A stretch of 64,000 nt of DNA from Agromyces cavernae (lineage in GTDB: Bacteria; Actinomycetota; Actinomycetes; Actinomycetales; Microbacteriaceae): assembly GCF_021044935.1 (NCBI RefSeq), contig NZ_JAJNMP010000003.1, positions 806,001 to 870,000 on the forward strand. Reading direction: 5' to 3'. Both the position numbers and the translations under genes were made by a program. Under the pieces are notes generated by a model. That model made no database searches. It was not told the origin of the DNA and saw nothing but the letters and a program-made list of their open reading frames with translations. The stretch's first letter is position 1; each line of letters begins with the position of its first letter. Of this stretch, positions 1-64,000 are shown in pieces.

Positions 1-1
1 G

Positions 2-955
2 GCCGAGGCGCTCGCCCGCGCGGGCGTCGTCCCCGGTTCGACCGTCACCGTCGGCACCGGCGATGCAGCGATCGAGTACACCTGGCCTGCCCCCTCGGAC
101 GCGGCCGACTCGGTCGCGCCCGCGGGCCAGACCATCGCACTCTCGGGGCAGGGAACCCACCTCGCCCTGCTCGCCTCGGCGGCCTCGGGCGGCGGGGTCA
201 ACCCCGAGCTCGAGCTGCACTACACCGACGGCACCGTCTCGAAGCAGAGCGTGTACTTCCCGAACTGGCTGCTGCAGGCGTCGGGGCTGGGCGGCTCGAG
301 CGTCGCGATCACCTCGCTCGGGCGCAACAGCGCAACGAACCCCGCGGTGTACGAGTACCCGACGGGCAGGTACCAGGTGTACTCGAACCTGCTGCGCCTG
401 AACCCGGCGAAGGAGCTCGCGTACGTCGTGCTGCCGACGGAGTCGCGGCTCAAGATCTTCGACTGGCAGGTCGTCGATCAGCCGCTGCCGACGCCGCCGA
501 GCGGCACGGTGTTCGCCTCGGAGCTGTCGTGGCTGAGCGCCACGAACGGCTGGGGGGTCATCGGCAAGAACGTGGCGAACAAGGACGCCGCGAACTCGCC
601 CGACCTGCCGCTCGCGATCAACTACACCGATCCTGAGACGGGTGAGCGGCCGACGTACGCGAAGGGCCTCGGCGTGCACGCGCTTTCGAAGATCACGTAC
701 TACGTGGGCGGGGCGTGCAGCGCCTTCACCGCGGAGGTGGGGCTCGAGGCGGGCTTCGCCGGCAACGTGATCTTCAAGGTCGACGCCGACGGGGTCAACC
801 GCTACCAGTCGCGAACGTTCACGCCCGGGTTCGCGCCCGAGTCGGTGAACGTCGACCTCGAGGGGGCGCAGTACGTCGACCTGATCGTCGAGGCACCGGG
901 CAGCATCAACGGCGCCCACGGCGTGTGGGGCGACGCGAAGTTCGTCTGCGACTGA
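2..955 (+). CDS. Secreted glycosidase-like protein, C-terminal part with NPCBM domain (5' truncated)
   Basis: The gene enters from the left edge, so the start, any signal peptide and any catalytic domain are outside the window; 317 residues are visible. The first ~150 residues are beta-rich and resemble the sandwich modules found at the C-terminus of secreted actinobacterial glycosidases (pattern HLALLAS..YTDGT..FPNW). Residues ~168-317 match an NPCBM carbohydrate-binding module, with YAKGLGVHALSKI and GFAGNVIFKVDADG and two cysteines (GACSAF, final FVCD) that may pair. It probably helps anchor an extracellular enzyme to glycan. It converges on the isomerase gene and is separated from it by a strong hairpin, so it is probably not in the arabinan regulon. 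The catalytic family cannot be named from this fragment. Confidence 0.75.
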   Translation, partial: AEALARAGVVPGSTVTVGTGDAAIEYTWPAPSDAADSVAPAGQTIALSGQGTHLALLASAASGGGVNPELELHYTDGTVSKQSVYFPNWLLQASGLGGSSVAITSLGRNSATNPAVYEYPTGRYQVYSNLLRLNPAKELAYVVLPTESRLKIFDWQVVDQPLPTPPSGTVFASELSWLSATNGWGVIGKNVANKDAANSPDLPLAINYTDPETGERPTYAKGLGVHALSKITYYVGGACSAFTAEVGLEAGFAGNVIFKVDADGVNRYQSRTFTPGFAPESVNVDLEGAQYVDLIVEAPGSINGAHGVWGDAKFVCD

Positions 956-977
956 GGCTCGTCTGCGACTGAGGCAT
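944..977 (+). repeat. 17-bp tandem duplication containing the stop codon
   Basis: GTCTGCGACTGAGGCTC (944-960) is followed directly by GTCTGCGACTGAGGCAT (961-977), with 15 of 17 positions shared. The stop TGA at 953-955 therefore recurs 17 bp downstream. It looks like a local slippage duplication at the end of the NPCBM gene. Confidence 0.85.
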
Positions 978-985
978 CCCGCCTC

Positions 986-1018
986 CGAGGGGCCCGCGCG
1001 AATCGCGCGGGCCCCTCG
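986..1018. terminator. Bidirectional terminator-like hairpin
   Basis: A perfect 15-bp stem (986-1000 with 1004-1018) has a 3-nt loop AAT. It sits between the convergent NPCBM gene (+) and isomerase gene (-). No T-tract is present, as is common for actinobacterial terminators. Confidence 0.8.
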
Positions 1019-1031
1019 TGCGTGCGCGGGG

Positions 1032-2666
1032 TCAGAGCGAGACGGCTCCCACGAGGTTGACCTTCACGCCGAGGCGATCGAGCATCGCGGCCTTCGCGAC
1101 GAGCGCCTTGTCGGCGGTGTCGGCGTCGGGTGCGTAGACGAGCTGGGCGTGGTTCGCCTTGTGCCGTGCCATGAACTGGTCGCGGCTGACCTCGTGCAGC
1201 ACGACGTGCGCGATCGGCCACTCGGGGTTCGTGGCGTCCTTGCGTCGCTGCGTCTCCTCGGCCGGCAACTCGACGACGGTGCCGCGGAAGAGGTCGGCCT
1301 GCAGCACGCCGTCGGCGATGAACACCCGGGAGAGCACGACCTCGCCCGGCTTCGACACCCCGTTGACGGTCGAACCGCCTGCGGGGAAGAACACCGGGTC
1401 CTGCCGCCAGCCCTCGGCGTGCTGCCACCCGCCGAGGTGCGAGCCGGGCACCGAGCCCGAGATCTCGTACACCCAGACGAACTCGCCGCCGAACTCCTCG
1501 CCCCAGCGCACGTCGTGCAGGGTGTTGTCGGGCACGAGACCCATCGCCCGCCAGATGCGGTCGGTGACGAGCGCGTCGACCGCGACACCCTCGTCGGCCT
1601 CGTTGAAGTGCGGGAAGGCGCGGCCCTCGTGCAGCACACGCGAGCCGTCGCGCGACGCTACCGGCGGGCGCTCGGTCGTGTTGAGCAGGCCCTCGGCCAG
1701 GTCGGACGCCGGCACGAGGTCCTTCAGCCCCTGCTGGTACTGGATGCCGACCGCGTCGAGCCCGAAGTCGTCGGAGATGCGCAGCGCCGCGATGTACATC
1801 TTGTACTGCCAGCGCAGCTGTGCCTCGGTGAGCTCGGTCGCCTCGTCGGTGCCGAGCTTGAAGCTCATGCCGCGCTCGGCGAGCCAGTCGCCCACCGCAT
1901 CGGCCTCGTCATCGCCCACCCTCAGCATCTCGGCGTACAGAGCCGACTGCGAGAGCCGCTCCTTGTAGATGCCGAGCCCGTTCAGCAGTTCGTCGTCGAA
2001 GATCGCGTTGTACATACCCATGCAACCCTCGTCGAAGATGCCGATGATCGCCTTGTCGGCGAGCAGTTCGTCGGCGAGCGCCCGGCCGAGTTCGACCTCG
2101 GGGGTGTCGGGAAGCTCGGGCAGCGGGCGCACGTGCGAGGCGTCGTGCTCGATGCGGCCGGTCTCGATCCATTCGCGCAGGCCTTGCGTGAACCACTCGT
2201 CGGTGAAGTCGACCGACCAGATCGTCGAGTAGTCCTTGCCCATCTTGGTGAGGCCGGCGTTGAGGCCGAGGAGGCCGACGAGGCCGGGCCAGTCGCCCGC
2301 GAAGTTCGCGACGGTGAGGATCGGGCCCCGGTGGGTGCGCAGCCCCGCGAGCACGTGGTGCGAGTACTGCCACACCGCCTCTGCGACGATGAGGGGCGCG
2401 TCGACCGGGATGCCCTTGAAGACCTCGAGCCCCATGCGCTGGCTCGAGATGAAGCCGTGCCCCGTCGCGGGATCGACGCCGTTGGCGCGCACCACGCTCC
2501 AGCCGAGCTCGCCGAGCGCGGCGGTGACATCGGCCTCCATCGCGGCCTGCGTCGGCCACCCGGCCGTGTTCGCCGACTCGCGGAGGTCGCCCGACGCGAT
2601 CAGGTAGGCGGTGTTCGGCTCGGCCGCCGGGCGGGCCGCCGGCTTCGGGAGCGTGTACTGGGTCAT
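1032..2666 (-). CDS. fucI: L-fucose/D-arabinose isomerase family (FucI), predicted D-arabinose isomerase
   Basis: A 544-residue aldose-ketose isomerase. The strongest family signature is FDEGCMGMYNAIFDDELLN followed by LGIYKERLSQSALYAEM, which is characteristic of the Mn-dependent FucI fold. A C-terminal KANHAQLVYA segment contains the histidine expected near the metal site. E. coli FucI is about 590 residues, so this copy is slightly short. FucI enzymes act on L-fucose and on its stereochemical analogue D-arabinose (giving D-ribulose). No fuculose-phosphate aldolase or fucosidase lies nearby, and D-arabinan-type hydrolases do, so D-arabinose is the more likely substrate. The start ATG at 2666 follows an AGGAGG site. 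It is last in the kinase-small ORF-isomerase operon and its start overlaps the small ORF stop by ATGA. The family call is firm; the substrate is inference. Confidence 0.8.
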   Translation of the reverse strand: MTQYTLPKPAARPAAEPNTAYLIASGDLRESANTAGWPTQAAMEADVTAALGELGWSVVRANGVDPATGHGFISSQRMGLEVFKGIPVDAPLIVAEAVWQYSHHVLAGLRTHRGPILTVANFAGDWPGLVGLLGLNAGLTKMGKDYSTIWSVDFTDEWFTQGLREWIETGRIEHDASHVRPLPELPDTPEVELGRALADELLADKAIIGIFDEGCMGMYNAIFDDELLNGLGIYKERLSQSALYAEMLRVGDDEADAVGDWLAERGMSFKLGTDEATELTEAQLRWQYKMYIAALRISDDFGLDAVGIQYQQGLKDLVPASDLAEGLLNTTERPPVASRDGSRVLHEGRAFPHFNEADEGVAVDALVTDRIWRAMGLVPDNTLHDVRWGEEFGGEFVWVYEISGSVPGSHLGGWQHAEGWRQDPVFFPAGGSTVNGVSKPGEVVLSRVFIADGVLQADLFRGTVVELPAEETQRRKDATNPEWPIAHVVLHEVSRDQFMARHKANHAQLVYAPDADTADKALVAKAAMLDRLGVKVNLVGAVSL

Positions 2667-2791
2667 ATTGCCTCCTGGCTGGGGGTTGCACGTCGGTTCG
2701 GGAAGAGGTTCACGGTGGCGGACTCACCGGTCGCGAGTCGGATGCCTCGGGCGCGACGGGTGGCGTTCGGGCGGGCCTGCAGCGGGGTCAT
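2663..2791 (-). CDS. Small 42-residue ORF coupled to kinase and isomerase genes
   Basis: A 42-codon frame fills the gap between the FGGY kinase and the isomerase. Its ATG (2791-2789) overlaps the kinase stop as ATGA, and its own stop (2665-2663) overlaps the isomerase ATG as ATGA. A GGAG lies about 6 nt upstream of its start, and the isomerase ribosome-binding site lies inside its last codons. The peptide is arginine-rich (8 Arg), has no signal peptide or membrane segment, and matches nothing I recognise. It may be a real small protein or a leader whose translation couples the two enzyme genes. Confidence 0.5.
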   Translation of the reverse strand: MTPLQARPNATRRARGIRLATGESATVNLFPNRRATPSQEAI

Positions 2792-4290
2792 GCGCGGCTC
2801 CGTTGCTCGGCGGCGAGTTCGTGCACGACGGACTTGCTCGCCTCGTAGAGCCGCAGGTAGCGGTCGAAGAGCGCGTCGTACCGCTCGCGGGTCGCGGAAT
2901 CGGGGGTGATCGTTCGGATCACGGGGTTCCATTCGGTGATCAGCGGCAGCGCGGCACCCGCTCGCTCGGCCACGGCCGCGGCGGCGAGGAAGGCCGCTCC
3001 GTAGCTCGCCCCGATCGTGATCGCGGGCACCTCCTGCACGAGCCCCGTGACATCCGACACGATCTGCAGCCAGAGTTCGCCCTGCGTGCCGCCGCCGACC
3101 GCGACGATGCGGCGCAGGTCCGCACCCGCGGCGCGCATCGTCTCGACGTTGTGCCGCACACCGAGCGCGGTCGCCTCGAGCGCCGAGCGGTACAGGTCGC
3201 CTCTGCCGTGCTCGAGGGTGAGCCCGGCGATGACGCCGCGCGCGTCGGGGTCTTGGATCGGCGTGCGTTCCCCCGCGAAGTACGGCAGCGTGACGAGCCC
3301 GCGCGCACCCGGACCCGATTCGGCGGCCTCGGCGAGCAGCTGCGGATAGTCGGCGTCGGTGAGCCCCGCGATCCACGCGGTGAGGGCTCCCGAGGTCGAG
3401 AGCCCGCCTGCGAGGTTGCGCGTGCCGGGGAACGCGCCGGCCGTCGTCCACATCGACGGCGTGCGCAGTGTCTCGTCGCCCGTCGCGACGAGGAACATCG
3501 TGGTGCCGTACATCAGCATGAGGTCGCCGACCTCATGCGCGCCGACGCTCACGGCCTCGGTCCACGCGTCGATCGTGCCGACGATGACGGGCGTGCCCTC
3601 GGCGAGCCCGGTGGTCGCGGCGGCCTCGGCGGTCACGCCCCCCGCGATGTCGCCGGCCCAGGCGAGCGGGGGCGCCTCGACCGGTGCCGCATAGCGTTGC
3701 CACCAGGACTCGTGCCATGCCTCGGCCTCGACGTCGTAGAGCGGCGAGGTCTGGCTGGCCGACTGGTGGTCGAGCACGTAGGCGCCGGTCAGCTTGCGGG
3801 CGAGCCACGACGCCGGCATGTAGAGACGACGGGCACGCGCCCAGGCTTCGGGTTCCTCATCGGCGACCCAGGCGATCTTCGCCCCGGCGGCCTGCGAGCT
3901 GAGCTGCGATCCGCCGACGCGTGCGATCTCGTCGACGCCGAGGTCGGTGTTCATGCGGTCGATCTGCTCGCCGGCACGGGTGTCGACGCCGTAGAGGATC
4001 GCGGGTCGCACGGGGACGTCGTCGTCGTCGCAGAGCAGCACGCACGGGCCCATGCCGCTGATGCCGACACCAGCGACCGAGGCATCCGGGACCGTCTCGA
4101 GCAGTTCGCGGGCGAGCGAGACGAACTCGCTCCACCAGACCGTCGCGTCCATCTCGACCCAGCCGCTGCGCGGGCGGTCGACCTCGTGCTGACGGGTCGC
4201 GGAGGCGAGCAGGGTGCCGTCGGCGGCGACGAGCACACCCTTGCTGCTGGATGTGCCGATGTCGACCCCGAGGGTGCATCGCATCGACAT
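2788..4290 (-). CDS. FGGY-family carbohydrate kinase, predicted D-ribulokinase
   Basis: A 500-residue sugar kinase of the xylulokinase/fuculokinase type. The N-terminal phosphate-binding motif is LGVDIGTSSSKGVL (residues ~7-20), and the C-terminal FGGY domain carries the adenosine motif VGGGTQGELWLQIVSDVTG with the typical GAAFLA segment after it. Length is normal for the family. It is first in an operon with the small ORF and the FucI-type isomerase, so it should phosphorylate the ketose that enzyme makes. Without a ketose-1-phosphate aldolase nearby, phosphorylation at C5 of D-ribulose, giving D-ribulose-5-phosphate, is the simplest route. A promoter with an embedded operator lies just upstream (4330-4358), and a GAGGAGGAAC site precedes the ATG. 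The exact ketose is inferred. Confidence 0.8.
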   Translation of the reverse strand: MSMRCTLGVDIGTSSSKGVLVAADGTLLASATRQHEVDRPRSGWVEMDATVWWSEFVSLARELLETVPDASVAGVGISGMGPCVLLCDDDDVPVRPAILYGVDTRAGEQIDRMNTDLGVDEIARVGGSQLSSQAAGAKIAWVADEEPEAWARARRLYMPASWLARKLTGAYVLDHQSASQTSPLYDVEAEAWHESWWQRYAAPVEAPPLAWAGDIAGGVTAEAAATTGLAEGTPVIVGTIDAWTEAVSVGAHEVGDLMLMYGTTMFLVATGDETLRTPSMWTTAGAFPGTRNLAGGLSTSGALTAWIAGLTDADYPQLLAEAAESGPGARGLVTLPYFAGERTPIQDPDARGVIAGLTLEHGRGDLYRSALEATALGVRHNVETMRAAGADLRRIVAVGGGTQGELWLQIVSDVTGLVQEVPAITIGASYGAAFLAAAAVAERAGAALPLITEWNPVIRTITPDSATRERYDALFDRYLRLYEASKSVVHELAAEQRSRA

Positions 4291-4329
4291 GGCGTTCCTC
4301 CTCGATCACCGTCGCCCAAGTCTGCGGTC

Positions 4330-4358
4330 ACTCTATGCGAAATCGATTTCATGATCAA
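4330..4358 (-). promoter_or_regulatory. Promoter with LacI operator between -35 and -10 (kinase-isomerase operon)
   Basis: Read on the minus strand: -35 TTGATC (4358-4353), a 17-nt spacer, -10 TAGAGT (4335-4330). The spacer holds the perfect palindrome GAAATCGATTTC (4339-4350). Repressor bound there would block RNA polymerase. The expected transcript start is about 30 nt before the kinase ATG. Confidence 0.75.
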
Positions 4359-4486
4359 CCGCGATCGGATGTCCCGCCACGGCCGTCGGCGCACCGAGGC
4401 GCCGCTCCGTGGAGGACCCGATCGGCTCAAAGGTGCCGCTGGGAACACGAGCGACGGGAACTCCCCCGCCGAATGGGCACTCCGGC

Positions 4487-5470
4487 TCAGTCGGCCGATC
4501 GTGCCGGCTGCAGCTCGCCGCGCAACACCACCGTGCGAGCCGGCTGGTCGTCACCCGCGATGCGCTCGAGCAGCATCTTGGCCGCGGTCACTCCCATGTG
4601 GCGTGCCGGAAGCCTGACGAGCGTGACCGCACTCGGCGACAGGGTCGTGAAGGGCAGCGATCCGACGACGGCGACGCCGAGCTTCGGCGGCGTGAGCCCG
4701 CGCTCGGTGAGCACCTGGATCGCGCCGACGCCGAGCAGGTTGTTGCCGGCGACGACCGCATCGGGCGGCTCGGGCAGGGCCAGCAGCTCCTCCATCGCCT
4801 CACGCCCGCCGTCGACACGGAAGGTCGAGTACCGGAGCAGCTCGTCGGGGTCGGCGTCGGGGGACTGCCGCGCGATGACAGCGCGCCAGCCCTGAGCCCG
4901 CTCGTACGCGGTCTCGATCAGCTGCGGGCCGGTGATGCAGGCGATACGCCGGTAGCCGGCCCGCACCAGGTGCTCGGTCGCCGCCTGCCCCGCCGTGCGA
5001 TTGGCCATGATGACGCCGTCGATGTCGTAGCCCGTGCCCCGGTCGACCGCGACGACCGGGCGGCCGGCGGCCTGGATGTCATCGAGGTTCGTTTGATCGG
5101 AGGCTGCGGCGAGGATGACCCCGGCCATGTGCTCGGAGATCGCGATCTGGAGGTAGGTGGCCTCCTTCTCGAGCTGCGCATCGGTGTTGCAGAGCACGAC
5201 GGAGAAGCCCGCCTCCTGCGCGATGTCTTCGACGCCGCGAGCGAGTTCGGTGAAGTAGGGGTTCTCGATATCGGGGATCACGAGCGCGATCACCTCGGAC
5301 TCCTGCTTGCGCAAGGTGCGGGCCGTACGGTTCGGCGTGAACTTCAGCTGTCGCGCCGCCTCGCGCACCGCGGCGACCTTCTCGTCGGAGACGGCCACCC
5401 CGTTGAACACCCGTGAAACCGTCGCCGGCGAAACTCCCGCGAGCTTCGCCACTTCGTAGATCGTCGCCAT
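4487..5470 (-). CDS. LacI-family repressor of the D-arabinan-type regulon
   Basis: A 327-residue LacI/GalR regulator. The helix-turn-helix is at residues ~2-21 (TIYEVAKLAGVSPATVSRVF), with the hinge/minor-groove helix at NRTARTLRKQ and a periplasmic-binding-like sugar-sensing domain after residue ~60 (IALVIPDIENPYFTELARGV). I chose the ATG at 5470, which puts the HTH at the N-terminus; an in-frame ATG 33 nt upstream would add 11 low-complexity residues. It lies between the kinase-isomerase operon and the divergent GH172 gene. Four GAAATCGATTTC-type palindromes at these transcription units are the likely targets, including one in its own promoter region, so autoregulation is probable. Inducer: probably D-arabinose or an oligosaccharide (inference). 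Confidence 0.85.
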   Translation of the reverse strand: MATIYEVAKLAGVSPATVSRVFNGVAVSDEKVAAVREAARQLKFTPNRTARTLRKQESEVIALVIPDIENPYFTELARGVEDIAQEAGFSVVLCNTDAQLEKEATYLQIAISEHMAGVILAAASDQTNLDDIQAAGRPVVAVDRGTGYDIDGVIMANRTAGQAATEHLVRAGYRRIACITGPQLIETAYERAQGWRAVIARQSPDADPDELLRYSTFRVDGGREAMEELLALPEPPDAVVAGNNLLGVGAIQVLTERGLTPPKLGVAVVGSLPFTTLSPSAVTLVRLPARHMGVTAAKMLLERIAGDDQPARTVVLRGELQPARSAD

Positions 5471-5528
5471 GCGCCCTGCCCCTGCGCCGGCCCGCGTTGA
5501 CATGCCGGTGAGGCCACTTTACAGTGTT

Positions 5529-5540
5529 GAAATCGATTCC
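5529..5540. promoter_or_regulatory. LacI operator, lacI/GH172 divergent region
   Basis: GAAATCGATTCC differs at one base from the perfect palindrome GAAATCGATTTC found at three other sites of the regulon. It lies between the divergent LacI gene (start 5470) and GH172 gene (start 5590) and can serve both. On the minus strand a TAAAGT -10-like box follows it. Confidence 0.75.
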
Positions 5541-5589
5541 AGCGCGCGGGCGCCCCACGTGCTGCGCCGACACGAGGAAGTGGCTGAAC

Positions 5590-6723
5590 GTGAACTCCCT
5601 GCAACCGCCGAATCCCGACCTCTCGTCGATCGCCGCGATCGGGCCGCTGCAGACGCGGTCGATCTCGCCCGAGAACTTCGACGGCGCGAAGGGCGGCGGC
5701 GGCCGGGCAACCGAGGGCACCGGGGCATCCTGCGCCCGCGATCTCGGACCGGGCTGGAAGATCTCGCCGAGCGTCGACGTCAAGGCCGGCGAGACCTTCG
5801 ACCTCGCCACCATCGACGGCGCAGGCAAGATCACGCACATCTGGATCACGACGCACACCGACAACTGGCGCACGCTCATCCTGCGCGCCTACTGGGACGG
5901 CGCCGACGAGCCTGCGGTCGAAGTGCCCTACGGCGACTTCTTCTGCAACGGCTGGGGCGTGTTCGCACAGGTCAACTCGCAGGTCATCGCGGCGAACCCG
6001 CACGGCGGCTTCAACTCGTACTGGCCCATGCCGTTCAAGGAGGGCGCCCGGCTCACGATCGAGAACACCTCGGTCGTCGACGTGCGCGTGTACTACCAGG
6101 TGACGTACGAGATCGGCGGCGACTACACGAACGACGGCTATTTCCACGCGCAGTGGCGTCGCTCCAACCCCCTCGAGGAACTCGTGCCCCACACGATCCT
6201 CGAGGGCGTCGAGGGCCGGGGCCAGTACGTCGGCACCTACCTCGCCTGGGGCGTGAACTCCAACGGCTGGTGGGGCGAGGGCGAGATCAAGTTCTACCTC
6301 GACGACGACACCGACTACCCGACGATCTGCGGCACCGGCACCGAGGACTACTTCGGCGGAGCATGGAACTTCGACATCCCGGGCCAGGGCTACACCGCGT
6401 TCTCGACGCCGTACCTCGGCATGCCGCAGGTGATCCGGCCCGATGGTCTCTACGTCTCGCAGCAGCGCTTCGGCATGTACCGCTGGCACCTGCTCGACCC
6501 CATCCACTTCACCACCGGCCTGCCGAAGGTCGACATCCAGGCGCTCGGCTGGCGCAGCGGATGGCGCTACCTGCCCTTGCGCGACGACATCGCCTCGACC
6601 GCGATGTTCTACCTCGACCGGCCCACGGCTCGGCGTCCGAAGACCCCGACGGCCGACGACCTGGAGGTGCACCTCGGGACGGCGCCGGTCCCCGACCTCG
6701 GAGCGACGCCGCCGCGGGCCTGA
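5590..6723 (+). CDS. GH172 (DUF2961) glycoside hydrolase, predicted exo-alpha-D-arabinofuranosidase
   Basis: A 377-residue single-domain DUF2961/GH172 protein. The conserved core includes ITHIWITTHTDNWRTLILR, the segment GEGEIKFYLD and the signature CGTGTEDYFGGAWNF; acidic residues in the last two are the likely catalytic pair. GH172 members act on alpha-D-arabinofuranosides or the related alpha-D-fructofuranosides. There is no signal peptide, so it should work in the cytoplasm on imported oligosaccharides. I chose the GTG at 5590 because an ATG at 5524 would place the operator (5529-5540) inside the coding region and adds 22 residues unlike the family. A GAGGAA lies a little far upstream, so the start is not certain. 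It is divergent from the LacI repressor gene. Family firm; substrate from context. Confidence 0.82.
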   Translation: MNSLQPPNPDLSSIAAIGPLQTRSISPENFDGAKGGGGRATEGTGASCARDLGPGWKISPSVDVKAGETFDLATIDGAGKITHIWITTHTDNWRTLILRAYWDGADEPAVEVPYGDFFCNGWGVFAQVNSQVIAANPHGGFNSYWPMPFKEGARLTIENTSVVDVRVYYQVTYEIGGDYTNDGYFHAQWRRSNPLEELVPHTILEGVEGRGQYVGTYLAWGVNSNGWWGEGEIKFYLDDDTDYPTICGTGTEDYFGGAWNFDIPGQGYTAFSTPYLGMPQVIRPDGLYVSQQRFGMYRWHLLDPIHFTTGLPKVDIQALGWRSGWRYLPLRDDIASTAMFYLDRPTARRPKTPTADDLEVHLGTAPVPDLGATPPRA

Positions 6724-6737
6724 CGGCCCGCTCGAGT

Positions 6738-6766
6738 GCGGGCGACGCGCTCAGCGCGCCGCCCGC
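6738..6766. terminator. Bidirectional terminator-like hairpin
   Basis: GCGGGCG/CGCCCGC outer stem and CGCGC/GCGCG inner stem with a single A-C mismatch and a TCA loop. It sits between the convergent GH172 (+) and GH116 (-) genes and can end both transcripts. Confidence 0.75.
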
Positions 6767-6781
6767 TCTCCGTTGGGTCTC

Positions 6782-9268
6782 CTAGCGGCGAACGATCTCG
6801 AGGGCGAACTCCCCCTCGGCGACGTCGACGTCGACGTCGGCATCGGTCACAACGACCGTGCCGTAGCCGGTCGACGCGATCCACGGCCAGCGCCCGGCGG
6901 GCCCGACGTGCATGGTCCCCGTCGCCTCGTCGACGCGCACGCCCGACCGCGCCTGCAGCACCGTCCACCCGGCCATCGCCCTCGCGTAGTGGTCACCGCA
7001 CTCGATCTCGTTGTACGGGTTGCGCCGCGAGCCGTCGTGGCGGTTCCACAGGCCGTCGAGCACGGCCTGCCCCTCGGCGTCGAGGCCCTCGAACAGGCAG
7101 TGCGCGGCGACCTGCGCCTCGATGCCCGTCCAGACCTCGTCGGCGTACCGCGTCGGCACCTCCGGCCGGCCGCCGTCGGGCCACGAGCACATGAGGAGCC
7201 CGACGTCGTCGGCGGTGTCGGCGTAGACCCGGTACGGGTGGCTGAAGTCGGCGAAGCCGTGCCTGAGGTTCGAGCCGACGACGTGGCGCAGCGCGCTCCG
7301 CACGTGCTCGGCGGGCAGGATGTGCCCGAGCCCGAGCTGGTGCGCCCACCACTGCCCGATGACCTGGTCGCTGAGGATGCCCGTCATCCACTGGAAGTCG
7401 GTCGGGTCGCCCTCGTCGAGACGCTGGATGTAGTGGGTGCCGTCGAAGAGCGCCTCGTCGTAACCGCGCGAGCCGGCCTCGAAGCGCTCCCGCGCCTCGG
7501 CGGCCGCATCGTCGTCGCCCGCGAGCAGCGCCAGCTCCTCGTACGCGCGCAGCGCCGCGAGCCACAGCGAGCCCATGAACGGGTTGACCCCGGCCAGGTC
7601 GATGTCGTGCGTCGACGGCTGGATGCCGTGCATCACACCGTCGCCGTCGGCATCCCATTTCTCGGTGATGTGACGGTACAGGCGCTCGAGCGACGGCCAG
7701 CGCCGGTCGAGCCATTCGGCGCCTGCGCCGCGCTGCACGTCGCGCAGCGACTTGAGGATCGTCGCGAGCATGCCGTCGAGCGCCGGTTCCTCGGGCCCGC
7801 CGATCATCTCGCCGATCATCTGCGGGATGTAGGTCGGCACCCGCAGCCGGTGCGGGATGGCGCCGTTCGGCGCCTGCATGACGTCGAACTCGGTGTCGCG
7901 CATGTCGCGCTCGAGCTCGGGCCAGAGCCCCGCGAGCGCGGCCTCGTACTGCCAGACGTGCGTGCAGTTGAGCGGGCACGAGCCGCCGAACACGCCCGAC
8001 CACATCCAGGTCGATGCACCGAGCGAGCCCTCGTAGCCGTAGAACCGGCCGTCGGCGCCGATGAAGCACGTTGGGCTGCGCACGTAGGCGGCCTGCGCGG
8101 CGAGGTAGTCGGCCTCGCGCGGCGCGAGGCTCGATGAGGTGAGGGTCTCCGTCCAGCGCGAGGTGCGTTCGACGAGTTCCTCCCAGCGATGCTCGACCTC
8201 GGCCTGCACGTCGAGCGCGTCGCGGAAGCGCAGTCCGTAGGCGTTGCCGAGGTGGAAGCGCGACGCCCCGGTCTCGGGGTGCGGCCGCCCGAACTGCTCG
8301 ATGTCGACGAAGCGGTTCGGGAAGTGCCAGGACATCGAGAACCGGATCGTGCGCGACTGCCCCGGCTCGAGCCAGAAGGGCACACCGACGACCCCGAGCC
8401 AAGAGCGGCCGGGCGCGCTCGCGCCGGACCCGCCGCGCGGCGCGTTGAGCTGGGGGTCGCCGACCGTGGGCGCGACCTCGAGGCGCGAGCGGCCGTCGTT
8501 GAGCGCCCGCGAGTCGAGGAAGGCGCGCAGGTGCTCGACGCCCGTGCACCTGGCGAGGACGGCGGCCGTCGGGTCGTCGGCCGCGAGCACGAGCTGCCCG
8601 GCGAGCTGGTCGGACTCGTCGAGCGAGGGGTTGTCCATCACGACGCGCGACCACCCGCGCCCGCGCAGCAGCCGGTTGACGTTGCCGCCGAGTCCCGGGG
8701 TGTGCTCGCCGATCGGGGTGATGCCGTCCCAGCCGGCCGCGTTCAGCAGCGAGCCGGCGAGCGTGCCGTGCACCGGGTACTCCCCCGTGTTCGTGAGCGT
8801 GAACGAGAACAGCCCGGTCGGGATGCCGCTCGTCTCGACGTCACCCGGCACCATCGGGTTCAGCGCGCGCATCGTCACCGCGACGGGATGCCTCGGATCG
8901 CTCAGCTCGATCTCGGCGATCGGGTACGTGCCGCTGAACCGGGCCGACCCGAAGGCGGCGAACCGCCCGGCCGCCGCCGACATCCATTCCGGCACCGCCG
9001 CATCCGTCGTCAGCGACGCACGCGGATCGTCGACGGGGTGCCCCTGCACCATCGTCACGACGTCGAGCGGCGGCTCGATCTGCGTGACGCGCATCCAGAA
9101 GCCCGTGCCCGGCAGGGCGCCGACGTGGTTCGGCATGCCCTGCAACTGCCACTGGCGCAGCGACCCGTCGGCGTTGACGGCGAAGCCGCCGGTGCCGATA
9201 CCGCCGATGGGCATCGCGAGCGCGGGCGCCTCGGTGTGCGGAAGATCCTGTCGGAGGATGTCGGTCAT
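6782..9268 (-). CDS. GH116 glycoside hydrolase, predicted exo-beta-D-arabinofuranosidase
   Basis: An 828-residue GH116 enzyme. The N-terminal half is the beta-rich GBA2_N-type domain, opening with the glycine-rich PIGGIGTGGFAVNADGSLRQW. The C-terminal half is the (alpha/alpha)6 catalytic barrel (from about residue 390), with NCTHVWQYEAALAGLWPELE and HDIDLAGVNPFMGSLWLAALRA; the aspartate of the latter aligns by eye with the GH116 acid/base. GH116 includes beta-glucosidases and glucosylceramidases and also exo-beta-D-arabinofuranosidase. Here GH172 and GH183 enzymes in the same regulon favour the last. No signal peptide is seen, so it is cytoplasmic. Its ATG overlaps the upstream gene stop (ATGA) and follows AAGGAGAGGC, making it the last gene of the transporter operon. 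Confidence 0.82.
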   Translation of the reverse strand: MTDILRQDLPHTEAPALAMPIGGIGTGGFAVNADGSLRQWQLQGMPNHVGALPGTGFWMRVTQIEPPLDVVTMVQGHPVDDPRASLTTDAAVPEWMSAAAGRFAAFGSARFSGTYPIAEIELSDPRHPVAVTMRALNPMVPGDVETSGIPTGLFSFTLTNTGEYPVHGTLAGSLLNAAGWDGITPIGEHTPGLGGNVNRLLRGRGWSRVVMDNPSLDESDQLAGQLVLAADDPTAAVLARCTGVEHLRAFLDSRALNDGRSRLEVAPTVGDPQLNAPRGGSGASAPGRSWLGVVGVPFWLEPGQSRTIRFSMSWHFPNRFVDIEQFGRPHPETGASRFHLGNAYGLRFRDALDVQAEVEHRWEELVERTSRWTETLTSSSLAPREADYLAAQAAYVRSPTCFIGADGRFYGYEGSLGASTWMWSGVFGGSCPLNCTHVWQYEAALAGLWPELERDMRDTEFDVMQAPNGAIPHRLRVPTYIPQMIGEMIGGPEEPALDGMLATILKSLRDVQRGAGAEWLDRRWPSLERLYRHITEKWDADGDGVMHGIQPSTHDIDLAGVNPFMGSLWLAALRAYEELALLAGDDDAAAEARERFEAGSRGYDEALFDGTHYIQRLDEGDPTDFQWMTGILSDQVIGQWWAHQLGLGHILPAEHVRSALRHVVGSNLRHGFADFSHPYRVYADTADDVGLLMCSWPDGGRPEVPTRYADEVWTGIEAQVAAHCLFEGLDAEGQAVLDGLWNRHDGSRRNPYNEIECGDHYARAMAGWTVLQARSGVRVDEATGTMHVGPAGRWPWIASTGYGTVVVTDADVDVDVAEGEFALEIVRR

Positions 9269-10014
9269 GCCTCTCCTTGCGTGGCGGGGGTGACAGGGAC
9301 GACGGTCGAGCGGCGCTGCGGGGTGAGCGACGGAAGCGCGACGCCGAAGGCGGTGACGGTCGGCCAGGCGGCGGCGACCGCGAGTACGGCAAAGACGGGC
9401 GCCGCGAGGGCGAGCAGCCCGGTGAACCAGGTGAGCCCGAGCCAGACCACGGCGACCGTGACGACGATCGCGGCGAGCGGGCCGAGGGGGCGCCGGATCG
9501 TCGCGAGGAACGACATCACGACGATGGTGCGGACGCGGACGTCGCCGCGCATGGTGCCGACCGGGATGGCGACGACAGCGACGAGCGCGACCACCACCAC
9601 CAGCACCGTGCCCGCCACGGCGAGCACCTGGAAGTACGGCGAACCCGACGAATCGGCGATGGCCGCGACGAAGCTGCTCCACGCCGCGAGCAGGCACGGG
9701 GCGAGCGTGCACGTCCAGACGACCACGAGCCGGCGCCCGACGCCCGGTCGGCGGTCGTCGAGCTCGAAGAGCTCGCCCTGCATCCGGTCGACCGCCCACG
9801 CGACCGCCGGAGCGGCGACGATGCCGACGGCGACCCAGGCGAGCGGCGAACTCGGCCCGAGCAGCCACCCGGCGCCGACGTACGCGGCGACGACGGCGAC
9901 ACCGAGCACCGCGAGCGCCGGCAGCGACCGCCACGCCGCACCGGGCAGGCGGCGCAGCACCGGGTCGACGACCGGGCTCTCGTCGGCGGCGCGCCCGGCG
10001 GCCACGCGGGTCAT
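9265..10014 (-). CDS. YesL-like (DUF624-type) polytopic membrane protein
   Basis: 249 residues with about six hydrophobic segments (for example LPALAVLGVAVVAAYVGAG, VLAVAGTVLVVVVALVAVVA, GLLALAAPVFAVLAVAAAW) separated by short charged loops. The size and the position after two sugar ABC permeases fit the YesL/DUF624 family, small membrane proteins that accompany CUT1 carbohydrate importers; their role is not established. No catalytic motif is visible. It overlaps the upstream permease and the downstream GH116 gene by ATGA on both sides, so translation is coupled throughout. The family call is tentative; the membrane topology is clear. Confidence 0.6.
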   Translation of the reverse strand: MTRVAAGRAADESPVVDPVLRRLPGAAWRSLPALAVLGVAVVAAYVGAGWLLGPSSPLAWVAVGIVAAPAVAWAVDRMQGELFELDDRRPGVGRRLVVVWTCTLAPCLLAAWSSFVAAIADSSGSPYFQVLAVAGTVLVVVVALVAVVAIPVGTMRGDVRVRTIVVMSFLATIRRPLGPLAAIVVTVAVVWLGLTWFTGLLALAAPVFAVLAVAAAWPTVTAFGVALPSLTPQRRSTVVPVTPATQGEA

Positions 10015-10916
10015 CCCTTCAGCCCCGTCGACGCTACCGACTCGACGATCTGCCGCTGGAAGGCGAGGAAGACGACGAGGAGCGGCAGGACGACCATCGT
10101 GATCGCCGCGAACACGACGACGGCCGGTGCAGCGCCGAAGCCATTCTGCAGCGTGACGAGTCCGAGCGGCAGGGTCATGTTCTCGGGGCTCGACAGGAAG
10201 ATGAGCGGACCGAAGTAGCCGTTCCACGACGCCTCGAAGCCGAGGATCGCGAGCGCCGCGATCGCCGGCGCCGAGAGCGGTACGAGCATGCGGAAGAGGA
10301 TCCACAGGTGGCCCGCCCCGTCGATGCGCGCGGCCTCGTCGAGTTCGCGCGGGATCGTCTTGAAGTACTGCGAGAGGAAGAAGATCTGGAAGACGTTGAT
10401 GAGGGCCGGCAACCAGAGCGAGGCCAGGGTGTCGACGAGCCCCACCTGCCGCATCATGATGAAGATCGGGATGATCACGAGCTGGGCAGGCACCATGAGC
10501 GCCGACAGCATGAGCACCAGCAGGAACCGGCTGCCGCGGAAATCGATCCGCGCGAAGGCGTACGCCGCGAGCACCGAGAAGATCAGCGATCCGGCCGTCG
10601 AGATGGCCGCAAGCAGCAGCGAGTTGGCGAACTGCTGGAAGAACGGCATGTAGTCGAACACGTCGGCGAAGTTCTCGAGCGTGAACGGGAGCGGCAGCCA
10701 GCTCGGCGGACTCGCGAAGGCGAACTCCGGCACGGTGAGGCTCTGCACGATGAGCCACACGAGCGGCGAGATCATGAGGACGCCGAACACGACGAGGACG
10801 ACGTCGACGACCACGCCGCCCGGGGTGCGCCGCCGCGCCTTGCGGCGCCCGGCCTTCTCGAGGGCCACGAGCACGTCGTCGCCCGGCACGGGTCGTGCCT
10901 GCGAAATGGTCGTCAT
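10011..10916 (-). CDS. Carbohydrate ABC transporter permease (MalG-type)
   Basis: A 301-residue CUT1 inner-membrane permease. Six membrane segments are visible, beginning with VVVDVVLVVFGVLMISPLVWLIV. The cytoplasmic EAA loop that docks to the ATPase is present (IPRELDEAARIDGAGHLWILFRMLVPLSAPAI, two runs of the consensus). It pairs with the MalF-type permease just upstream; the genes overlap as ATGA. Together with the lipoprotein two genes upstream they form an oligosaccharide importer. No ATP-binding protein is encoded in the operon, as is usual for actinobacterial CUT1 systems that share a common MsmK/UgpC-type ATPase. Confidence 0.9.
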   Translation of the reverse strand: MTTISQARPVPGDDVLVALEKAGRRKARRRTPGGVVVDVVLVVFGVLMISPLVWLIVQSLTVPEFAFASPPSWLPLPFTLENFADVFDYMPFFQQFANSLLLAAISTAGSLIFSVLAAYAFARIDFRGSRFLLVLMLSALMVPAQLVIIPIFIMMRQVGLVDTLASLWLPALINVFQIFFLSQYFKTIPRELDEAARIDGAGHLWILFRMLVPLSAPAIAALAILGFEASWNGYFGPLIFLSSPENMTLPLGLVTLQNGFGAAPAVVVFAAITMVVLPLLVVFLAFQRQIVESVASTGLKG

Positions 10917-11833
10917 GATTCGTGCACCCATCTTCTGCGGCCGATGAACTGCAACAGCGTCACACCCATGATGATCACGAAGACGAGCAGGGCGACCGCG
11001 GCGGCGTAGCCCATGTCGAACGCCTGGAACCCCTTCTCGTACAGGTACATGATGATCGTCGTGGTCGAGCCCTGCGGCCCGCCCTTCGTGATGATCTGGA
11101 TCGGGTCGAAGATCTGGAACGCCCCGATGAACGTGATGATCGTCGCGAAGAACAAGGTCGGCGACATGAGCGGCAGGGTCACGTTCCAGAAGATCTGCCA
11201 GGCGGTCGCCCCGTCGGTGCGCGCGGCCTCGAGCAGCTCCGACGGCACGGTCTGCAGGCCCGCCAGCATGATGATGAACGTGAACCCGAGCGTGTGCCAG
11301 AGGTCGATGAAGATGATCGCCGGGAGCGCCCACGCGGGGTCGGCGAGGAAGTTCGGCAGCTCGATGCCGAACATCGCGGCATACTGGCCGACGTAGCCGA
11401 ACGTCGGGTCGAGCACGTACTTCCACAGCAGCGAGACCGCCGCCCATGAGATCAGGAACGGGAAGAAGATCGCCACTCGCGCGAAGTAGCCGATCGATCG
11501 GCTGATGAGATTGTTCACCCCGAGCGCGAGCAGCAGCCCGAACACGAGGTGCGTGACGATCGAGGCGAACGCGAACACGAAGGTGTTCCAGAGCACCTGC
11601 GGCAGCTCGGGGTCGGAGAACAGCTGCTCGAAGTTCGCCAGCCCCACGAACTCGGGCTGCGTGAGCAGATCCCACTTCAGGAAGGCGAGCACGATCGCGA
11701 AGACGAACGGCCCGGCAACGAAGATCAGGAAGAGGAGGACGGCGGGGCTGACGAACAGCCAGCCCGCCGCCTCGGCGCGGCGCCGCTGAAGCAGGGCTTC
11801 AGGGCGCCGCGCCACGATCGTGTCGTCACTCAC
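10913..11833 (-). CDS. Carbohydrate ABC transporter permease (MalF/UgpA-type)
   Basis: A 306-residue CUT1 permease with six membrane helices (first: WLFVSPAVLLFLIFVAGPFVFAI region) and the EAA loop VPSELLEAARTDGATAWQIF followed by NVTLPLMSPT. It starts with GTG at 11833; the stop of the substrate-binding lipoprotein gene lies inside its first codons (8-nt overlap), indicating translational coupling. It heterodimerises with the next gene product to form the membrane channel. It lacks the large extracytoplasmic insertion of E. coli MalF, so it is UgpA-like in size. Confidence 0.9.
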   Translation of the reverse strand: MSDDTIVARRPEALLQRRRAEAAGWLFVSPAVLLFLIFVAGPFVFAIVLAFLKWDLLTQPEFVGLANFEQLFSDPELPQVLWNTFVFAFASIVTHLVFGLLLALGVNNLISRSIGYFARVAIFFPFLISWAAVSLLWKYVLDPTFGYVGQYAAMFGIELPNFLADPAWALPAIIFIDLWHTLGFTFIIMLAGLQTVPSELLEAARTDGATAWQIFWNVTLPLMSPTLFFATIITFIGAFQIFDPIQIITKGGPQGSTTTIIMYLYEKGFQAFDMGYAAAVALLVFVIIMGVTLLQFIGRRRWVHES

Positions 11834-13142
11834 CGACCAGCGACTCCAGCTCGGCCTGCGCCGCGTCCAGGGTCTTCTGCGCTTCGCCCTGGCCGGCCAC
11901 GATGGTGGCCCACGCCTCCTCGATGGCCTTCTGCGCCTCGGCGCCCTGGTCGATCGACGGAATCGGCGTCGCGAACGACATCGCCTCGCTCAGCCTGACC
12001 GTGCCCTCCGGTGCGTTGTCCGTGAAGGCTGCGGAGTTCGCGACCGATTCGCGGGCAGGCACGATCGTTCCGCCGATCTGCGCAAAGTACTCGCCGGCCT
12101 CCTGCGACATGAGGAACTTGATGAACGTCCAGGCAGCCTGCTTGTTCTCGCTGTTCTTCGTGATGTTCCACGCGTCCCACCCGACGGGCGATCCGTTCTC
12201 GGTCTGCGTGGGCCAGTTCACGACGACGGTCTGGTCGACCATCTCCATGTCGCGGATGCCGAGCACCGGCCAGCGACCGCCGTTGAGGGTGGCGAGCTTG
12301 CCCTGTTTGAACGCGGTGTTGCCGTCGAACTGCCCGCCGGGCTTCGGAGCCAGGCCCATCTCGACGAGGCTCCGCGCGAACTCGGCCGACTCGACTGCGG
12401 CGTCCGAGTTGTACGTCGGCTCGCTCCAGTCCGCGTTGAACGTGCTGGCACCGTTCGTCGTCAGCCAGGGCATGACGTCGACGAAGTAGCCCGAGCCTGC
12501 ACCGGTGAGGTACGCGCCCGTCTTCTCCTTGATCTGCTTGCCCGCCGCGACGAACTCGTCCCAGGTCCAGTTGCCGTCCTCGGGAATCGCGACGCCGGCC
12601 TTCTCGAACACCGGCTTGTTGAGGTACATCGCCATCGTGTTGAATCCACCGGGGATGAAGACGGTTTCACCGTCGGGACCCGACGCGAACTCCTCATTGA
12701 ACTTCTGCAGGTTCGGGTTGATGTCGGCCCAGTAGTCGTCGACGACGTCCTGGTCCTGCTCGATATAAGGCGCGAGGTCCTCGAGGATCCCCTTCGACGC
12801 GAACAGGCGCTGCCCCTCGGTCGCCACCTGGATGATGTCGATCTTCTGTCCGCCGGCCAACCGTGTCGCCACGGTCGTGGAGAAAGTGGCCCAGTTGCCG
12901 CTCGGGATGCCGACGGCCTTGAGCTTGATGTCGGGGTACTCCTTGTTGAACTCCGCGAACAGCGCGTTGAACGCCTTCTGCTGGTCGGCGTCGCCCATAT
13001 AGACGAAGCTGAGCTCGCCGCTGTCGGGGCTGCCCGTCGCGCCCCCGCCTCCATCGCCTCCGGGGGTGCACCCCGTCATGAGCAGTGCCGCGGCCGCAAC
13101 ACCGGCGGCGGCCTTGGCGAGGCCCTTCATTCTCTTGTGCAT
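11826..13142 (-). CDS. Extracellular sugar-binding lipoprotein of ABC importer
   Basis: A 438-residue family 1 solute-binding protein. A basic N-terminus and hydrophobic stretch lead to the lipobox LMTGC, so it is lipidated and held on the outer face of the membrane. It is followed by a Gly-rich linker and then the binding fold (SFVYMGDADQQKAFNALF). It delivers oligosaccharides to the two permeases encoded downstream. The start at 13142 follows GAGGAGG. A promoter containing the regulon operator lies about 130-160 nt upstream (13274-13302), so it heads the operon binding protein-permease-permease-YesL-GH116. The ligand is predicted from context to be D-arabinan oligosaccharide. Confidence 0.88.
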   Translation of the reverse strand: MHKRMKGLAKAAAGVAAAALLMTGCTPGGDGGGGATGSPDSGELSFVYMGDADQQKAFNALFAEFNKEYPDIKLKAVGIPSGNWATFSTTVATRLAGGQKIDIIQVATEGQRLFASKGILEDLAPYIEQDQDVVDDYWADINPNLQKFNEEFASGPDGETVFIPGGFNTMAMYLNKPVFEKAGVAIPEDGNWTWDEFVAAGKQIKEKTGAYLTGAGSGYFVDVMPWLTTNGASTFNADWSEPTYNSDAAVESAEFARSLVEMGLAPKPGGQFDGNTAFKQGKLATLNGGRWPVLGIRDMEMVDQTVVVNWPTQTENGSPVGWDAWNITKNSENKQAAWTFIKFLMSQEAGEYFAQIGGTIVPARESVANSAAFTDNAPEGTVRLSEAMSFATPIPSIDQGAEAQKAIEEAWATIVAGQGEAQKTLDAAQAELESLVGE

Positions 13143-13273
13143 TCGTCCCTCCTCAGGAACTCGACTCGTCGATGAGTCGATGCTGTGGCCGGGTCAGGAA
13201 TCCCGGTTCGATTGAGCTTCGGCCGTGGTGCCCGGCAGGTTCTCGGTTCGCCGTTGACCTCAACTTGTCGGCC

Positions 13274-13302
13274 AGAGTATGCGAAATCGATTTCAAGCGC
13301 AA
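13274..13302 (-). promoter_or_regulatory. Promoter with LacI operator between -35 and -10 (importer/GH116 operon)
   Basis: Minus strand: -35 TTGCGC (13302-13297), a 17-nt spacer, -10 TACTCT (13279-13274). The spacer contains GAAATCGATTTC (13283-13294) in the same phase as the kinase promoter at 4330-4358. The leader to the lipoprotein start is about 125 nt. Confidence 0.75.
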
Positions 13303-13330
13303 TGGCCGGATGCCGCGCGCCGACGCCGAC

Positions 13331-14524
13331 TCACTCGCCCCGCTCGAGTTCGGCCGCGAACCAGTAGACGTTGTACGGACCCCACAGCGACAGCGTGAAG
13401 TAGATCGTGCGACCGTCGTCGGAGACGTAGCGCGGATTCAGGTACGGCGAATAGAGCCCCGGGTAGTCGGCGGCGGACACCATCTCGATCGCTTCACCCC
13501 ACGGCCCCCACGGCGTGATCCCCTCTCGCACGTAGGCGTTGCCGGCGTCCGAGTAGCTCATGATCCAGCGGTCGAGGTGATCCGACCACATCACCGAGAG
13601 CTCGCCGATCGTGCCGTCGAGCACCGTGATCGCATCGCCGATCTCGGAGCTCCACGAGGGCGCATCGCCATCGGAGCCCGCGAAGTACTCGTACGCCGAG
13701 TCATCCTCGACGGCCTCGACCGCCGCAGGCACCCGCATCAACTGAACGCCGCCGAAGCGACCGGCCGGGATACCCCAGAAATACACGTACTCGGTGCCCT
13801 CGTCGACGACATGGGCGGTCGCCACCTGGATGAAGTTCGAGTCACCCGCCCACCTCGGCGACTCGAGCGCGGCCCAGGTCTCGCCCTCATCGGTCGACTT
13901 GGCAAGGCCCGCGTAGTTCGCGTCCCAGGCGCCGGGCTCGCCCCAGAACTTCACCGACATATATGAGAAGTAGAGGGTGTCGTCGATCGCGAAGCCGTAG
14001 GTCGGGATCTTCGTCACCTCGCCCGAGCCATCGTTCGCGTCGTGCTCGCCCTCGACGAGGGCGGCCGCGAGGCCGATGTCGTCGACGGGCGTCCAGCCGT
14101 CGAAGGCGATGCCGTCGCTCGGGTCGTCGTCGACCGTCCAGGCCGAGACGTTCGAGCGCCACATGCCGCCCTGCCCGCCGTACGAATCGGGGTCGCGATC
14201 CCCGAACGTGTCGCCGAACAGGAAGAACGTCCTGTCGCCCAGATTGACCATCGAGCCGAGGTCGGTGCCGGCGACGCCGACCGCCTCGGTGTCGTTGATC
14301 GCGTCGGGTCCGGTGAGCTTCGCGATCTCGGTGACGTTCCCGACGCCCTCGAGCACGAACGGCTTGTCGGGGTCAGGATCGAGCATCACCGGTGCAGCCC
14401 CGCCCGCGTTCGGGCCGGCGCATGCGCTGAGCGTGAGGGCCGTTGTGACCGCCATGGCGGCGCAGACACCTCGTCGAATTCCGCTCCGGGTGCTTGGGTT
14501 GCTGATGCTACGGACATGGCGCAT
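13331..14524 (-). CDS. DUF4185 (GH183) lipoprotein, predicted endo-D-arabinofuranase
   Basis: A 397-residue exported protein. The N-terminus has a hydrophobic stretch ending in the lipobox LTLSAC, so it is probably anchored outside the membrane. The rest is a beta-propeller-like DUF4185 domain with repeated blade motifs (LGDRTFFLFGDTFGDRD, YGFAIDDTLYFSYMSV, GLYSPYLNPRYVSDDGRTIYFTLSLWGPYNVYW). DUF4185 is now family GH183, whose studied members cut mycobacterial D-arabinan internally. I chose the ATG at 14524, which follows a perfect GAGGAGG; an earlier in-frame ATG (14626) would put the operator inside the gene and displace the signal peptide. With the importer next to it, this is the likely extracellular first step of the pathway. 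Confidence 0.8.
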   Translation of the reverse strand: MRHVRSISNPSTRSGIRRGVCAAMAVTTALTLSACAGPNAGGAAPVMLDPDPDKPFVLEGVGNVTEIAKLTGPDAINDTEAVGVAGTDLGSMVNLGDRTFFLFGDTFGDRDPDSYGGQGGMWRSNVSAWTVDDDPSDGIAFDGWTPVDDIGLAAALVEGEHDANDGSGEVTKIPTYGFAIDDTLYFSYMSVKFWGEPGAWDANYAGLAKSTDEGETWAALESPRWAGDSNFIQVATAHVVDEGTEYVYFWGIPAGRFGGVQLMRVPAAVEAVEDDSAYEYFAGSDGDAPSWSSEIGDAITVLDGTIGELSVMWSDHLDRWIMSYSDAGNAYVREGITPWGPWGEAIEMVSAADYPGLYSPYLNPRYVSDDGRTIYFTLSLWGPYNVYWFAAELERGE

Positions 14525-14572
14525 GATCCTCCTCGATCGTCTCGGCCACGATACGGCGGATCGGGAAAATCC

Positions 14573-14584
14573 GAAATCGATTTC
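14573..14584. promoter_or_regulatory. LacI operator upstream of the GH183 gene
   Basis: A perfect GAAATCGATTTC palindrome, 49 bp upstream of the DUF4185 start. It is the fourth site of the regulon. The flanking -35/-10 boxes are less clear than at the other two promoters. Confidence 0.75.
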
Positions 14585-14619
14585 ATCATCGGACCTGAAC
14601 CTCGAGACCTCAATTTTAC

Positions 14620-14649
14620 TTAGCAATGCTAATGAGCTACACTAATTAG
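14620..14649. promoter_or_regulatory. Tandem palindromes, likely MarR operator
   Basis: TTAGCAATGCTAA (14620-14632, perfect arms TTAGCA/TGCTAA) and CTAATTAG (14642-14649) lie immediately before the MarR start, in an AT-rich patch that stands out from the GC-rich surroundings. They probably mediate autoregulation of the MarR-MFS operon. Confidence 0.7.
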
Positions 14650-14651
14650 CC

Positions 14652-15074
14652 ATGGCAACCATCGCAGAGCAGAGCACCGAGCTGCGCTTGGCGACGTTCC
14701 GACTGGCCCGCCGAATGCGCGCGCAGAAGGCCGACGAGGCACTCAGTGACGCGCAGTTCGCCGTCCTCGGCGCCCTCTACCGCGGCGGCACGCAGACCCT
14801 CACCCAACTCGCCGAGCGCGAGAAGGTGTCGGCGCCGTCGATGAACCGCACGGTCAACTGCCTCGAAGAGACGGGCTACATCGAGCGCACCGCCGACGAG
14901 ATCGACCGCCGCAAGACCAACATCGCCCTGAACGACGCGGGCATCGCCCTCGTCAAGGCCACCATCTCGCAGCGAGACGCGTGGCTCACCACCCGCCTGC
15001 GCGACCTCTCGAAAGAAGACCGCGCCGTGCTCGCCCGCGCCGCAGAACTGATGGGAGGGCTCGCCACCCAGTGA
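14652..15074 (+). CDS. MarR-family transcriptional regulator
   Basis: A 140-residue winged-helix regulator. The HTH covers residues ~37-80 (LGALYRGGTQTLTQLAEREKVSAPSMNRTV), followed by the wing with the typical DERDRR-like sequence ADEIDRRKTNIALNDAG. The dimerising helices are at both ends. MarR proteins release DNA on binding small phenolic or toxic ligands; the ligand here is unknown. Palindromes directly in front of the gene suggest autorepression. Its stop overlaps the GTG start of an MFS exporter gene (GTGA), so regulator and pump are co-translated. Confidence 0.9.
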   Translation: MATIAEQSTELRLATFRLARRMRAQKADEALSDAQFAVLGALYRGGTQTLTQLAEREKVSAPSMNRTVNCLEETGYIERTADEIDRRKTNIALNDAGIALVKATISQRDAWLTTRLRDLSKEDRAVLARAAELMGGLATQ

Positions 15075-16597
15075 GTGCAATGTTCCGTTCCCTCGCCCAC
15101 CGCAACTACCGCATCTGGTTCATCGGCGCCCTCGTCTCGAACGTGGGCGCCTGGATGCAGGCCACCGCCCAGAACTGGGTCGTCCTCACCGAACTCACCG
15201 ACAACGACGCCTTCGCCGTCGGCATCACCATGGCACTGCAGTTCGCCCCGCAACTGCTGCTCGTGCCCATCACCGGCCTCCTCGCCGACCGCTTCGAGCG
15301 CCGCAAGATCCTGTTCTTCACGCAGTCGGCGCTCATGCTGCTCGGCCTCGGCCTCGGCCTGCTGCTCATCCTCGGCCACGCCGAGCTCTGGCACCTCTAC
15401 GCGTTCGCCCTCGCGCTCGGCGTCGTCAATGCCGTCGACATGCCCGCGCGCCAGACCTTCGTCTCCGACCTCGTCTCGAGCTCGAACATGTCGAACGCGG
15501 TCGCGCTGAACTCGGCGTCGTTCAACTCCGCCCGCCTCATCGGCCCCGCCGTCGCCGGCGTGCTCATCGTGCTGGTCGGCTCGGGCTGGGTGTTCGTCAT
15601 CAACGCCATCTCGTTCATCGCGGTGCTCGGCGCGCTCGCCATGCTGCGCGGCGGGCGGCTGAGGCCGGTGTCGCGAGCGCCACGGGAGTCGGGGCAGTTC
15701 ATCGCGGGCTTCCGCTACGTGCTGACGCGGCCCGATCTCATGATCGTGTTCGTCATCGTGTTCCTCATCGGTGCGTTCGGCATGAACTTCCCGATCTTCT
15801 CGTCGACGATGGCGGTCGAGTTCGGGCGCGGTGCCGGCGAATACGGCCTGCTCTCGTCGATCCTCGCGATCGGCTCACTCACGGGTGCGCTGCTCGCCGC
15901 CCGCCGCGAGCGCGCGCGCATCCGCGTCGTCATCCTGGCAACCGCGTTCTTCGGCCTCGCGACGCTGATCGCGGCGCTCATGCCCAGCTTCTGGACGTTC
16001 GCGGCCTCGACGATCCTCATCGGCCTCGGCGCCGTCACGATCCTGACGACGGCCAACGGCTACGTGCAGACGACGACCGATCCCGCGCTGCGCGGTCGCG
16101 TCATGGCGCTGTACATGGCGATCCTCGTCGGCGGCACCCCGGTCGGCGCACCCATCGTCGGCGCGGTCGCCGACGGCCTGGGGCCGCGCTGGGCGCTGGG
16201 CGTCGCGGCGGTCGCGGCCGCGGTCGCCGCCCTCATCGGGCTGGGCTGGCTCGTGTTCTCACGGGGAATGCGGTTGGCGCGGCATCCGGATTCCGCGTGG
16301 CGACCCGTCGTTCGATTCGCGGATGCCCCGACCGCGGCGCTCTCCGCGATCGAGACGCAGTCCGTTCCGGTGGCGCCGGCCGCCTCTTCGGTCGCGAACG
16401 ATCGCCTCGTGCCCGCCGACTTCTCGGAGGAGGTGGCGCTCACGTCGCCGATCCCGCTGCCGAAGCGGCCGCCGCGCGGGCCCGAACATCGCGGGCCCGA
16501 GCATCGCCGGCCCGAGCATCGAACGCCCGAGCATCGAACGCCCGGGCACCGCACACCCGACCTTCGGGCGCCCGATCGCGCCGGCACCGCGGGCTGA
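15071..16597 (+). CDS. MFS exporter (EntS-like MFS_3 type) with repetitive C-terminal tail
   Basis: 508 residues. About 12 membrane helices cover residues ~15-405, starting with NYRIWFIGALVSNVGAWMQATAQNWVVL, typical of the MFS_3 drug/siderophore exporter group; the loop GLLADRFERRKILF is the family motif A. The last ~100 residues are cytoplasmic and disordered and end in tandem pentapeptides of the type xPEHR. The GTG at 15071 overlaps the MarR stop and is preferred; an internal ATG at 15080 is possible but lies far from the GGGAGGG site. With MarR control the job is probably efflux of a toxic compound. The tail is unusual for this family. Confidence 0.85.
   Translation: MSAMFRSLAHRNYRIWFIGALVSNVGAWMQATAQNWVVLTELTDNDAFAVGITMALQFAPQLLLVPITGLLADRFERRKILFFTQSALMLLGLGLGLLLILGHAELWHLYAFALALGVVNAVDMPARQTFVSDLVSSSNMSNAVALNSASFNSARLIGPAVAGVLIVLVGSGWVFVINAISFIAVLGALAMLRGGRLRPVSRAPRESGQFIAGFRYVLTRPDLMIVFVIVFLIGAFGMNFPIFSSTMAVEFGRGAGEYGLLSSILAIGSLTGALLAARRERARIRVVILATAFFGLATLIAALMPSFWTFAASTILIGLGAVTILTTANGYVQTTTDPALRGRVMALYMAILVGGTPVGAPIVGAVADGLGPRWALGVAAVAAAVAALIGLGWLVFSRGMRLARHPDSAWRPVVRFADAPTAALSAIETQSVPVAPAASSVANDRLVPADFSEEVALTSPIPLPKRPPRGPEHRGPEHRRPEHRTPEHRTPGHRTPDLRAPDRAGTAG
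16478..16582 (+). repeat. 15-bp degenerate tandem repeats coding for xPEHR pentapeptides
   Basis: About seven 15-bp units (core CCCGAGCATCG) sit inside the 3' end of the MFS gene and encode GPEHR, GPEHR, RPEHR, TPEHR, TPGHR, TPDLR and a partial unit. Early copies are nearly identical and later copies diverge, which suggests slippage expansion. Confidence 0.8.
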
Positions 16598-16613
16598 GCT
16601 CCGCCCGCCCGCT

Positions 16614-16674
16614 CGCGAGATGACGCAAACCGTTGGAACGCGCCGCGCTTACCGACGATTTGCGTCACTTCGCG
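16614..16674. repeat. Long imperfect palindrome between convergent genes (REP-like or terminator)
   Basis: Arms 16614-16636 and 16652-16674 (23 nt each) pair with 19 Watson-Crick pairs, two wobbles and two mismatches around a 15-nt GC-rich loop. The arm core TGACGCAAA is less GC-rich than its surroundings. It fills the gap between the MFS gene (+) and glutamate dehydrogenase (-) and could end both transcripts. The arm sequence looks like a genome-dispersed element, but only one copy is in this window. Confidence 0.65.
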
Positions 16675-16695
16675 GGGTGCGCGGAGGCCTGAGGC

Positions 16696-18399
<1,704 letters not shown>

Positions 18400-19446
18400 A
18401 TGACCGACAGCGGCATCGACACTCGCCCGAACCGACCCGCGACCCTGCATGACGTCGCCCGCGAGGCGGGCGTCTCGCTGGCCACCGCGTCGCGCTCGAT
18501 CAACGGCAGCACCCGCAAGGTGAACGACGAGTTCCGCCAGCGCGTGCTGGAGGCGGCGGCGCGGCTCGACTACTCCCCCAACGTCTCCGCCCAGGCCATG
18601 GTCCGCGGAACGACGACCACGGTCGCGCTGCTCGTCGCCGACATCTCCGACCCCTATTTCTCGTCGGTCGCGGCAGGCGTCATCGCCGAGGCGGAGAGTG
18701 CTGCGCTCATCGTCACGATGGCGGTGACCGATCGCGACGCCGAGCGCGAGCTCGACCTGGTTCGCGCCCTCCGAGGGCAACGTCCGCGCGTCATGATCCT
18801 GGCCGGATCGCGGCCCACGGCCGACACCGCCGAGAGCGCGCTCGGCGAGGAGCTCCGAGCGTACGAAGGCGGGGGCGGCGTGGTCGTGCTCATCGGCCGC
18901 AACGAACTCGACCTGCGCACGGTGCTCGTCGACAACGCCGGCGGCGCCGTGGCACTCGCGCGCGCGCTGACCGGCATCGGCTACCGCAGGTTCGGCGTCC
19001 TCACCGGCAGCGAGGGGCTGCTCGCCGAGATCGATCGCCTCGAGGGCTTCCGCGCCGGGCTCGAAGCGAGCGGCGGCGAGCTGCGCGACGACGACATCGT
19101 GCGCACGGCGTTCACGCGCGACGGCGGCTACGACGGCATGCGGCGGTTGCTCGCGCGCGGCCTCGCCGGGGTCGAGCTCGTCTTCGCCGCCAGCGACATC
19201 ATGGCCGTCGGTGCGCTCTCGGCGATCCGCGACGCAGGGCTCACCCCCGGCACCGACGTCGCCGTCGCCGGCTTCGACGACATCCCGACCACGCGCGACG
19301 TCACCCCGCCGCTCACGACGGTGCGCGTACCGCTCGAAGCGCTCGGCCGCCGCGCGCTTCGGCTCGCGCTGGGCGATACGGATGCCGCTGCCCGCGCCGT
19401 GGCGACCGAGGTCGTGCTGCGCGAGTCGACGCCGGCGCGCGGGTAG
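18400..19446 (+). CDS. LacI-family transcriptional regulator (orphan)
   Basis: A 348-residue LacI/GalR protein. The HTH is at residues ~15-36 (TLHDVAREAGVSLATASRSI), followed by the hinge region SPNVSAQAMVRGTT and a full sugar-binding-like effector domain (VALLVADISDPYFSSVAAGV ... AVAGFDDIPTTRDVTPPLTTV). The start ATG follows AGGAGG by four bases. It stands alone between gdhA and the rhamnose regulator, with its 3' end converging on that gene only 20 bp away. Its HTH differs from the two other LacI proteins in the window, so it should bind a different site and sense a different ligand. Its targets are probably outside the window. Confidence 0.88.
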   Translation: MTDSGIDTRPNRPATLHDVAREAGVSLATASRSINGSTRKVNDEFRQRVLEAAARLDYSPNVSAQAMVRGTTTTVALLVADISDPYFSSVAAGVIAEAESAALIVTMAVTDRDAERELDLVRALRGQRPRVMILAGSRPTADTAESALGEELRAYEGGGGVVVLIGRNELDLRTVLVDNAGGAVALARALTGIGYRRFGVLTGSEGLLAEIDRLEGFRAGLEASGGELRDDDIVRTAFTRDGGYDGMRRLLARGLAGVELVFAASDIMAVGALSAIRDAGLTPGTDVAVAGFDDIPTTRDVTPPLTTVRVPLEALGRRALRLALGDTDAAARAVATEVVLRESTPARG

Positions 19447-19466
19447 TTCACCGTCGGCCGCGCCGG

Positions 19467-20519
19467 TCACGGGGCCGACGGATGCGACGCGGCGTCGGGG
19501 ACGGTCGACCCGCGCACGACGAGCTCGGGCTGGAAGATCACGCGCTCGCGCTCCCGCTCCTGCTCGCCTTCGTCGCCGTCGGCCTCGCCGGCCTCCTTCA
19601 GGAGCAGGTCGACCGCCGTGTACCCGATGAGTGCCGCCGGCTGCCGGATCGACGACAGGGGCACGACCGCCGCCGCCGCGAAGTCGATGTCGTCGTACCC
19701 GATGAGCGCGATGTCATCGGGCACCAGCACCGTGCCCTGCATCATGAGCGCCTGGAGCACGCCCATGGCGAGCAGGTCGTTGGCGGCGAAGACGGCGTCG
19801 GGCCGATCGGATGCCGCGCGCTCGCGGATGGCGGCACCGGCCGCCCGCCCCGCGAGCACGGTGAGGGACTCGGTCTCGACGACCTCCATCGTCATGCCCG
19901 GTGTCGCCTCGACCGCGCGCCGGGCACCCTCGAGGCGATCGGTCACCTGACGGATCGCCATCGGGCCGCCGACGAAGGCGATGCGGCGCCGGCCGATCTC
20001 AGCGAGATGGCGCACGGCGAGCTCGCCGCCCACGACGTCGTCGACCGCGACCGACGAGAAGCGGCGGTCGGCCGCCTCACGGTCGACGAGGACGACGGGC
20101 GTGCCGCGGCCCTGCAGCCGCTCGAGACGCGGAAGGTCGTCGGTGAGCGGCGTGATGAGCACGCCGTGCACGCGCTGCTCCTCGAACAGGTCGAGGTAAG
20201 AACCCTCGCGGTCGGCGTTCTCGTCGCTGTTGCCGAGCAGGATCGTCATGCCGTCTTCGGCGGCACGATCTTCGGCACCCCGCGCGACGTCGGTGAAGAA
20301 CGGGTTGCGCACGTCGAGCACGACGAGTCCGATCGAGCGGCTGCGACCGGCGCGCAGCTGCCGAGCGGCGTCGTTGCGAACGAAGCCGAGCTCCCGGATG
20401 GCGGCGTGCACCCGCTCCACCGTGGCCGGCGACACCTTGTCGGGCCGATTGAGCACGTTCGAGACCGTGCCCACCGACACGGCCGCCCGTGCGGCGACTT
20501 CGCGCACACTCACTGCCAT
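19467..20519 (-). CDS. LacI-family regulator of L-rhamnose utilisation
   Basis: A 350-residue LacI/GalR protein. The HTH lies at residues ~3-24 (VSVREVAARAAVSVGTVSNVL), followed by NDAARQLRAGRSRSIGLVVLDVRNPFF and a complete effector-binding domain. I chose the ATG at 20519; an earlier in-frame ATG (20636) would run through the operator and add 39 atypical residues. It lies next to the GH106 rhamnosidase gene and the rhamnose importer/catabolic operon. TGAATCGATTCA at 20603-20614 lies in its own upstream region, and two variants lie in the divergent rhamnosidase/transporter region, so it probably represses itself and the pathway until L-rhamnose or a derivative binds. Confidence 0.85.
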   Translation of the reverse strand: MAVSVREVAARAAVSVGTVSNVLNRPDKVSPATVERVHAAIRELGFVRNDAARQLRAGRSRSIGLVVLDVRNPFFTDVARGAEDRAAEDGMTILLGNSDENADREGSYLDLFEEQRVHGVLITPLTDDLPRLERLQGRGTPVVLVDREAADRRFSSVAVDDVVGGELAVRHLAEIGRRRIAFVGGPMAIRQVTDRLEGARRAVEATPGMTMEVVETESLTVLAGRAAGAAIRERAASDRPDAVFAANDLLAMGVLQALMMQGTVLVPDDIALIGYDDIDFAAAAVVPLSSIRQPAALIGYTAVDLLLKEAGEADGDEGEQERERERVIFQPELVVRGSTVPDAASHPSAP

Positions 20520-20602
20520 TCGAGCTTCCCCCTTCGCGCCGGTGGTCGCACCGACATCTCTACATGACGACAGGCGCCGGCACCAGCGGCGCACTCCAAT
20601 TG

Positions 20603-20614
20603 TGAATCGATTCA
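20603..20614. promoter_or_regulatory. Rhamnose-regulon operator upstream of lacI
   Basis: Perfect palindrome TGAATCGATTCA, 84 bp before the regulator start. It is related to TGAATCGTTTCA at 23804 and TGAAACGATTCA at 23914. Confidence 0.7.
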
Positions 20615-20692
20615 GCGTTGGTGGCGACAACGCCACGCCCCTGCGGACCCCGAATGAGGCCGGTCGGCCGGCGCTCCCAGACCTCGGCGGAG

Positions 20693-20738
20693 GCGACGGA
20701 TGCCCCGTCCCGGGGTCGCCGGCCGGGACATCCGTCGC
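20693..20738 (-). terminator. Terminator-like hairpin after the rhamnosidase gene
   Basis: A 10-bp perfect outer stem GCGACGGATG/CATCCGTCGC (20693-20702 with 20729-20738) and an inner TCCCGG/CCGGGA stem. It starts 5 bp past the stop of the minus-strand rhamnosidase gene. Confidence 0.7.
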
Positions 20739-20742
20739 AGGA

Positions 20743-23700
20743 TCAGCGCACCTCGACCACGCCGTACGGGCGGATGACGACGGGCCCGAGCAGGCCGTAG
20801 TCCGCGCGTTTCACGCCGCCGTAGACGACGGGATTCACCACCCGCATGCGGTTGATGAGCGTCGAGGCGACCTCGATCTGGATCTCGTTCTCGCCGGGGT
20901 GGAGCAACCCGCTCACATCGACCACGGGCGAGGTCAGGTCGCGAGCCTCGACGTCCTTCCCATTCACCCGCACGCGGAACGTGTCGACGACCCGGCCCAG
21001 TTCGAGGCGGATACCCGCGCGACTCGTCACCCACTCGGGGCCGAGCTTCACGCGGGTGGTGTACCGGCCGACGCCTGAGGTGTCGGCGAGGCCGGGGATG
21101 GCGCTCCAGGGCACCAGCTCCGACAGCCGAACGTCGACCACGGGCTTCGCGGTATCGGTCACGGACGACCCGGGCTGCCAGTCCTCGACCGCGAGCGCCC
21201 ACTCGGTGAGCCCGACCGCCGCGGGCAGCTCCGGGACGGTCGCCCGAACGGTACGGCCGTCGGCGAGTCGTGCGTGCACCGGACCCGCCGCGTCGGTCAC
21301 CAGTTCGACGGTCTTGTGCCCGGCCCGCACGGCGGAGGCGCTCGTCTCCACGACCTGCACCTCCGGGAACCCCTTCCCCGCCCAGATGCGCGGCGCGAGC
21401 ACGATGACCGTCGACTGCGCCGGTTGCAACCGAACCCGTACGGTCACCCGGTCGCCGTCACGACGGTGGTCGGCGATGGGGCGCACCTCTCCGCTCCAGG
21501 CGTCGAGCTGCCACGGCACCGCATCGTCGGCTGCCGCGGTGAGCACGACCTCCTGGTCGATCGGCACGAGCTTGTCCTTCGCCGGATTGTGCTTCGCGTT
21601 CACGAGGTAGTAGTAGTCGACGCCGTCCTCGACTCGGCGGATGTGCTTGAGGTTCGATGCCGCGTGATCGACGTCGGGCGCCACGCGGAGGGCTCCGAGC
21701 GCGACGGGGATGTCGTTGTTGCCGGCCGCGAGCGCCACCGACGGCGAGTCCACGAGCCGACCGACCAGCTCGGCGACCCTCGCGTTCTCGTCGGCCGGGC
21801 GGAGGCCCACGGCGGCCGGCTTCGACCAGTCGCCGAAGAGCACGATCGGCAGCCCGGCGTCCGCGAACTCCACGAGCCGCTCCGCCGTCGCGACCGTCAG
21901 GGTCGCCTCACTGCCGCGGAAGCGGTCGATGTCGACGATGATCGCCTTGTAGGCGCCGCCGTCGGGCGCGAGTCGGCCGCCCTCGAGCACGGCACCGTCG
22001 CGCTCGAGACTGGAGCCCGTGAGGAAACCATGCGTCCAGCCGACCGGAATGCCCGACGCCGTGGCCCACGGCGCCCCGATGCCGGTCTGCGCCCAGCCCT
22101 TCTGCCGCAGGAATGCGATGTCGTAGCGCGGCCGACCCGCGCGCAGCACCCACTGGGTGCGGGCGAGGTACGCGGCGACATCGGGCATGTGCGTCCACAC
22201 CGGCATCCGCGGCCCCCACGCCTCGGAATAGCCCACGGAGTTGTTGTAGTACGGCGTGAACGCCGCGAAGCCCGGCCAGCCTGCACCGGGCGCCGTCGCG
22301 TACGGGAACCCGTGGAGCACCGACTGGTTGACGCCGCCCGCGAACATCTCGGCGTGCGTCGTCAGGACGTCGAGCATCGTGGCCGAGTAGGACTTGCCGA
22401 GGTACGCGGCGGATTCGCACGAGAGGATCGTGCGCCCGGCGATGTCGCGCCCGCTCGCGAGGACGCGGTAGTCGTCGACGTTCTTCGCACCGAGGGACTC
22501 CGTCTCGGGGATGTCGACGACACCGGCCTGATCGATCGAGTCCTGCTCGAGTCCATAGGCCTGCACACGGTACTGCAGCCCGTGCGAGTGCGCCCAGTCC
22601 CGGAACGGGATGAGGTGGTGCTCGGTATAGAGGTCGCTCAGCACCTGGTTCACGTCATCGCGGACGCGAGTGGTCACGATGTCGTCGAAGTCGTAGAGGT
22701 ACTTCTCCTTGAGCTCGACGACGACCGGCAGGTACGGGATGAGGTCGTACCCGTGGCGCGCCCGGAACGCTTCGGGCAGCAGCCTCGTCCAGATCGTGGC
22801 CTCGGTCTCGATCTCGAGCGAGTCCTCGAAGAACGCACCGCCCGCCTCCGCGAGCAGGCTCGACATCCGCGGGGAGATGATCTCGTTCTCCCAGAAGTCG
22901 ATGACCGCCTGCGCTCCAGCGGCGCTGAAGTGGTCGACGACGTACGCCGTCGGGTTCGTGTGGGCTCCGCCTTCGGCCAGCTGGCCCGAGCCGCGCCGCC
23001 AGAACGCGAAGAGCGCCCACGTTCCGCCGCCCGAGGGCGCGGTCCACTCGACGGCCCCGTCGACGACGTCGGCGGTGAGGTCGATGCGACTCGAGCGCTT
23101 GAGGACGATGTTGCCCTTCGCGGGCTTCGTGACGATCTCGAACGCCTGCACCGACAGCAGCAGGGTCTCGGTGACCCCGTGCTCCGCCGCGATCGCGGGC
23201 TCGGGCACCTGCCCGGCGTGCGTGGTTCCGGGAGCGAGCTCGACGACGCCGTGCACGAGTTCGGTGAGCGCGGCCTCGGACTGCGGGGTGATCGTCGGCA
23301 CTGCGGCAGGCCACGACGGACCGAGCGTCAGGTCGAGTCGGATGTCTCGTTCATTCGCTCGGGCGAGCGCCGCTTCGACCGCCTCGCACCAGCGCTCCCC
23401 TCCCCAGGGGAAGCGATCGACGTCGAGGAGCCCCGAGGGCACGCTGTGATGGACGTCCGCGATCTCGAGCCCGCCGAAGCCGGCGTCGGCCACCTGATCG
23501 ACCTCGCGCACGATCTCCGCGATGTCCACCTGTCCATTCGGCCACCACCACCGGAACTTCGGTGCGAATTGCGATCCTGGCGCGGTGAACCCGGCGATGC
23601 CGAACGCGTCGGGCCGCGTTGCCACAGCCCCCGCGGCGTGTGCGACACCCGACGGCACCGCCTGCGCGGCGACCATGCCCGCGGCAGCCGCAGCCGAGAA

Positions 23701-23748
23701 TCCGATGAGTTGTCGCCGGGTGAGTGAGAATTCACTGATCGAGCCCAT
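20743..23748 (-). CDS. GH106 alpha-L-rhamnosidase, Tat-exported
   Basis: 1001 residues. The N-terminus carries a twin-arginine signal (SLTRRQLIGFSAAAAAG, residues ~8-24) ending near AHA, so it is exported folded by Tat. The body matches GH106: PKFRWWWPNGQVDIAEI with EVDQVADAGFGGLEIADVHHSV at the start of the catalytic barrel, FFEDSLEIETEATIWT in the middle, and a C-terminal beta-sandwich carbohydrate-binding region (LGPEWVTSRAGIRLELGRV ... HPGENEIQIEVASTLINRM). It releases L-rhamnose from plant glycans or glycosides outside the cell. I chose the ATG at 23748, after TGGAGGG; an upstream ATG at 23895 would include the operator. It is divergent from the rhamnose importer, sharing an operator region with it. 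Confidence 0.85.
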   Translation of the reverse strand: MGSISEFSLTRRQLIGFSAAAAAGMVAAQAVPSGVAHAAGAVATRPDAFGIAGFTAPGSQFAPKFRWWWPNGQVDIAEIVREVDQVADAGFGGLEIADVHHSVPSGLLDVDRFPWGGERWCEAVEAALARANERDIRLDLTLGPSWPAAVPTITPQSEAALTELVHGVVELAPGTTHAGQVPEPAIAAEHGVTETLLLSVQAFEIVTKPAKGNIVLKRSSRIDLTADVVDGAVEWTAPSGGGTWALFAFWRRGSGQLAEGGAHTNPTAYVVDHFSAAGAQAVIDFWENEIISPRMSSLLAEAGGAFFEDSLEIETEATIWTRLLPEAFRARHGYDLIPYLPVVVELKEKYLYDFDDIVTTRVRDDVNQVLSDLYTEHHLIPFRDWAHSHGLQYRVQAYGLEQDSIDQAGVVDIPETESLGAKNVDDYRVLASGRDIAGRTILSCESAAYLGKSYSATMLDVLTTHAEMFAGGVNQSVLHGFPYATAPGAGWPGFAAFTPYYNNSVGYSEAWGPRMPVWTHMPDVAAYLARTQWVLRAGRPRYDIAFLRQKGWAQTGIGAPWATASGIPVGWTHGFLTGSSLERDGAVLEGGRLAPDGGAYKAIIVDIDRFRGSEATLTVATAERLVEFADAGLPIVLFGDWSKPAAVGLRPADENARVAELVGRLVDSPSVALAAGNNDIPVALGALRVAPDVDHAASNLKHIRRVEDGVDYYYLVNAKHNPAKDKLVPIDQEVVLTAAADDAVPWQLDAWSGEVRPIADHRRDGDRVTVRVRLQPAQSTVIVLAPRIWAGKGFPEVQVVETSASAVRAGHKTVELVTDAAGPVHARLADGRTVRATVPELPAAVGLTEWALAVEDWQPGSSVTDTAKPVVDVRLSELVPWSAIPGLADTSGVGRYTTRVKLGPEWVTSRAGIRLELGRVVDTFRVRVNGKDVEARDLTSPVVDVSGLLHPGENEIQIEVASTLINRMRVVNPVVYGGVKRADYGLLGPVVIRPYGVVEVR

Positions 23749-23803
23749 GCCCGCCCTCCATTCGACACGGCGGGCAGATGCACTACGCCGTACATTCGTT
23801 GGT

Positions 23804-23815
23804 TGAATCGTTTCA
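23804..23815. promoter_or_regulatory. Rhamnose-regulon operator (rhamnosidase side)
   Basis: TGAATCGTTTCA, 56 bp upstream of the rhamnosidase start, near-palindromic and the exact reverse complement of the site at 23914-23925. It lies in the divergent promoter region. Confidence 0.7.
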
Positions 23816-23913
23816 TCGAAACGACAGCCATCACTGTAGCCCGCCTGGGACGATCGGGTCAAAGCGACTTGACGCGGGTGCCCTCGTCGTGCCATAGTTT
23901 GGGCGCGGCGGTT

Positions 23914-23925
23914 TGAAACGATTCA
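23914..23925. promoter_or_regulatory. Rhamnose-regulon operator (transporter side)
   Basis: TGAAACGATTCA, 43 bp upstream of the rhamnose ABC ATPase start and exactly 110 bp from its inverted copy at 23804-23815. The integral-turn-like spacing (about 10.5 turns) could allow looping. Confidence 0.7.
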
Positions 23926-23967
23926 TTCCACGCGTGAAAAGCCATTTGAAGCAAGTAGGCAGGATCA

Positions 23968-25494
23968 ATGACGACCACCCCAGCCCGCGGCGACGCCGTC
24001 GCTGCGCTCGAGCTTCGCGACGTCGAGAAATCCTTCGGATCCGTCGTGGCGCTCCGCAGCGGCTCCATCGAGGTACACGCCGGTTCGATCCACGCCCTCA
24101 TCGGCGAGAACGGTGCCGGCAAGTCGACCCTCGTGAAGATCGTCGCCGGACTCTATCAGCGCGATGCCGGCGTGTTCCGCCTCGGCGGCGTCGAGGTCGA
24201 CTTCAAGTCGACCGCCGAATCGAAGGCGGCCGGCGTGGCCGTCATCTACCAGGAGCCGACACTGTTCCCCGACCTCTCGGTCACCGAGAACGTGTTCATG
24301 GGGCGCCAGCCCGTCGGCCGGTTCGGTCGCATCGACCGCAAGGCGATGCGTGCCGAGGTCGGCTCCCTGTTCGGCCGCCTCGGCGTCGCCATCGATCCCG
24401 ATCGCCCCGCCGAGGGACTCTCGATCGCCGATCAGCAGGTGATCGAGATCGCGAAGGCCGTCTCGCTCGACGCGAAGGTGCTCATCATGGACGAGCCGAC
24501 CGCCGCGCTCTCGGGCGTCGAGGTCGACCGGCTCTTCCAGATCGCTCGCTCGCTCCGCGACGAAGGACGCGCGCTCGTCTTCATCTCGCACCGCTTCGAC
24601 GAGGTGTTCGACCTGTGCGACACCGTCACGGTCATGCGCGACGGCGCGTACATCGCCACCACCGCGATCGCCGACACCTCCGTCGACGAACTCGTCACGC
24701 AGATGGTCGGCCGCGAGGTCACCGACCTCTTCCCGAAGCAGGAGACCGTGATCGGGGCGCCGCTGCTCGAAGTCGACGGCCTGAACTCGGCAGGCGTGTT
24801 CCACGACATCACCTTCACCGTGCGTTCCGGAGAGATCGTCGGGCTCGCCGGGCTCGTCGGAGCAGGACGCAGTGAGGTGGCGCGGGCGATCTTCGGCGTC
24901 GACGCCTACGACTCGGGCAGCGTCCGGCTGCAGGGTGACGCCGTGCCGGCGAAGAACCCGAGCGAAGCCATGCGCCGTGGACTCGCCCTCGTGCCGGAGG
25001 ACCGGCGCAAGCAGGGGCTCGTGCTCGAGGCATCCGTCGCAGGCAATGTCACGCTCACCATCCGCAACCAGCTCGCGAAGGCGGGGCTCATCACCTCCGG
25101 CTTCGAGAACCGGGCGGCGCAGGTGTGGGCCAGCCGACTCGAGGTCAAGGCCAACGCGCTCTCGACCCTCGCCGGCACCCTCTCGGGTGGCAACCAGCAG
25201 AAGGTGGTGCTGGGCAAGTGGCTCGCGACCGAGCCGACCGTGCTCATCATCGATGAGCCCACGCGCGGCATCGACGTCGGCACCAAGGCCGAGGTCCATC
25301 GCCTGCTCTCCGAGCTCGCGGGTCGCGGAATGGGCATCCTCATGATCTCCTCCGAACTGCCCGAAGTGCTCGGCATGGCCGACCGCGTGCTCGTCATGCG
25401 CGAGGGCCGCATCACCGCCGAGATCGATCGTGCCGACGCCACCAGCGAGAACGTCATGTTCGCCGCCACCCACGCCGAGGGAGCCCACTCGTGA
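23968..25494 (+). CDS. rhaT: L-rhamnose ABC transporter, double ATP-binding protein
   Basis: A 508-residue CUT2-type ATPase with two nucleotide-binding domains. Domain 1 has Walker [10 protein letters not shown] and Walker [12 protein letters not shown], but a signature of the divergent form LSIADQQ. Domain 2 has a degenerate Walker A (GLVGAGRSE), the signature LSGGNQQK and Walker [13 protein letters not shown], as usual for RbsA/RhaT proteins in which only one site is fully active. It energises the permeases encoded directly downstream. Its stop overlaps the next GTG (GTGA). The operon continues through the rhamnose catabolic genes to 33.9 kb, which supports L-rhamnose as substrate. Confidence 0.9.
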
Positions 25495-26513
25495 CCGCCA
25501 CCATCGAGACGTCCGCCGTCACGAAGCGACTCCGTGCCGTCGGTGCAGCTCGCGAATTCGGCATCCTCGTCGCGCTGCTGCTCGTGATCGTCGCCGCGAC
25601 GGTCGCGAATCCGAACTTCCTGTTCAGCGCCGACGGATGGCGCGACCTGTTGTTGACCCCGTCGATCCTCGTGCTGCTCGCGGTCGGCCAGGCCGTCGTG
25701 ATCATCACGCGCAACGTCGATCTGTCGGTCGGCTCGGTGCTCGGCCTCTCGGCCTACCTCACCGGCCGGCTGTTCATCGACCTGCAGGGCATCCCGGTCC
25801 TCGCGGTGTTCCTGATCGTCATCGCATTCGGCGCGGTGCTCGGCCTCGTCAACGGCGCCCTCGTCGCGTTCGCGAAGGTCCCGTCGCTCGTCATCACCCT
25901 GGGCACCCTCTACGCGTACCGCGGCATCAACGTGATGTGGGCGGGCAGCGATCGCGTGAACGCATCCGACCTGCCGCGCGAGTTCCTCGGGCTCGGCACG
26001 GGGCAGATCCTCTTCATCCCGATCCTCACCATCATCGCGCTCGTCGTGCTCGTCGTCGCCGGATGGGTGATGAAGAACACGCGTGCCGGCCGAGAGTTCT
26101 ATGCGATCGGATCCGACCCCGCGGCCGCCGAGCTCTACGGCCTCAAGGTGACGCGCAGGCTGCTCACGGCGTTCGTGCTCTCGGGCGCCCTCGCGGGTCT
26201 CGCCGGCGTGCTCTACGCGGCCCGGTACGGCACCGTCAGCTCGCAGGCCGGATCGGGCTGGGAGCTCGACGCGGTCGGCGCGGCGGTCATCGGCGGCGTC
26301 GCGATCTTCGGCGGCAGCGGCACCGTGTGGGGCGCCGCGATCGGTGCCGTGCTGCTGCTCACCATCAACCGCGCCCTGCCGATCCTCGGGATCCCCGACT
26401 TCTGGCAGCGCGCGGTCGTGGGCGCCCTCATCATCGGCGCCATCGTGCTCGACCGCGTCCTCGCGATCCGGCAGAAACGGAAGCTCCTCGAAGCAAGGGA
26501 GAGCGGCGAATGA
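25491..26513 (+). CDS. rhaP: L-rhamnose ABC transporter permease (first)
   Basis: A 340-residue CUT2 (RbsC-type) inner-membrane permease with about 9-10 hydrophobic segments, for example [21 protein letters not shown] near the N-terminus and the family motif [20 protein letters not shown]. The late segment [20 protein letters not shown] is the conserved cytoplasmic region that contacts the ATPase. GTG start at 25491 overlaps the ATPase stop; its own stop overlaps the next permease start (ATGA). Two different permeases after one double ATPase is the usual RhaPQ layout. Confidence 0.88.
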
Positions 26514-27565
26514 CCGCGACCACCACCACCGTCGCGGCAACCCGCACCTACCGCGATTACGACCGCCCGCTCTGGCAGCGCCTCTTCCTGACGCGCGAGA
26601 TGGCCATCATCGGGCTGCTCGTGATCGTCTCGGTCATCGCGGCGCTGTCCGTGCGCGGCTTCAGCCAGCCGATCACGCTGACCTTCCTGCTCCTCGACGT
26701 CATGCCGATCCTGCTCATCGCCCTCCCGATGACGCTCATCATCATCACGGGCGAGATCGACCTCTCGGTGGCGAGCATCGTGGGACTGGCGAGCGTGCTC
26801 ACCGGCGTGCTCATCCAGGCCGGCGTGCCGTTCGAGGTCGCCGCGCTGCTCGCGATCGTCGCGGGGGCCATCGGCGGAGCGATCAACGGCTTCCTCGTCA
26901 CCGTCGTCGGCCTCCCGTCGCTTGCGGTCACGATCGGTACGCTGGCGCTGTACCGCGGGCTCGCGATCGGCCTGCTCGGCACCACCGCGGTCACCGACTT
27001 CCCCGACTTCTGGACCGACCTCGCCAAGGCGCGCATGGGGAACACGAACATCCCCCTCGTGCTCTTCCTCTTCCTCGCGCTCCTCGTGGTGTTCGTGGTG
27101 CTGCTGCACTTCACGCCGTTCGGCCGCGGCATCTACGCCATCGGCCGCTCGAGCGAGGCCGCACGGTTCTCGGGCGTGCGGGTGGAGCGCACGAAGTTGA
27201 TCCTGTTCGTGCTCGCGGGCACCGTGTCGGCACTCGCCGGGGTCTACTACACGCTCCGATACGGCAGCGCCCGCGGCGACAACGCCACCGGCCTCGAGCT
27301 GCAGGTGATCGCCGCGGTGCTGCTCGGCGGCGTCTCGATCTTCGGCGGCCGCGGCGCGATCCACGGGGTGATCGCCGGCGTGCTGCTCATCGGAGTGCTC
27401 GCGAGCGCCCTGCGCCTCGCCAACGTGACCTCCGACGTCATCAACATCATCACCGGCGTGCTGCTCGTGCTGTCGGTGGTGTCATCCAGCTTCCTGGCCT
27501 GGCTGCGCAAGCGGCGGCGAGCACCAGGGGGAACACCGCGCGTCGAGGCCTCCACAGCAGGGTGA
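26510..27565 (+). CDS. rhaQ: L-rhamnose ABC transporter permease (second)
   Basis: A 351-residue CUT2 permease, partner of the preceding gene. Family motifs LIIITGEIDLSVASIVGLAS and VIAAVLLGGVSIFGGRGAIHG are clear, with about ten membrane helices and a short basic C-terminal tail (WLRKRRRAPGGTPRVEAS). The ATG overlaps the stop of the first permease (ATGA), so the two subunits should be made in equal amounts. There is a 62-bp gap to the binding-protein gene downstream. Confidence 0.88.
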   Translation: MTATTTTVAATRTYRDYDRPLWQRLFLTREMAIIGLLVIVSVIAALSVRGFSQPITLTFLLLDVMPILLIALPMTLIIITGEIDLSVASIVGLASVLTGVLIQAGVPFEVAALLAIVAGAIGGAINGFLVTVVGLPSLAVTIGTLALYRGLAIGLLGTTAVTDFPDFWTDLAKARMGNTNIPLVLFLFLALLVVFVVLLHFTPFGRGIYAIGRSSEAARFSGVRVERTKLILFVLAGTVSALAGVYYTLRYGSARGDNATGLELQVIAAVLLGGVSIFGGRGAIHGVIAGVLLIGVLASALRLANVTSDVINIITGVLLVLSVVSSSFLAWLRKRRRAPGGTPRVEASTAG

Positions 27566-27627
27566 CCCGGGCTGCGCAACCAACCGAGGCGATCACTCGT
27601 CGACCTCATCCGATGAAGGGAAGAACA

Positions 27628-28671
27628 ATGATGTTTCGCAACAAGCGGCGTGCGGGCGCGCTGACGGCGCTCGCCGCGGCGGCGGCGCTGGTGCTGTCGG
27701 GCTGCGCGGTCGACTCCGGCACCGGTGGTGGCGACGGCGGCAGCGAGGGCGGCAGCGACAACCTGTCGATCACGTTCCTGCCGAAGAACCTCGGCAACCC
27801 GTACTTCGACACCTCGTCGGGCGGCGCCGAGGAGGCGATCGGCGAGTTCGACGGCACGTTCGCCGAGGTCGGCCCCGCCGAGGCGACGCCCGACTCGCAG
27901 GTGAGCTACATCAACACGCTCACGCAGCAGGGCGTCGGCGCGATCGCCGTGTCGGCGAACGACCCCGAGGCGATCTGCGACGCGCTGAACGAGGCGCGCG
28001 ACGCGGGTGTCAAGGTGGTCACCTTCGACTCCGACACGAACCCCGAGTGCCGCGACGTGTTCATCAACCAGGCCACCGCCGAGGGCATCGCGAAGGTGCA
28101 GGTCGACCTCATCGCCGAGCAGATCGGCGGCGCGGGCGAGATCGCGATCCTGTCGGCATCGGCCAACGCGACGAACCAGAACGCGTGGATCGAGATGATG
28201 GAGGAGTACCTCGCGAGCGACTTCCCCGACATCACGCTCGTCGAGACGGTCTACGGCGACGACGACGACCAGACGTCGTTCGACAAGACCGCGGCGCTGC
28301 TGCAGACCCACCCGAACCTGAAGGGCATCATCTCGCCCACCACGGTCGGCATCGCCGCCGCGGCCCGCTACCTCTCGACTTCGGAGTACAAGGGCACGGT
28401 CGCGCTGACCGGCCTCGGCACCCCGAACCAGATGCGCGAGTACGTCGAGGACGGCACCGTCACCTCGTTCGCGCTGTGGAACCCGGCCGACCTCGGATAC
28501 CTGGCGGCGTTCGCGTCGAAGGCGCTCATCGAGGGTGACATCACCGGCGCCGAGGGCGACACCTTCGACGCAGGCAAGCTCGGCGAGTACACCGTCGAAG
28601 CCGACGGCGTCGTGCTCCTGGGCGACCCCTTCGTCTTCGACGCGGAGAACATCGGCGACTTCGACTTCTAG
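27628..28671 (+). CDS. rhaS: L-rhamnose-binding lipoprotein of ABC importer
   Basis: A 347-residue periplasmic-binding-protein-like (family 2, RbsB/RhaS type) lipoprotein. A basic start (MMFRNKRRAGALT) and hydrophobic core lead to the lipobox VLSGC. After a Gly/Ser linker comes the sugar-binding fold (SITFLPKNLGNPYFDTSSGG ... GAIAVSANDPEAICDALNEA ... VVTFDSDTNPECRDVFI), closely resembling rhizobial RhaS. I chose the ATG at 27628 because AAGGGA lies at the right distance; ATGs at 27613 and 27631 are alternatives. A strong hairpin follows, so this abundant component can be made in excess of the downstream enzymes. Confidence 0.9.
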   Translation: MMFRNKRRAGALTALAAAAALVLSGCAVDSGTGGGDGGSEGGSDNLSITFLPKNLGNPYFDTSSGGAEEAIGEFDGTFAEVGPAEATPDSQVSYINTLTQQGVGAIAVSANDPEAICDALNEARDAGVKVVTFDSDTNPECRDVFINQATAEGIAKVQVDLIAEQIGGAGEIAILSASANATNQNAWIEMMEEYLASDFPDITLVETVYGDDDDQTSFDKTAALLQTHPNLKGIISPTTVGIAAAARYLSTSEYKGTVALTGLGTPNQMREYVEDGTVTSFALWNPADLGYLAAFASKALIEGDITGAEGDTFDAGKLGEYTVEADGVVLLGDPFVFDAENIGDFDF

Positions 28672-28681
28672 TCGATCGCAC

Positions 28682-28724
28682 CCGAGTGCCCGGCCGCGTT
28701 CTCACGGCCCGGCCGGGCACTCGG
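28682..28724 (+). terminator. Attenuating hairpin after rhaS
   Basis: A perfect 15-bp stem (28682-28696 with 28710-28724) and 13-nt loop lie between rhaS and rhaM. It is inside an otherwise continuous operon and has no T-tract. It probably stabilises the upstream transporter mRNA or terminates part of the transcripts. Confidence 0.7.
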
Positions 28725-28763
28725 AAGCACGAAGAACACCACGAAGAACCCCGAGGAACGAAC

Positions 28764-29171
28764 ATGACGAAGACCGATTCGCACGGCGGTGAGCGCGTCT
28801 GCTTCCGACTGCAGGTCGACCCCGCCCGACTCGACGAGTACCGCGAGCGCCACGCCGCGGTCTGGCCCGACATGCTCCGTGCCATCGAGGCCTCAGGTCG
28901 GCGCAACTACTCCCTCTTCCTCGGCGACGACGGCCTGCTCATCGGCTACTACGAGACCGACGACGACGCGGCATCCCGAATCGCGCTCGAGGCCGACGCG
29001 CGCACCGCAGCGTGGGAGGCCGACATGGGCGACTTCTTCGTCACCCTCGACGGGCGACCCGATCAGGGCGCCCCCAGACTTCCCGAGGTGTTCAACCTCG
29101 AAGACCAGCTCGCCGCGCTCGACGACGGCCCCGCGGCATCCGTCACCGAAACAGAAAGCAGCCACTCGTGA
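28764..29171 (+). CDS. rhaM: L-rhamnose mutarotase
   Basis: A 135-residue protein whose first ~104 residues match RhaM: VCFRLQVDPARLDEYRERHAAVWPDML contains the conserved histidine of the active site, and NYSLFLGDDGLLIGYYETDD is the central strand pair. It interconverts alpha and beta L-rhamnopyranose, supplying the form that the isomerase uses. The C-terminal ~30 residues (after LDGRPDQ) extend beyond the usual length and resemble no domain I know. The start follows GAGGAACGAAC, and the stop overlaps the isomerase GTG (GTGA). Confidence 0.9.
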   Translation: MTKTDSHGGERVCFRLQVDPARLDEYRERHAAVWPDMLRAIEASGRRNYSLFLGDDGLLIGYYETDDDAASRIALEADARTAAWEADMGDFFVTLDGRPDQGAPRLPEVFNLEDQLAALDDGPAASVTETESSHS

Positions 29172-30334
29172 GCACCATTCCGCAGACCGTCCTCGACCAG
29201 CTCGAGTTGCAGGCCATCGAACTGCCGAGCTGGGCGTTCGGAAACTCGGGCACCCGCTTCAAGGTCTTCGCCACGGCGGGTACGCCGCGCGACCCCTATG
29301 AGAAGATCGCGGATGCCGCGCAGGTGCACCGGTACACCGCGCTCGCGCCGACGGTAGCGCTGCACATCCCGTGGGACCGGGTCGACGACTACGACGACCT
29401 GCGCCGACACGCCGAAGACCAGGGCGTCGCGCTCGGCACGATCAACTCGAACACCTTCCAGGACGACGACTACAAGTTCGGCGCCCTCACCCACGAGGAC
29501 GCCGCCATTCGACAGAAGGCGATCGACCATCACTTCGAGTGCATCGACGTCATGCACGCGACCGGCAGCCGCGACCTCAAGATCTGGCTCGCCGAGGGCT
29601 CGAACTACCCGGGCCAGGCCGACCTGCGGGGCCGTCAGGACCGCCTGCACGAGTCGCTCGCCACGATCTACGAACGCCTCGGCGACGACCAGCGACTCGT
29701 GCTCGAGTACAAGTTCTTCGAACCGGCGTTCTACCACACGGATGTCCCGGACTGGGGCACGTCGTACGCCCAGGTCGCCGCGCTCGGCGACAAGGCCATG
29801 GTCTGCCTCGACACCGGCCACCACGCGCCCGGCACCAACATCGAGTTCATCGTCATGCAGCTGCTGCGGCTCGGCAGGCTCGGCTCGTTCGACTTCAACT
29901 CGCGCTTCTATGCCGACGACGACCTCATCGTGGGCGCGGCCGACCCGTTCCAGCTGTTCCGCATCATCTTCGAGGTGATCCGTGGCGGCGGCTTCAACCA
30001 CCCCGACGTCGCCTTCATGCTCGACCAGTGCCACAACGTGGAGGACAAGGTTCCCGGCCAGATCCGTAGCGTGCTGAACGTGCAGGAGATGACGGCGCGC
30101 GCCCTGCTCGTCGACACCGAGGCGCTTCGCGCCGCACAGGTGTCGGGCGACGTGCTCGAGGCCAACCGCATCTTCATGGACGCGTTCTACACCGACGTGC
30201 GGCCGGCCCTCGCCGAGTGGCGCGAGGCGCGCGGCCTGCCCGCCGACCCGATGGCCGCGTTCGCGGCATCCGGCTACCTCTCGCAGATCGCGGCAGACCG
30301 CGTCGGCGGCGTGCAGGCGAGCTGGGGGGCGTGA
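29168..30334 (+). CDS. rhaI: L-rhamnose isomerase (RhaI type)
   Basis: A 388-residue xylose-isomerase-like TIM-barrel enzyme converting L-rhamnose to L-rhamnulose. It belongs to the Pseudomonas/actinobacterial RhaI group rather than E. coli RhaA. The metal-site motifs are visible: LVLEYKFFEPAFYHTD (metal-ligand Glu), CLDTGHHAPGTNIEFI (Asp and His) and FDFNSRFYADDDLIVG (Asp pair near the end of the barrel). GTG at 29168 overlaps the mutarotase stop. It sits between mutarotase and aldolase in pathway order. Confidence 0.93.
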   Translation: MSTIPQTVLDQLELQAIELPSWAFGNSGTRFKVFATAGTPRDPYEKIADAAQVHRYTALAPTVALHIPWDRVDDYDDLRRHAEDQGVALGTINSNTFQDDDYKFGALTHEDAAIRQKAIDHHFECIDVMHATGSRDLKIWLAEGSNYPGQADLRGRQDRLHESLATIYERLGDDQRLVLEYKFFEPAFYHTDVPDWGTSYAQVAALGDKAMVCLDTGHHAPGTNIEFIVMQLLRLGRLGSFDFNSRFYADDDLIVGAADPFQLFRIIFEVIRGGGFNHPDVAFMLDQCHNVEDKVPGQIRSVLNVQEMTARALLVDTEALRAAQVSGDVLEANRIFMDAFYTDVRPALAEWREARGLPADPMAAFAASGYLSQIAADRVGGVQASWGA

Positions 30335-30336
30335 TC

Positions 30337-32373
30337 ATGACGAACCAGGCAGCTGCCGACCTCATCGCGCGGTCGAACCGCCTCGGCGCAGACCCGAAGA
30401 ACACGAACTACGCCGGCGGCAACACGTCGGCGAAGGGCACCGAGACCGACCCGGTCACCGGCGAGCCCGTGGAGCTCATGTGGGTGAAGGGCTCGGGCGG
30501 CGACCTCGGCACGCTCGCCGAGCAGGGCCTCGCGGTGCTGCGCCTCGACCGGCTGCGCGCGATGGTCGACACGTACCCGGGCGTCGAGCGCGAGGACGAG
30601 ATGGTCGCCGCGTTCGACTACACGCTGCACGGCAAGGGCGGCGCGGCTCCGTCGATCGACACGGCCATGCACGGCCTCGTCGATGCGGCGCATGTCGACC
30701 ACCTGCACCCCGACAGCGGGATCGCGATCGCGACGGCCGCCGATGGCGAGGAGCTCACGAGTAAGATTTTCGGCAACAGGGTGGTGTGGGTGCCGTGGCG
30801 CCGCCCGGGCTTCCAGCTCGGGCTCGACATCGCCGGGATCAAGGCGCAGAACCCGCAAGCGATCGGCTGCGTCCTCGGCGGCCACGGCATCACCGCCTGG
30901 GGCGACACGTCGGAGGAGTCCGAGCAGAACTCGCTCTGGATCATCGACACCGCCGCTGCCTACATCGCCGAGCACGGGAAGGCCGACCCGTTCGGCGCGG
31001 TCGTGCCGGGCTACGAGGCGCTGCCCGAGGCCGAGCGTCGTGCGAAGGCGGCCGCACTCGCGCCGACGATCCGCGGGCTCGCGTCGTACGACAAGCCGCA
31101 GGTGGGCCACTTCACCGACGTCGACGTGGTGCTCGAGTTCCTCTCGCGCGAGAGGCTCGCCCCGCTCGCCGCGCTGGGCACGAGCTGCCCCGACCACTTC
31201 CTGCGCACGAAGGTGAAGCCGCTCGTGCTCGACCTGCCGGCCTCCGCGAGCGTCGAGGAGAGCATCGCCCGCCTGAAGGAGCTGCACGAGCAGTACCGCG
31301 CCGACTACCAGGCGTACTACGACGCCCACGCGACGCCCGAGTCCCCCGCGATCCGCGGCGCCGACCCGGCGATCGTGCTCGTGCCCGGCGTCGGCATGTT
31401 CTCGTTCGGCCAGAACAAGCAGACCGCGCGCGTGGCCGGCGAGTTCTACGTGAACGCGATCAACGTGATGCGCGGCGCCGAGTCGCTCTCGACCTACGCG
31501 CCGATCAGCGATGAAGAGAAGTTCCGCATCGAGTACTGGGCGCTCGAAGAAGCCAAGCTCGCGCGCATGCCGAAGCCCAAGACGCACGCGACCCGCGTCG
31601 CGCTCGTCACCGGCGCGGCATCCGGCATCGGCAAGGCCATCGCGACCCGCCTCGCCGCCGAGGGCGCGTGCGTCGTCATCGCCGACCTCGACCTCGAGAA
31701 GGCGCAGGCCGCCGCGGCCGAGCTCGGCAGCACCGATGTCGCGATCGGCGTGCAGGCGAACGTGACGGATGCCGCCGCGATCCAGGCGGCGATCGACGAG
31801 GCGGTACTCGCCTTCGGCGGTCTCGACCTCGTCGTGAACAACGCCGGCCTCTCGCTGTCGAAGCCGCTCCTCGAGACGACCGAGGCCGACTGGGACCTGC
31901 AGCACGACGTCATGGCCAAGGGTTCGTTCCTCGTATCGAAGGCCGCGGCTCGCGTCTTGATCGACCAGGGCCTCGGCGGCGACATCATCTACATCTCGTC
32001 GAAGAACTCGGTGTTCGCCGGCCCCAACAACATCGCGTACTCGGCGACGAAGGCCGACCAGGCGCACCAGGTGCGACTGCTGGCCGTCGAGCTCGGCGAA
32101 TACGGCATCAAGGTCAACGGCATCAACCCCGACGGCGTCGTCCGCGGCTCGGGCATCTTCGCCTCGGGCTGGGGCGCGAACCGCGCCAAGACCTACGGCA
32201 TCGAGGAGGAGGACCTCGGCAAGTTCTACGCCCAGCGCACGATCCTCAAGCGCGAGGTGCTCCCCGAGCACGTCGCCAACGCGGTGTTCGTGCTCACCGG
32301 ACCCGAGCTCAGCCACACCACCGGCCTGCACATCCCGGTCGACGCGGGCGTCGCGGCGGCGTTCCTGCGATGA
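30337..32373 (+). CDS. rhaEW: Bifunctional L-rhamnulose-1-phosphate aldolase / lactaldehyde dehydrogenase
   Basis: A 678-residue fusion. Residues ~1-400 are a class II aldolase/adducin domain with the zinc-site histidines (HVDHLHPDSGIAIATA) and the motif LGGHGITAWGDTSEE; it splits L-rhamnulose-1-phosphate into DHAP and L-lactaldehyde. Residues ~418-678 are a short-chain dehydrogenase with the NAD site VTGAASGIGKAIA, NNAG, and the catalytic set YSATKADQ (Tyr-x-x-x-Lys); it oxidises L-lactaldehyde to L-lactate. The fusion is the RhaEW type known from Bacillus and Chloroflexus. The ATG at 30337 is used; a GTG at 30331 overlapping the rhaI stop is an alternative. The stop overlaps the kinase start (ATGA). 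Confidence 0.92.
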   Translation: MTNQAAADLIARSNRLGADPKNTNYAGGNTSAKGTETDPVTGEPVELMWVKGSGGDLGTLAEQGLAVLRLDRLRAMVDTYPGVEREDEMVAAFDYTLHGKGGAAPSIDTAMHGLVDAAHVDHLHPDSGIAIATAADGEELTSKIFGNRVVWVPWRRPGFQLGLDIAGIKAQNPQAIGCVLGGHGITAWGDTSEESEQNSLWIIDTAAAYIAEHGKADPFGAVVPGYEALPEAERRAKAAALAPTIRGLASYDKPQVGHFTDVDVVLEFLSRERLAPLAALGTSCPDHFLRTKVKPLVLDLPASASVEESIARLKELHEQYRADYQAYYDAHATPESPAIRGADPAIVLVPGVGMFSFGQNKQTARVAGEFYVNAINVMRGAESLSTYAPISDEEKFRIEYWALEEAKLARMPKPKTHATRVALVTGAASGIGKAIATRLAAEGACVVIADLDLEKAQAAAAELGSTDVAIGVQANVTDAAAIQAAIDEAVLAFGGLDLVVNNAGLSLSKPLLETTEADWDLQHDVMAKGSFLVSKAAARVLIDQGLGGDIIYISSKNSVFAGPNNIAYSATKADQAHQVRLLAVELGEYGIKVNGINPDGVVRGSGIFASGWGANRAKTYGIEEEDLGKFYAQRTILKREVLPEHVANAVFVLTGPELSHTTGLHIPVDAGVAAAFLR

Positions 32374-33911
32374 CCGAGGTGCCGAGGGTTGAGGAGCGCC
32401 CGACGAAGGAGGGCGCGTCTCGAAACACGACGCAACCGGGTTTCGAGTCGCTCCTTCGTCGGTCCTCAACCCACGGCACGGTCGCCGCCGTCGACCTCGG
32501 GGCGACGAGCGGACGCGTCATCCTCGGACGCGTCGACGGGCGGGGTGCGGGCGCACTCGAGATCCGGCAGGTCGCCCGGTTCGCGAACGACCCGGTGCGA
32601 CTCGCGTCGGGGATGCATTGGAACCTCACGGGACTGTACGGCAGCGTGCTCGCGGGGCTCGGCGAAGCGCTCCGCTCCGCGCCCGATGTCGCGAGCATCG
32701 GCATCGACTCGTGGGCCGTCGACTACGCGCTCCTTCGCGGCGACCGCATGCTCGGCGAACCGTTCCACTACCGCGACGACCGCACCGCGGGCGGTGTCGA
32801 GGCGGTGCACGCGATCGTGCCGTTCGCGGAGCTGTACCGGCGCAACGGGCTGCAGTTCCTTCCGTTCAACACGCTCTACCAGCTGGCCGCAGAACGCGAC
32901 GGCGGATGTCTCGACCTCGCCGATTCGCTGCTGCTCGTGCCCGACGTCATCGCCTACCAGCTCACCGGCGCGAAGCTCTCCGAGCGCACGAACGCGTCGA
33001 CGACGGGACTCGTCGGCGTCGAGTCGGGTGAATGGGACGATGAGCTCATCACGCGGCTCGGGCTGCCGGCATCCGTCTTCGCGCCGCTCATCAGCCCGGG
33101 CGAGCCGATCGGCGGCCTGAGGGCGAACGTCGCCGCCGACCTCGGTGCGCCGTCCGGTATCGAGGTCGTCGCCGTGGGATCCCACGACACCGCGTCGGCT
33201 GTCGTCGCCGTGCCCATGCGAGCCGAGTCGGCCGCGTACATCTCGTGCGGCACCTGGGGACTCGTGGGCGTCGAGCTCGAGCATCCCGTGACGACCGATG
33301 CCGCCCGCGAGGCCAACTTCACGAACGAGGGCGGCGTCGACGGTCGGGTGCGATTCCTGCACAACGTCATGGGCCTCTGGCTGCTCAGCGAGTCTGTGCG
33401 GCAGTGGGAACGCGACGGTGAGACCGTCGAGCTCTCCGAGCTGCTCGCGGCCGCGGCATCCGTCGCCTCGCCCGTCGCCGTGTTCGACGCGAACGATCCG
33501 CGATTCATGGCGCCCGGCGACCTGCCCGGTCGCATCGCCGAGTGGTGTGCCGAGCACGGTGTCGCCGCGCCGGCGAGCCGGGCGGAGTTCGCGCGGTCGA
33601 TCATCGAGAGCCTCGCCGAGGCGTTCGCCGCGGCGGTTCGGACCGCGTCGATCCTGTCGGGCGTCGACGTCGACACGATCCACATCGTCGGCGGCGGCGC
33701 GCTCAACGAGCTGCTGTGCCGACGCACCGCCGACCGCGCCGGGCTGCCGGTGCTCGCCGGACCGGTCGAGGCGACCGCGATCGGCAACGTTCTCGTGCAG
33801 GCGCGCGCTCAGGGCTTCGCGGGTCGCGATCTCGAGGCGCTGCGGGCGCTCGTCGCGGCCGCCTTCACGCCCGTTCGCTACGAACCGCAGACGGGCGCTG
33901 CCCGGGGGTAG
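32370..33911 (+). CDS. rhaB: Rhamnulokinase with repeat-derived N-terminal extension
   Basis: A 513-residue FGGY kinase that phosphorylates L-rhamnulose at C1. The kinase domain starts at about residue 38 (VAAVDLGATSGRVILGRV), as in RhaB proteins, and contains SIGIDSWAVDYALL, FHYRDDRT, SHDTASAVVAVPM and SCGTWGLVGVELE; the C-terminal half has HIVGGGALNELLCRRTAD. The first ~36 residues are not part of the family. Codons ~6-34 are supplied by an 87-bp palindromic repeat (32386-32472). No in-frame start codon exists between that repeat and the kinase domain, so if the gene is expressed from this start the extension is translated. The ATG overlaps the rhaEW stop (ATGA). Confidence 0.9.
   Translation: MTEVPRVEERPTKEGASRNTTQPGFESLLRRSSTHGTVAAVDLGATSGRVILGRVDGRGAGALEIRQVARFANDPVRLASGMHWNLTGLYGSVLAGLGEALRSAPDVASIGIDSWAVDYALLRGDRMLGEPFHYRDDRTAGGVEAVHAIVPFAELYRRNGLQFLPFNTLYQLAAERDGGCLDLADSLLLVPDVIAYQLTGAKLSERTNASTTGLVGVESGEWDDELITRLGLPASVFAPLISPGEPIGGLRANVAADLGAPSGIEVVAVGSHDTASAVVAVPMRAESAAYISCGTWGLVGVELEHPVTTDAAREANFTNEGGVDGRVRFLHNVMGLWLLSESVRQWERDGETVELSELLAAAASVASPVAVFDANDPRFMAPGDLPGRIAEWCAEHGVAAPASRAEFARSIIESLAEAFAAAVRTASILSGVDVDTIHIVGGGALNELLCRRTADRAGLPVLAGPVEATAIGNVLVQARAQGFAGRDLEALRALVAAAFTPVRYEPQTGAARG
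32386..32472. repeat. 87-bp palindromic repeat element inside the 5' coding end of rhaB
   Basis: Nested inverted arms: GGGTTGAGGA (32386-32395) with TCCTCAACCC (32463-32472), CGACGAAGGA (32401-32410) with TCCTTCGTCG (32452-32461), and CTCGAAAC (32419-32426) with GTTTCGAG (32440-32447). The pattern (GGTTGAGG ... TCTCGAAAC) resembles small dispersed palindromes that I recall from Microbacteriaceae intergenic regions. It is in frame and without stops. Confidence 0.8.
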
Positions 33912-33933
33912 GGCACCCGACCCGCTCGCCCTG

Positions 33934-35280
33934 CTACGGCGTGATGTTGTGGTTGAGCCGGAAGACGTTGTCGGGGTCGAACGCGCGCTTCACCGCCACG
34001 AGGCGGTCCCAGCCGGCGCCGAAGCCGGCGCGGACGCGGTCGTGGCCCTCGTCGCCGATGAAGTTGAGGTAGACGTTTCCGGTCGCCCACGGCTTCATGG
34101 CCGCCCTGACCTCGCGCGTCCAGTCGCGGGCGCGGGCGTCGTCGGCCGGGTCCGTCCAGAGCGCGAACGGATGCGCCACCCAAGGCGCGGTGCGCCACGG
34201 CACGGGGTAGTCCGTCTCAGCGCGGCCGACCGCACCACCCGCGGGGAAGAGCGCATTCTGCGACGCCGACGGCACGATCATGCCGGCCGAGGCGGCCTGG
34301 AACGCCGCGACGGCCGCGTCGGGCATGCTGCCCAGATGCTCGGCCGACCAGTAGTTCCGGTGGCCGGGCGGGTCGTCCAGCGCGCTGTTCAGGTCGGCGT
34401 ACGGGAGCTCCATGATCGCCTCACCGGCGGGGCCGTGTGCCAGGATCGGCGCGAGGTGAGGCCGAGCCTGTTCCTCGATGCCGATGAAGGTCACCACGAT
34501 GAGCACGATGAGACTGCCCTGGAGGTGCTCGGGCACGAACTCCTCCTCGGGACCGGTGGCGTACAGCACCCCGCCGCCGAGCTCGTCGGGCCCGTGTGCG
34601 ATGGCATCCCGGAACGAGCGGATCGCCTGCTCGCCCTGCTCGGGCTCGAAAACGAGCAGCGCGGCCGTCATCGTCGGCACATCGTGCAGCCGGAACGTCA
34701 ACGACGTTGCGACGCCGAAGTTGCCGCCGCCGCCGTGCAGGGCCCAGAACAGCTCGGGGTGCTCGTCGGCGCTCGCCGTCACGAGGTCGCCGTCCGCGGT
34801 GACCAGGTCGACCGACAGCAGGTTGTCGCACGCGAGTCCGAACTTTCGGTCCAGCCATCCGGTACCGCCGCCCAGCGTGAACCCGCCGACACCCGTGGTC
34901 GAGACCCTGCCTCCCGTCGTCGCGAGGCCGAACGGCTCGGTCGCCCGGTCGAGATGGCTCATGGTCGCGCCGCCGCCCACGCGGGCGGTCTTCATGTCCG
35001 GATCGACGGTGACGGAGTTCATCCGGCGCAGGTCGACGACCATACCGCCCTCGGTCAGCGAATTTCCTGCGACGGAATGGCCGCCTCCCCGGACGGCGAT
35101 GTCGAGGTCGCGTTCGCGAGCGTGCCGGATCGCTGCCGCCACGTCGATCGGGGTTTCGCACTGCGCGATCACCGAGGGCCGCTTGTCGATCATGCCGTTG
35201 AAGACGGCCCGGGCTTCGTCGTACTCGGAATGGGCGGGGGTGATGAACCGCCCCGTCAGCTCGGTGGTGTGGAGTGTCAT
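33934..35280 (-). CDS. FAD-binding (PCMH/BBE-type) oxidoreductase
   Basis: A 448-residue vanillyl-alcohol-oxidase-family flavoprotein. The PCMH FAD domain includes IAVRGGGHSVAG, whose histidine is the usual 8-alpha covalent FAD link, and TTGVGGFTLGGGTGWLDRKFG; no cysteine is seen at the second attachment position, so mono-covalent binding is likely. The C-terminal BBE motif is NVYLNFIGDEG with FDPDNVFRLNHNI. It probably oxidises a sugar or secondary metabolite alcohol; the substrate cannot be told. I chose the ATG at 35280; 14 more in-frame residues are possible from 35322. It lies just downstream, on the same strand, of a TPR-LuxR regulator gene that appears broken. Confidence 0.85.
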   Translation of the reverse strand: MTLHTTELTGRFITPAHSEYDEARAVFNGMIDKRPSVIAQCETPIDVAAAIRHARERDLDIAVRGGGHSVAGNSLTEGGMVVDLRRMNSVTVDPDMKTARVGGGATMSHLDRATEPFGLATTGGRVSTTGVGGFTLGGGTGWLDRKFGLACDNLLSVDLVTADGDLVTASADEHPELFWALHGGGGNFGVATSLTFRLHDVPTMTAALLVFEPEQGEQAIRSFRDAIAHGPDELGGGVLYATGPEEEFVPEHLQGSLIVLIVVTFIGIEEQARPHLAPILAHGPAGEAIMELPYADLNSALDDPPGHRNYWSAEHLGSMPDAAVAAFQAASAGMIVPSASQNALFPAGGAVGRAETDYPVPWRTAPWVAHPFALWTDPADDARARDWTREVRAAMKPWATGNVYLNFIGDEGHDRVRAGFGAGWDRLVAVKRAFDPDNVFRLNHNITP

Positions 35281-35372
35281 GCCTGCAACGCTAGGAATCG
35301 CGAGGAGCTCGCCACTTCGCACGAACCGGCCATCTTCTCGGGCCGGTCATGGCCCGATCAGGCCAGTCACCC

Positions 35373-36904
35373 TCAGAGCAGGTCCAGCTCGGCAGCCTTC
35401 GCGACCGCAGCAGCGCGAGTGGAGACCTCGAGCTTGGTCATGATGTTGGCGATGTGCCGGTGCACCGTGTGCTCGCTCAGGTGCAGGCGCGCGGCGACCT
35501 GGGCGTTGCCCATTCCCTCGGCGACGAGTCGCAGGACGTCGGACTCGCGGGGCGTGATGGCCCGCCCACGAGCGGCGTCCGTGTCCTCGGGCCCGCGCAC
35601 GATCCGATCGAGCAGCACCCGGGCCTCTGCGGCGCCGTACGCCGCACCGGCCCGCTCGTACTTCACGACGGCGTCCTCAGCAGCCTGACGAGCGGCCTCG
35701 ACATCCCCGTCGGCGAGCCGCACTGCGGCTTCCGCGTGGAGCACCGCGGCGACGAGGGTGCCCTCCCGCAGGGTCGCCACGGTCTCCCGCATCTCCCGCA
35801 GCGGCCCTTCGGCCTCATCGGTGCGGGCGGCCTGCACCAGTGCGCGCACGAGCAGTTCGAGGCCGCGGAAACGTCCGATCCGGTCGTCGGGGTCGTGCTG
35901 CCGGAGGTAGCGGTCGGCGGCGCGCCGTGCTTCCTCCGCGTCGCCCTGGTCGAGCGCGATCTCCCCGAGCCCGACGATCGCGAATGCGTCTCCTTCGCCC
36001 TTTCCGAACAGCTCGATGGCCTCGGAGACCCGACCCTGGCGACGGCGCAGGTCCCCCAGCCTCACCAGGGGTCCCGCGACGAGGCCCGGTCGCCGAGCGG
36101 CGAGGATCTCCGCGGCGGCCAGCAGCTCGTGGTCGGCACGCTCCCAGTCGCCCTGCTCGACCAGCACTCCCGCATACTCGGTGCGGCAGACCTGCTGCAG
36201 CGCGTAGTAGCCGACGCTGCCGCAGTGCTCGTCGAGTTTGGCGCACCACTCGCCGGCTCGCGCGACATCCCTCACCTCGTGGCAGGCGGTGATCAGGTAA
36301 CAGCACGCGTAGCCCGCGTAGGCCGGGTCGGTGATCTCGCCGGTGACCGCGGCCACAGCGGCCGCCTCGAGAAGCCCCATGCCATCCCGCACGTCGCCCC
36401 GCATGAGCCGCACCAGTCCCTGCTGGGCGGCGCCATCAGTTCGATGTCTGAGTCGTCGAGCAGGCACCCGATCTCCAGCGCCTCGGCGGGCTTGGCCTGG
36501 GCGGTGGCGAGGTCCGCGGCGCTCAGGGCGAAGTCCGCCTCCCAGAGCGCCAGGTGCCCGTGCTCGGCGGCCACCTGGCGGCCCTCGAGGGCACGGCCGG
36601 CGAGCTGCAGCCAGCCCCGGGCCACCGACCCCTCGCTCCGGAAGTTGACATGGTCCCATGCCAAGGCGATCGCCACCCGCGCGGTTCCGTAGGGATCCCG
36701 GGCGGCGCGGTACTCGCGATAGGCCCGCTCGCGAATCTCGATCGTCGCCACGTGGTCGGTCCAGAAGTATGCCGTCCCGAGCGCCTCGAGCACGGCTGCC
36801 GACGGTTCATCGGCAGCGGCCTCCTCGAGCAGCATGGCTGCCCGCTGCCACTCGCGTGCCGCAAGGGCGGCCAGGCCCGCGTCGTACGCGCTCCCGTCGG
36901 TCAC
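35373..36904 (-). pseudogene. TPR-type LuxR regulator interrupted by a frameshift
   Basis: Two overlapping frames together make one ~510-residue regulator. The 5' part (36904 down to about 36432) begins with GTG and encodes TPR-like helices up to DDSDIELMA. The 3' part (from about 36428 down to 35373) resumes with AQQGLVRLMRGDVRDG, continues through more TPR-like repeats and ends in a LuxR HTH (ITPRESDVLRLVAEGMGNAQVAARLHLSEHTVHRHI). One nucleotide is missing near 36430. The intact paralogue at 51203-52837 aligns across this junction (DHDAIALARMGIGQVEIAQG). So this is either a recently broken gene or a sequencing error. It lies upstream of the FAD oxidoreductase and would be its regulator. Confidence 0.75.
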
Positions 36905-36923
36905 AGGATCAGGCTAGACGAGA

Positions 36924-36954
36924 GCCGCCCCGGCCTCGATGAGGCCGGGGCGGC
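36924..36954 (-). terminator. Strong hairpin after the metallophosphoesterase gene
   Basis: A perfect 14-bp GC-rich stem (36924-36937 with 36941-36954) with loop GAT, 24 bp past the stop of the large minus-strand gene and before the LuxR start. Confidence 0.8.
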
Positions 36955-36978
36955 ATTCGTGCCAGGCGAACGCGGGTG

Positions 36979-39900
36979 TCACTCCCCCGACGGCGCCGCC
37001 GGCGGCTCGGGCGTGCCCGGCGCATCGGCGGCGGGAGACGTCGGCTCCGGCGCCTCGCTCGGCGCAGGCGTCGGCGACGGGATCTCCGTCGCCTCCGGTT
37101 CGTTCCTCGGCGCGACGGTTCCGGTCTTGCCCTGGCCGCCGTTCGTCACGAAGACGCTCGGCAGCGACGGCGTCACGCCGCCGCCGGCCGAGCGTGCGAC
37201 GACGAACCACGCGTACGTGCTGCCGCGCTTGAGCCCGGTCCAGTCGACCGAGGCGACCTCGCCCGACGCGACCGTCGTCTCGCCGATGACCGCGATCGGG
37301 TTGTAGAGCGCGAGCGAGTCGGTCCGGAAGGTCGTCGTGCGCGACGTGATGTCGACCGGCAGCACCATGTTGTCGGCCGCGGGGCCGTAGCGCAGTGCCG
37401 GGTCGTACTCGTCCGCCCCGAAGTCATCGAGGAACGGCGAGTAGGTGTCGACGATCATCTCGGCACGGTCCACGTCGAACTGCAGCAGGCGCAGGTAGCT
37501 GGCCCCGAATCGCAGGCGATCCATCGGCTGGTACCCGCCGATCTCGCTGAGCCCCAGCTGCTCGGCCGTGATCGTGTACGCCTGGTAGTCCGCGAGGAGC
37601 TCGACGACGCCGTGGCCGACCTGGCCGACCTCGGGCTTGACGTTCGTCCCCACGCCATGCACGTGCCCGGCGAGGATGAGGAACACGTTGGGGTTGTCCT
37701 CCACGATCGTCTTGTAGAGCATCGAGCCGTCGGGAGCCGCGAAGCCGGCGTTCCGGCCGTCGGTCTGCGTGCTCGCCGCGAGGTAGTCGTGCGAGAGCAG
37801 GATGCCGTTGCGATCGGGGAAGCGCTTGTAGATCGCGTCGGCCCACTCGGCCTCTTCTCGGGTGATGCCGTAGGACAGTCCGACCGAGACGAAGTCGAGG
37901 CCGCCCGCCGAGAACAGCGTGTAGCTGTTCTGGTTGTCGCCCTCGCGCCACGGCCCGCCGTACTCGGCGTCGGTCCACTGGTCGTCGGCCGCCGCGTAGC
38001 GGTCGGGGCCGTAGTACTGGTTGTACAGCGCCTCCGGACCGTCCTCGGTGCCCGAGCGGTTGTCGTGGTTGCCCGCGATGACCTGGTTGGTCACGCCCGC
38101 CTCGTCGAGGATCCGCTGCTGGCGCGAGGAGACCTCGAACTCGCCGATGACCTGTTGCATCATCGCCTCGTCGCCGGGCGTGCGGATGTTGTTCTCGATG
38201 ATGTCGCCGGTGTGCGCGACGTAGGCGATCTTGCGCTCGTCGGCGTTGGCGGCGATCCAGCGGGTGGTGTCGCCGTAGGCCTGCTCCCAGATCGCGCGCT
38301 CCGCCGCGGTCTCCTGCTCGACCGCACCCTCGGAGAGGTACTGCGTGTCGGTGAAGTGCGCGATCGAGAAGTCGTACGAGGAGGGATCTGCGAAGCCCTC
38401 GGCGCCGGCGTCGAGCTCGTCGGCGAAGGGGTCCTCGCCGGTGATCATCACGTGGACCTGCTGCCCGTCGATGTAGCGCGAGTCGACGATGGCGCTGAGC
38501 TCCGTGTCGCCCTCGAGCGTTCCTCGCGAGCTTGCGAGCACCTCCCACACGGACGTCTCGAGGTTCCACGCGCGCAGCGACACGACGCGGGTGGGGTCGA
38601 TGACGCCCTCCCAGCGCAGCACCGGCTCGGCGACCGCGCCCTTCACCTGCACGTCGAAGCGCTGGTAGGCGACCTCGCGACTCGCAGGAACGTCGAGCGT
38701 CGCACCGTCGCCGGGCGCGAGCGCCCGGGTGTCACCGGCGTTGCGCTCGCCCGGTACGCGAAGCGTCGTCAGCACGCCGGTCGACGACCCCTGCCAGCCC
38801 TGGTTGGGCGTGAGGATCTCGGCCTGCGTGAACGTCGCCTCCACGTCGCCGCCGTCGGGCTCGCCGACCGTCGCCTCGAGCGTGACCGTGCCCGACACGT
38901 CGGTCGTCCCCGAAGCGGGAGCGAGGTCGGCCGGCACGTCGGGGATGCCCGCCGAGGCGAACACGACCTCGCGGGTCGCCCGGTTGCCGAGCGCGTCGGT
39001 CGCGGTGACCGCGATCGTGTGCTCGCCAGCGGCGAATCCCGGCCCGACCAGCGCGCCCGGGGCGACCACCTCACCGTCGAGCGCGAATTCGGGTGCGCCC
39101 ATGAGTCCCGACGCGTCGTCGAGCTCGACGTCGAGTGCGACCGACGACGTGATCGTCGCTCCCGCGACCGGCGTGCTCGAGGTGATCGCGGGGCCCGTGT
39201 TGTCGGTGAGCAGCTGCCGGGTCGCGGTCTCGCCCGTGGTCGACGTCGCGGCGACGACGTGCGTGCCGTCGGCGATCGCCGTGGTGTCGAGTTCGGTCCG
39301 GAGGCCCTGCGCGGTGGCGCCCTCGACGACGAAGTGCAGGTCGATCTCGGTGAACGAGTTGATGTTCGAGCCGCAGGTGCCGTCGCACATCGCGTACGAG
39401 GTCTTGAGTCGCTGACCCGTCGCCGTGCCCGATGCGGGCGTGAGCGCGACGTTCGAGATCGCGAAGTCATCGCGGTTGCATCCGGTCGCGGTGGTGCCGG
39501 TGACGACCTCGACCGTGTTCCAGCCGGGCAGCAGCCACTCGTTCGGGATCACGACGTTCGCGCGCTCGCTGACGTAGACGCCGCCCAGGACGTGACGGAT
39601 GCCGTTCACGACGAGTTCGTTCTCGAAGGCCGGATCGATCGAGTTCGAGCCGACGTCGAAGCTGAAGGTCGCCTCGCCCGCGCCGAGCGTCTGCAGCACG
39701 GAGACCGCCGGTGCATCGATCGTCCACTGCGTCTCGGCCGTCGGGAGCGCCGTCGTCGCCGAGCCGCACGAGCCGTCGCCCATCGAGTACGCGGCCGCGA
39801 CGTCCTGGCCTGCCGCGGTGCCCTCGTCGATGGCGAGGCCGAGGTTCGAGATCGTGAAGTCGTCGAGGTTCGCACCGCAGCTCGAGCTGATGTCGCCCGC

Positions 39901-41034
39901 GACGACCACGATCTCGTTGTCGCCGGCCACCAGGTAGCGGTTCGGGATCGGAACCTCGACACGGGTGCTCACGAAGTCGCCGAGGATGTCGACCTTGTGG
40001 CCGTTGACGAGCAGGTGGTTCTGGTAGCGGTGCTCGATCGAGTTCGATCCCACATCGAAGCTGAACACCGACGAGCCCGTGCCGAGACTCGCGGCGGCGG
40101 GCGGAGCGGCGCCGTCGACGGTGAGGGCGGCGACGCCGCCGGCCTCACCGGCGGGCTGCGATGCCGAGACGTACTGGATTCCGCGAACGAGGGTGCCGTC
40201 GACAGGTGCGACGAGCGGGGCCCCGACGGGCGCATTGTTCACGGCGACGGCGTGGGTGACGTTGCCGCCGGCCACGGTGGTCGCGACGATCTCGTGCGGG
40301 CCGTTCGCGAGCGTCGTCGTGTCGACCTCGGCCGCGAGGCCGGCCGAGGCGAGGGGGTCGCCGAGCACGAAGAACGAGAGGGCGGCCTCCGTGATGTCGT
40401 TCGGCTGCGTGCCGCAGTCGCCGTCGCCGAAGTTGTAGCTGAACGGGTTGTCTTCACCGTCGGCGACCTCGCCGAGCAGTTCGAGGCTCACGTCGGTGAG
40501 CACGAAGTCGTCGTAGTTCACGCCGCACGCCGCGTCCGCGGTGCCCGCGAAGATCTCGACGATGTTCTCGCCCGTGACGAGCCATTCGTTCGGAACCTCG
40601 AGGTCGACCCGCTCGGAGACCCAGGTGCGATCCTGGTCGATTCGATGTCCGTTGACGACGATCCAGTTATGGAACGAGACCGCGGCTGAGTTGCTGCCGA
40701 TGTCGAAGCGCAGGTGCGAAACGCCGGGTGTCGTCGTCGCGCCGATCGACTCGCCGTCGATCTCGAGGCTCGCGACCGGGTCGCCCGCCGTCGTCGCGTC
40801 GGCGGCGACCGTCACGCTGCCTTCGAGCCAGGCGCCGTCCTCGGGAGTCAGCGTGGGAGCGCTCGCCGGCGTGGTCGGCGTCGGCTTCGCCATCGGAAGC
40901 GGTGCAGCGGATGCCGCGGGCGCGGCCATCCCCGCTGCGAGCAGCGCTCCCGCGACCGACGCAACGACGGCACCGACCCATCCTCTCCGTCGCGTCGCCC
41001 CGCCGGAAACGGGGATCCTCGTGCTCGGCCGCAT
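36979..41034 (-). CDS. Large secreted calcineurin-like metallophosphoesterase with three repeated modules
   Basis: 1351 residues. A signal peptide (VGAVVASVAGALLAAGMAAP ... ASA, cut near residue 43) leads out of the cell. Three copies of a ~115-residue module follow (about 108-223, 324-440, 455-572), each with FD[IV]GSNS, a VNG turn, an E/TRV-x-VPN segment, a Cys-x-x-N/R-DDF motif and a second Cys in GDG-C-G. Ig-like segments cover ~600-870. The phosphoesterase domain (about 887-1120) has FTDTQ, HTGDIIENN, AGNHDNR, LLSHDY and LAGHVHG, the full metal-binding set. The tail is Pro/Thr/Glu-rich with no LPXTG or membrane anchor. It is probably an extracellular phosphodiesterase bound to the wall or a glycan. 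Start ATG 41034; a longer frame lacks a signal peptide at its N-terminus. Confidence 0.85.
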   Translation of the reverse strand: MRPSTRIPVSGGATRRRGWVGAVVASVAGALLAAGMAAPAASAAPLPMAKPTPTTPASAPTLTPEDGAWLEGSVTVAADATTAGDPVASLEIDGESIGATTTPGVSHLRFDIGSNSAAVSFHNWIVVNGHRIDQDRTWVSERVDLEVPNEWLVTGENIVEIFAGTADAACGVNYDDFVLTDVSLELLGEVADGEDNPFSYNFGDGDCGTQPNDITEAALSFFVLGDPLASAGLAAEVDTTTLANGPHEIVATTVAGGNVTHAVAVNNAPVGAPLVAPVDGTLVRGIQYVSASQPAGEAGGVAALTVDGAAPPAAASLGTGSSVFSFDVGSNSIEHRYQNHLLVNGHKVDILGDFVSTRVEVPIPNRYLVAGDNEIVVVAGDISSSCGANLDDFTISNLGLAIDEGTAAGQDVAAAYSMGDGSCGSATTALPTAETQWTIDAPAVSVLQTLGAGEATFSFDVGSNSIDPAFENELVVNGIRHVLGGVYVSERANVVIPNEWLLPGWNTVEVVTGTTATGCNRDDFAISNVALTPASGTATGQRLKTSYAMCDGTCGSNINSFTEIDLHFVVEGATAQGLRTELDTTAIADGTHVVAATSTTGETATRQLLTDNTGPAITSSTPVAGATITSSVALDVELDDASGLMGAPEFALDGEVVAPGALVGPGFAAGEHTIAVTATDALGNRATREVVFASAGIPDVPADLAPASGTTDVSGTVTLEATVGEPDGGDVEATFTQAEILTPNQGWQGSSTGVLTTLRVPGERNAGDTRALAPGDGATLDVPASREVAYQRFDVQVKGAVAEPVLRWEGVIDPTRVVSLRAWNLETSVWEVLASSRGTLEGDTELSAIVDSRYIDGQQVHVMITGEDPFADELDAGAEGFADPSSYDFSIAHFTDTQYLSEGAVEQETAAERAIWEQAYGDTTRWIAANADERKIAYVAHTGDIIENNIRTPGDEAMMQQVIGEFEVSSRQQRILDEAGVTNQVIAGNHDNRSGTEDGPEALYNQYYGPDRYAAADDQWTDAEYGGPWREGDNQNSYTLFSAGGLDFVSVGLSYGITREEAEWADAIYKRFPDRNGILLSHDYLAASTQTDGRNAGFAAPDGSMLYKTIVEDNPNVFLILAGHVHGVGTNVKPEVGQVGHGVVELLADYQAYTITAEQLGLSEIGGYQPMDRLRFGASYLRLLQFDVDRAEMIVDTYSPFLDDFGADEYDPALRYGPAADNMVLPVDITSRTTTFRTDSLALYNPIAVIGETTVASGEVASVDWTGLKRGSTYAWFVVARSAGGGVTPSLPSVFVTNGGQGKTGTVAPRNEPEATEIPSPTPAPSEAPEPTSPAADAPGTPEPPAAPSGE

Positions 41035-41196
41035 CTGCGCCGTCCTTCCTCGTCGTCGATGAGCGCGCCGTTCGCCGGCCGGAGCCGGGGCGTGCCACGC
41101 GCCCACTGTGGTCGGGCCGGGTGAACAGTGAGCAAGGACGGAGCGAAGGACTGGCGACGGATTGGGATCGCACGGCACGCGACCGGCGGATGCCGC

Positions 41197-41712
41197 TCAG
41201 GCAGGCAAGGCTGCAGGCATCGGCTCGAGAACGGCCGCCGGCACCCGACCGCGCGCCAGCTCGGTGTCGCGCATGCCGAGCAGCGAGACCCCGATGCCGT
41301 AGGTCACGAAGTCGCCGACCGGGCGCACGCCGATGGCGATGAGCGCGCCGCGCTCGCCGCCGTCGGTCACCTCGAGCCCGTGCAACAGGGCATGCTTGGC
41401 GTCGTCGGGCAGGTCGGCTGCCGGCATGACCTCTGCCTCGCCCCTGAACGTGATCGTGGCTGCGGGTACCTTGACCCACGGCACGAACGGCACGCGCTTC
41501 GCGATCGGCACGGTCACCGACACGGCCGGGTTGGCCGCGATGTGGCGCGCCTTCCATTCGCGGTCGTTGGTCGTGAACCAGAGGCGCCCGCCGTCGACAT
41601 GGTGCATGACGCCCGCGGTGCGCGCCTCCCCCTTCGCCGACACCATGCCGACGACCATGAAGTTCGCGCTGCGGATCGCGTTCCAGACTGTTTCGCTCGT
41701 GAGATCGACCAT
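41197..41712 (-). CDS. Pyridoxamine 5'-phosphate oxidase-like flavoprotein
   Basis: A 171-residue split-barrel FMN/F420-type protein. The pattern ANFMVVGMVSAKGEARTAGVMHHVDGGRLWFTTNDREWKARHIAANPAVSVTVPI is that of the PNPOx-like superfamily. There is no membrane segment. It could reduce or oxidise a small molecule with a flavin or F420, but the substrate is unknown; true PdxH activity is unlikely given the missing C-terminal PNPOx motif. The start follows CGGAGGTGCAAC. It is divergent from a TetR gene, with three palindromes in the 110-bp gap, so it is probably the repressor's target. Confidence 0.75.
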   Translation of the reverse strand: MVDLTSETVWNAIRSANFMVVGMVSAKGEARTAGVMHHVDGGRLWFTTNDREWKARHIAANPAVSVTVPIAKRVPFVPWVKVPAATITFRGEAEVMPAADLPDDAKHALLHGLEVTDGGERGALIAIGVRPVGDFVTYGIGVSLLGMRDTELARGRVPAAVLEPMPAALPA

Positions 41713-41735
41713 GTTGCACCTCCGGGAGACTACGG

Positions 41736-41767
41736 CTTTACAATGTAAAGGCTTTACGATGTAAAGC
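41736..41767. promoter_or_regulatory. Two adjacent palindromes, likely TetR operators
   Basis: CTTTACAATGTAAAG (41736-41750) and GCTTTACGATGTAAAGC (41751-41767) share the TTTAC-N-ATGTAAA core and abut each other. They lie between the divergent flavoprotein and TetR genes, in an AT-rich patch. Confidence 0.75.
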
Positions 41768-41782
41768 AGGATACGAAGACGG

Positions 41783-41799
41783 ACTTGACGTTGTCAAGT
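41783..41799. promoter_or_regulatory. Third palindrome overlapping a TTGAC promoter element
   Basis: ACTTGACGTTGTCAAGT is a perfect 7+3+7 palindrome of a different sequence from the two neighbours. It includes TTGAC on both strands, so it may overlay -35 elements; it sits 24 bp before the TetR start. Confidence 0.55.
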
Positions 41800-41822
41800 G
41801 CCCAGGACGGATCGGGGCCGAA

Positions 41823-42488
41823 ATGACCGAGCGCATGACCGCGGCTGCGTCCGCGACGACGGCATCGGCCGCATCGGCAGCCGCCTCAACCGACCCAGCG
41901 GCCCCGACCGGCGCCCCCGGCCGCGCCGCCCTGCTGCGCGCCATCGAGGAGCTCGCGCGCGAGCAGGGCGTTGCGAACGTTGGGTTGCGCGAGGTCGCCC
42001 GTCGCGCCGGCCTCTCGCACGCCGCACCGACGCACTTCTTCGGCTCGCGCGAGGGCATGATCCGCGCACTCGCGCTCGAGGGGCTCGCGATGCTCGACGA
42101 CGAGCTCTGCACGGCGCAGGAGCGCGCGGCCCATCTCCCCGGTCGTGAGCGGCTCGTCGCCGACTCGCTCGAGTTCGTCGGCTACGCGCTGCGGCATCCC
42201 GCGCACTACGACGCGATGTTCCGAACGCCGTCATCGGCGCAGGGCGACCCCGCCCTCGACGCGGCGAGGCTGGCGGCGCTCGACGGCCTTCGGGCGCTGG
42301 TCATCGACGTGCACGACCGGGGCGAGATCACCGGTGACGTCGAGACGACGTTCCTGCAGCTCTGCGCGATGAGCCACGGCATCGCCTCGCTCGCCGTCGA
42401 CGGCCTGCTCCACGACTTCGGCGGCCTCGCCCGGGTCGACGACGTCGCCGAGCGCATCATCCGCGCCCAGGTCGAGCAACTGCCGTGA
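41823..42488 (+). CDS. TetR-family transcriptional regulator
   Basis: A 221-residue TetR protein. After a ~30-residue Ala/Thr-rich, disordered leader the HTH is at ~35-80 (RAALLRAIEELAREQGVANVGLREVARRAGLSHAAPTHFFGSREGMIRAL). The C-terminal half resembles the WHG/TetR_C_33 type effector domain (EFVGYALRHPAHYDAMFRTP). The start ATG at 41823 has no strong ribosome-binding site; an internal ATG (41835) would shorten the leader. It probably represses itself and the divergent flavoprotein via the palindromes at 41736-41799. Ligand unknown. Confidence 0.85.
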   Translation: MTERMTAAASATTASAASAAASTDPAAPTGAPGRAALLRAIEELAREQGVANVGLREVARRAGLSHAAPTHFFGSREGMIRALALEGLAMLDDELCTAQERAAHLPGRERLVADSLEFVGYALRHPAHYDAMFRTPSSAQGDPALDAARLAALDGLRALVIDVHDRGEITGDVETTFLQLCAMSHGIASLAVDGLLHDFGGLARVDDVAERIIRAQVEQLP

Positions 42489-42534
42489 CGCGCGCGGGCG
42501 ACGCGCGCAGCATCCGCTCTGCGAGGATCGAGGG

Positions 42535-43476
42535 ATGACCGACCCGCTCATCGTGTCCCTGCCCGGCGCCGCCCTGCGCGACGCGTTGCTCGCGACAGGG
42601 CCGCTGCCCGAGAACGTCGAACTCATCGAGTGGAAGCTCGACGGCCCACCGCCGACCGCGTCCGGTCAGCGCATCGACATCGTCGTGCCGCCCTACATGG
42701 GCGCGTCCGACCGCCTCGGCGTGCTCGCCGGGGTGCCGGTGCGGCTCGTGCAGTCGCAGTCGATCGGCTACGACGACGTGCCCGCCGCGCTGCCGGCGGG
42801 GCACGCGTACGCGAACGCCGCGAGCGTGCACGAGACCTCGACCGCCGAACTCGCCCTGGCACTGGTGCTCGCCGCGCAGCGCGGTATCCCCGATTTCGTC
42901 CGCGCGGCGAGCGAGGGCCGGTGGGCTCCCGCGCGTCACGCGAGCCTCGCCGACCGGCGCGTGCTGCTGCTCGGTTACGGCGGAGTCGGCCGCGCGATCG
43001 AGGACCGGCTCGCGCCGTTCGAAGTCGACCTGGTGCGCGTCGCGACCCGTGCCCGCGACGACGAAACCGGGCGCATCCACGGCATCGACGAGCTCGACGA
43101 CCTGCTGCCCACCGCCGAGATCGTCATCGTCGGCGTACCGCTCACCCCCGAGACGACAGGCCTCGTCGACGACAAGTTCCTCTCCGCGCTGCCCGACGGC
43201 GCGCTCGTCGTGAACATCGCCCGCGGCAAGGTGGCCGACACCGCGGCGGTGCTCGACCACGCGACGCGCGGCCGGCTGCGGTACGCGACCGATGTCACCG
43301 ATCCTGAACCCCTGCCCACGGGGCATCCGCTCTTCGCCCTGCCCAACGTGCTCATCTCACCGCACGTCGGCGGCGCCTCGACGGCGATGATGCCGCGGAT
43401 GGCGCGGCTGCTCCGCGACCAGATCGAGCGGATGTCGCGTGGCGAGGAACCCCGCAACGTGGTGCTGCGCACCTGA
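42535..43476 (+). CDS. D-isomer-specific 2-hydroxyacid dehydrogenase
   Basis: A 313-residue NAD(P)-dependent dehydrogenase. The nucleotide-binding motif is VLLLGYGGVGRAI (residues ~141-153). The catalytic Arg is in VVNIARGKVAD, the Glu in DVTDPEPLPTGHPLF and the His in LISPHVGGAS, all in normal spacing. It could reduce or oxidise phosphoglycerate, glyoxylate or related acids; the family does not allow a closer call, and the first ~100 residues are shorter than in SerA. It stands as a single gene between TetR and the NYN gene, 46 bp after TetR. Confidence 0.85.
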   Translation: MTDPLIVSLPGAALRDALLATGPLPENVELIEWKLDGPPPTASGQRIDIVVPPYMGASDRLGVLAGVPVRLVQSQSIGYDDVPAALPAGHAYANAASVHETSTAELALALVLAAQRGIPDFVRAASEGRWAPARHASLADRRVLLLGYGGVGRAIEDRLAPFEVDLVRVATRARDDETGRIHGIDELDDLLPTAEIVIVGVPLTPETTGLVDDKFLSALPDGALVVNIARGKVADTAAVLDHATRGRLRYATDVTDPEPLPTGHPLFALPNVLISPHVGGASTAMMPRMARLLRDQIERMSRGEEPRNVVLRT

Positions 43477-43533
43477 GGGCCGTTCGGATCGCAGCGATAG
43501 CATCGAGGGGACGCCAACCAACGGAAGGTCGAC

Positions 43534-44571
43534 ATGCCCGCTACGGCAGAACCCCGGGTCGCGCTCTACTTCGACTTCGACAACATCGTGATCTCGCGCT
43601 ACGACCAGTTGCACGGCGACAGCTCGTACCGCAAGGACACCTCGCGCACAAAGGCGCCCGCCGCCGGCACGAAGACCGCCGAGCGGCTCGCGGAGGCCAC
43701 GGTCGACATCGATGCGGTGCTCGACTTCGCCGCGACGTTCGGCACCATCGCGATCGCACGTGCCTACGCCGACTGGTCGACACCGGTCAACGCGAGCTAC
43801 CGCGGCCAGCTCATCGACCGAGCGGTCGACCTGGTGCAGCTGTTCCCCCTCTCGGCGACCAAGAACGGTGCCGACATCCGGCTCTCCGTCGACGCGGTGG
43901 AAGACATGTTCCGCATCGACGACCTCTCGCACATCGTGATCGTCGCCGGCGACTCCGACTACGTCGCGCTCGCGCAGAAGGCCAGGCGCCTCGGCCGGTA
44001 CGTCGTCGGCATCGGCGTCGCAGGCGGAACGAGCCGGGCGCTCACGGCGGCCTGCGACGAGTACGCCGACTACGACGCCCTGCTCTCGACCGATGCGGCT
44101 GTCGCGGCCGACGAAGCCGCGAACGAGCCCGCTGCGGCACCGGCACCCGAGGCGGCGAGGGGCCGCAGAAGCGCACGCGGTGCGAAGGCGAAGGCCACGG
44201 ATGTCGCTGCCGACGCCGTGGCTGAAGGCACAGCCGGGTCGACCGAGCCCGACGCCGCCCCCGCGAAGGCGGCGAAACGCACTCCCGCGCCGGTCGTGTT
44301 CTCCGACGGTTCGGATGTCGCGCCCGTCTCGGGCAACCGCAACCCGAGTCGCCTGCTGCTCAAGGCCCTCGAACTGCTGCGCGCGAAGAACGACGAGGAG
44401 TGGCAGCCGAGCGGCGCAGTGAAGAACCAGATGCTGCGCATGGATCCGTCGTTCCAGGAACGTCGGTTGGGCTTCGGATCCTTCACAGACTTCGTGAAGT
44501 CGCGCGGCGGCGTCGTCGAGCTCGACGAGTCGGGCATGAATCGCATCCGCGTTCGCCCGAGCAAGGGCTGA
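43534..44571 (+). CDS. NYN-domain ribonuclease-like protein with OST-HTH/LOTUS-like C-terminus
   Basis: 345 residues. Residues ~8-165 are a NYN (PIN-like) domain with the acidic metal-binding set ALYFDFDNI, NGADIRLSVDAVEDM and IVIVAGDSDYVALAQKAR, so an RNA-cleaving activity is expected. A ~100-residue Ala/Lys-rich linker follows. The last ~75 residues (NPSRLLLKALELLRAKNDEEWQPSG ... GFGSFTDFVKSRGGVVEL) form an OST-HTH/LOTUS-like module, which binds RNA in other proteins. The pair NYN + LOTUS is a known bacterial combination. The start follows GGAAGGTCGAC. Its 3' end meets the DUF1707 gene tail to tail with a 7-bp gap. Confidence 0.85.
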   Translation: MPATAEPRVALYFDFDNIVISRYDQLHGDSSYRKDTSRTKAPAAGTKTAERLAEATVDIDAVLDFAATFGTIAIARAYADWSTPVNASYRGQLIDRAVDLVQLFPLSATKNGADIRLSVDAVEDMFRIDDLSHIVIVAGDSDYVALAQKARRLGRYVVGIGVAGGTSRALTAACDEYADYDALLSTDAAVAADEAANEPAAAPAPEAARGRRSARGAKAKATDVAADAVAEGTAGSTEPDAAPAKAAKRTPAPVVFSDGSDVAPVSGNRNPSRLLLKALELLRAKNDEEWQPSGAVKNQMLRMDPSFQERRLGFGSFTDFVKSRGGVVELDESGMNRIRVRPSKG

Positions 44572-44578
44572 CGACGAT

Positions 44579-45088
44579 TCAGCGTCGCGAGCGCCCCTCG
44601 GATCCGGGCCCGTAGATCACGATGCCGACGATCGGGACCAGGAGGAACCAGAGCCACGACCACGCGAAGCTGCCGAGGAACCCGAACAGGAAGAACAACC
44701 CGACCGCGATGAAGGGCGTCAGCGCCATGATCGTGGCGCCGACACGACCGCCGAGGGCTCGAGAGCCGCGTGAACGCTCGTCACCTCGAGGCAATGTGCC
44801 GGTGTAGCCGAGCGGTGGCACGTCGTCGGCACGCCACGCACCGGGAGCCGGTGGGGCGGGCGGGCGCGGCGGCTGTCGCCCCTCCGTCACCGGATCGGGC
44901 AGGTCGGCGAACAACGGGACGAGGTCGCCCCGGGTCACCGCGGCTCGAGCCGCCGCGGCTCGATCCGCGTACTCGGCCGGCGTGATCCGGCCGTCGGTCT
45001 GCGCGGCGGCGAGGTGGCCGACGGCCTCATCGCGTTCCGCGTCGCTCAGTCGCTGCCCGGGACGATCGGGGTTCGTGTATCCACTCAC
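44579..45088 (-). CDS. DUF1707 membrane protein
   Basis: A 169-residue actinobacterial protein. Residues ~14-66 are DUF1707 (LSDAERDEAVGHLAAAQTDGRITPAEYADRAAAARAAVTRGDLVPLFADLP), a SHOCT-like helical unit. A Pro-rich linker follows, then two close hydrophobic segments (ATIMALTPFIAVGLFFLFGF and FAWSWLWFLLVPIVGIVIYG) and a basic tail. It is probably anchored in the membrane with DUF1707 inside. Function unknown. I used the GTG at 45088, after a TGGGGGC site; the frame extends upstream but reads low-complexity. Confidence 0.8.
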   Translation of the reverse strand: MSGYTNPDRPGQRLSDAERDEAVGHLAAAQTDGRITPAEYADRAAAARAAVTRGDLVPLFADLPDPVTEGRQPPRPPAPPAPGAWRADDVPPLGYTGTLPRGDERSRGSRALGGRVGATIMALTPFIAVGLFFLFGFLGSFAWSWLWFLLVPIVGIVIYGPGSEGRSRR

Positions 45089-45224
45089 GCCCCCAGAGTG
45101 CCCGACATGCGACGGTTCCGATACCCCAGGGTCGGTGGTGACATCCGGATGGCCGCGGGTGGAGACTGGCAGCGGCGGGGATTCGCTCCGGGCACGACAG
45201 CGCAGGATCGAGGAGGATCGGACG

Positions 45225-46259
45225 ATGAAGGCACTGCAATATCGGCAGATCGGGGCCGAGCCCGAGGTCGTCGAGATCGAGAAGCCGGAACCTGGTCCGG
45301 GGCAGGTGCGGCTCAAGGTGACCGCCGCGGGCGCGTGCCACTCCGACAGCTTCATCATGGGCCTCACCGAGGAGCAGTACATCTACGGCCTGCCGCTCAC
45401 GCTCGGGCATGAGGGCGTCGGCGTCGTCGACAAGCTCGGCGACGGCGTGACCGGCCTCGAGGTGGGCGAATCCGTCGCCGTCTACGGCCCTCAGGGCTGC
45501 GGACGCTGCTACGCCTGCGCCCAGGGCAAGGAGAACTACTGCGAGCGGGCCGCCGAGCTCGGCATCGCCCCGCCCGGGCTCGGAGCCCCCGGCTCGATGG
45601 CCGAGTACATGCTCGTACCGAACGCACGTCACCTGCTGCCGATCGGCGATCTCGACCCGGTCGCCAACGTGGCCCTGACCGATGCCGGCCTCACTCCCTA
45701 CCACGCCATCAAGCTGTCGCTGCCGAAGCTCGTGCCCGGCTCGACCGCCGTGGTCATCGGCGCGGGCGGGCTCGGGCACGTCGCCATCCAGATCCTGCGG
45801 GCGCTCACGCCCGCAACGGTCGTCGCGCTCGACGTGAGCGTCGACAAGCTGAAGCTCGCGACCGAGGTCGGAGCACACCACGTGTTCCCGTCGGACGCCG
45901 AGGCCGCCGACCGCGTGAGGGAACTCACCGGCGGCAAGGGTGCGACGGCCGTCTTCGACTTCGTCGGCATCCAGCCGACACTCGACTCCGGCCACGCGAT
46001 GATCGCCGTCGAAGGGGACCAGGTGCTCATCGGAGTCGGAGCGGGCATCCTGCCGAGCGGCGTGCTCGCCGGGCCCTACGACTCGGCGGTGCGAGCGCCG
46101 TACTGGGGCTCCCGTTCCGAGCTGTTCGAGGTCTTCGACCTGGCGCGCGCCGGCCTCGTGAACGTGGAGACCGAGGTCTTCTCGCTCGACGACGCACCAG
46201 AGGCGTACCGTCGCCTGCACGACGGAACCCTCCGCGGTCGGGCCGTCATCGTCCCGTAG
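45225..46259 (+). CDS. Zinc-dependent alcohol dehydrogenase (MDR family)
   Basis: A 344-residue medium-chain dehydrogenase. The catalytic zinc residues appear in GACHSDSF (Cys) and LTLGHEGVG (His-Glu). The structural zinc lobe is [15 protein letters not shown] with four cysteines, and the NAD site is [14 protein letters not shown]; the Asp after VVALD indicates NAD preference. It resembles actinobacterial alcohol/benzyl-alcohol or sugar-alcohol dehydrogenases; the substrate is unknown. The start follows AGGAGG with eight bases spacing. It precedes the lldR-lldD pair, but operators of that pair lie in between, so it is probably a separate unit. Confidence 0.88.
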
Positions 46260-46311
46260 CGCGTCATCGCCGCGCCGGATGCGCACCGGTGCAGGACGTC
46301 ATGCCCCGACA

Positions 46312-46349
46312 TGTGGTCTGACCACATCTGCTACTGTGGTCAGACCACA
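46312..46349. promoter_or_regulatory. Paired 15-bp operators of the FadR-type regulator
   Basis: TGTGGTCTGACCACA (46312-46326) and TGTGGTCAGACCACA (46335-46349) are perfect palindromes around one central base, 23 bp centre to centre. The TGGTCNGACCA core is the FadR/LldR-type consensus. They lie just before the regulator start. Confidence 0.85.
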
Positions 46350-46372
46350 CGAAAGCAGCGGGGGTGAACGGC

Positions 46373-47179
46373 ATGGCAGACGACACGACGGCACTCGGTG
46401 CCGCTCCTGGCGAGACATCCGACGCCCCGCGCGCCTGGCGCACCGTGCTCGATCACGTCGAGACGCAGCTCCTGGCCGGCGCGCTGCGCCCCGGCGACCG
46501 CCTGCCCGGCGAGCGCGCACTCTCGACCGAGCTCGGCGTGGGTCGCTCGAGCGTACGCGAAGCGCTGCGCGTGCTCGAGGTGCTCGGCCTCATCCGCACG
46601 CAGGCCGGGTCGGGCCCGAACGCCGGCGCGATCATCATCGCAACCCCGAGTGGCGGCATGAGTGCCCTGATGCGGCTGCAGGTCGCCGCCAGCGGCTTCC
46701 CCGTCGCCGACATCGTGCGCACGCGACTCATCCTCGAGACCGCGGTCGCCGCCGACCTCGCCGACGCGACGCCGCAGCCCGACCTCGCCACCTCCAACGC
46801 CCTGCTCGACGCGATGGACTCCCCCGACCTCACACCCGCCGAGTTCCTCGCGCTCGACGCCGCCTTCCACCTGGCCCTCGCCGAGGCATCCGGAAACCAG
46901 GTCATCGCGGCGACGATGGCCGGCCTGCGCAGCGGCATCGAAGGCTACGCACGTGCGGGCCTCGACCGCCTCGACGACTGGCACGAGACATCCGCTCGCC
47001 TGCGTCGCGAGCATCGCGGCGTCGTCGACGCGATTCGAGCAGCGGATGCCCCGGCCGCCCGCACCCGCATCCACGAACACATCTCGCGGTACTACGCCGA
47101 GACGTTCATCGACCCGACCCCGACCCCCGACGACCCCGACCGACGACCCGCCGACAGAGAGCACTCAGCACCATGGTGA
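46373..47179 (+). CDS. lldR: FadR-type GntR regulator of L-lactate use (LldR-like)
   Basis: 268 residues. The GntR winged helix is at ~17-80 ([52 protein letters not shown]). The FadR-type FCD effector domain is at ~105-235, with the helix [19 protein letters not shown] and [15 protein letters not shown] carrying the metal/ligand histidines. I used the ATG at 46373, which follows GGGGGT; a GTG at 46364 would add three residues. Two exact operators precede it, so it autoregulates. Its stop lies 7 nt inside the lldD gene, which it very likely controls in response to L-lactate. Confidence 0.87.
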
Positions 47180-48549
47180 AGCGCCAATTCCCGAACCCCC
47201 GCGACCTCGCGGAGCTCATGAAGTTCAAGAAGCCGACCCTCAACGCGACCGACCGGCGGCTCGAGAAGGCGCTCACGATCGCCGACCTTCGCGCGATCGC
47301 GAAGCGCCGCACGCCGAAGGCTCCGTTCGACTACACCGAGGGCGCCGCCGAGGGCGAACTGTCGCTCGCGCGGGCGCGTCAGGCCTTCCAGGACGTCGAG
47401 TTCCACCCGTCGATCCTGCGCAACGTGCCCGTCGTCGACACGTCGCGCGAGGTGCTCGGCGGCACGAGCGCGCTGCCGTTCGGCATCGCCCCGACCGGCT
47501 TCACGCGCCTGATGCAGACCGAGGGCGAGATTGCCGGCGCCGCCGCAGCAGGGGCGGCGGGCATCCCGTTCACCCTGTCGACTCTCGGCACGACTTCGAT
47601 CGAAGACGTGAAGGCCGCGAACCCCGACGGCCGCAACTGGTTCCAGCTCTACGTCATGCGCGACCGCGAGATCTCGTACGAGCTCGTGCGACGCGCGGCC
47701 GCAGCCGGCTTCGACACGCTCTTCTTCACGGTCGACACGCCCGTGGCCGGCGCACGGCTGCGCGACAAGCGCAACGGCTTCTCGATCCCGCCGCAGCTCA
47801 CGCCCGGCACGGTCATCAACGCGATCCCCCGGCCGGCGTGGTGGATCAACTTCCTCACGACCCCGGCTCTCGAGTTCGCCTCGCTCTCGTCGACCGGTGG
47901 CACGGTCGGCGAGTTGCTCGACAGCGCGATGGACCCGACGATCTCGTTCGACGACCTCGACATCATCCGCGAGATGTGGCCGGGCAAGATCGTGGTCAAG
48001 GGTGTGCAGACCGTCGCCGATGCGAAGCTGCTCGCCGATCGCGGCGTCGACGGCATCGTGCTCTCGAACCACGGTGGGCGCCAGCTCGACCGCGCGCCGA
48101 TCCCGTTCCACCTGCTGCCGAGCGTCGTGCGCGAGGTCGGCAGCGACCTGGAGGTGCACGTCGACACGGGCATCATGAACGGTGCCGACATCGTGGCCTC
48201 GGTCGCGCTCGGCGCGCGCTTCACGCTCATCGGCCGCGCCTACCTCTACGGGCTCATGGCCGGCGGGCGCCGCGGGGTCGACAAGACGATCTCGATCCTG
48301 CGCACAGAGATCGAGCGCACCATGAAGCTGCTCGAGGTGGCGACGCTCGCCGAGCTCGGTCCGCAGCACGTCACTCAACTGGCGCGGCTGCAGCCGATCT
48401 CGCGATCGGTGACGGATGCCGCGGAGCAGGCGACCGCGTCGAAGCCGAAGACCGTTCGTTCCCCGCGTTCGGCCGCGGCTGCGTCGAAGCCAGCGGCGTC
48501 GAAGCCGGCCGCGGCGAAGCCCGCCTCGCGGAGCACCGTCACGAAGTAG
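47173..48549 (+). CDS. lldD: FMN-dependent L-lactate dehydrogenase
   Basis: A 458-residue alpha-hydroxyacid oxidase-family TIM barrel that oxidises L-lactate to pyruvate. Landmarks are [11 protein letters not shown] at the N-terminus, [54 protein letters not shown] (with the catalytic His in SNHGGRQLD and the substrate Arg after it) and [14 protein letters not shown]. The last ~45 residues are an Ala/Lys/Pro/Ser-rich tail ([17 protein letters not shown]) absent from the family. It overlaps the regulator gene by 7 nt at its 5' end and the minus-strand methyltransferase gene by 11 bp at its 3' end. It can consume the L-lactate released by rhamnose breakdown. Confidence 0.92.
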
Positions 48550-49042
48550 GTCGTTGCGACGGGCGCCGAGGTAGCCCGAGGTAGCGCGGCACGCGCCTCC
48601 GGTACCGTGCGAACTCGTGCGGGAATTGCCGCTCGAGCGTGTGTTCCTCGTGGAGCACCCCCACGTGCTCCACGAGCGTCGCCATGGGAATCGTCGCAGC
48701 AACCCAGGCGGAGCCGAACAGCAGGCCGATGCCGAGGTGGATGAACCACCATCCGACGTACATCGGGTGCCGGCTCAGGGCGTACGGGCCTGTCGTCACG
48801 AGCGATTCCGGCTGTTCGAGCTCGAACCGGCCGGAGGTCCGGCGTCGCCGCTCGACCAGCGCCCACACGTTGAGAGCGCACCCTGCGCCGAGCGCTACGG
48901 CACCCGTTGCCGCATGGAGGGCACGTGAACCGGGGAACAGTGCCGGGCGCACACGACCGAGCCCGACCGCAGTCGCAACGCCCAGGATCTGTCCCGCCGG
49001 AAGCGGAAGGTTCTCGTACAACCCGATCAGACGCGATGTCAT
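48539..49042 (-). CDS. Isoprenylcysteine methyltransferase-family (ICMT/PEMT-like) membrane protein
   Basis: 167 residues with about four hydrophobic segments. The conserved C-terminal motif [20 protein letters not shown] followed by [30 protein letters not shown] is the ICMT/NnrU-type SAM-binding signature (RHPMY-x-G, then E-x-x-L ... Y). It probably methylates a lipid or small molecule at the membrane; the substrate is unknown. ATG at 49042 follows GAAGG. Its 3' end overlaps the lldD 3' end tail to tail by 11 bp, so both stop regions are shared. Confidence 0.82.
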
Positions 49043-49109
49043 CCGTATCGCCTTCCGCGAAGAGCGCGCGACGCGCCGGGCAGCACGCCGAGCTGAGACG
49101 CCCGCGCCC

Positions 49110-49808
49110 TCAGCCCGCGACGCGGGTATCCGCGCGCGCGGCCGCGGGGGCCGCGGCATCCGCTGCGGCACGCTCCGCGCTCACGAATCGCTCCGCGATC
49201 GAGACGGCCGCCGTGAGCAACGCGACGAGTCGATCGTCGGCGTCGCCGACGCATGCCTGCGAGATCCCGTGGACCGCACCCGTCACGACTTCTCGGCTCT
49301 GCCGCACGCTCATTCCGGCGCGGTGCATCGGGCCGATCTGGTCGATGAACCGGGCGGCCCAGGCGTCTGCGCCGGGAGCGGCGCGAAGGGCTGAGCGCGC
49401 CGACTCGATCGCTTCCGCGGCGAGCACGTCACGGTGTTCCGCGAGGAAGACGATGGCGACATGCAGCGCGACGGCCTGTGAGCGCTGGCGCTCTTCGGCG
49501 GCGACGGGCAATGCATCGTGTGCAGCCCGCACGGCGAGCAGGACGTCGAGCAACGGGTCGTCGCTCGTCAGGCCGATGACCCTCGGGATGAGTGGCGTGA
49601 GCTGGGCACGGCCGGCATCGCTCGTACGGTCGTTCACCAGCCGGGCGAGCAATGCGAGCGTGCCCTGCGTGCATGCGGGGTGGTCGCTCCAGCGTTCGCC
49701 CGCGAGGTACGACGCGAACTCCATGAAGCACGCCCCGCGCCGTGGCGAGCGATGTCTGCCGGGAGACAGGATCGGCATGACATCCGGGTGAACCATTGCA
49801 TCGCGCAT
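49110..49808 (-). CDS. Actinobacterial protein of unknown function
   Basis: A 232-residue soluble, helical protein. I do not recognise a named domain. The core FMEFASYLAGERWSDHPACTQGTLALLARLVNDRTSDAGRAQLTPLIPRVIGL looks like an uncharacterised actinobacterial family in which the Pro-Ala-Cys-Thr and Arg-Leu-Val-Asn-Asp positions seem constrained. The rest is Ala-rich helices. A GGGAGG site precedes the ATG at 49808. It follows the flavin monooxygenase gene on the same strand with a 68-bp gap, so it may share its transcript and the control of the LuxR regulator further upstream. Confidence 0.65.
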   Translation of the reverse strand: MRDAMVHPDVMPILSPGRHRSPRRGACFMEFASYLAGERWSDHPACTQGTLALLARLVNDRTSDAGRAQLTPLIPRVIGLTSDDPLLDVLLAVRAAHDALPVAAEERQRSQAVALHVAIVFLAEHRDVLAAEAIESARSALRAAPGADAWAARFIDQIGPMHRAGMSVRQSREVVTGAVHGISQACVGDADDRLVALLTAAVSIAERFVSAERAAADAAAPAAARADTRVAG

Positions 49809-49876
49809 GAGGACCTCCCTCGCTCATTCCACTCTGCGCTCGCCGCGGCCGGGATTCAAGAGCGGGCCGCCGAATG

Positions 49877-51016
49877 TCACCGAGTCGAAGTGGCGTGGAC
49901 GCTCCCCGCGATCCGAGCAGCGGCCGCGAACCTCGGCCGGGGCATCCGCTTCGCGAGGTAGCGCGCGTCGCGCCCGACTCCGGGAAGCGTCGCTGAGAAG
50001 AGGGCGTAGAGGAACTCGAGGCCGAGGAAGAACAACCCCGGAACGGCCTCCACGACTCCGCGGTGGTGCATCGGCTCGCCGTCGTCGCCGAAGGCCGGCA
50101 GGTCGATCCATTCGAAGTCGTTCCGGTACCCCGTGCACCAGATGATGCTCGAGACCTCGCAGGTCGTGCCATCGGCGAAGGCCGGACGTCCGTGGTGCAC
50201 GCCGGTGACTCGCGGGACCACTCGAACGCCCGCGGCGACGAGGTCGGCGACCTTGGTGCGCAGGAGCGGCGCGGCGGTGAGCTTTGCGGCGGCATTGCGG
50301 CCGATCGGGTTCCGCATCGTCAGGACGTGAAGCCCGACGAAGCGGATCACCGGGTAGACGAACCGTGCATCGGTGCGGTTCGGGCGCACCGGGGGCTGGG
50401 CGCTCGGCGTACCGGCGATCAGGGTCTCGTGCGACGGGGCGATGTCCCGGGCGATCTCCGCGCCGGAATTGCCCACCCCGACGACGAGCACCGGTCCTGC
50501 GGGCAGCTGAGCCGGGTTGCGGTAGTCGCTCGAATGCAATTGGACGATGCCGTCGCCGAGCCGTTCGGCGAGGTCCGGCACCTTGGGCGCCTGGCACCCG
50601 CCTGTTGCGACGACGACGTTGTGCGATTCCCAGCTGCGACTGCCGGCGGTTGCGACGAACCGGTCGCCATCGCGGCGCAGGCCGTCGACGTGCACGCCAC
50701 TGCGGACGGGGAGCCCGTGCATCGCGGCGTAGTCCTCGAGGTATGCGGCGATCTCGTCCTTGGTCGGAAAGGTGAGCGGGTCACCGGGGAACGGCGCACC
50801 CGGCAGCCCATCGAAGCGAGCCGGCGTATTCGCGCGCAGCGAGTCCCAGCGCTCCCGCCAGGCATCGCCGACCCGGTGCGCGGCGTCGAGGATGACGAAG
50901 TCGCGCCCTTGGCGCGCCAGTTCGGAGCCGATGGCGAGCCCTGCCTGCCCGCCGCCGATGACGACGGTGTCGACGAACTCGGTGTTGTCGTTGCTGTCGG
51001 TGCTGTCGGTGAACAT
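49877..51016 (-). CDS. Flavin-containing monooxygenase (CzcO-like NAD(P)/FAD oxidoreductase)
   Basis: A 379-residue class B-type flavoprotein. The FAD site is VVIGGGQAGLAIGSELAR (residues ~18-35) and the NADPH site is VLVVGVGNSGAEIARDIAP. WRERWDSLRANTPARFDGLPG and the late IIWCTGYRNDFEWID are typical of CzcO/YdcX-like monooxygenases. It inserts oxygen into an N, S or carbonyl centre; the substrate is unknown. It lies downstream of an intact TPR-LuxR regulator with a long palindrome between, and upstream of an unknown-function gene. The arrangement parallels the FAD oxidoreductase/LuxR pair at 33.9-36.9 kb. Confidence 0.87.
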   Translation of the reverse strand: MFTDSTDSNDNTEFVDTVVIGGGQAGLAIGSELARQGRDFVILDAAHRVGDAWRERWDSLRANTPARFDGLPGAPFPGDPLTFPTKDEIAAYLEDYAAMHGLPVRSGVHVDGLRRDGDRFVATAGSRSWESHNVVVATGGCQAPKVPDLAERLGDGIVQLHSSDYRNPAQLPAGPVLVVGVGNSGAEIARDIAPSHETLIAGTPSAQPPVRPNRTDARFVYPVIRFVGLHVLTMRNPIGRNAAAKLTAAPLLRTKVADLVAAGVRVVPRVTGVHHGRPAFADGTTCEVSSIIWCTGYRNDFEWIDLPAFGDDGEPMHHRGVVEAVPGLFFLGLEFLYALFSATLPGVGRDARYLAKRMPRPRFAAAARIAGSVHATSTR

Positions 51017-51126
51017 TTCGGGCCTCCGTCACGCGATGGTGTGGGTGATACGGATGACCGTAGGAACCGGGGCCGACGACCGCATCGGACGAATTCCCCA
51101 TCCTGCGCGGGATGCGCATCGGGGCG

Positions 51127-51167
51127 GACTCCGACACTGATGCCAATGTGGCATCAGTGTCGGAGTC
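51127..51167. promoter_or_regulatory. Perfect long palindrome between LuxR and monooxygenase genes
   Basis: Arms of 19 bp (51127-51145 and 51149-51167) around a 3-nt centre ATG; the inner part reads ACTGATGCCA/TGGCATCAGT. It lies 36 bp after the LuxR stop and 111 bp before the monooxygenase start, so it may be the LuxR-gene terminator, an operator of the monooxygenase, or both. Confidence 0.65.
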
Positions 51168-51202
51168 GGCCAGCGCCGACCTCGAGAAGGCTCCGCCCGG
51201 GC

Positions 51203-52837
51203 CTAGACGATCGCGTGCTCGTACGCGTACGCCGTCAGCGCCGCACGCGAGGCCAGCCCGAGCTTGACGAACACGTTGCTGAGGTGATGTGCGACGGTCT
51301 TCTCGCTGAGGTAGAGCTCGCTCGCGATGGCGCGATTCGTCTTGCCGGCGGCGACCAGCCGCACCACCTCGACCTCGCGTGCGGTCAGCGGACCGAAGGC
51401 GGCATGCGCGATCGAGCGCGCGAGCGCATCGAGCCGAGCGAGGTCGGGTGCCGCTCCGAGCTCCGCGAACGCGGTGCGCGCGGCGTCGAATTCCATCGCA
51501 GCGGATGCCTCGTCACCGAGTGCGCGACACGCCAGGGCCGCGAGCACCCGACAGCGGGCTGCCTCGTAGGGGACGTCGAGTTCGTGCCAGGTCGCCCACG
51601 CCCGGCGCAGCCGCTCGAGCGCCTCGCGGGCCGCGCCCTCCTCGAGCAGCACCGCCCCTTCGGCGCCGTCGACGACCGCTCGCAGCATGGGCTTCGGGGC
51701 GCTCGGCGTCATCGCGATCAACTCATCGACTGATCGGCGGGCCGAAGCGATGTCGTGCATGGCGAGTTCGGTCTCGATCAATGCAGGCAGCAGCCGCCGA
51801 CGATTGGCGACATCAGCGCTCGCCATCGCCTCATGGAGGGTCGATTGCGCCGATCTCGCCCGACCCTGCGCCAGCCGAAGCAGTGCGAGTCCCGGCTCGG
51901 GCGGGTACCCCGTCTCGCTCGCATGGCGGTACGACTCCTCGGCGGCCTCGACCTCACCGCGCAGACGCTGGATCTCGCCCTGCTCGTACCAGGCTCCATA
52001 GGCCGCGTCGCGGTCGCCTCGACGCAGACGTGCCAACGCCGCGGTCGCAGCCCTGGCCGCCTCCTGCCACGCACCGTGCAGGCGAAAGAGTGCCGCGCGT
52101 TGCGCCTGGCACTGTCCGCTGAACGCGACCATGTCGGGTTGGGCGCTGCACCAGCGATCGAACGCGACCGTCCATTCCCGAGCCCGCGCGAAGTCGAACG
52201 CGATCTGGCACATCCCGATCACCTCGCAGTAGGCGATTCCCGATGGCACGGGCGAGAGCTCACCGGCGGTGACCGCCACCATCACCTCGTCGAAGAGCGT
52301 GAACCCCGCATCCGAGTCGCCCTGCGCGATCTCGACCTGGCCGATCCCCATTCGCGCGAGTGCGATCGCGTCATGGTCGTCGAATCGTTCGGCGAGCTCG
52401 AGCGCCTGCGAGAGGATCTCCAGGGCGCTCGACGGATCTCCCCCGTACAGTGCACCGAGCGCCTGGGGAATCAGCAGCAGTCCACCGACCGACTCGGCAT
52501 CGCCGCCCGACGCGACGATACGCTGCGCTCGCGCGATCCACCCGCCGGCTCGCGCGATCTCATGCTCATCCATGAGGTGCATGCCGATCCACACGGCGGT
52601 GCGTGCCGCTCCCGCGTCATCGCCCGCCCGCAGGTACGCCTCATGCGCCCGTGTCGCCGTGTCGATACCCGATTCGTCGCCGATGAGGATCGCCGCGGTG
52701 GCGAGCCGGTCGAGCAGGTCGGCGCCGAACTCGGCGTCGGCTTCGGCGTCGGCTTCGGTCAGCGCGTCGAACGCCTCGCGCCAACGCTGTCGGGCGAAGG
52801 CCTCGAGTCCGTGTTCGAGTACGTCATCGGACGTCAT
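51203..52837 (-). CDS. TPR-type LuxR-family transcriptional regulator
   Basis: 544 residues. Residues ~1-470 are TPR-like helical repeats (for example ALEILSQALELAERFDDHDAIALARMGIGQVEIAQGDSDAGFTLF), without an ATPase domain. The C-terminal ~60 residues are a LuxR/GerE HTH (FGPLTAREVEVVRLVAAGKTNRAIASELYLSEKTVAHHLSNVFVKLG). ATG at 52837 follows GGAAGGGCGCG. It is intact and paralogous to the frameshifted regulator at 35373-36904. Both lie directly upstream of a flavoprotein gene on the same strand, so this one probably controls the monooxygenase. The signal is unknown; the TPR part may bind a protein or small ligand. Confidence 0.88.
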   Translation of the reverse strand: MTSDDVLEHGLEAFARQRWREAFDALTEADAEADAEFGADLLDRLATAAILIGDESGIDTATRAHEAYLRAGDDAGAARTAVWIGMHLMDEHEIARAGGWIARAQRIVASGGDAESVGGLLLIPQALGALYGGDPSSALEILSQALELAERFDDHDAIALARMGIGQVEIAQGDSDAGFTLFDEVMVAVTAGELSPVPSGIAYCEVIGMCQIAFDFARAREWTVAFDRWCSAQPDMVAFSGQCQAQRAALFRLHGAWQEAARAATAALARLRRGDRDAAYGAWYEQGEIQRLRGEVEAAEESYRHASETGYPPEPGLALLRLAQGRARSAQSTLHEAMASADVANRRRLLPALIETELAMHDIASARRSVDELIAMTPSAPKPMLRAVVDGAEGAVLLEEGAAREALERLRRAWATWHELDVPYEAARCRVLAALACRALGDEASAAMEFDAARTAFAELGAAPDLARLDALARSIAHAAFGPLTAREVEVVRLVAAGKTNRAIASELYLSEKTVAHHLSNVFVKLGLASRAALTAYAYEHAIV

Positions 52838-52992
52838 CGCGCCCTTCCGTGGCGGGCGCACCCGGCTCCGCTGTCGCCATGGACCCCGCCGGATACCGTC
52901 AAGCTACCCCCGGCGCTGCGGTGCGGCAAGCCACCACCGCCCCGGCACAGCTCGCCCGCGACATCCGCCGCGCACGCGGCATCCGTCTCGCG

Positions 52993-53346
52993 CTACGCGG
53001 CCGAGCGCACCGGTGACGTGCTCGCGCGGTCGTTCGCCGCGGTGCGCGCCCGCCAAGCCTCACGCCGCCGGGCGACGAACCGGCGCCAGGCTCCCCCGTA
53101 GTGCAGGAACCAGACGAGCATGAGCCCGCATGCGACGAGGTAGAACGAGTGCAGGAACCAGACGGGCCCGAACGGCAGGCTGAATACGTAGAGCGAGTAC
53201 ACGACATTGCCGAGGTTGGTGATGGCGAGGTTGCCGAAGCTGTACGACGAGAGGTCTTTGGTGCGCGCCGCCTTCACGAGCATGGGCATATAGCTCATGG
53301 CGAAGAGGCCGGTCGATACGACGCCGGCGAGCACGGCGACATCCAT
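52993..53346 (-). CDS. Small membrane protein, PQ-loop/SemiSWEET-like
   Basis: 117 residues with three membrane helices: VAVLAGVVSTGLFAMSYMPMLVKA, FGNLAITNLGNVVYSLYVFSL and VWFLHSFYLVACGLMLVWFL, then a basic Arg-rich tail. The order and the motif following helix 1 (Met-Pro ... KAARTKDLSSYS) resemble SemiSWEET/PQ-loop half-transporters, in which a Pro-Gln-like pair bends helix 1. The match is by eye only. I chose the ATG at 53346, giving the usual short N-terminus. Single gene. Confidence 0.6.
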   Translation of the reverse strand: MDVAVLAGVVSTGLFAMSYMPMLVKAARTKDLSSYSFGNLAITNLGNVVYSLYVFSLPFGPVWFLHSFYLVACGLMLVWFLHYGGAWRRFVARRREAWRARTAANDRASTSPVRSAA

Positions 53347-53448
53347 GGCAACGAAGGTACGAAACGGCGGGTGCGACCGCATCGGGAGAAACACCCATTG
53401 AGCGGATGCCCCGTGGAGCGCCATCCCCATCCGATTGGCGTACTCCAT

Positions 53449-53467
53449 CCCTGAGGTTTCCTCAGGG
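53449..53467 (-). terminator. Hairpin after the coiled-coil protein gene
   Basis: CCCTGAGG (53449-53456), loop TTT, CCTCAGGG (53460-53467): a perfect 8-bp stem 22 bp past the stop of the minus-strand gene at 53489. Confidence 0.6.
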
Positions 53468-53488
53468 TTTGCTCGGAGGCGCTCGCGG

Positions 53489-53986
53489 TCAGCGGCGCGC
53501 GTATTTGGCGACCCGATCGCCCAGCTGCTCGAAGCGCTTCAGGTCGGCCTCTGCCTGCTCGCGGTCGGTCGGCACGATGATGGACGACACGATGGTGCGG
53601 AACGCCGCGGACCTGGCCATCTTGCGGACTTGCTTCGCCTGCACGCGTCGATGCTTGATCGTCTTGGCTCGCTGCTTCGCATCGGAATCGGCAGCGGCTT
53701 TGCGCCGGGCGTCGCCCGAGGCGGTCACCCGCAGCGACGCCGACTCCAGTCGCGCCGCCGCCCGTCTCGCGGTGCGCGTCGCGCGTCGCGGATGGTCGCG
53801 GAGCTCCTTCCGCGCCGTGCGCACGTCGGCGCGAGCGGTGGCGGTGAGCGCCTCGAGGCTCGCCCGGGCGTCTCGCGACAGCGTCTTCGAGAGCTTCCGG
53901 GCCTCGGTGCTCGCTCGCTCGGCCTCGGCGACCGCCTTCCGGGCCTCGCGTCGCTCCCCGGATCGTGCATGCGGCATCCTCGCCAT
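53489..53986 (-). CDS. Ala/Arg-rich coiled-coil protein of unknown function
   Basis: A 165-residue, highly basic helical protein. It opens with ARMPHARSGERREARKAVAE and continues with long Ala/Lys/Arg/Glu heptad-like stretches, so a coiled coil is likely; a moderately hydrophobic segment (FRTIVSSIIVP) lies near residue 135. No signal peptide and no known domain. I chose the ATG at 53986 because GGAGGGTGTC lies just before it. A 15-bp direct repeat lies directly upstream (53996-54033). I cannot assign a function; nucleic-acid or membrane association would fit the charge. Confidence 0.6.
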   Translation of the reverse strand: MARMPHARSGERREARKAVAEAERASTEARKLSKTLSRDARASLEALTATARADVRTARKELRDHPRRATRTARRAAARLESASLRVTASGDARRKAAADSDAKQRAKTIKHRRVQAKQVRKMARSAAFRTIVSSIIVPTDREQAEADLKRFEQLGDRVAKYARR

Positions 53987-53995
53987 GACACCCTC

Positions 53996-54033
53996 CAATC
54001 GGGTTTCACGACACCCGGCAATCGGGTTTCACG
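53996..54033. repeat. 15-bp direct repeat in a promoter region
   Basis: CAATCGGGTTTCACG occurs at 53996-54010 and 54019-54033, a 23-bp period (about two helical turns). It lies 10 bp before the start of the coiled-coil gene and could be a binding site for a dimeric regulator or a slippage product. Confidence 0.7.
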
Positions 54034-54143
54034 TCCAGTGTTCCACCGAACGGCCCGATCGCGCAGGAGTCGACCGTCGTCGAACCCATGTCCCCCGAAC
54101 GGGGTACGTGACCGCGACGCCCTCCGGCCACCATGCTTTCACC

Positions 54144-55424
54144 ATGACCGAGGTCGGCGAGACATCCGCCCATACCACCACCGGCCCCATCGACGACGTG
54201 CACCGTGCGCAGGCTGCGCGCCTGCTCGAGCACCTCATCGTTCACGGCCCGGCGACGCGGAGCGAGCTCTCATCCGTGACCGGACTCGGCCGCGGCGCCA
54301 TCGCCGGCCTGACGACGCGCCTGCTCGAGGCAGGCGTGATCCGGGTGAATCCCTCGGATGCCGCGGCCGACGGCCGCACCGCGCCCCTCGCGCTCACCGC
54401 GGCGGATCATGTGCTCGTGACGGCGATGCTCGCGCGCGACGAGGCGATCGCGACGGTCGCGACCCTCGGCGGCGACGAGATCGCGCGGTTCGTCGCGCCG
54501 CTCGTCGCACCCGCCGCCCCGGCGCTCGATCCGGGCGAGGCGGCTGACACGACCGACGAGCTGCCGTCGCCCGCCGAACTCCTCGCAGCCGCACTCGGCC
54601 GTGCCCTCGCGCGCGCCGACCGGGCGGGGCATCCGATCGCCGACATCACCGTGCTCGTCGACGGCGCCGTCGTCGGCCAGCCGGCCGTGGTCATCACCGA
54701 TGCGCGCCTGGGCGCCGAGCCCGTCGATCTGATCAACGTGCTGCGCGGCGCCGCGCCGGGCCTCGACGAGGCCGAGGCCGCACTGCCGCTGCCGGTCGGC
54801 CTGCAGTCGACGGCGGGCGCCGCAGCCGACGCCGAGCGCGCCGAGCTGCCCGGCATCGACGACGTGCTCTACGTGTCGGGCGACGGCGCCATCACCGCGG
54901 CGGTGATCTCGGGCGGGCGACCGCTCGTCGGTGCGCACGGGCTCGCCGCGACGTTCGCCCACCTGCCGATCGTGCAGGGCGGCGTGCGCTGCGATTGCGG
55001 GCAGAGCGGATGCCTCGCCACGGTCGCCGCGCCCGAAGTCGTGCTCGAGCGCGCGGGTCTCGCGGAGTTCGCCGCCGCGAACGGCCGCGCCGCCGCCCTC
55101 GAAGAGCTGGTCGCACGGGTCGCCGACGGCGACGACCGGGCGCGCTGGTCGTGGCTCGACGCCGCGCTGTGGATCGGGCGCACGCTGCAGGTCGTCGTGC
55201 CCACGGTCGACCCCGCGGCGGTGATCATCGGCGGGTACTGGGCGCCGCTGCTCGGCGACATCGATGCGTCGTTCCGGTCGAACCGGCCGACGATCGGCGG
55301 AGGCGCGCTGCGGACGATCCCGACCATCGCGCCGGCGCGACTGGGCCCCGACGCGGCGCTCGTCGGCGCCCGGCGTCAGGCGCGCGTACGCCTCGTCGCC
55401 GACCCCCTCCTGCTCGTCGGCTGA
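54144..55424 (+). CDS. ROK-family transcriptional regulator
   Basis: 426 residues. The N-terminal winged helix (~15-75) reads AARLLEHLIVHGPATRSELSSVTGLGRGAIAGLTTRLLEAGVI. The ROK domain follows; the zinc motif CDCGQSGCLAT is intact, but the kinase phosphate-binding DxGGT motif is not (the matching part reads AADHVLVTAMLARDEAIATV), so it should be a sugar-responsive regulator and not a kinase. The preferred start is ATG 54144, since the upstream part of the open frame is not protein-like. Its last 17 codons lie in a 56-bp segment duplicated at 57756-57811. No sugar genes adjoin it, so the target is unknown. Confidence 0.82.
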   Translation: MTEVGETSAHTTTGPIDDVHRAQAARLLEHLIVHGPATRSELSSVTGLGRGAIAGLTTRLLEAGVIRVNPSDAAADGRTAPLALTAADHVLVTAMLARDEAIATVATLGGDEIARFVAPLVAPAAPALDPGEAADTTDELPSPAELLAAALGRALARADRAGHPIADITVLVDGAVVGQPAVVITDARLGAEPVDLINVLRGAAPGLDEAEAALPLPVGLQSTAGAAADAERAELPGIDDVLYVSGDGAITAAVISGGRPLVGAHGLAATFAHLPIVQGGVRCDCGQSGCLATVAAPEVVLERAGLAEFAAANGRAAALEELVARVADGDDRARWSWLDAALWIGRTLQVVVPTVDPAAVIIGGYWAPLLGDIDASFRSNRPTIGGGALRTIPTIAPARLGPDAALVGARRQARVRLVADPLLLVG

Positions 55425-55429
55425 CGCCG
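55374..55429 (+). repeat. 56-bp duplicated segment, copy A (3' end of ROK gene)
   Basis: 53 of 56 positions match 57756-57811 in the same orientation. Here it encodes the C-terminal residues RQARVRLVADPLLLVG and the stop of the ROK gene. Confidence 0.9.
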
Positions 55430-55490
55430 CTTCGGGTCATGCTGCCCGGTTCCGGGGAATGTCCTGGCTTGCGCCGCGCTTGCACCTCCC

Positions 55491-56405
55491 ATGAGTGCGA
55501 TCGAGCTCCAGGCAAGAGCTGCGCCAGAGGTGGACCTCGAGGCGCGCGCGATCGACGACGTGCTCGCGCGCCTGCACTGGAGCGTGCTCGAGTTCGCCCA
55601 CTGGCATCTGCCCGAGGGCACGGCCCGACGAGATGACGGCCCCGGCGTCCGCTTCCTCTTCGTCGTCAGCGGCGGGGTCGAGCTGCGCGCGGTCGGGCAG
55701 CACGCGGTCGGCGACAGCGGTGAGCGCACCGAACCGCTCGCCATGCAATCGGGCGACTTCGTGCTGCTTCCGAGCGGCGGCGGCGCCGACGTGCGAGGTC
55801 GAGCCGACTCGGTGCTGCTGAGCGGGTCACTGGCCCTCGACGGCAGCGGCAACGACCTCACTCGCGCGATGCCGCCGGTGTTGTTCACCTGCGGATTCCG
55901 CGTCGAGGAGCCGGTGTTCGCCTCGCTCCTCGACACGATGTACCGCGAGATGTCGAGTGCCCGGGCGGGCAGCGACTCGGTGATCCGCCGGCTCGCCGAT
56001 GTCGTCGCATCGGCTGCGGTGCGATTCTGGCTCGAACGCGGATGCGGAAGCGCCCTCGACTGGCTTGCGTCCGTGCGCGATCCGAACCTGCGCCGCGCGG
56101 TCGAGGCGATCCACGACGACCCGGGTTCACCGTGGACGGTCGAGTCGCTCGCACGCGTGGCGCGGTCGTCGCGGTCGCAGTTCGCCGAGCAGTTCCGCCT
56201 GACCGTGGGCGACAGCCCCGCGCGCTACCTGACGCGGATCCGCATGGAACACGCGGAGCGGATGCTGCGAGCCGGCGTCCCCGTGGGTGACATCGCCTAT
56301 CGACTCGGCTACGAGAGCGAGGCGGGGTTCAGCCGCGCCTTCCGGCGGCACTCGGGTTCGGCCCCGAGCCGCTGGCGCCGAGCCCTTCTCCAGCGCCTCG
56401 ACTGA
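55491..56405 (+). CDS. AraC-family regulator (cupin N-terminus)
   Basis: 304 residues. Residues ~20-190 form a cupin_6-type effector domain (VRFLFVVSGGVELRAVGQHAV ... AMQSGDFVLLPSGG). The AraC HTH pair is at ~205-304, with TVESLARVARSSRSQFAEQFRLTVGDSPARYLTRIRMEHAERML and VGDIAYRLGYESEAGFSRAFRRHSGSAPSRWR. It converges on the MFS exporter gene (48-bp gap). AraC proteins of this cupin_6 type often sit beside an MFS exporter of this kind, which it may control. Ligand unknown. Confidence 0.87.
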   Translation: MSAIELQARAAPEVDLEARAIDDVLARLHWSVLEFAHWHLPEGTARRDDGPGVRFLFVVSGGVELRAVGQHAVGDSGERTEPLAMQSGDFVLLPSGGGADVRGRADSVLLSGSLALDGSGNDLTRAMPPVLFTCGFRVEEPVFASLLDTMYREMSSARAGSDSVIRRLADVVASAAVRFWLERGCGSALDWLASVRDPNLRRAVEAIHDDPGSPWTVESLARVARSSRSQFAEQFRLTVGDSPARYLTRIRMEHAERMLRAGVPVGDIAYRLGYESEAGFSRAFRRHSGSAPSRWRRALLQRLD

Positions 56406-56453
56406 GCACGCGACGCCCGACGGCCCCTCGCGTCCGCCGGACCACATCCCACG

Positions 56454-57668
56454 TCAGCGCCGCCGCGACGACGACAGCACGCCGGCCCCCAGCGCAGCGG
56501 CGATTCCGCCGCCGATGAACGCCGCCTGCACGCCGACCGAGTCGACGAGCAGTCCGCCGACCGCCGCGCCGATCGTGATCGCGATCTGGAACGCCGAGAC
56601 GACGAGGCCGCCCGCGCTCTCGAGCCGGTCGGGCGCGACCTTCGCCATCCAGGTCTGCACCATCGTCGGCACGGCGCCGAAACCCGCACCCCACACGAAG
56701 ACGGTGACGAGCGCCACGCCGAGGTGTGCGCCGCCCAGCGCGAACACGACGGTCGCCGCGCCGATCGCCACGGGAGCCGCGATCACGAGCACGTGAAGTC
56801 GCCGGTCGGCGAGCGGGCCGGCGACGACGTTGCCCACGAAGCTCGCGACGCCGAAGACGAGCAACAGCAGTGCGAGCAGTGACGGGTTGAGCCCGTCGAT
56901 CGACTCGAATGCGGGTCGCAGGTAGGTGAAGCCCATGAAGTGCCCACCCGCGATCAACACGATCGCGAGGATTCCGAGCGCGACGACCGGAGTTCTCGCG
57001 GTCTGCACGAGCGCGCGGAACCCGGGTGCACCGCTCGGCGGAACGGACGGCAGGGTGGCGAGCTGCGCCGCGAGCGTCACGACGCCGGCGGCGGCGGCAC
57101 CCAGGAACACGGCTCGCCAGCCGAACTGCTCCCCGAACCATGCGCCCGCCGGGACTGCCGCGATCGTGGCCAGCGACACGCCGCCGTTCACGATCGTCAT
57201 CGCCCGGCCGAGGCGATCGGCCGGCACGAGCTGTGCGGTGACGGCGAGCGACATGGCCCAGAACCCCGACAGCGCGAGCCCGAGCAGCAGTCGCGAGGCC
57301 AGCATGAGCCCGAATGCCGGCGCCACCGCGACGAGCACGTTCGAGATGATCGCGAGCGACGTGAGCCCCGCCATCACCCAGCGACGGTCGAGCCGTGGCA
57401 GCGATGCGACGACGAGCGGGCCGGAGACGATGCCGATGAGGCTCGTCGCCGTCACGAGCTGCCCGGCCGTGCCCTCGGTGATCGCGAGCTCCGCGGCGAT
57501 CGGCGAGAGCAGGCTCGCAGGGAGGAACTCACTCGTGACGAGGGTGAAGATGCCGAGCCCGAGCGCGACCACCGCCGGCCACGACGCACGGCGCGCAGTG
57601 CCCGCTGCGGCGTGTGCATTGGCGGCCGTGGCGGCGGGTACCGCAGCGGTGGGCGTGCGAGTCGACAT
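56454..57668 (-). CDS. MFS transporter (DHA1/AraJ-like)
   Basis: 404 residues, 12 membrane helices. It opens with an Ala/Thr-rich cytoplasmic leader and VALGLGIFTLVTSEFLPASLLSPIAAEL, which is the DHA1 (CmlA/AraJ) group start; the motif A loop reads ASLPRLDRRWVM and motif C is in helix 5 (NGGVSLATIAAVPAGAWFGEQFGWR). It probably exports a drug, sugar or metabolite. ATG at 57668 follows AGGAGCATCC. It converges with the AraC regulator gene and may be its target. Confidence 0.87.
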   Translation of the reverse strand: MSTRTPTAAVPAATAANAHAAAGTARRASWPAVVALGLGIFTLVTSEFLPASLLSPIAAELAITEGTAGQLVTATSLIGIVSGPLVVASLPRLDRRWVMAGLTSLAIISNVLVAVAPAFGLMLASRLLLGLALSGFWAMSLAVTAQLVPADRLGRAMTIVNGGVSLATIAAVPAGAWFGEQFGWRAVFLGAAAAGVVTLAAQLATLPSVPPSGAPGFRALVQTARTPVVALGILAIVLIAGGHFMGFTYLRPAFESIDGLNPSLLALLLLVFGVASFVGNVVAGPLADRRLHVLVIAAPVAIGAATVVFALGGAHLGVALVTVFVWGAGFGAVPTMVQTWMAKVAPDRLESAGGLVVSAFQIAITIGAAVGGLLVDSVGVQAAFIGGGIAAALGAGVLSSSRRR

Positions 57669-57755
57669 GGATGCTCCTTCGGTCGGCTTCCAGCCTCGCT
57701 GCGAAGGCGTTCACGCACCCGACCGATCGTCGCTGCGATGCGACCATTCCTCCGA

Positions 57756-57811
57756 CGTCAGGCGCGCGAACGCCTCGTCGCCGACCCCCTGCTGCTCGTC
57801 GGCTGGCGCCG
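57756..57811 (+). repeat. 56-bp duplicated segment, copy B (3' end of mannosyltransferase gene)
   Basis: 53 of 56 positions match 55374-55429. Here the complementary strand carries the last codons and stop of the minus-strand mannosyltransferase gene (57758-58540), so the same DNA ends two unrelated genes in opposite directions. Confidence 0.9.
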
Positions 57812-58540
57812 GCGCAACCGACTGGTGATCCCCCAGCCGGTGACCTTGAGCATCGCCTCGACGACGATGCCCAGACTCATCTTCGACCGCCCCTGAAGGC
57901 GCTCGACGAAGGTCACGGGCACCTCGATGACGGTGAGCCCCGCCTCTCGGGCGTGCCAGAGCATGTCGACCTGGAACCCGTAGCCGCGGGTGTGCACCTC
58001 GTCGAGGTGGATGCGCGACAGCGCGTCGGCGCGGAATGCGCGGTACCCCGCGGTCGCGTCGCGGGTGGGCAACTGCAGCACCCACCGGGCGTACGCGCTG
58101 CCTCCGCGAGAGAGCAGCTCGCGGTGGCGCGGCCAGTTCTCGATCGAGCCGCCGGGGATCCAGCGCGACCCGATGACGAGGTCCACCGGTTCGCCGGCCG
58201 GACCGGTGCCCTCGAGTGCGGCGAGCAGCGACGGCATCTGTTCGGGCAGGTGCGACCCGTCGGCATCGAGCTGCACGATCGGGTCGAAACCCTGCTCGAG
58301 CGCCCAGTCGAACGCAGCCAGGTAGGCGGCACCGAGCCCCTGCTTGCCGGCGCGGTGCAGCACGTGCACCGCGGCGTCGGCTGCGGCGAGCTCATCGGCG
58401 AGCTCGCCCGTGCCGTCGGGCGAGCTGTCGTCGACCACGAGCATCGAGGCATCGGGAACCGCGCCGCGCACGCGACCCACGATCGACGCGAGGTTCTCGC
58501 GTTCGTTGTACGTAGGGATCACCACAAGGGGTCGCCGCAT
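57758..58540 (-). CDS. Polyprenol monophosphomannose synthase (DPM1-like GT2)
   Basis: A 260-residue family 2 glycosyltransferase that moves mannose from GDP-mannose to polyprenyl phosphate on the cytoplasmic face, feeding lipomannan and protein mannosylation. Motifs are VVIPTYNERENLASIV, MLVVDDSSPDGTG, the metal-binding QLDADGSHLP, GSRWIPGG and RDATAGYRAFRADAL ... GYGFQVDMLW. ATG at 58540 follows GAGGAGGAGCTCG; the family length is normal. The C-terminal ~18 residues (QPTSSRGSATRRSRA) come from the 56-bp repeat and are unlike the family, whose proteins usually end near the preceding GWGI ... RRR region. Confidence 0.88.
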   Translation of the reverse strand: MRRPLVVIPTYNERENLASIVGRVRGAVPDASMLVVDDSSPDGTGELADELAAADAAVHVLHRAGKQGLGAAYLAAFDWALEQGFDPIVQLDADGSHLPEQMPSLLAALEGTGPAGEPVDLVIGSRWIPGGSIENWPRHRELLSRGGSAYARWVLQLPTRDATAGYRAFRADALSRIHLDEVHTRGYGFQVDMLWHAREAGLTVIEVPVTFVERLQGRSKMSLGIVVEAMLKVTGWGITSRLRRRQPTSSRGSATRRSRA

Positions 58541-58585
58541 CGAGCTCCTCCTCACCTGGTGACCACGCAATCGTATCCGCCCGCT

Positions 58586-58625
58586 TCGGGGGATGCCCGT
58601 GATCGGTCGGGGGGCCATCCCCCGA
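58586..58625. promoter_or_regulatory. 10-bp inverted repeat in divergent promoter region
   Basis: TCGGGGGATG (58586-58595) pairs with CATCCCCCGA (58616-58625) across a 20-nt loop, between the divergent mannosyltransferase and DUF4097 genes. It may be an operator; no specific regulator is suggested. Confidence 0.4.
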
Positions 58626-58659
58626 GACGCCTGCGCCCCTGCGGGGTACCGTCGAAGAC

Positions 58660-59406
58660 ATGAACTCGACCAGGCGGAACACACGGCTCGCCGTCGCGGC
58701 CGGCGTCGGCATCTGCGCGCTCCTGCTCAGCGGATGCGCACTGCTCCAACCTCCGAAGACGTTGAGCGATGACGCGACCGTCGACGAGGCGGTGAGCTCG
58801 ATCGAGCTCGACGACACCGACGGCGGCGTCACCGTTCGCGGCATCGAGGGCGCGACCGGCATCTCGCTCGAGCGAACGATCCGCTATCGCGGGGACCGCA
58901 CGTTCGAGGACACGCACTCCGTCGAGGGCGACACGCTCGTGCTCGGCGGCTGCGGGCGCAACTGCTCGGTCGAGTACACGCTCGAGGTACCGGCCGGGCT
59001 CGACGTGCGCGGACGCACCGAGAACGGCGAGGTCGACCTCACGCTCGTGCACGACGTCGACGTCGAGACGAGCAACGGCCGCATCACGCTCGACGGCGTC
59101 ACGGGCACGATCCGGGCGGCGACCTCGAACGGTCGCATCGAAGGCTCCGGGCTCGAGGGCGACGGCATCGAGGCGTCGACCTCGAACGGTGCGATCGACC
59201 TCCGGGTCGAGGTCGCGCAAGACGTCGAGGCACGCACCTCGAACGGCTCGATCGACCTGACGGTGCCCGACGGCACGTACCGCGTGAGCGCGGAGACATC
59301 GAACGGCCGCACCGACATCGCGGTGCCGAACGACTCCTCGGGCGAGTTCTCGCTCGACCTGTCGACGTCGAACGGGTCGATCACCGTCGACACGAGCAGC
59401 AGGTAG
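58660..59406 (+). CDS. DUF4097-type beta-helix lipoprotein
   Basis: 248 residues. The N-terminus (MNSTRRNTRLAVAAGVGICALLLSGC) ends in the lipobox LLSGC, so it is a surface lipoprotein. The body consists of short beta-strand repeats carrying TSNG: ETSNGRITL, ATSNGRIEG, STSNGAIDL, RTSNGSIDL, ETSNGRTDI, STSNGSITV, spaced about 17-22 residues, the mark of the DUF4097 single-stranded beta-helix ('putative adhesin') family. Function is unknown; an envelope-sensing or adhesive role is possible. Two cysteines (GGCGRNCSV) may form a disulfide. Confidence 0.85.
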   Translation: MNSTRRNTRLAVAAGVGICALLLSGCALLQPPKTLSDDATVDEAVSSIELDDTDGGVTVRGIEGATGISLERTIRYRGDRTFEDTHSVEGDTLVLGGCGRNCSVEYTLEVPAGLDVRGRTENGEVDLTLVHDVDVETSNGRITLDGVTGTIRAATSNGRIEGSGLEGDGIEASTSNGAIDLRVEVAQDVEARTSNGSIDLTVPDGTYRVSAETSNGRTDIAVPNDSSGEFSLDLSTSNGSITVDTSSR

Positions 59407-59460
59407 GCGGCGAGTGCCCGTTAGCCGGCGAGCGCCGATGGCCGCCGAGCGCCCGACTCG

Positions 59461-60984
59461 TCAGCGCACCCCGGCCATGAGCCGCAGCACCGGCTTGCGC
59501 GCGAGCCAGAGTGCGGCCCCGAGCACGATGGCGATCGCGCCGAGCACCCCGAAGTACGTCGCCTCATTGACCACCGTGTAGAACTCCGCGAGCTGCCCGG
59601 CGATCGACGTCCCGAGCGCGACCGACAGGAAGAACAGCGCCACCATCTGCGTGTGGAACGCGCTCGGCGCGAGCTTCGTCGCCACCGAGAGCCCGACCGG
59701 CGAGAGCAGCAGCTCGGCGACCGTGAACACGAACAGGATGAGCACCATCCACAGCAGCGGCGTCGAGTTGGCGCCCCCGCCCGCGAACGGCAGGAACAGC
59801 AGGAATGCGAGCCCCATGACGGCCGTGCCGAGCGCGAACTTCACGGGCGTCGGCGGCTGGCGATCGCCGAGCTTCGTCCAGAGCGCGGCGAACACGCCCG
59901 ACAGGATGATGATGAAGATCGGGTTGATCGACTGCACCCACGGCACCGGCATCTCCCAGCCGAACAGGTCGCGGTTCAGCTGCTCGTCGGAGTAGATCGT
60001 GAGCACGGTGAACTGCTGCTGGTACAGCGACCAGAACGCGACACTCGCGATGAACAGCGGAATGAACCCGTAGACGCGGCTGCGCTCGGTCGGCGTGATC
60101 CGGTGGCTGCCGAGGATCACCACGAAGTACGCGACGGCCGCGACCACGGTGCCGCCGATGACCCAGGTGACGAGGTTGGTGGCGGTGATGAGGCCGGTGA
60201 GCAGGAGCACCGCGATGAGCAGCACGGCCGCGATCGCGATGCCGATCACGAGCAGGCGTCGCGATGCGGGCAGCGGGTTGGGCACGACGGATGCCTCGGG
60301 CGGCAGGCTCTTGCGACCGAACGAGTACTGGATCAGCCCGAAGGCCATGCCGACCGCGGCGAGCGCGAACCCCCAGTGGAAGCCCCAGTTCTGCTGCACG
60401 AGACCGGTGAGGATCGGGCCGAAGAAGGCGCCGAGGTTGATGCCGAGGTAGAAGATCGAGAATCCGGCGTCGCGCCTGGGGTCGTGCTCGGAGTAGAGCG
60501 TTCCGACGACGCTCGTGGCGTTCGCCTTCAGCCCGCCTGATCCGAGGGCCACGAGCACGAGGCCGACGCCGACGCCGAGGAACCCGGGCAGCGCGGCGAG
60601 CGCGATGTGGCCGGCCATGATGACGATGGCGCTGAAGAAGAGCACCCGCTCGGAGCCGAGCAGCCGGTCGGCCATCCACGCCCCGAGGATCGTCGAGAGG
60701 TACACCGCGCCGCCGTAGGCGCCGACGATGCCGGCTGCCGAAGTCTGGTCCATGCCGAGGCCGCCCTCGGCGGCCGAGTAGTACAGGTACAGCAGCAGGA
60801 TCCCCTGCATGCCGTAGAAGCTGAACCGCTCCCACATCTCCACGCCGAAGATGTGCACGAGTGGTCGCGGCTGCCCGAGGAAGCCGTGGTCTCCCCGGGT
60901 GTCGCGCTCGACCGGCTCGGCGCCGCTCGGGGCCGGCTCGACCGACCCGTACTCCCCCGGGGCAGGTTCGGTGACCTTGCCCAT
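59461..60984 (-). CDS. Proton-dependent oligopeptide transporter (POT/PTR2)
   Basis: 507 residues with about 14 membrane helices. The POT signature appears in helix 1 as FGVEMWERFSFYGMQGILLLYL (ExxERFxFY proton-coupling motif), and the second PTR2 signature in GFSIFYLGINLGAFFGP. It imports di- and tripeptides with protons. A ~40-residue acidic/Pro-rich cytoplasmic leader precedes the first helix. The bacterial DtpT-like length is normal. It is a single-gene unit. Confidence 0.92.
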   Translation of the reverse strand: MGKVTEPAPGEYGSVEPAPSGAEPVERDTRGDHGFLGQPRPLVHIFGVEMWERFSFYGMQGILLLYLYYSAAEGGLGMDQTSAAGIVGAYGGAVYLSTILGAWMADRLLGSERVLFFSAIVIMAGHIALAALPGFLGVGVGLVLVALGSGGLKANATSVVGTLYSEHDPRRDAGFSIFYLGINLGAFFGPILTGLVQQNWGFHWGFALAAVGMAFGLIQYSFGRKSLPPEASVVPNPLPASRRLLVIGIAIAAVLLIAVLLLTGLITATNLVTWVIGGTVVAAVAYFVVILGSHRITPTERSRVYGFIPLFIASVAFWSLYQQQFTVLTIYSDEQLNRDLFGWEMPVPWVQSINPIFIIILSGVFAALWTKLGDRQPPTPVKFALGTAVMGLAFLLFLPFAGGGANSTPLLWMVLILFVFTVAELLLSPVGLSVATKLAPSAFHTQMVALFFLSVALGTSIAGQLAEFYTVVNEATYFGVLGAIAIVLGAALWLARKPVLRLMAGVR

Positions 60985-61068
60985 GGGGGCAGCCTAGACC
61001 CTGGTTCGGCGCGCGGCGAGGCATCCGTTCGTCGGCTTGCGCAACCGCGTCGTGAAGGCGATCACGTG

Positions 61069-61695
61069 TCAGTCGCGAAGGAAGACGACGAGTTGCGCCT
61101 TGGTGAACCGGGAGTAGCCGGGGATGCCGCGCTCGCGGGCGAGGCTGCGAAGATGCACGACCGTCATCTCCTCGAGCGGCGTCTTCGCGGCCGGTGCCGC
61201 CGCGGCGGACTTCGTCGCGGCGGGCTTGGTCGCAGTAGCGGGCTTCTTCGCGGCGGGCTTCGTCGCGGCGGCCTTCTTCGCCCCGGGCTTCGTCGCCGCT
61301 GGCTTCTTCGCCGCGGGCTTCTTCGCCTCCACCGGATTCTCGGCCGTCGCGGGGTCGATGCGCTTCCCGGCGGCGCGGGCCTCGTCCGGCCTCACGGCCG
61401 GGTTCGCCGTGTTCGCCTCGTTCGCTTTCGCTTTCGCCTTCGCCTTCGCCTTCGCCGATTCGTCGGCCTTCGCCGTGTTCTCGATCTTCTGCTTCACGAC
61501 CGCTGCTTCGACGCGCAGGCGCGACGCCGTGCGCTCGAGATCGGCCGCGACCTCGGCGGCGCGCTTCTTCGCGACCTTGTCGGCCTTCTTCGCGAGCCGC
61601 TTCGCCTCGGCGAGCGCCTCAGTCGCTGCATCGAGTGCCGTGCGTGCCTTCTTGAACGCCTTCGTCGCGGCCTTCTCGGCCTTGCTTCGTGCCAT
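61069..61695 (-). CDS. Histone-H1-like Lys/Ala/Pro-rich protein with C-terminal Rho_N domain
   Basis: 208 residues. Residues ~1-95 are a Lys/Ala/Glu-rich helix, probably a coiled coil. Residues ~98-165 are AKKPAAKKP-type repeats like eukaryotic H1 tails and actinobacterial nucleoid proteins. The last ~36 residues (PLEEMTVVHLRSLARERGIPGYSRFTKAQLVVFL) match the Rho_N/SAP-like helix-extended-loop-helix that binds nucleic acids. It is probably a DNA- or RNA-associated basic protein. ATG at 61695 is used because the upstream frame adds 16 residues without a ribosome-binding site. The repetitive region is prone to length change. Confidence 0.75.
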   Translation of the reverse strand: MARSKAEKAATKAFKKARTALDAATEALAEAKRLAKKADKVAKKRAAEVAADLERTASRLRVEAAVVKQKIENTAKADESAKAKAKAKAKANEANTANPAVRPDEARAAGKRIDPATAENPVEAKKPAAKKPAATKPGAKKAAATKPAAKKPATATKPAATKSAAAAPAAKTPLEEMTVVHLRSLARERGIPGYSRFTKAQLVVFLRD

Positions 61696-61818
61696 TGCCC
61701 ACCCCCGACCCCGACGCGGACGAACCCGTGCGGTCGGGTGCAAGGATATCGCGGCGAGGTTACGCCGCCCGAAGTTCCGCAGGGCGCCTTCGAACCGACC
61801 GGCCGGCCCGGCCGCGAC

Positions 61819-63792
61819 CTACTGCGCTGCCAGCGCGGACTTCAGCGCCTCGAGCACGGTCGGGTCTTCGATCGTGGCGGGCACCTTGTAGGCCTCGCCG
61901 TCGGCGATCTGCCGCATGGTCTTGCGAAGGATCTTGCCCGAGCGCGTCTTCGGCAGGCGTTCGAGCACGGTGACGTCGCGGAACGCCGCGACGGGTCCGA
62001 CGGTGTCGCGCACGAGCGCGACCAGTTCCTTCGCGAGCGTGTCGTGATCGACGGATGTCCCGTGCTTGAGCGTCACGAATCCGGCCGCGCGCTGCCCCTT
62101 GAGTTCGTCCTTGACGCCGATCACGGCGACCTCGGCGACCGCGGGGTGGTGGTTGATGGCCTCCTCGAGCGTGCCGGTGGACAGCCGGTGCCCGGCGACG
62201 TTGATGACGTCATCGGTGCGACCCATGACATAGACGTAGCCGTCCTCGTCGAGATACCCGCTGTCGCCGGTGGCGTAGAACCCCGGGAAGGCGGTGAGGT
62301 ACGACGAGACGTACTGCTCGTCACCGCTCCAGAGGGTGGGCAGGCTCCCCGGCGGCAGCGGCAGCCCGAGCACGATGTTGCCCTCGACTCCGGTCTCGAC
62401 CGGCCTGCCCTTGCCGTCGACGACGGCGAGCCGGTAGCCGGGCACGGGCAGCGAGGGCGAGCCCGGCTTCACCGGCAGGGGTTCGATGCCGCGAGGGTTC
62501 GCCACGATCGCCCACCCCGTCTCGGTCTGCCACCAGTGGTCGATGACCGGACAGTGGAGGGCGTTGTCGAGCCAGTGGTAGGTCTCGGTGTCGAGCCGCT
62601 CACCGGCGAGGAAGATCGCGTCGAGGGTCGTCGTGTCGTACCTCGCGAGCTCTTCGAGATCGGGATCGACGCGGCGGATGGCGCGCACGGCCGTCGGCGC
62701 CGAGAAGAGCACCTTGACCCCGTACTCCTCGACGACGCGCCAGAACGCACCCGCATCGGGAGTGCCGATCGGCTTGCCCTCGTAGAGCACCGTCGTCGCG
62801 CCGGCGAGCAGCGGGCCGTAGACGATGTAGCTGTGGCCGACCACCCAGCCCACGTCGGAGGCAGTCCACATGACGTCGCCCGCGTCGACGTTGTAGATGT
62901 TCTTCATCGACCACGCGAGCGCGACCGCGTAGCCACCGCTGTCGCGAACGACGCCCTTCGGGGTGCCGGTCGTTCCCGAGGTGTAGAGCACGTACAGCGC
63001 GTCGGTCGCCGCGACCGCGACGGGCTCGACGGCCTCGGCGTCCGCGAGCTCCTCGTCCCAGTCCGACCAGTGCACGCCGACGCGGCCGTCGAACTCGGCG
63101 GCCGTGCCGAGCACGGCCTCGCGATTGCGCACGATGACGGTCTCGACACTGAGTTCGTCGGCCGGGATCACGCTGATCGACTGCGTCACAGCGTCGGTGA
63201 CCGAACGGTCGCCGACGATCATGGCGAGGGCCTTCTCGATGATCGGCAGGTACTCGACGGCGCGGCCCGGCTCGAGGCCGCCCGACGACGTGACGATGAC
63301 CCGTGGTCGGGAGTCCTGGATGCGCACCGCGAGCTCGTTCGCCGCGAACCCGCCGAACACCACCGAGTGCACGGCACCGATGCGAGCGCAGGCGAGCATC
63401 GCGATCACGGCCTCGGGCGTCATCGGCAGGTAGATCGCGACCCGGTCGCCCTTCTCGACGCCGTTGTTGCGCAGCACGCCGGCGAAGAGCGCCACCTCGT
63501 GCAGCAGCTCGCGGTAGGTGAACGTGCGCTTCGAGCCCGTCATCGCCGAGTCGTAGGCGAGTGCCACCTGATCACCCCGACCCGCCGCGACCCAGCGGTC
63601 GAGCGCGTTCTCGCTGACGTTGAGGATCCCGTCGGGGAACCAGCGGTAGATGGGGGCTGCGCTGTCGTCGAGGGCGCGCTCCGGAGCGTGGCGCCAGTCG
63701 AGAAGCGCAGAAGCCTCGAGCCAGAACTCGTCGGGCGACTCGATGCTGCGGCGATATTCGTCAGCGTGACGACGGACGTCGGTGTCGGCCAT
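61819..63792 (-). CDS. prpE: Propionate--CoA ligase / acetyl-CoA synthetase-type enzyme
   Basis: A 657-residue AMP-forming acyl-CoA synthetase. The N-terminal cap (RSIESPDEFWLEASALLDW ... YRWFPDGILNVSENALDR) is of the PrpE/AcsA kind. The P-loop is LYTSGTTGTPKGVV, followed by WTASDVGWVVGHSYIVYGPL, DHWWQTETGW and TGDSGYLDEDGYVYVMGRTDDVINVAGHRLSTGTLEE. The regulatory acetylation lysine is in KTRSGKILRKTMRQ. It activates propionate (and probably acetate) with CoA and ATP. The start ATG 63792 follows GGGAAGGAAGCGC. PrpE and AcsA are hard to separate by eye; the PDG-LN-NALDR start favours PrpE. Confidence 0.88.
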   Translation of the reverse strand: MADTDVRRHADEYRRSIESPDEFWLEASALLDWRHAPERALDDSAAPIYRWFPDGILNVSENALDRWVAAGRGDQVALAYDSAMTGSKRTFTYRELLHEVALFAGVLRNNGVEKGDRVAIYLPMTPEAVIAMLACARIGAVHSVVFGGFAANELAVRIQDSRPRVIVTSSGGLEPGRAVEYLPIIEKALAMIVGDRSVTDAVTQSISVIPADELSVETVIVRNREAVLGTAAEFDGRVGVHWSDWDEELADAEAVEPVAVAATDALYVLYTSGTTGTPKGVVRDSGGYAVALAWSMKNIYNVDAGDVMWTASDVGWVVGHSYIVYGPLLAGATTVLYEGKPIGTPDAGAFWRVVEEYGVKVLFSAPTAVRAIRRVDPDLEELARYDTTTLDAIFLAGERLDTETYHWLDNALHCPVIDHWWQTETGWAIVANPRGIEPLPVKPGSPSLPVPGYRLAVVDGKGRPVETGVEGNIVLGLPLPPGSLPTLWSGDEQYVSSYLTAFPGFYATGDSGYLDEDGYVYVMGRTDDVINVAGHRLSTGTLEEAINHHPAVAEVAVIGVKDELKGQRAAGFVTLKHGTSVDHDTLAKELVALVRDTVGPVAAFRDVTVLERLPKTRSGKILRKTMRQIADGEAYKVPATIEDPTVLEALKSALAAQ

Positions 63793-63934
63793 GCGCTTCC
63801 TTCCCTCAGGATGACGCGACGAGCGCCGCTTCATCGGGACGTGGCCCACCTTACGACTCCGGCGCGGCGAACGCCCGCGGTACGCGACGAGTGGCATGGA
63901 TGACGCGAGACTCGGCAGCACGCGGAGCGCGGGC

Positions 63935-64000
63935 CTACCCCCTGAGGTCGTCCAGCGCCTCCGCCAACCGCTCGACCGCCCAGTCGAGGTCGGCGGGCTC
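63935..64000 (-). CDS. C-terminal end of an unidentified protein (runs off the right edge)
   Basis: The minus strand carries 21 codons ending in TAG at 63937-63935 (…LDWAVERLAEALDDLRG). The spacing of hydrophobic residues is compatible with the last helix of a PLP-dependent aminotransferase or MocR-type regulator, but this fragment is too short to decide. Codon use is like that of neighbours. Confidence 0.4.
   Translation of the reverse strand, partial: EPADLDWAVERLAEALDDLRG

Follow-up and report, generated by a model that had tools for sequence, protein, structure and literature searches.

Positions 1032–14524 of the window, the whole 64,000-nucleotide stretch of Agromyces cavernae DNA that was analysed, code for an isomerase, an FGGY kinase, a LacI-family regulator, a GH172, a GH116, a small membrane protein, an ABC importer and a lipoprotein GH183, as judged by Pfam matches and open reading frames. 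An earlier note on this DNA had assigned the hydrolases, importer, isomerase and kinase to one regulon marked by shared operators. All the genes that it named are present, as are the operators, but a 249-residue membrane protein in the operon had gone unmentioned. For GH172, GH183, GH116 and LacI, the start listed first was too early; on reading the frames, all of which are open, the likely starts are 5590, 14524, 9268 and 5470, respectively, the LacI frame being open from 5503. A perfect 16-bp inverted repeat at 986–1018 of the window could be a terminator at the left end of the locus. The features are as follows, the operators having been located by a motif scan of the window, the genome and the relatives' loci.

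1032..2666, minus strand: isomerase of FucI/AraA fold, predicted to convert D-arabinose to D-ribulose (PF02952; AlphaFold and Foldseek)
2788..4290, minus strand: FGGY kinase, predicted D-ribulose kinase, probably acting at O5 (FGGY_N/C; NCBIfam)
4338..4351, no strand: operator CGAAATCGATTTCA upstream of the kinase–isomerase pair
4487..5470, minus strand: predicted LacI-family repressor (LacI and Peripla_BP Pfam domains; relatives' LacI with operator)
5528..5541, no strand: operator TGAAATCGATTCCA in the intergenic region of the divergent LacI–GH172 pair
5590..6723, plus strand: GH172 (DUF2961), ExoMA1 near-orthologue, predicted exo-α-D-arabinofuranosidase (match to 8ic8; Asn253 kept)
6782..9268, minus strand: GH116 type B, predicted exo-β-D-arabinofuranosidase (match to 8ic6; fold match; tree)
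9265..10014, minus strand: small membrane protein, 249 aa (ORF)
10011..10916, minus strand: ABC importer permease 1 (PF00528, BPD_transp_1)
10913..11833, minus strand: ABC importer permease 2 (PF00528, BPD_transp_1)
11826..13142, minus strand: importer sugar-binding lipoprotein (PF01547, SBP_bac_1; lipobox LMTGC by eye)
13282..13295, no strand: operator CGAAATCGATTTCA upstream of the importer operon
13331..14524, minus strand: GH183 (DUF4185) lipoprotein, predicted endo-D-arabinanase (match to 8hhv; LSAC lipobox by eye)
14572..14585, no strand: operator CGAAATCGATTTCA upstream of GH183

Operators and the LacI-family regulator

The four operators (CGAAATCGATTTCA at 4338, 13282 and 14572 and TGAAATCGATTCCA at 5528) each differ by one mismatch from TGAAATCGATTTCA, and they are the only sites within one mismatch of it across the whole 4.07-Mb genome. 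Three more genomic sites have two mismatches, all on other contigs. When up to three mismatches are allowed, the window holds five sites against 0.46 expected, the fifth (12656, three mismatches) lying inside the binding-protein gene. Among relatives, a LacI of 50% identity or more is encoded in 33 loci, 32 of which carry a site, 92 sites in all; the 62 other loci scanned have none, and a reversed control pattern gave no sites in the same comparison. Where the operator is present with at most one mismatch, the relatives' LacI is 58–96% identical. The excess in the window, the genome-wide exclusivity and the LacI-linked distribution in relatives rule out a chance origin.

The operator is also found at isomerase loci without GH172, which points to a monosaccharide-type inducer of LacI. 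The main text of PMC10509167 does not contain the words LacI, repressor, operator, regulator or transcription, and in the literature searched we found no description of the operator's distribution or of its tie to LacI. Its precision makes the operator a handle for finding D-arabinan loci of the same kind.

Enzymes and importer of the locus

The GH172 (DUF2961, 290 bits) resembles ExoMA1 (8ic8) over nearly its full length (819.6 bits over residues 31–398) and in the alignment conserves the ExoMA1 specificity residue Asn253, which together place it in the ExoMA1 type. The GH183 carries DUF4185 (275 bits), matches 8hhv at 171 bits and keeps eight of eight EndoMA1 active-site residues in the alignment (D33, D51, W138, P141, R198, E243, L292 and Y293). 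The domain and these residues, including D33, D51, E243, R198 and the contacts, mark it as a predicted GH183 endo-D-arabinanase. It is the single GH183 of the locus and belongs to the type encoded beside the binding-protein gene; the EndoMA1 type is absent. We infer that this is the type left uncharacterised in 2023, its likeness to MIAR_33320 being one of gene position alone because the M. arabinogalactanolyticum locus is absent from the 80 loci listed. MIAR_33320 proved insoluble when made in E. coli. Natural loci with a single GH183 let one ask whether this type is an endo-D-arabinanase. As the earlier note had it, the GH183 appears to be a lipoprotein, and no signal peptide was seen in GH172 or GH116.

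The GH116 has the Pfam domains GH116N and DUF608 and, in keeping with the earlier claim, is nearer ExoMA2 (8ic6, 338 bits) than the next match, a β-glucosidase (79 bits). The best fold match of its model is also 8ic6 (Foldseek E = 7.0e-48, 30% identity), the TxGH116 β-glucosidase following at E = 7.2e-31; hence a β-glucosidase reading is disfavoured by both score and fold. ExoMA2 residues H446, R483 and D557 are kept in all nine MAFFT settings and in three other alignments, which places the enzyme in the ExoMA2 type for the acid/base D557 and the sugar-binding H446 and R483. The ExoMA2 nucleophile E431 pairs with Glu410 in seven of the nine MAFFT settings and two other alignments, with Ser421 in the other two settings and one other alignment, and with Met419 in the sequence-search alignment to 8ic6. 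Glu410 is kept in five of five type-B rows of the alignment, and residues 395–438 of the model, the nucleophile region, lie below pLDDT 50. In the tree, the enzyme falls on a separate branch (SH-aLRT 100), GH116B, outside the ExoMA2-like GH116A clade; GH116A relatives stood in for ExoMA2, itself not a row, and L095 was the distant outgroup row. A wider tree was dropped because most distant actinobacterial DUF608 proteins matched over short stretches, L095 being kept. Of the hydrolases, the GH172 is ExoMA1-like, but the GH116 lies outside the ExoMA2-like clade and the GH183 differs in type from EndoMA1.

For the importer's binding protein, the arabino-oligosaccharide-binding protein 6rjy ranks second of 38 PDB matches. 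Pfam revealed no importer ATPase among the ten locus ORFs scanned. Judged against relatives, this importer (B) is only a remote equivalent of the usual one (importer A). The membrane-protein gene, whose product has no Pfam match, lies within the operon, its start and stop overlapping both neighbours. Relatives of the protein, 63–76% identical, are encoded beside importer B in genomes G015, G023 and G034; none was detected in G005.

The sole Pfam match of the isomerase is Fucose_iso_C (38.9 bits, C-terminal domain only). Against the PDB, phmmer gave no match and a profile search none that was significant (best, a D-arabinose isomerase at E = 0.043), and we therefore modelled its structure. In Foldseek the AlphaFold model (pLDDT 87) is matched best by 4c20, an L-fucose isomerase (E = 7.1e-20), and by 3a9r, a D-arabinose isomerase (E = 1.7e-19), so that by predicted fold it belongs to the FucI/D-arabinose isomerase family named in the earlier note. 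Identity to the eight solved FucI-type isomerases listed is 15–17% (16% to 4c20 and 3a9r). The best NCBIfam match of the kinase is XylB (296 bits against a cut-off of 380; FucK, 98 bits), and it falls below the cut-off in all 12 models matched. It is thus XylB-like, whereas the D-ribulokinase RbtK is reported to derive from the AraB group (FGGY review PMC3245297); the kinase specificities given there could not be transferred to the window sequence. We infer D-arabinose isomerase and D-ribulose kinase specificities for the pair.

Relatives and competing readings

Among 60 genomes of the genus, all 11 with a GH172 at least 80% identical also have the isomerase, and of the ten in which GH116 is matched, nine show a strong match to DUF4185 and one a weak match, inside the locus. 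Five of the 60 encode the isomerase without GH172, together with a related LacI (58–66%) and operators in the same stretch, which indicates that isomerase and regulator work without the arabinan enzymes. GH172, isomerase, LacI and operator, often with one GH183 type, are common to many related loci; GH116, the importer and extra endo enzymes are exchanged.

We consider the locus very probably a D-arabinan utilisation regulon, in a variant form of the Microbacterium arabinogalactanolyticum kind. The likeness to ExoMA1, EndoMA1 and ExoMA2, the residues kept, the isomerase fold, the co-occurrence of the genes, the operator distribution and the D-arabinose induction published for a relative argue for D-arabinan use as the best reading, as the earlier note had proposed. 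Counting against it are the low identity of the isomerase to solved enzymes, the XylB-like kinase with its sub-threshold scores, the varying alignment of the GH116 nucleophile, the absence of an EndoMA1-type GH183, and relative G003, which does without GH116. The five genomes without GH172, and the fact that FucI enzymes take both D-arabinose and L-fucose, would also suit a locus for a monosaccharide of either type, its hydrolases acting on some other glycan. That is improbable, since all 11 genomes with a near GH172 also have the isomerase, and the GH172 is a near-orthologue of a proven exo-α-D-arabinofuranosidase. Moreover, no class II aldolase lies at the locus, whose lack of a fuculose-phosphate aldolase the earlier note had remarked on; both PF00596 matches of the genome are elsewhere, one in a rhamnose-type operon. 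Use of fructan or difructose anhydride through a GH172 of the αFFase1 type is almost certainly wrong. The family takes in a difructose dianhydride I enzyme, and 7v1v matches, but at 120.5 bits against the 819.6 to ExoMA1, and the window enzyme has Asn253 where αFFase1 carries Gly299. Asn253 is given as blocking fructofuranosides (PMC10509167). The difructose-anhydride reading of GH172, one of the outcomes that would have told against the earlier note, is thereby rejected.

Within a D-arabinan locus, GH116B could still be a β-glucosidase or other β-glycosidase hitch-hiking in the operon. Its modest identity to ExoMA2, separate clade and ambiguous nucleophile alignment would allow this, as would relative G003, where GH172, GH183, isomerase and LacI are present without any match to GH116 in the whole genome, so that the β step is not always retained. 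We nevertheless think it unlikely: types A and B occur together in none of the 60 genomes and none of 39 mapped sequences, type B appears on two branches that lie apart in the locus tree, its fold is nearest ExoMA2, and it keeps His446 and Arg483, where β-glucosidase has Asp and His (PMC10509167). The lack of co-occurrence and an apparent A/B swap at least twice suggest displacement. A tentative extension, possible though rather doubtful, is that the exo-β-D-arabinofuranosidase step was displaced at least twice by a GH116B in which a longer loop separates the nucleophile from the sugar-binding His and whose linkage or cap specificity is unlike that of ExoMA2, and that the short locus left by this exchange uses D-arabinan with a single GH183 of the type not characterised in 2023. 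If so, that GH183 must suffice alone. GH116B is in any case a second clade of candidate exo-β-D-arabinofuranosidases and a potential tool for LAM analysis.

Proposed pathway and comparison with known systems

The genes present, their operators, their homology and the residues they conserve suggest the following scheme, in which substrates, repression, ATPase and inducer are postulated. Without inducer, LacI on the four operators would shut off the downstream units. The surface-anchored GH183 would cut the D-arabinan of mycobacterial-type walls, and the lipoprotein-dependent importer, powered by an ATPase presumably encoded elsewhere, would take up the oligosaccharides. In the cytoplasm, GH172 would strip α-linked and GH116B β-linked D-arabinofuranose from the ends. 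The isomerase would then yield D-ribulose, which the kinase would convert to a phosphate, probably D-ribulose 5-phosphate, to feed the pentose phosphate pathway. LacI may respond to D-arabinose itself or to something made from it.

In M. arabinogalactanolyticum a single locus brings together GH183, GH172, GH116, importer, isomerase and kinase, and D-arabinose is reported to induce its hydrolase and SBP genes (Shimokawa et al. 2023, PMC10509167). This agrees with the earlier note's statement that the set had been found together there; it also means that the coupling of polymer attack to a D-arabinose sink, which the note had taken as new, was already published in 2023, scheme and D-arabinose induction alike. 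The window has the same clustered set, likewise with a predicted extracellular endo enzyme and intracellular exo enzymes. That PUL has four GH183 and ExoMA2, whereas in the window there is a single GH183, the GH116 shares about 30% identity with ExoMA2 and, judged against relatives, the importer is a different one. We found no description in the literature searched of this variant architecture, GH116B with importer B and a single GH183 type. Among known systems, Dysgonomonas gadei PUL42 differs in being a Bacteroidota PUL with three DUF2961 proteins (Al-Jourani et al. 2023, PMC10115798). Of the D-arabinan loci in other Microbacteriaceae, that of Microbacterium helvum (locus L003), for example, shares with the window the operator, LacI (88%), isomerase (85%), GH172 (88%), GH183 (72%) and kinase (74%), but its GH116 is of type A and lies between the isomerase and kinase genes, its importer is importer A, and it has an extra EndoMA1-like GH183.

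Locus organization and a shared operator

The predicted D-arabinan utilisation regulon and its operators were located as follows (window coordinates unless a contig is named).

G000:C4:806001-870000, the window, in a genome of 4.07 Mb that is 99.98% complete
1032 to 14585, the locus, from the isomerase gene (1032) to the GH183 gene (start near 14524) and the GH183 operator (ends 14585)
4338, operator upstream of the kinase-isomerase genes
5528, operator between the LacI and GH172 genes
13282, operator upstream of the importer operon
14572, operator upstream of the GH183 gene

Every gene named in the earlier note was present with a Pfam assignment; the membrane protein of the importer operon matched no Pfam family. 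All ten locus genes are open throughout, and the importer operon is densely packed, with the membrane protein, GH116 and both permease genes sharing a few bases with their neighbours at start and stop codons (starts as read here). The nearest named related loci are from Microbacterium. Convergent with the isomerase gene is a gene for a 1330-residue GH31 protein with NPCBM domains (window 1-955 and G000:C4:802963-806955; L083 10963-14955). A perfect inverted repeat lies between the two, and none of the four locus operators adjoins the GH31 gene.

A repeat search found words of 13-17 bases common to several locus sites. The sequence TGAAATCGATTTCA occurs with one mismatch at all four operators, which are the only sites in the whole genome with at most one mismatch, bearing out the proposal of operators shared across the regulon; three two-mismatch sites lie elsewhere. 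A fifth match in the window, with three mismatches, falls within the binding-protein gene. We surveyed 95 related loci (L003-L082, L100-L108 and L144-L149; short or overlapping loci of this and other genomes excluded), split by presence of a LacI at least 50% identical, L032-L082 being classed as lacking one from an earlier listing (no LacI above 34% there) without a fresh search. The 33 loci with this LacI (670,444 bp) held 92 operator sites and 32 had a site, the exception being L020 (LacI 51%), with two-mismatch sites only. The operator was absent from all 62 other loci (1,060,474 bp), a distribution that ties it to this LacI lineage, and a reversed control pattern gave no match in any of the 95. 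No description of the operator was found in the open-access literature (supplements outside the scope) or in the main text of PMC10509167.

Relationships of the three hydrolases

The GH172 protein scores 819.6 bits against ExoMA1, the GH172 enzyme of Microbacterium arabinogalactanolyticum, and 120.5 bits against the difructose-anhydride enzyme. It also has Asn at the position of ExoMA1 Asn253 (chain positions counted in the printed alignment), where alphaFFase1 has Gly299 (PMC10509167). We therefore rejected a difructose-anhydride function and retained the D-arabinan assignment originally made.

GH183 scores 171 bits against EndoMA1 and keeps all eight residues cited as catalytic or sugar-contacting (Asp33, Asp51, Trp138, Pro141, Arg198, Glu243, Leu292 and Tyr293; PMC10509167). 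Judged by sequence, it is not of the EndoMA1 type, because closer relatives of that enzyme in L023 and L003 score 825 and 523 bits. Thirteen other loci among the 39 sequences mapped have a GH183 of its type (49-78% identical) next to the gene for the binding protein. We infer that MIAR_33320, a GH183 not obtained in soluble form (PMC10509167), is of this type since its locus number is consecutive with that of the binding-protein gene, MIAR_33310. The only further DUF4185 match in the genome is weak (41 bits) and distant from the locus. Partial weak matches (29-45 bits), covering only profile positions ~164-296, occur at G000:C4:394023-394436 and likewise in G025, G030, G037, G041, G053 and G057. 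In G005, a genome with a type-B locus, the mapped stretch lacks a window-type GH183, and the DUF4185 match inside its locus (L102 12790-13422) is divergent and weak (39.4 bits).

The GH116 protein is nearest to ExoMA2 both by sequence (338 bits, next match 79 bits) and by the fold of its AlphaFold model (mean pLDDT 70; E 7.0e-48 and 30% identity, other GH116 structures following at E 1.9e-31 or weaker), upholding the D-arabinan link drawn in the earlier note. Equivalents of ExoMA2 H446, R483 and D557 are present. The counterpart of E431 varies with the alignment: Glu410 in two alignments and 7 of 9 settings, Ser421 in one and 2 of 9, and Met419 in one. We favour Glu410, with nine extra residues ahead of the Cys-Thr-His motif, as the probable equivalent because it is conserved in all five type-B proteins. 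A tree of 24 proteins places these five (window, G015, G023, G005 and a Mycobacterium MAG) together on a branch of their own with SH-aLRT 100, separate from the ExoMA2-like GH116A group. Besides them it included one outgroup and 18 of the 22 GH116A-type proteins, which stood in for ExoMA2; long branches were flagged. The open-access literature searched, supplements outside the scope, yielded no account of D-arabinan loci with a second GH116 clade; the large GH116 subfamily 4, as described in the text of PMC10509167, may well include type B.

Probable exchange of GH116 types between loci

Among 39 mapped sequences (the window, L003-L031 and L100-L108; L003-L031 with flanks of at most 10 kb, some stopping at contig ends), 22 have GH116A, counting the enzyme of L024 that is only 36% identical to the reference, and 5 have GH116B; no sequence carries both, and the mapped stretch of the remaining 12 contains neither. 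Of 60 genus genomes, 10 gave a single GH116 match apiece: four type B (71-100%) and six at 35-38%, typed A by locus mapping. GH116 is not required in every such locus, since G003 has no match in its genome despite having GH172, GH183, importer, isomerase and LacI. G034 has a mixed locus, in which importer B (92-93%) and the membrane protein accompany a GH116 of type A and GH116B is absent. It adjoins MFS-like and dehydrogenase-like genes resembling, by eye, those right of the window locus. A 43-residue GH172 remnant (93%) lies there between GH172 and importer (L106 18939; L111 939), the GH116B position in relatives. The importers of G013 and G045 are closer to type A.

A phylogeny built from isomerase, LacI and GH172 covered 23 of the 27 sequences with a GH116 gene (excluding L007, cut by a contig end, L024, L027 and L105). 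It splits the four type-B loci, requiring at least two changes; a forced single clade gave an AU p of 0.0007, a result weakened by the program-flagged long branch of G005. Because these loci do not group, type B entered such loci, or displaced A, on two or more occasions, unless there was a single origin with several later reversions to A. Functional equivalents would be expected to show this pattern, in which types are exchanged repeatedly without occurring together.

In the Mycobacterium MAG (L027 10001-13515), GH172 (65%) adjoins GH116B (56%). Mycobacterium itself has D-arabinan, and the pair could reflect wall recycling or a mislabelled bin. Flexivirga caeni (L024 12255-14627) has importer B, a LacI at 42% and a GH116 at 36% to type A and 33% to B, perhaps a third type.

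The predicted D-arabinose sink and the published system

Sequence searches of the isomerase against the PDB gave no significant match. Its model (pLDDT 87) matches L-fucose isomerase (E 7.1e-20) and Bacillus D-arabinose isomerase (E 1.7e-19), both with a TM-score of about 0.5, and L-arabinose isomerases rank below them. The kinase scores best against XylB models (296 bits, under the cut-off) and much lower against FucK (98 bits), which hints at phosphorylation at position 5. As the earlier note had it, the locus contains no fuculose-phosphate aldolase: the genome's two class II aldolases lie outside it, at C4:359690 and window 30364. The latter belongs to a rhamnose-type operon (window 29012-33911), so named on the basis of sequence inspection and a single PF00596 match. 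The operon also encodes a sugar isomerase and a rhamnulokinase-like FGGY kinase, and its class II aldolase is fused to a short-chain dehydrogenase (frame 30217-32373).

Sixteen of 60 genomes have the isomerase: every one of the 11 whose GH172 reaches 80%, and 5 that lack a GH172 match. GH172 occurs without the isomerase in G022 (66%, one internal stop) and G044 (40%). The isomerase match of G025 (G025:C1:154373-156007) contains one TGA and is accompanied by a second short match. In the five genomes with the isomerase but no GH172 match, a LacI (58-66%) and at least one operator (at most one mismatch) accompany it no more than 8 kb away on the same stretch. Retention of LacI, operator and isomerase where GH172 is missing makes D-arabinose or its product a likelier inducer than an oligosaccharide. 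Such an inducer would agree with the published species, where D-arabinose induces the GH183, GH116 and binding-protein genes, and GH172 more mildly (PMC10509167).

The D-arabinan reading is thus sustained by the gene set and the hydrolase comparisons. The coupling to a D-arabinose sink, earlier thought new, is not, since gene set and D-arabinose induction are already in print. The text of Shimokawa et al. 2023 (PMC10509167) describes an extracellular-endo, intracellular-exo scheme with related clusters in other Actinobacteria, and the M. arabinogalactanolyticum system it reports resembles that of the window, with the same gene set including isomerase and kinase.
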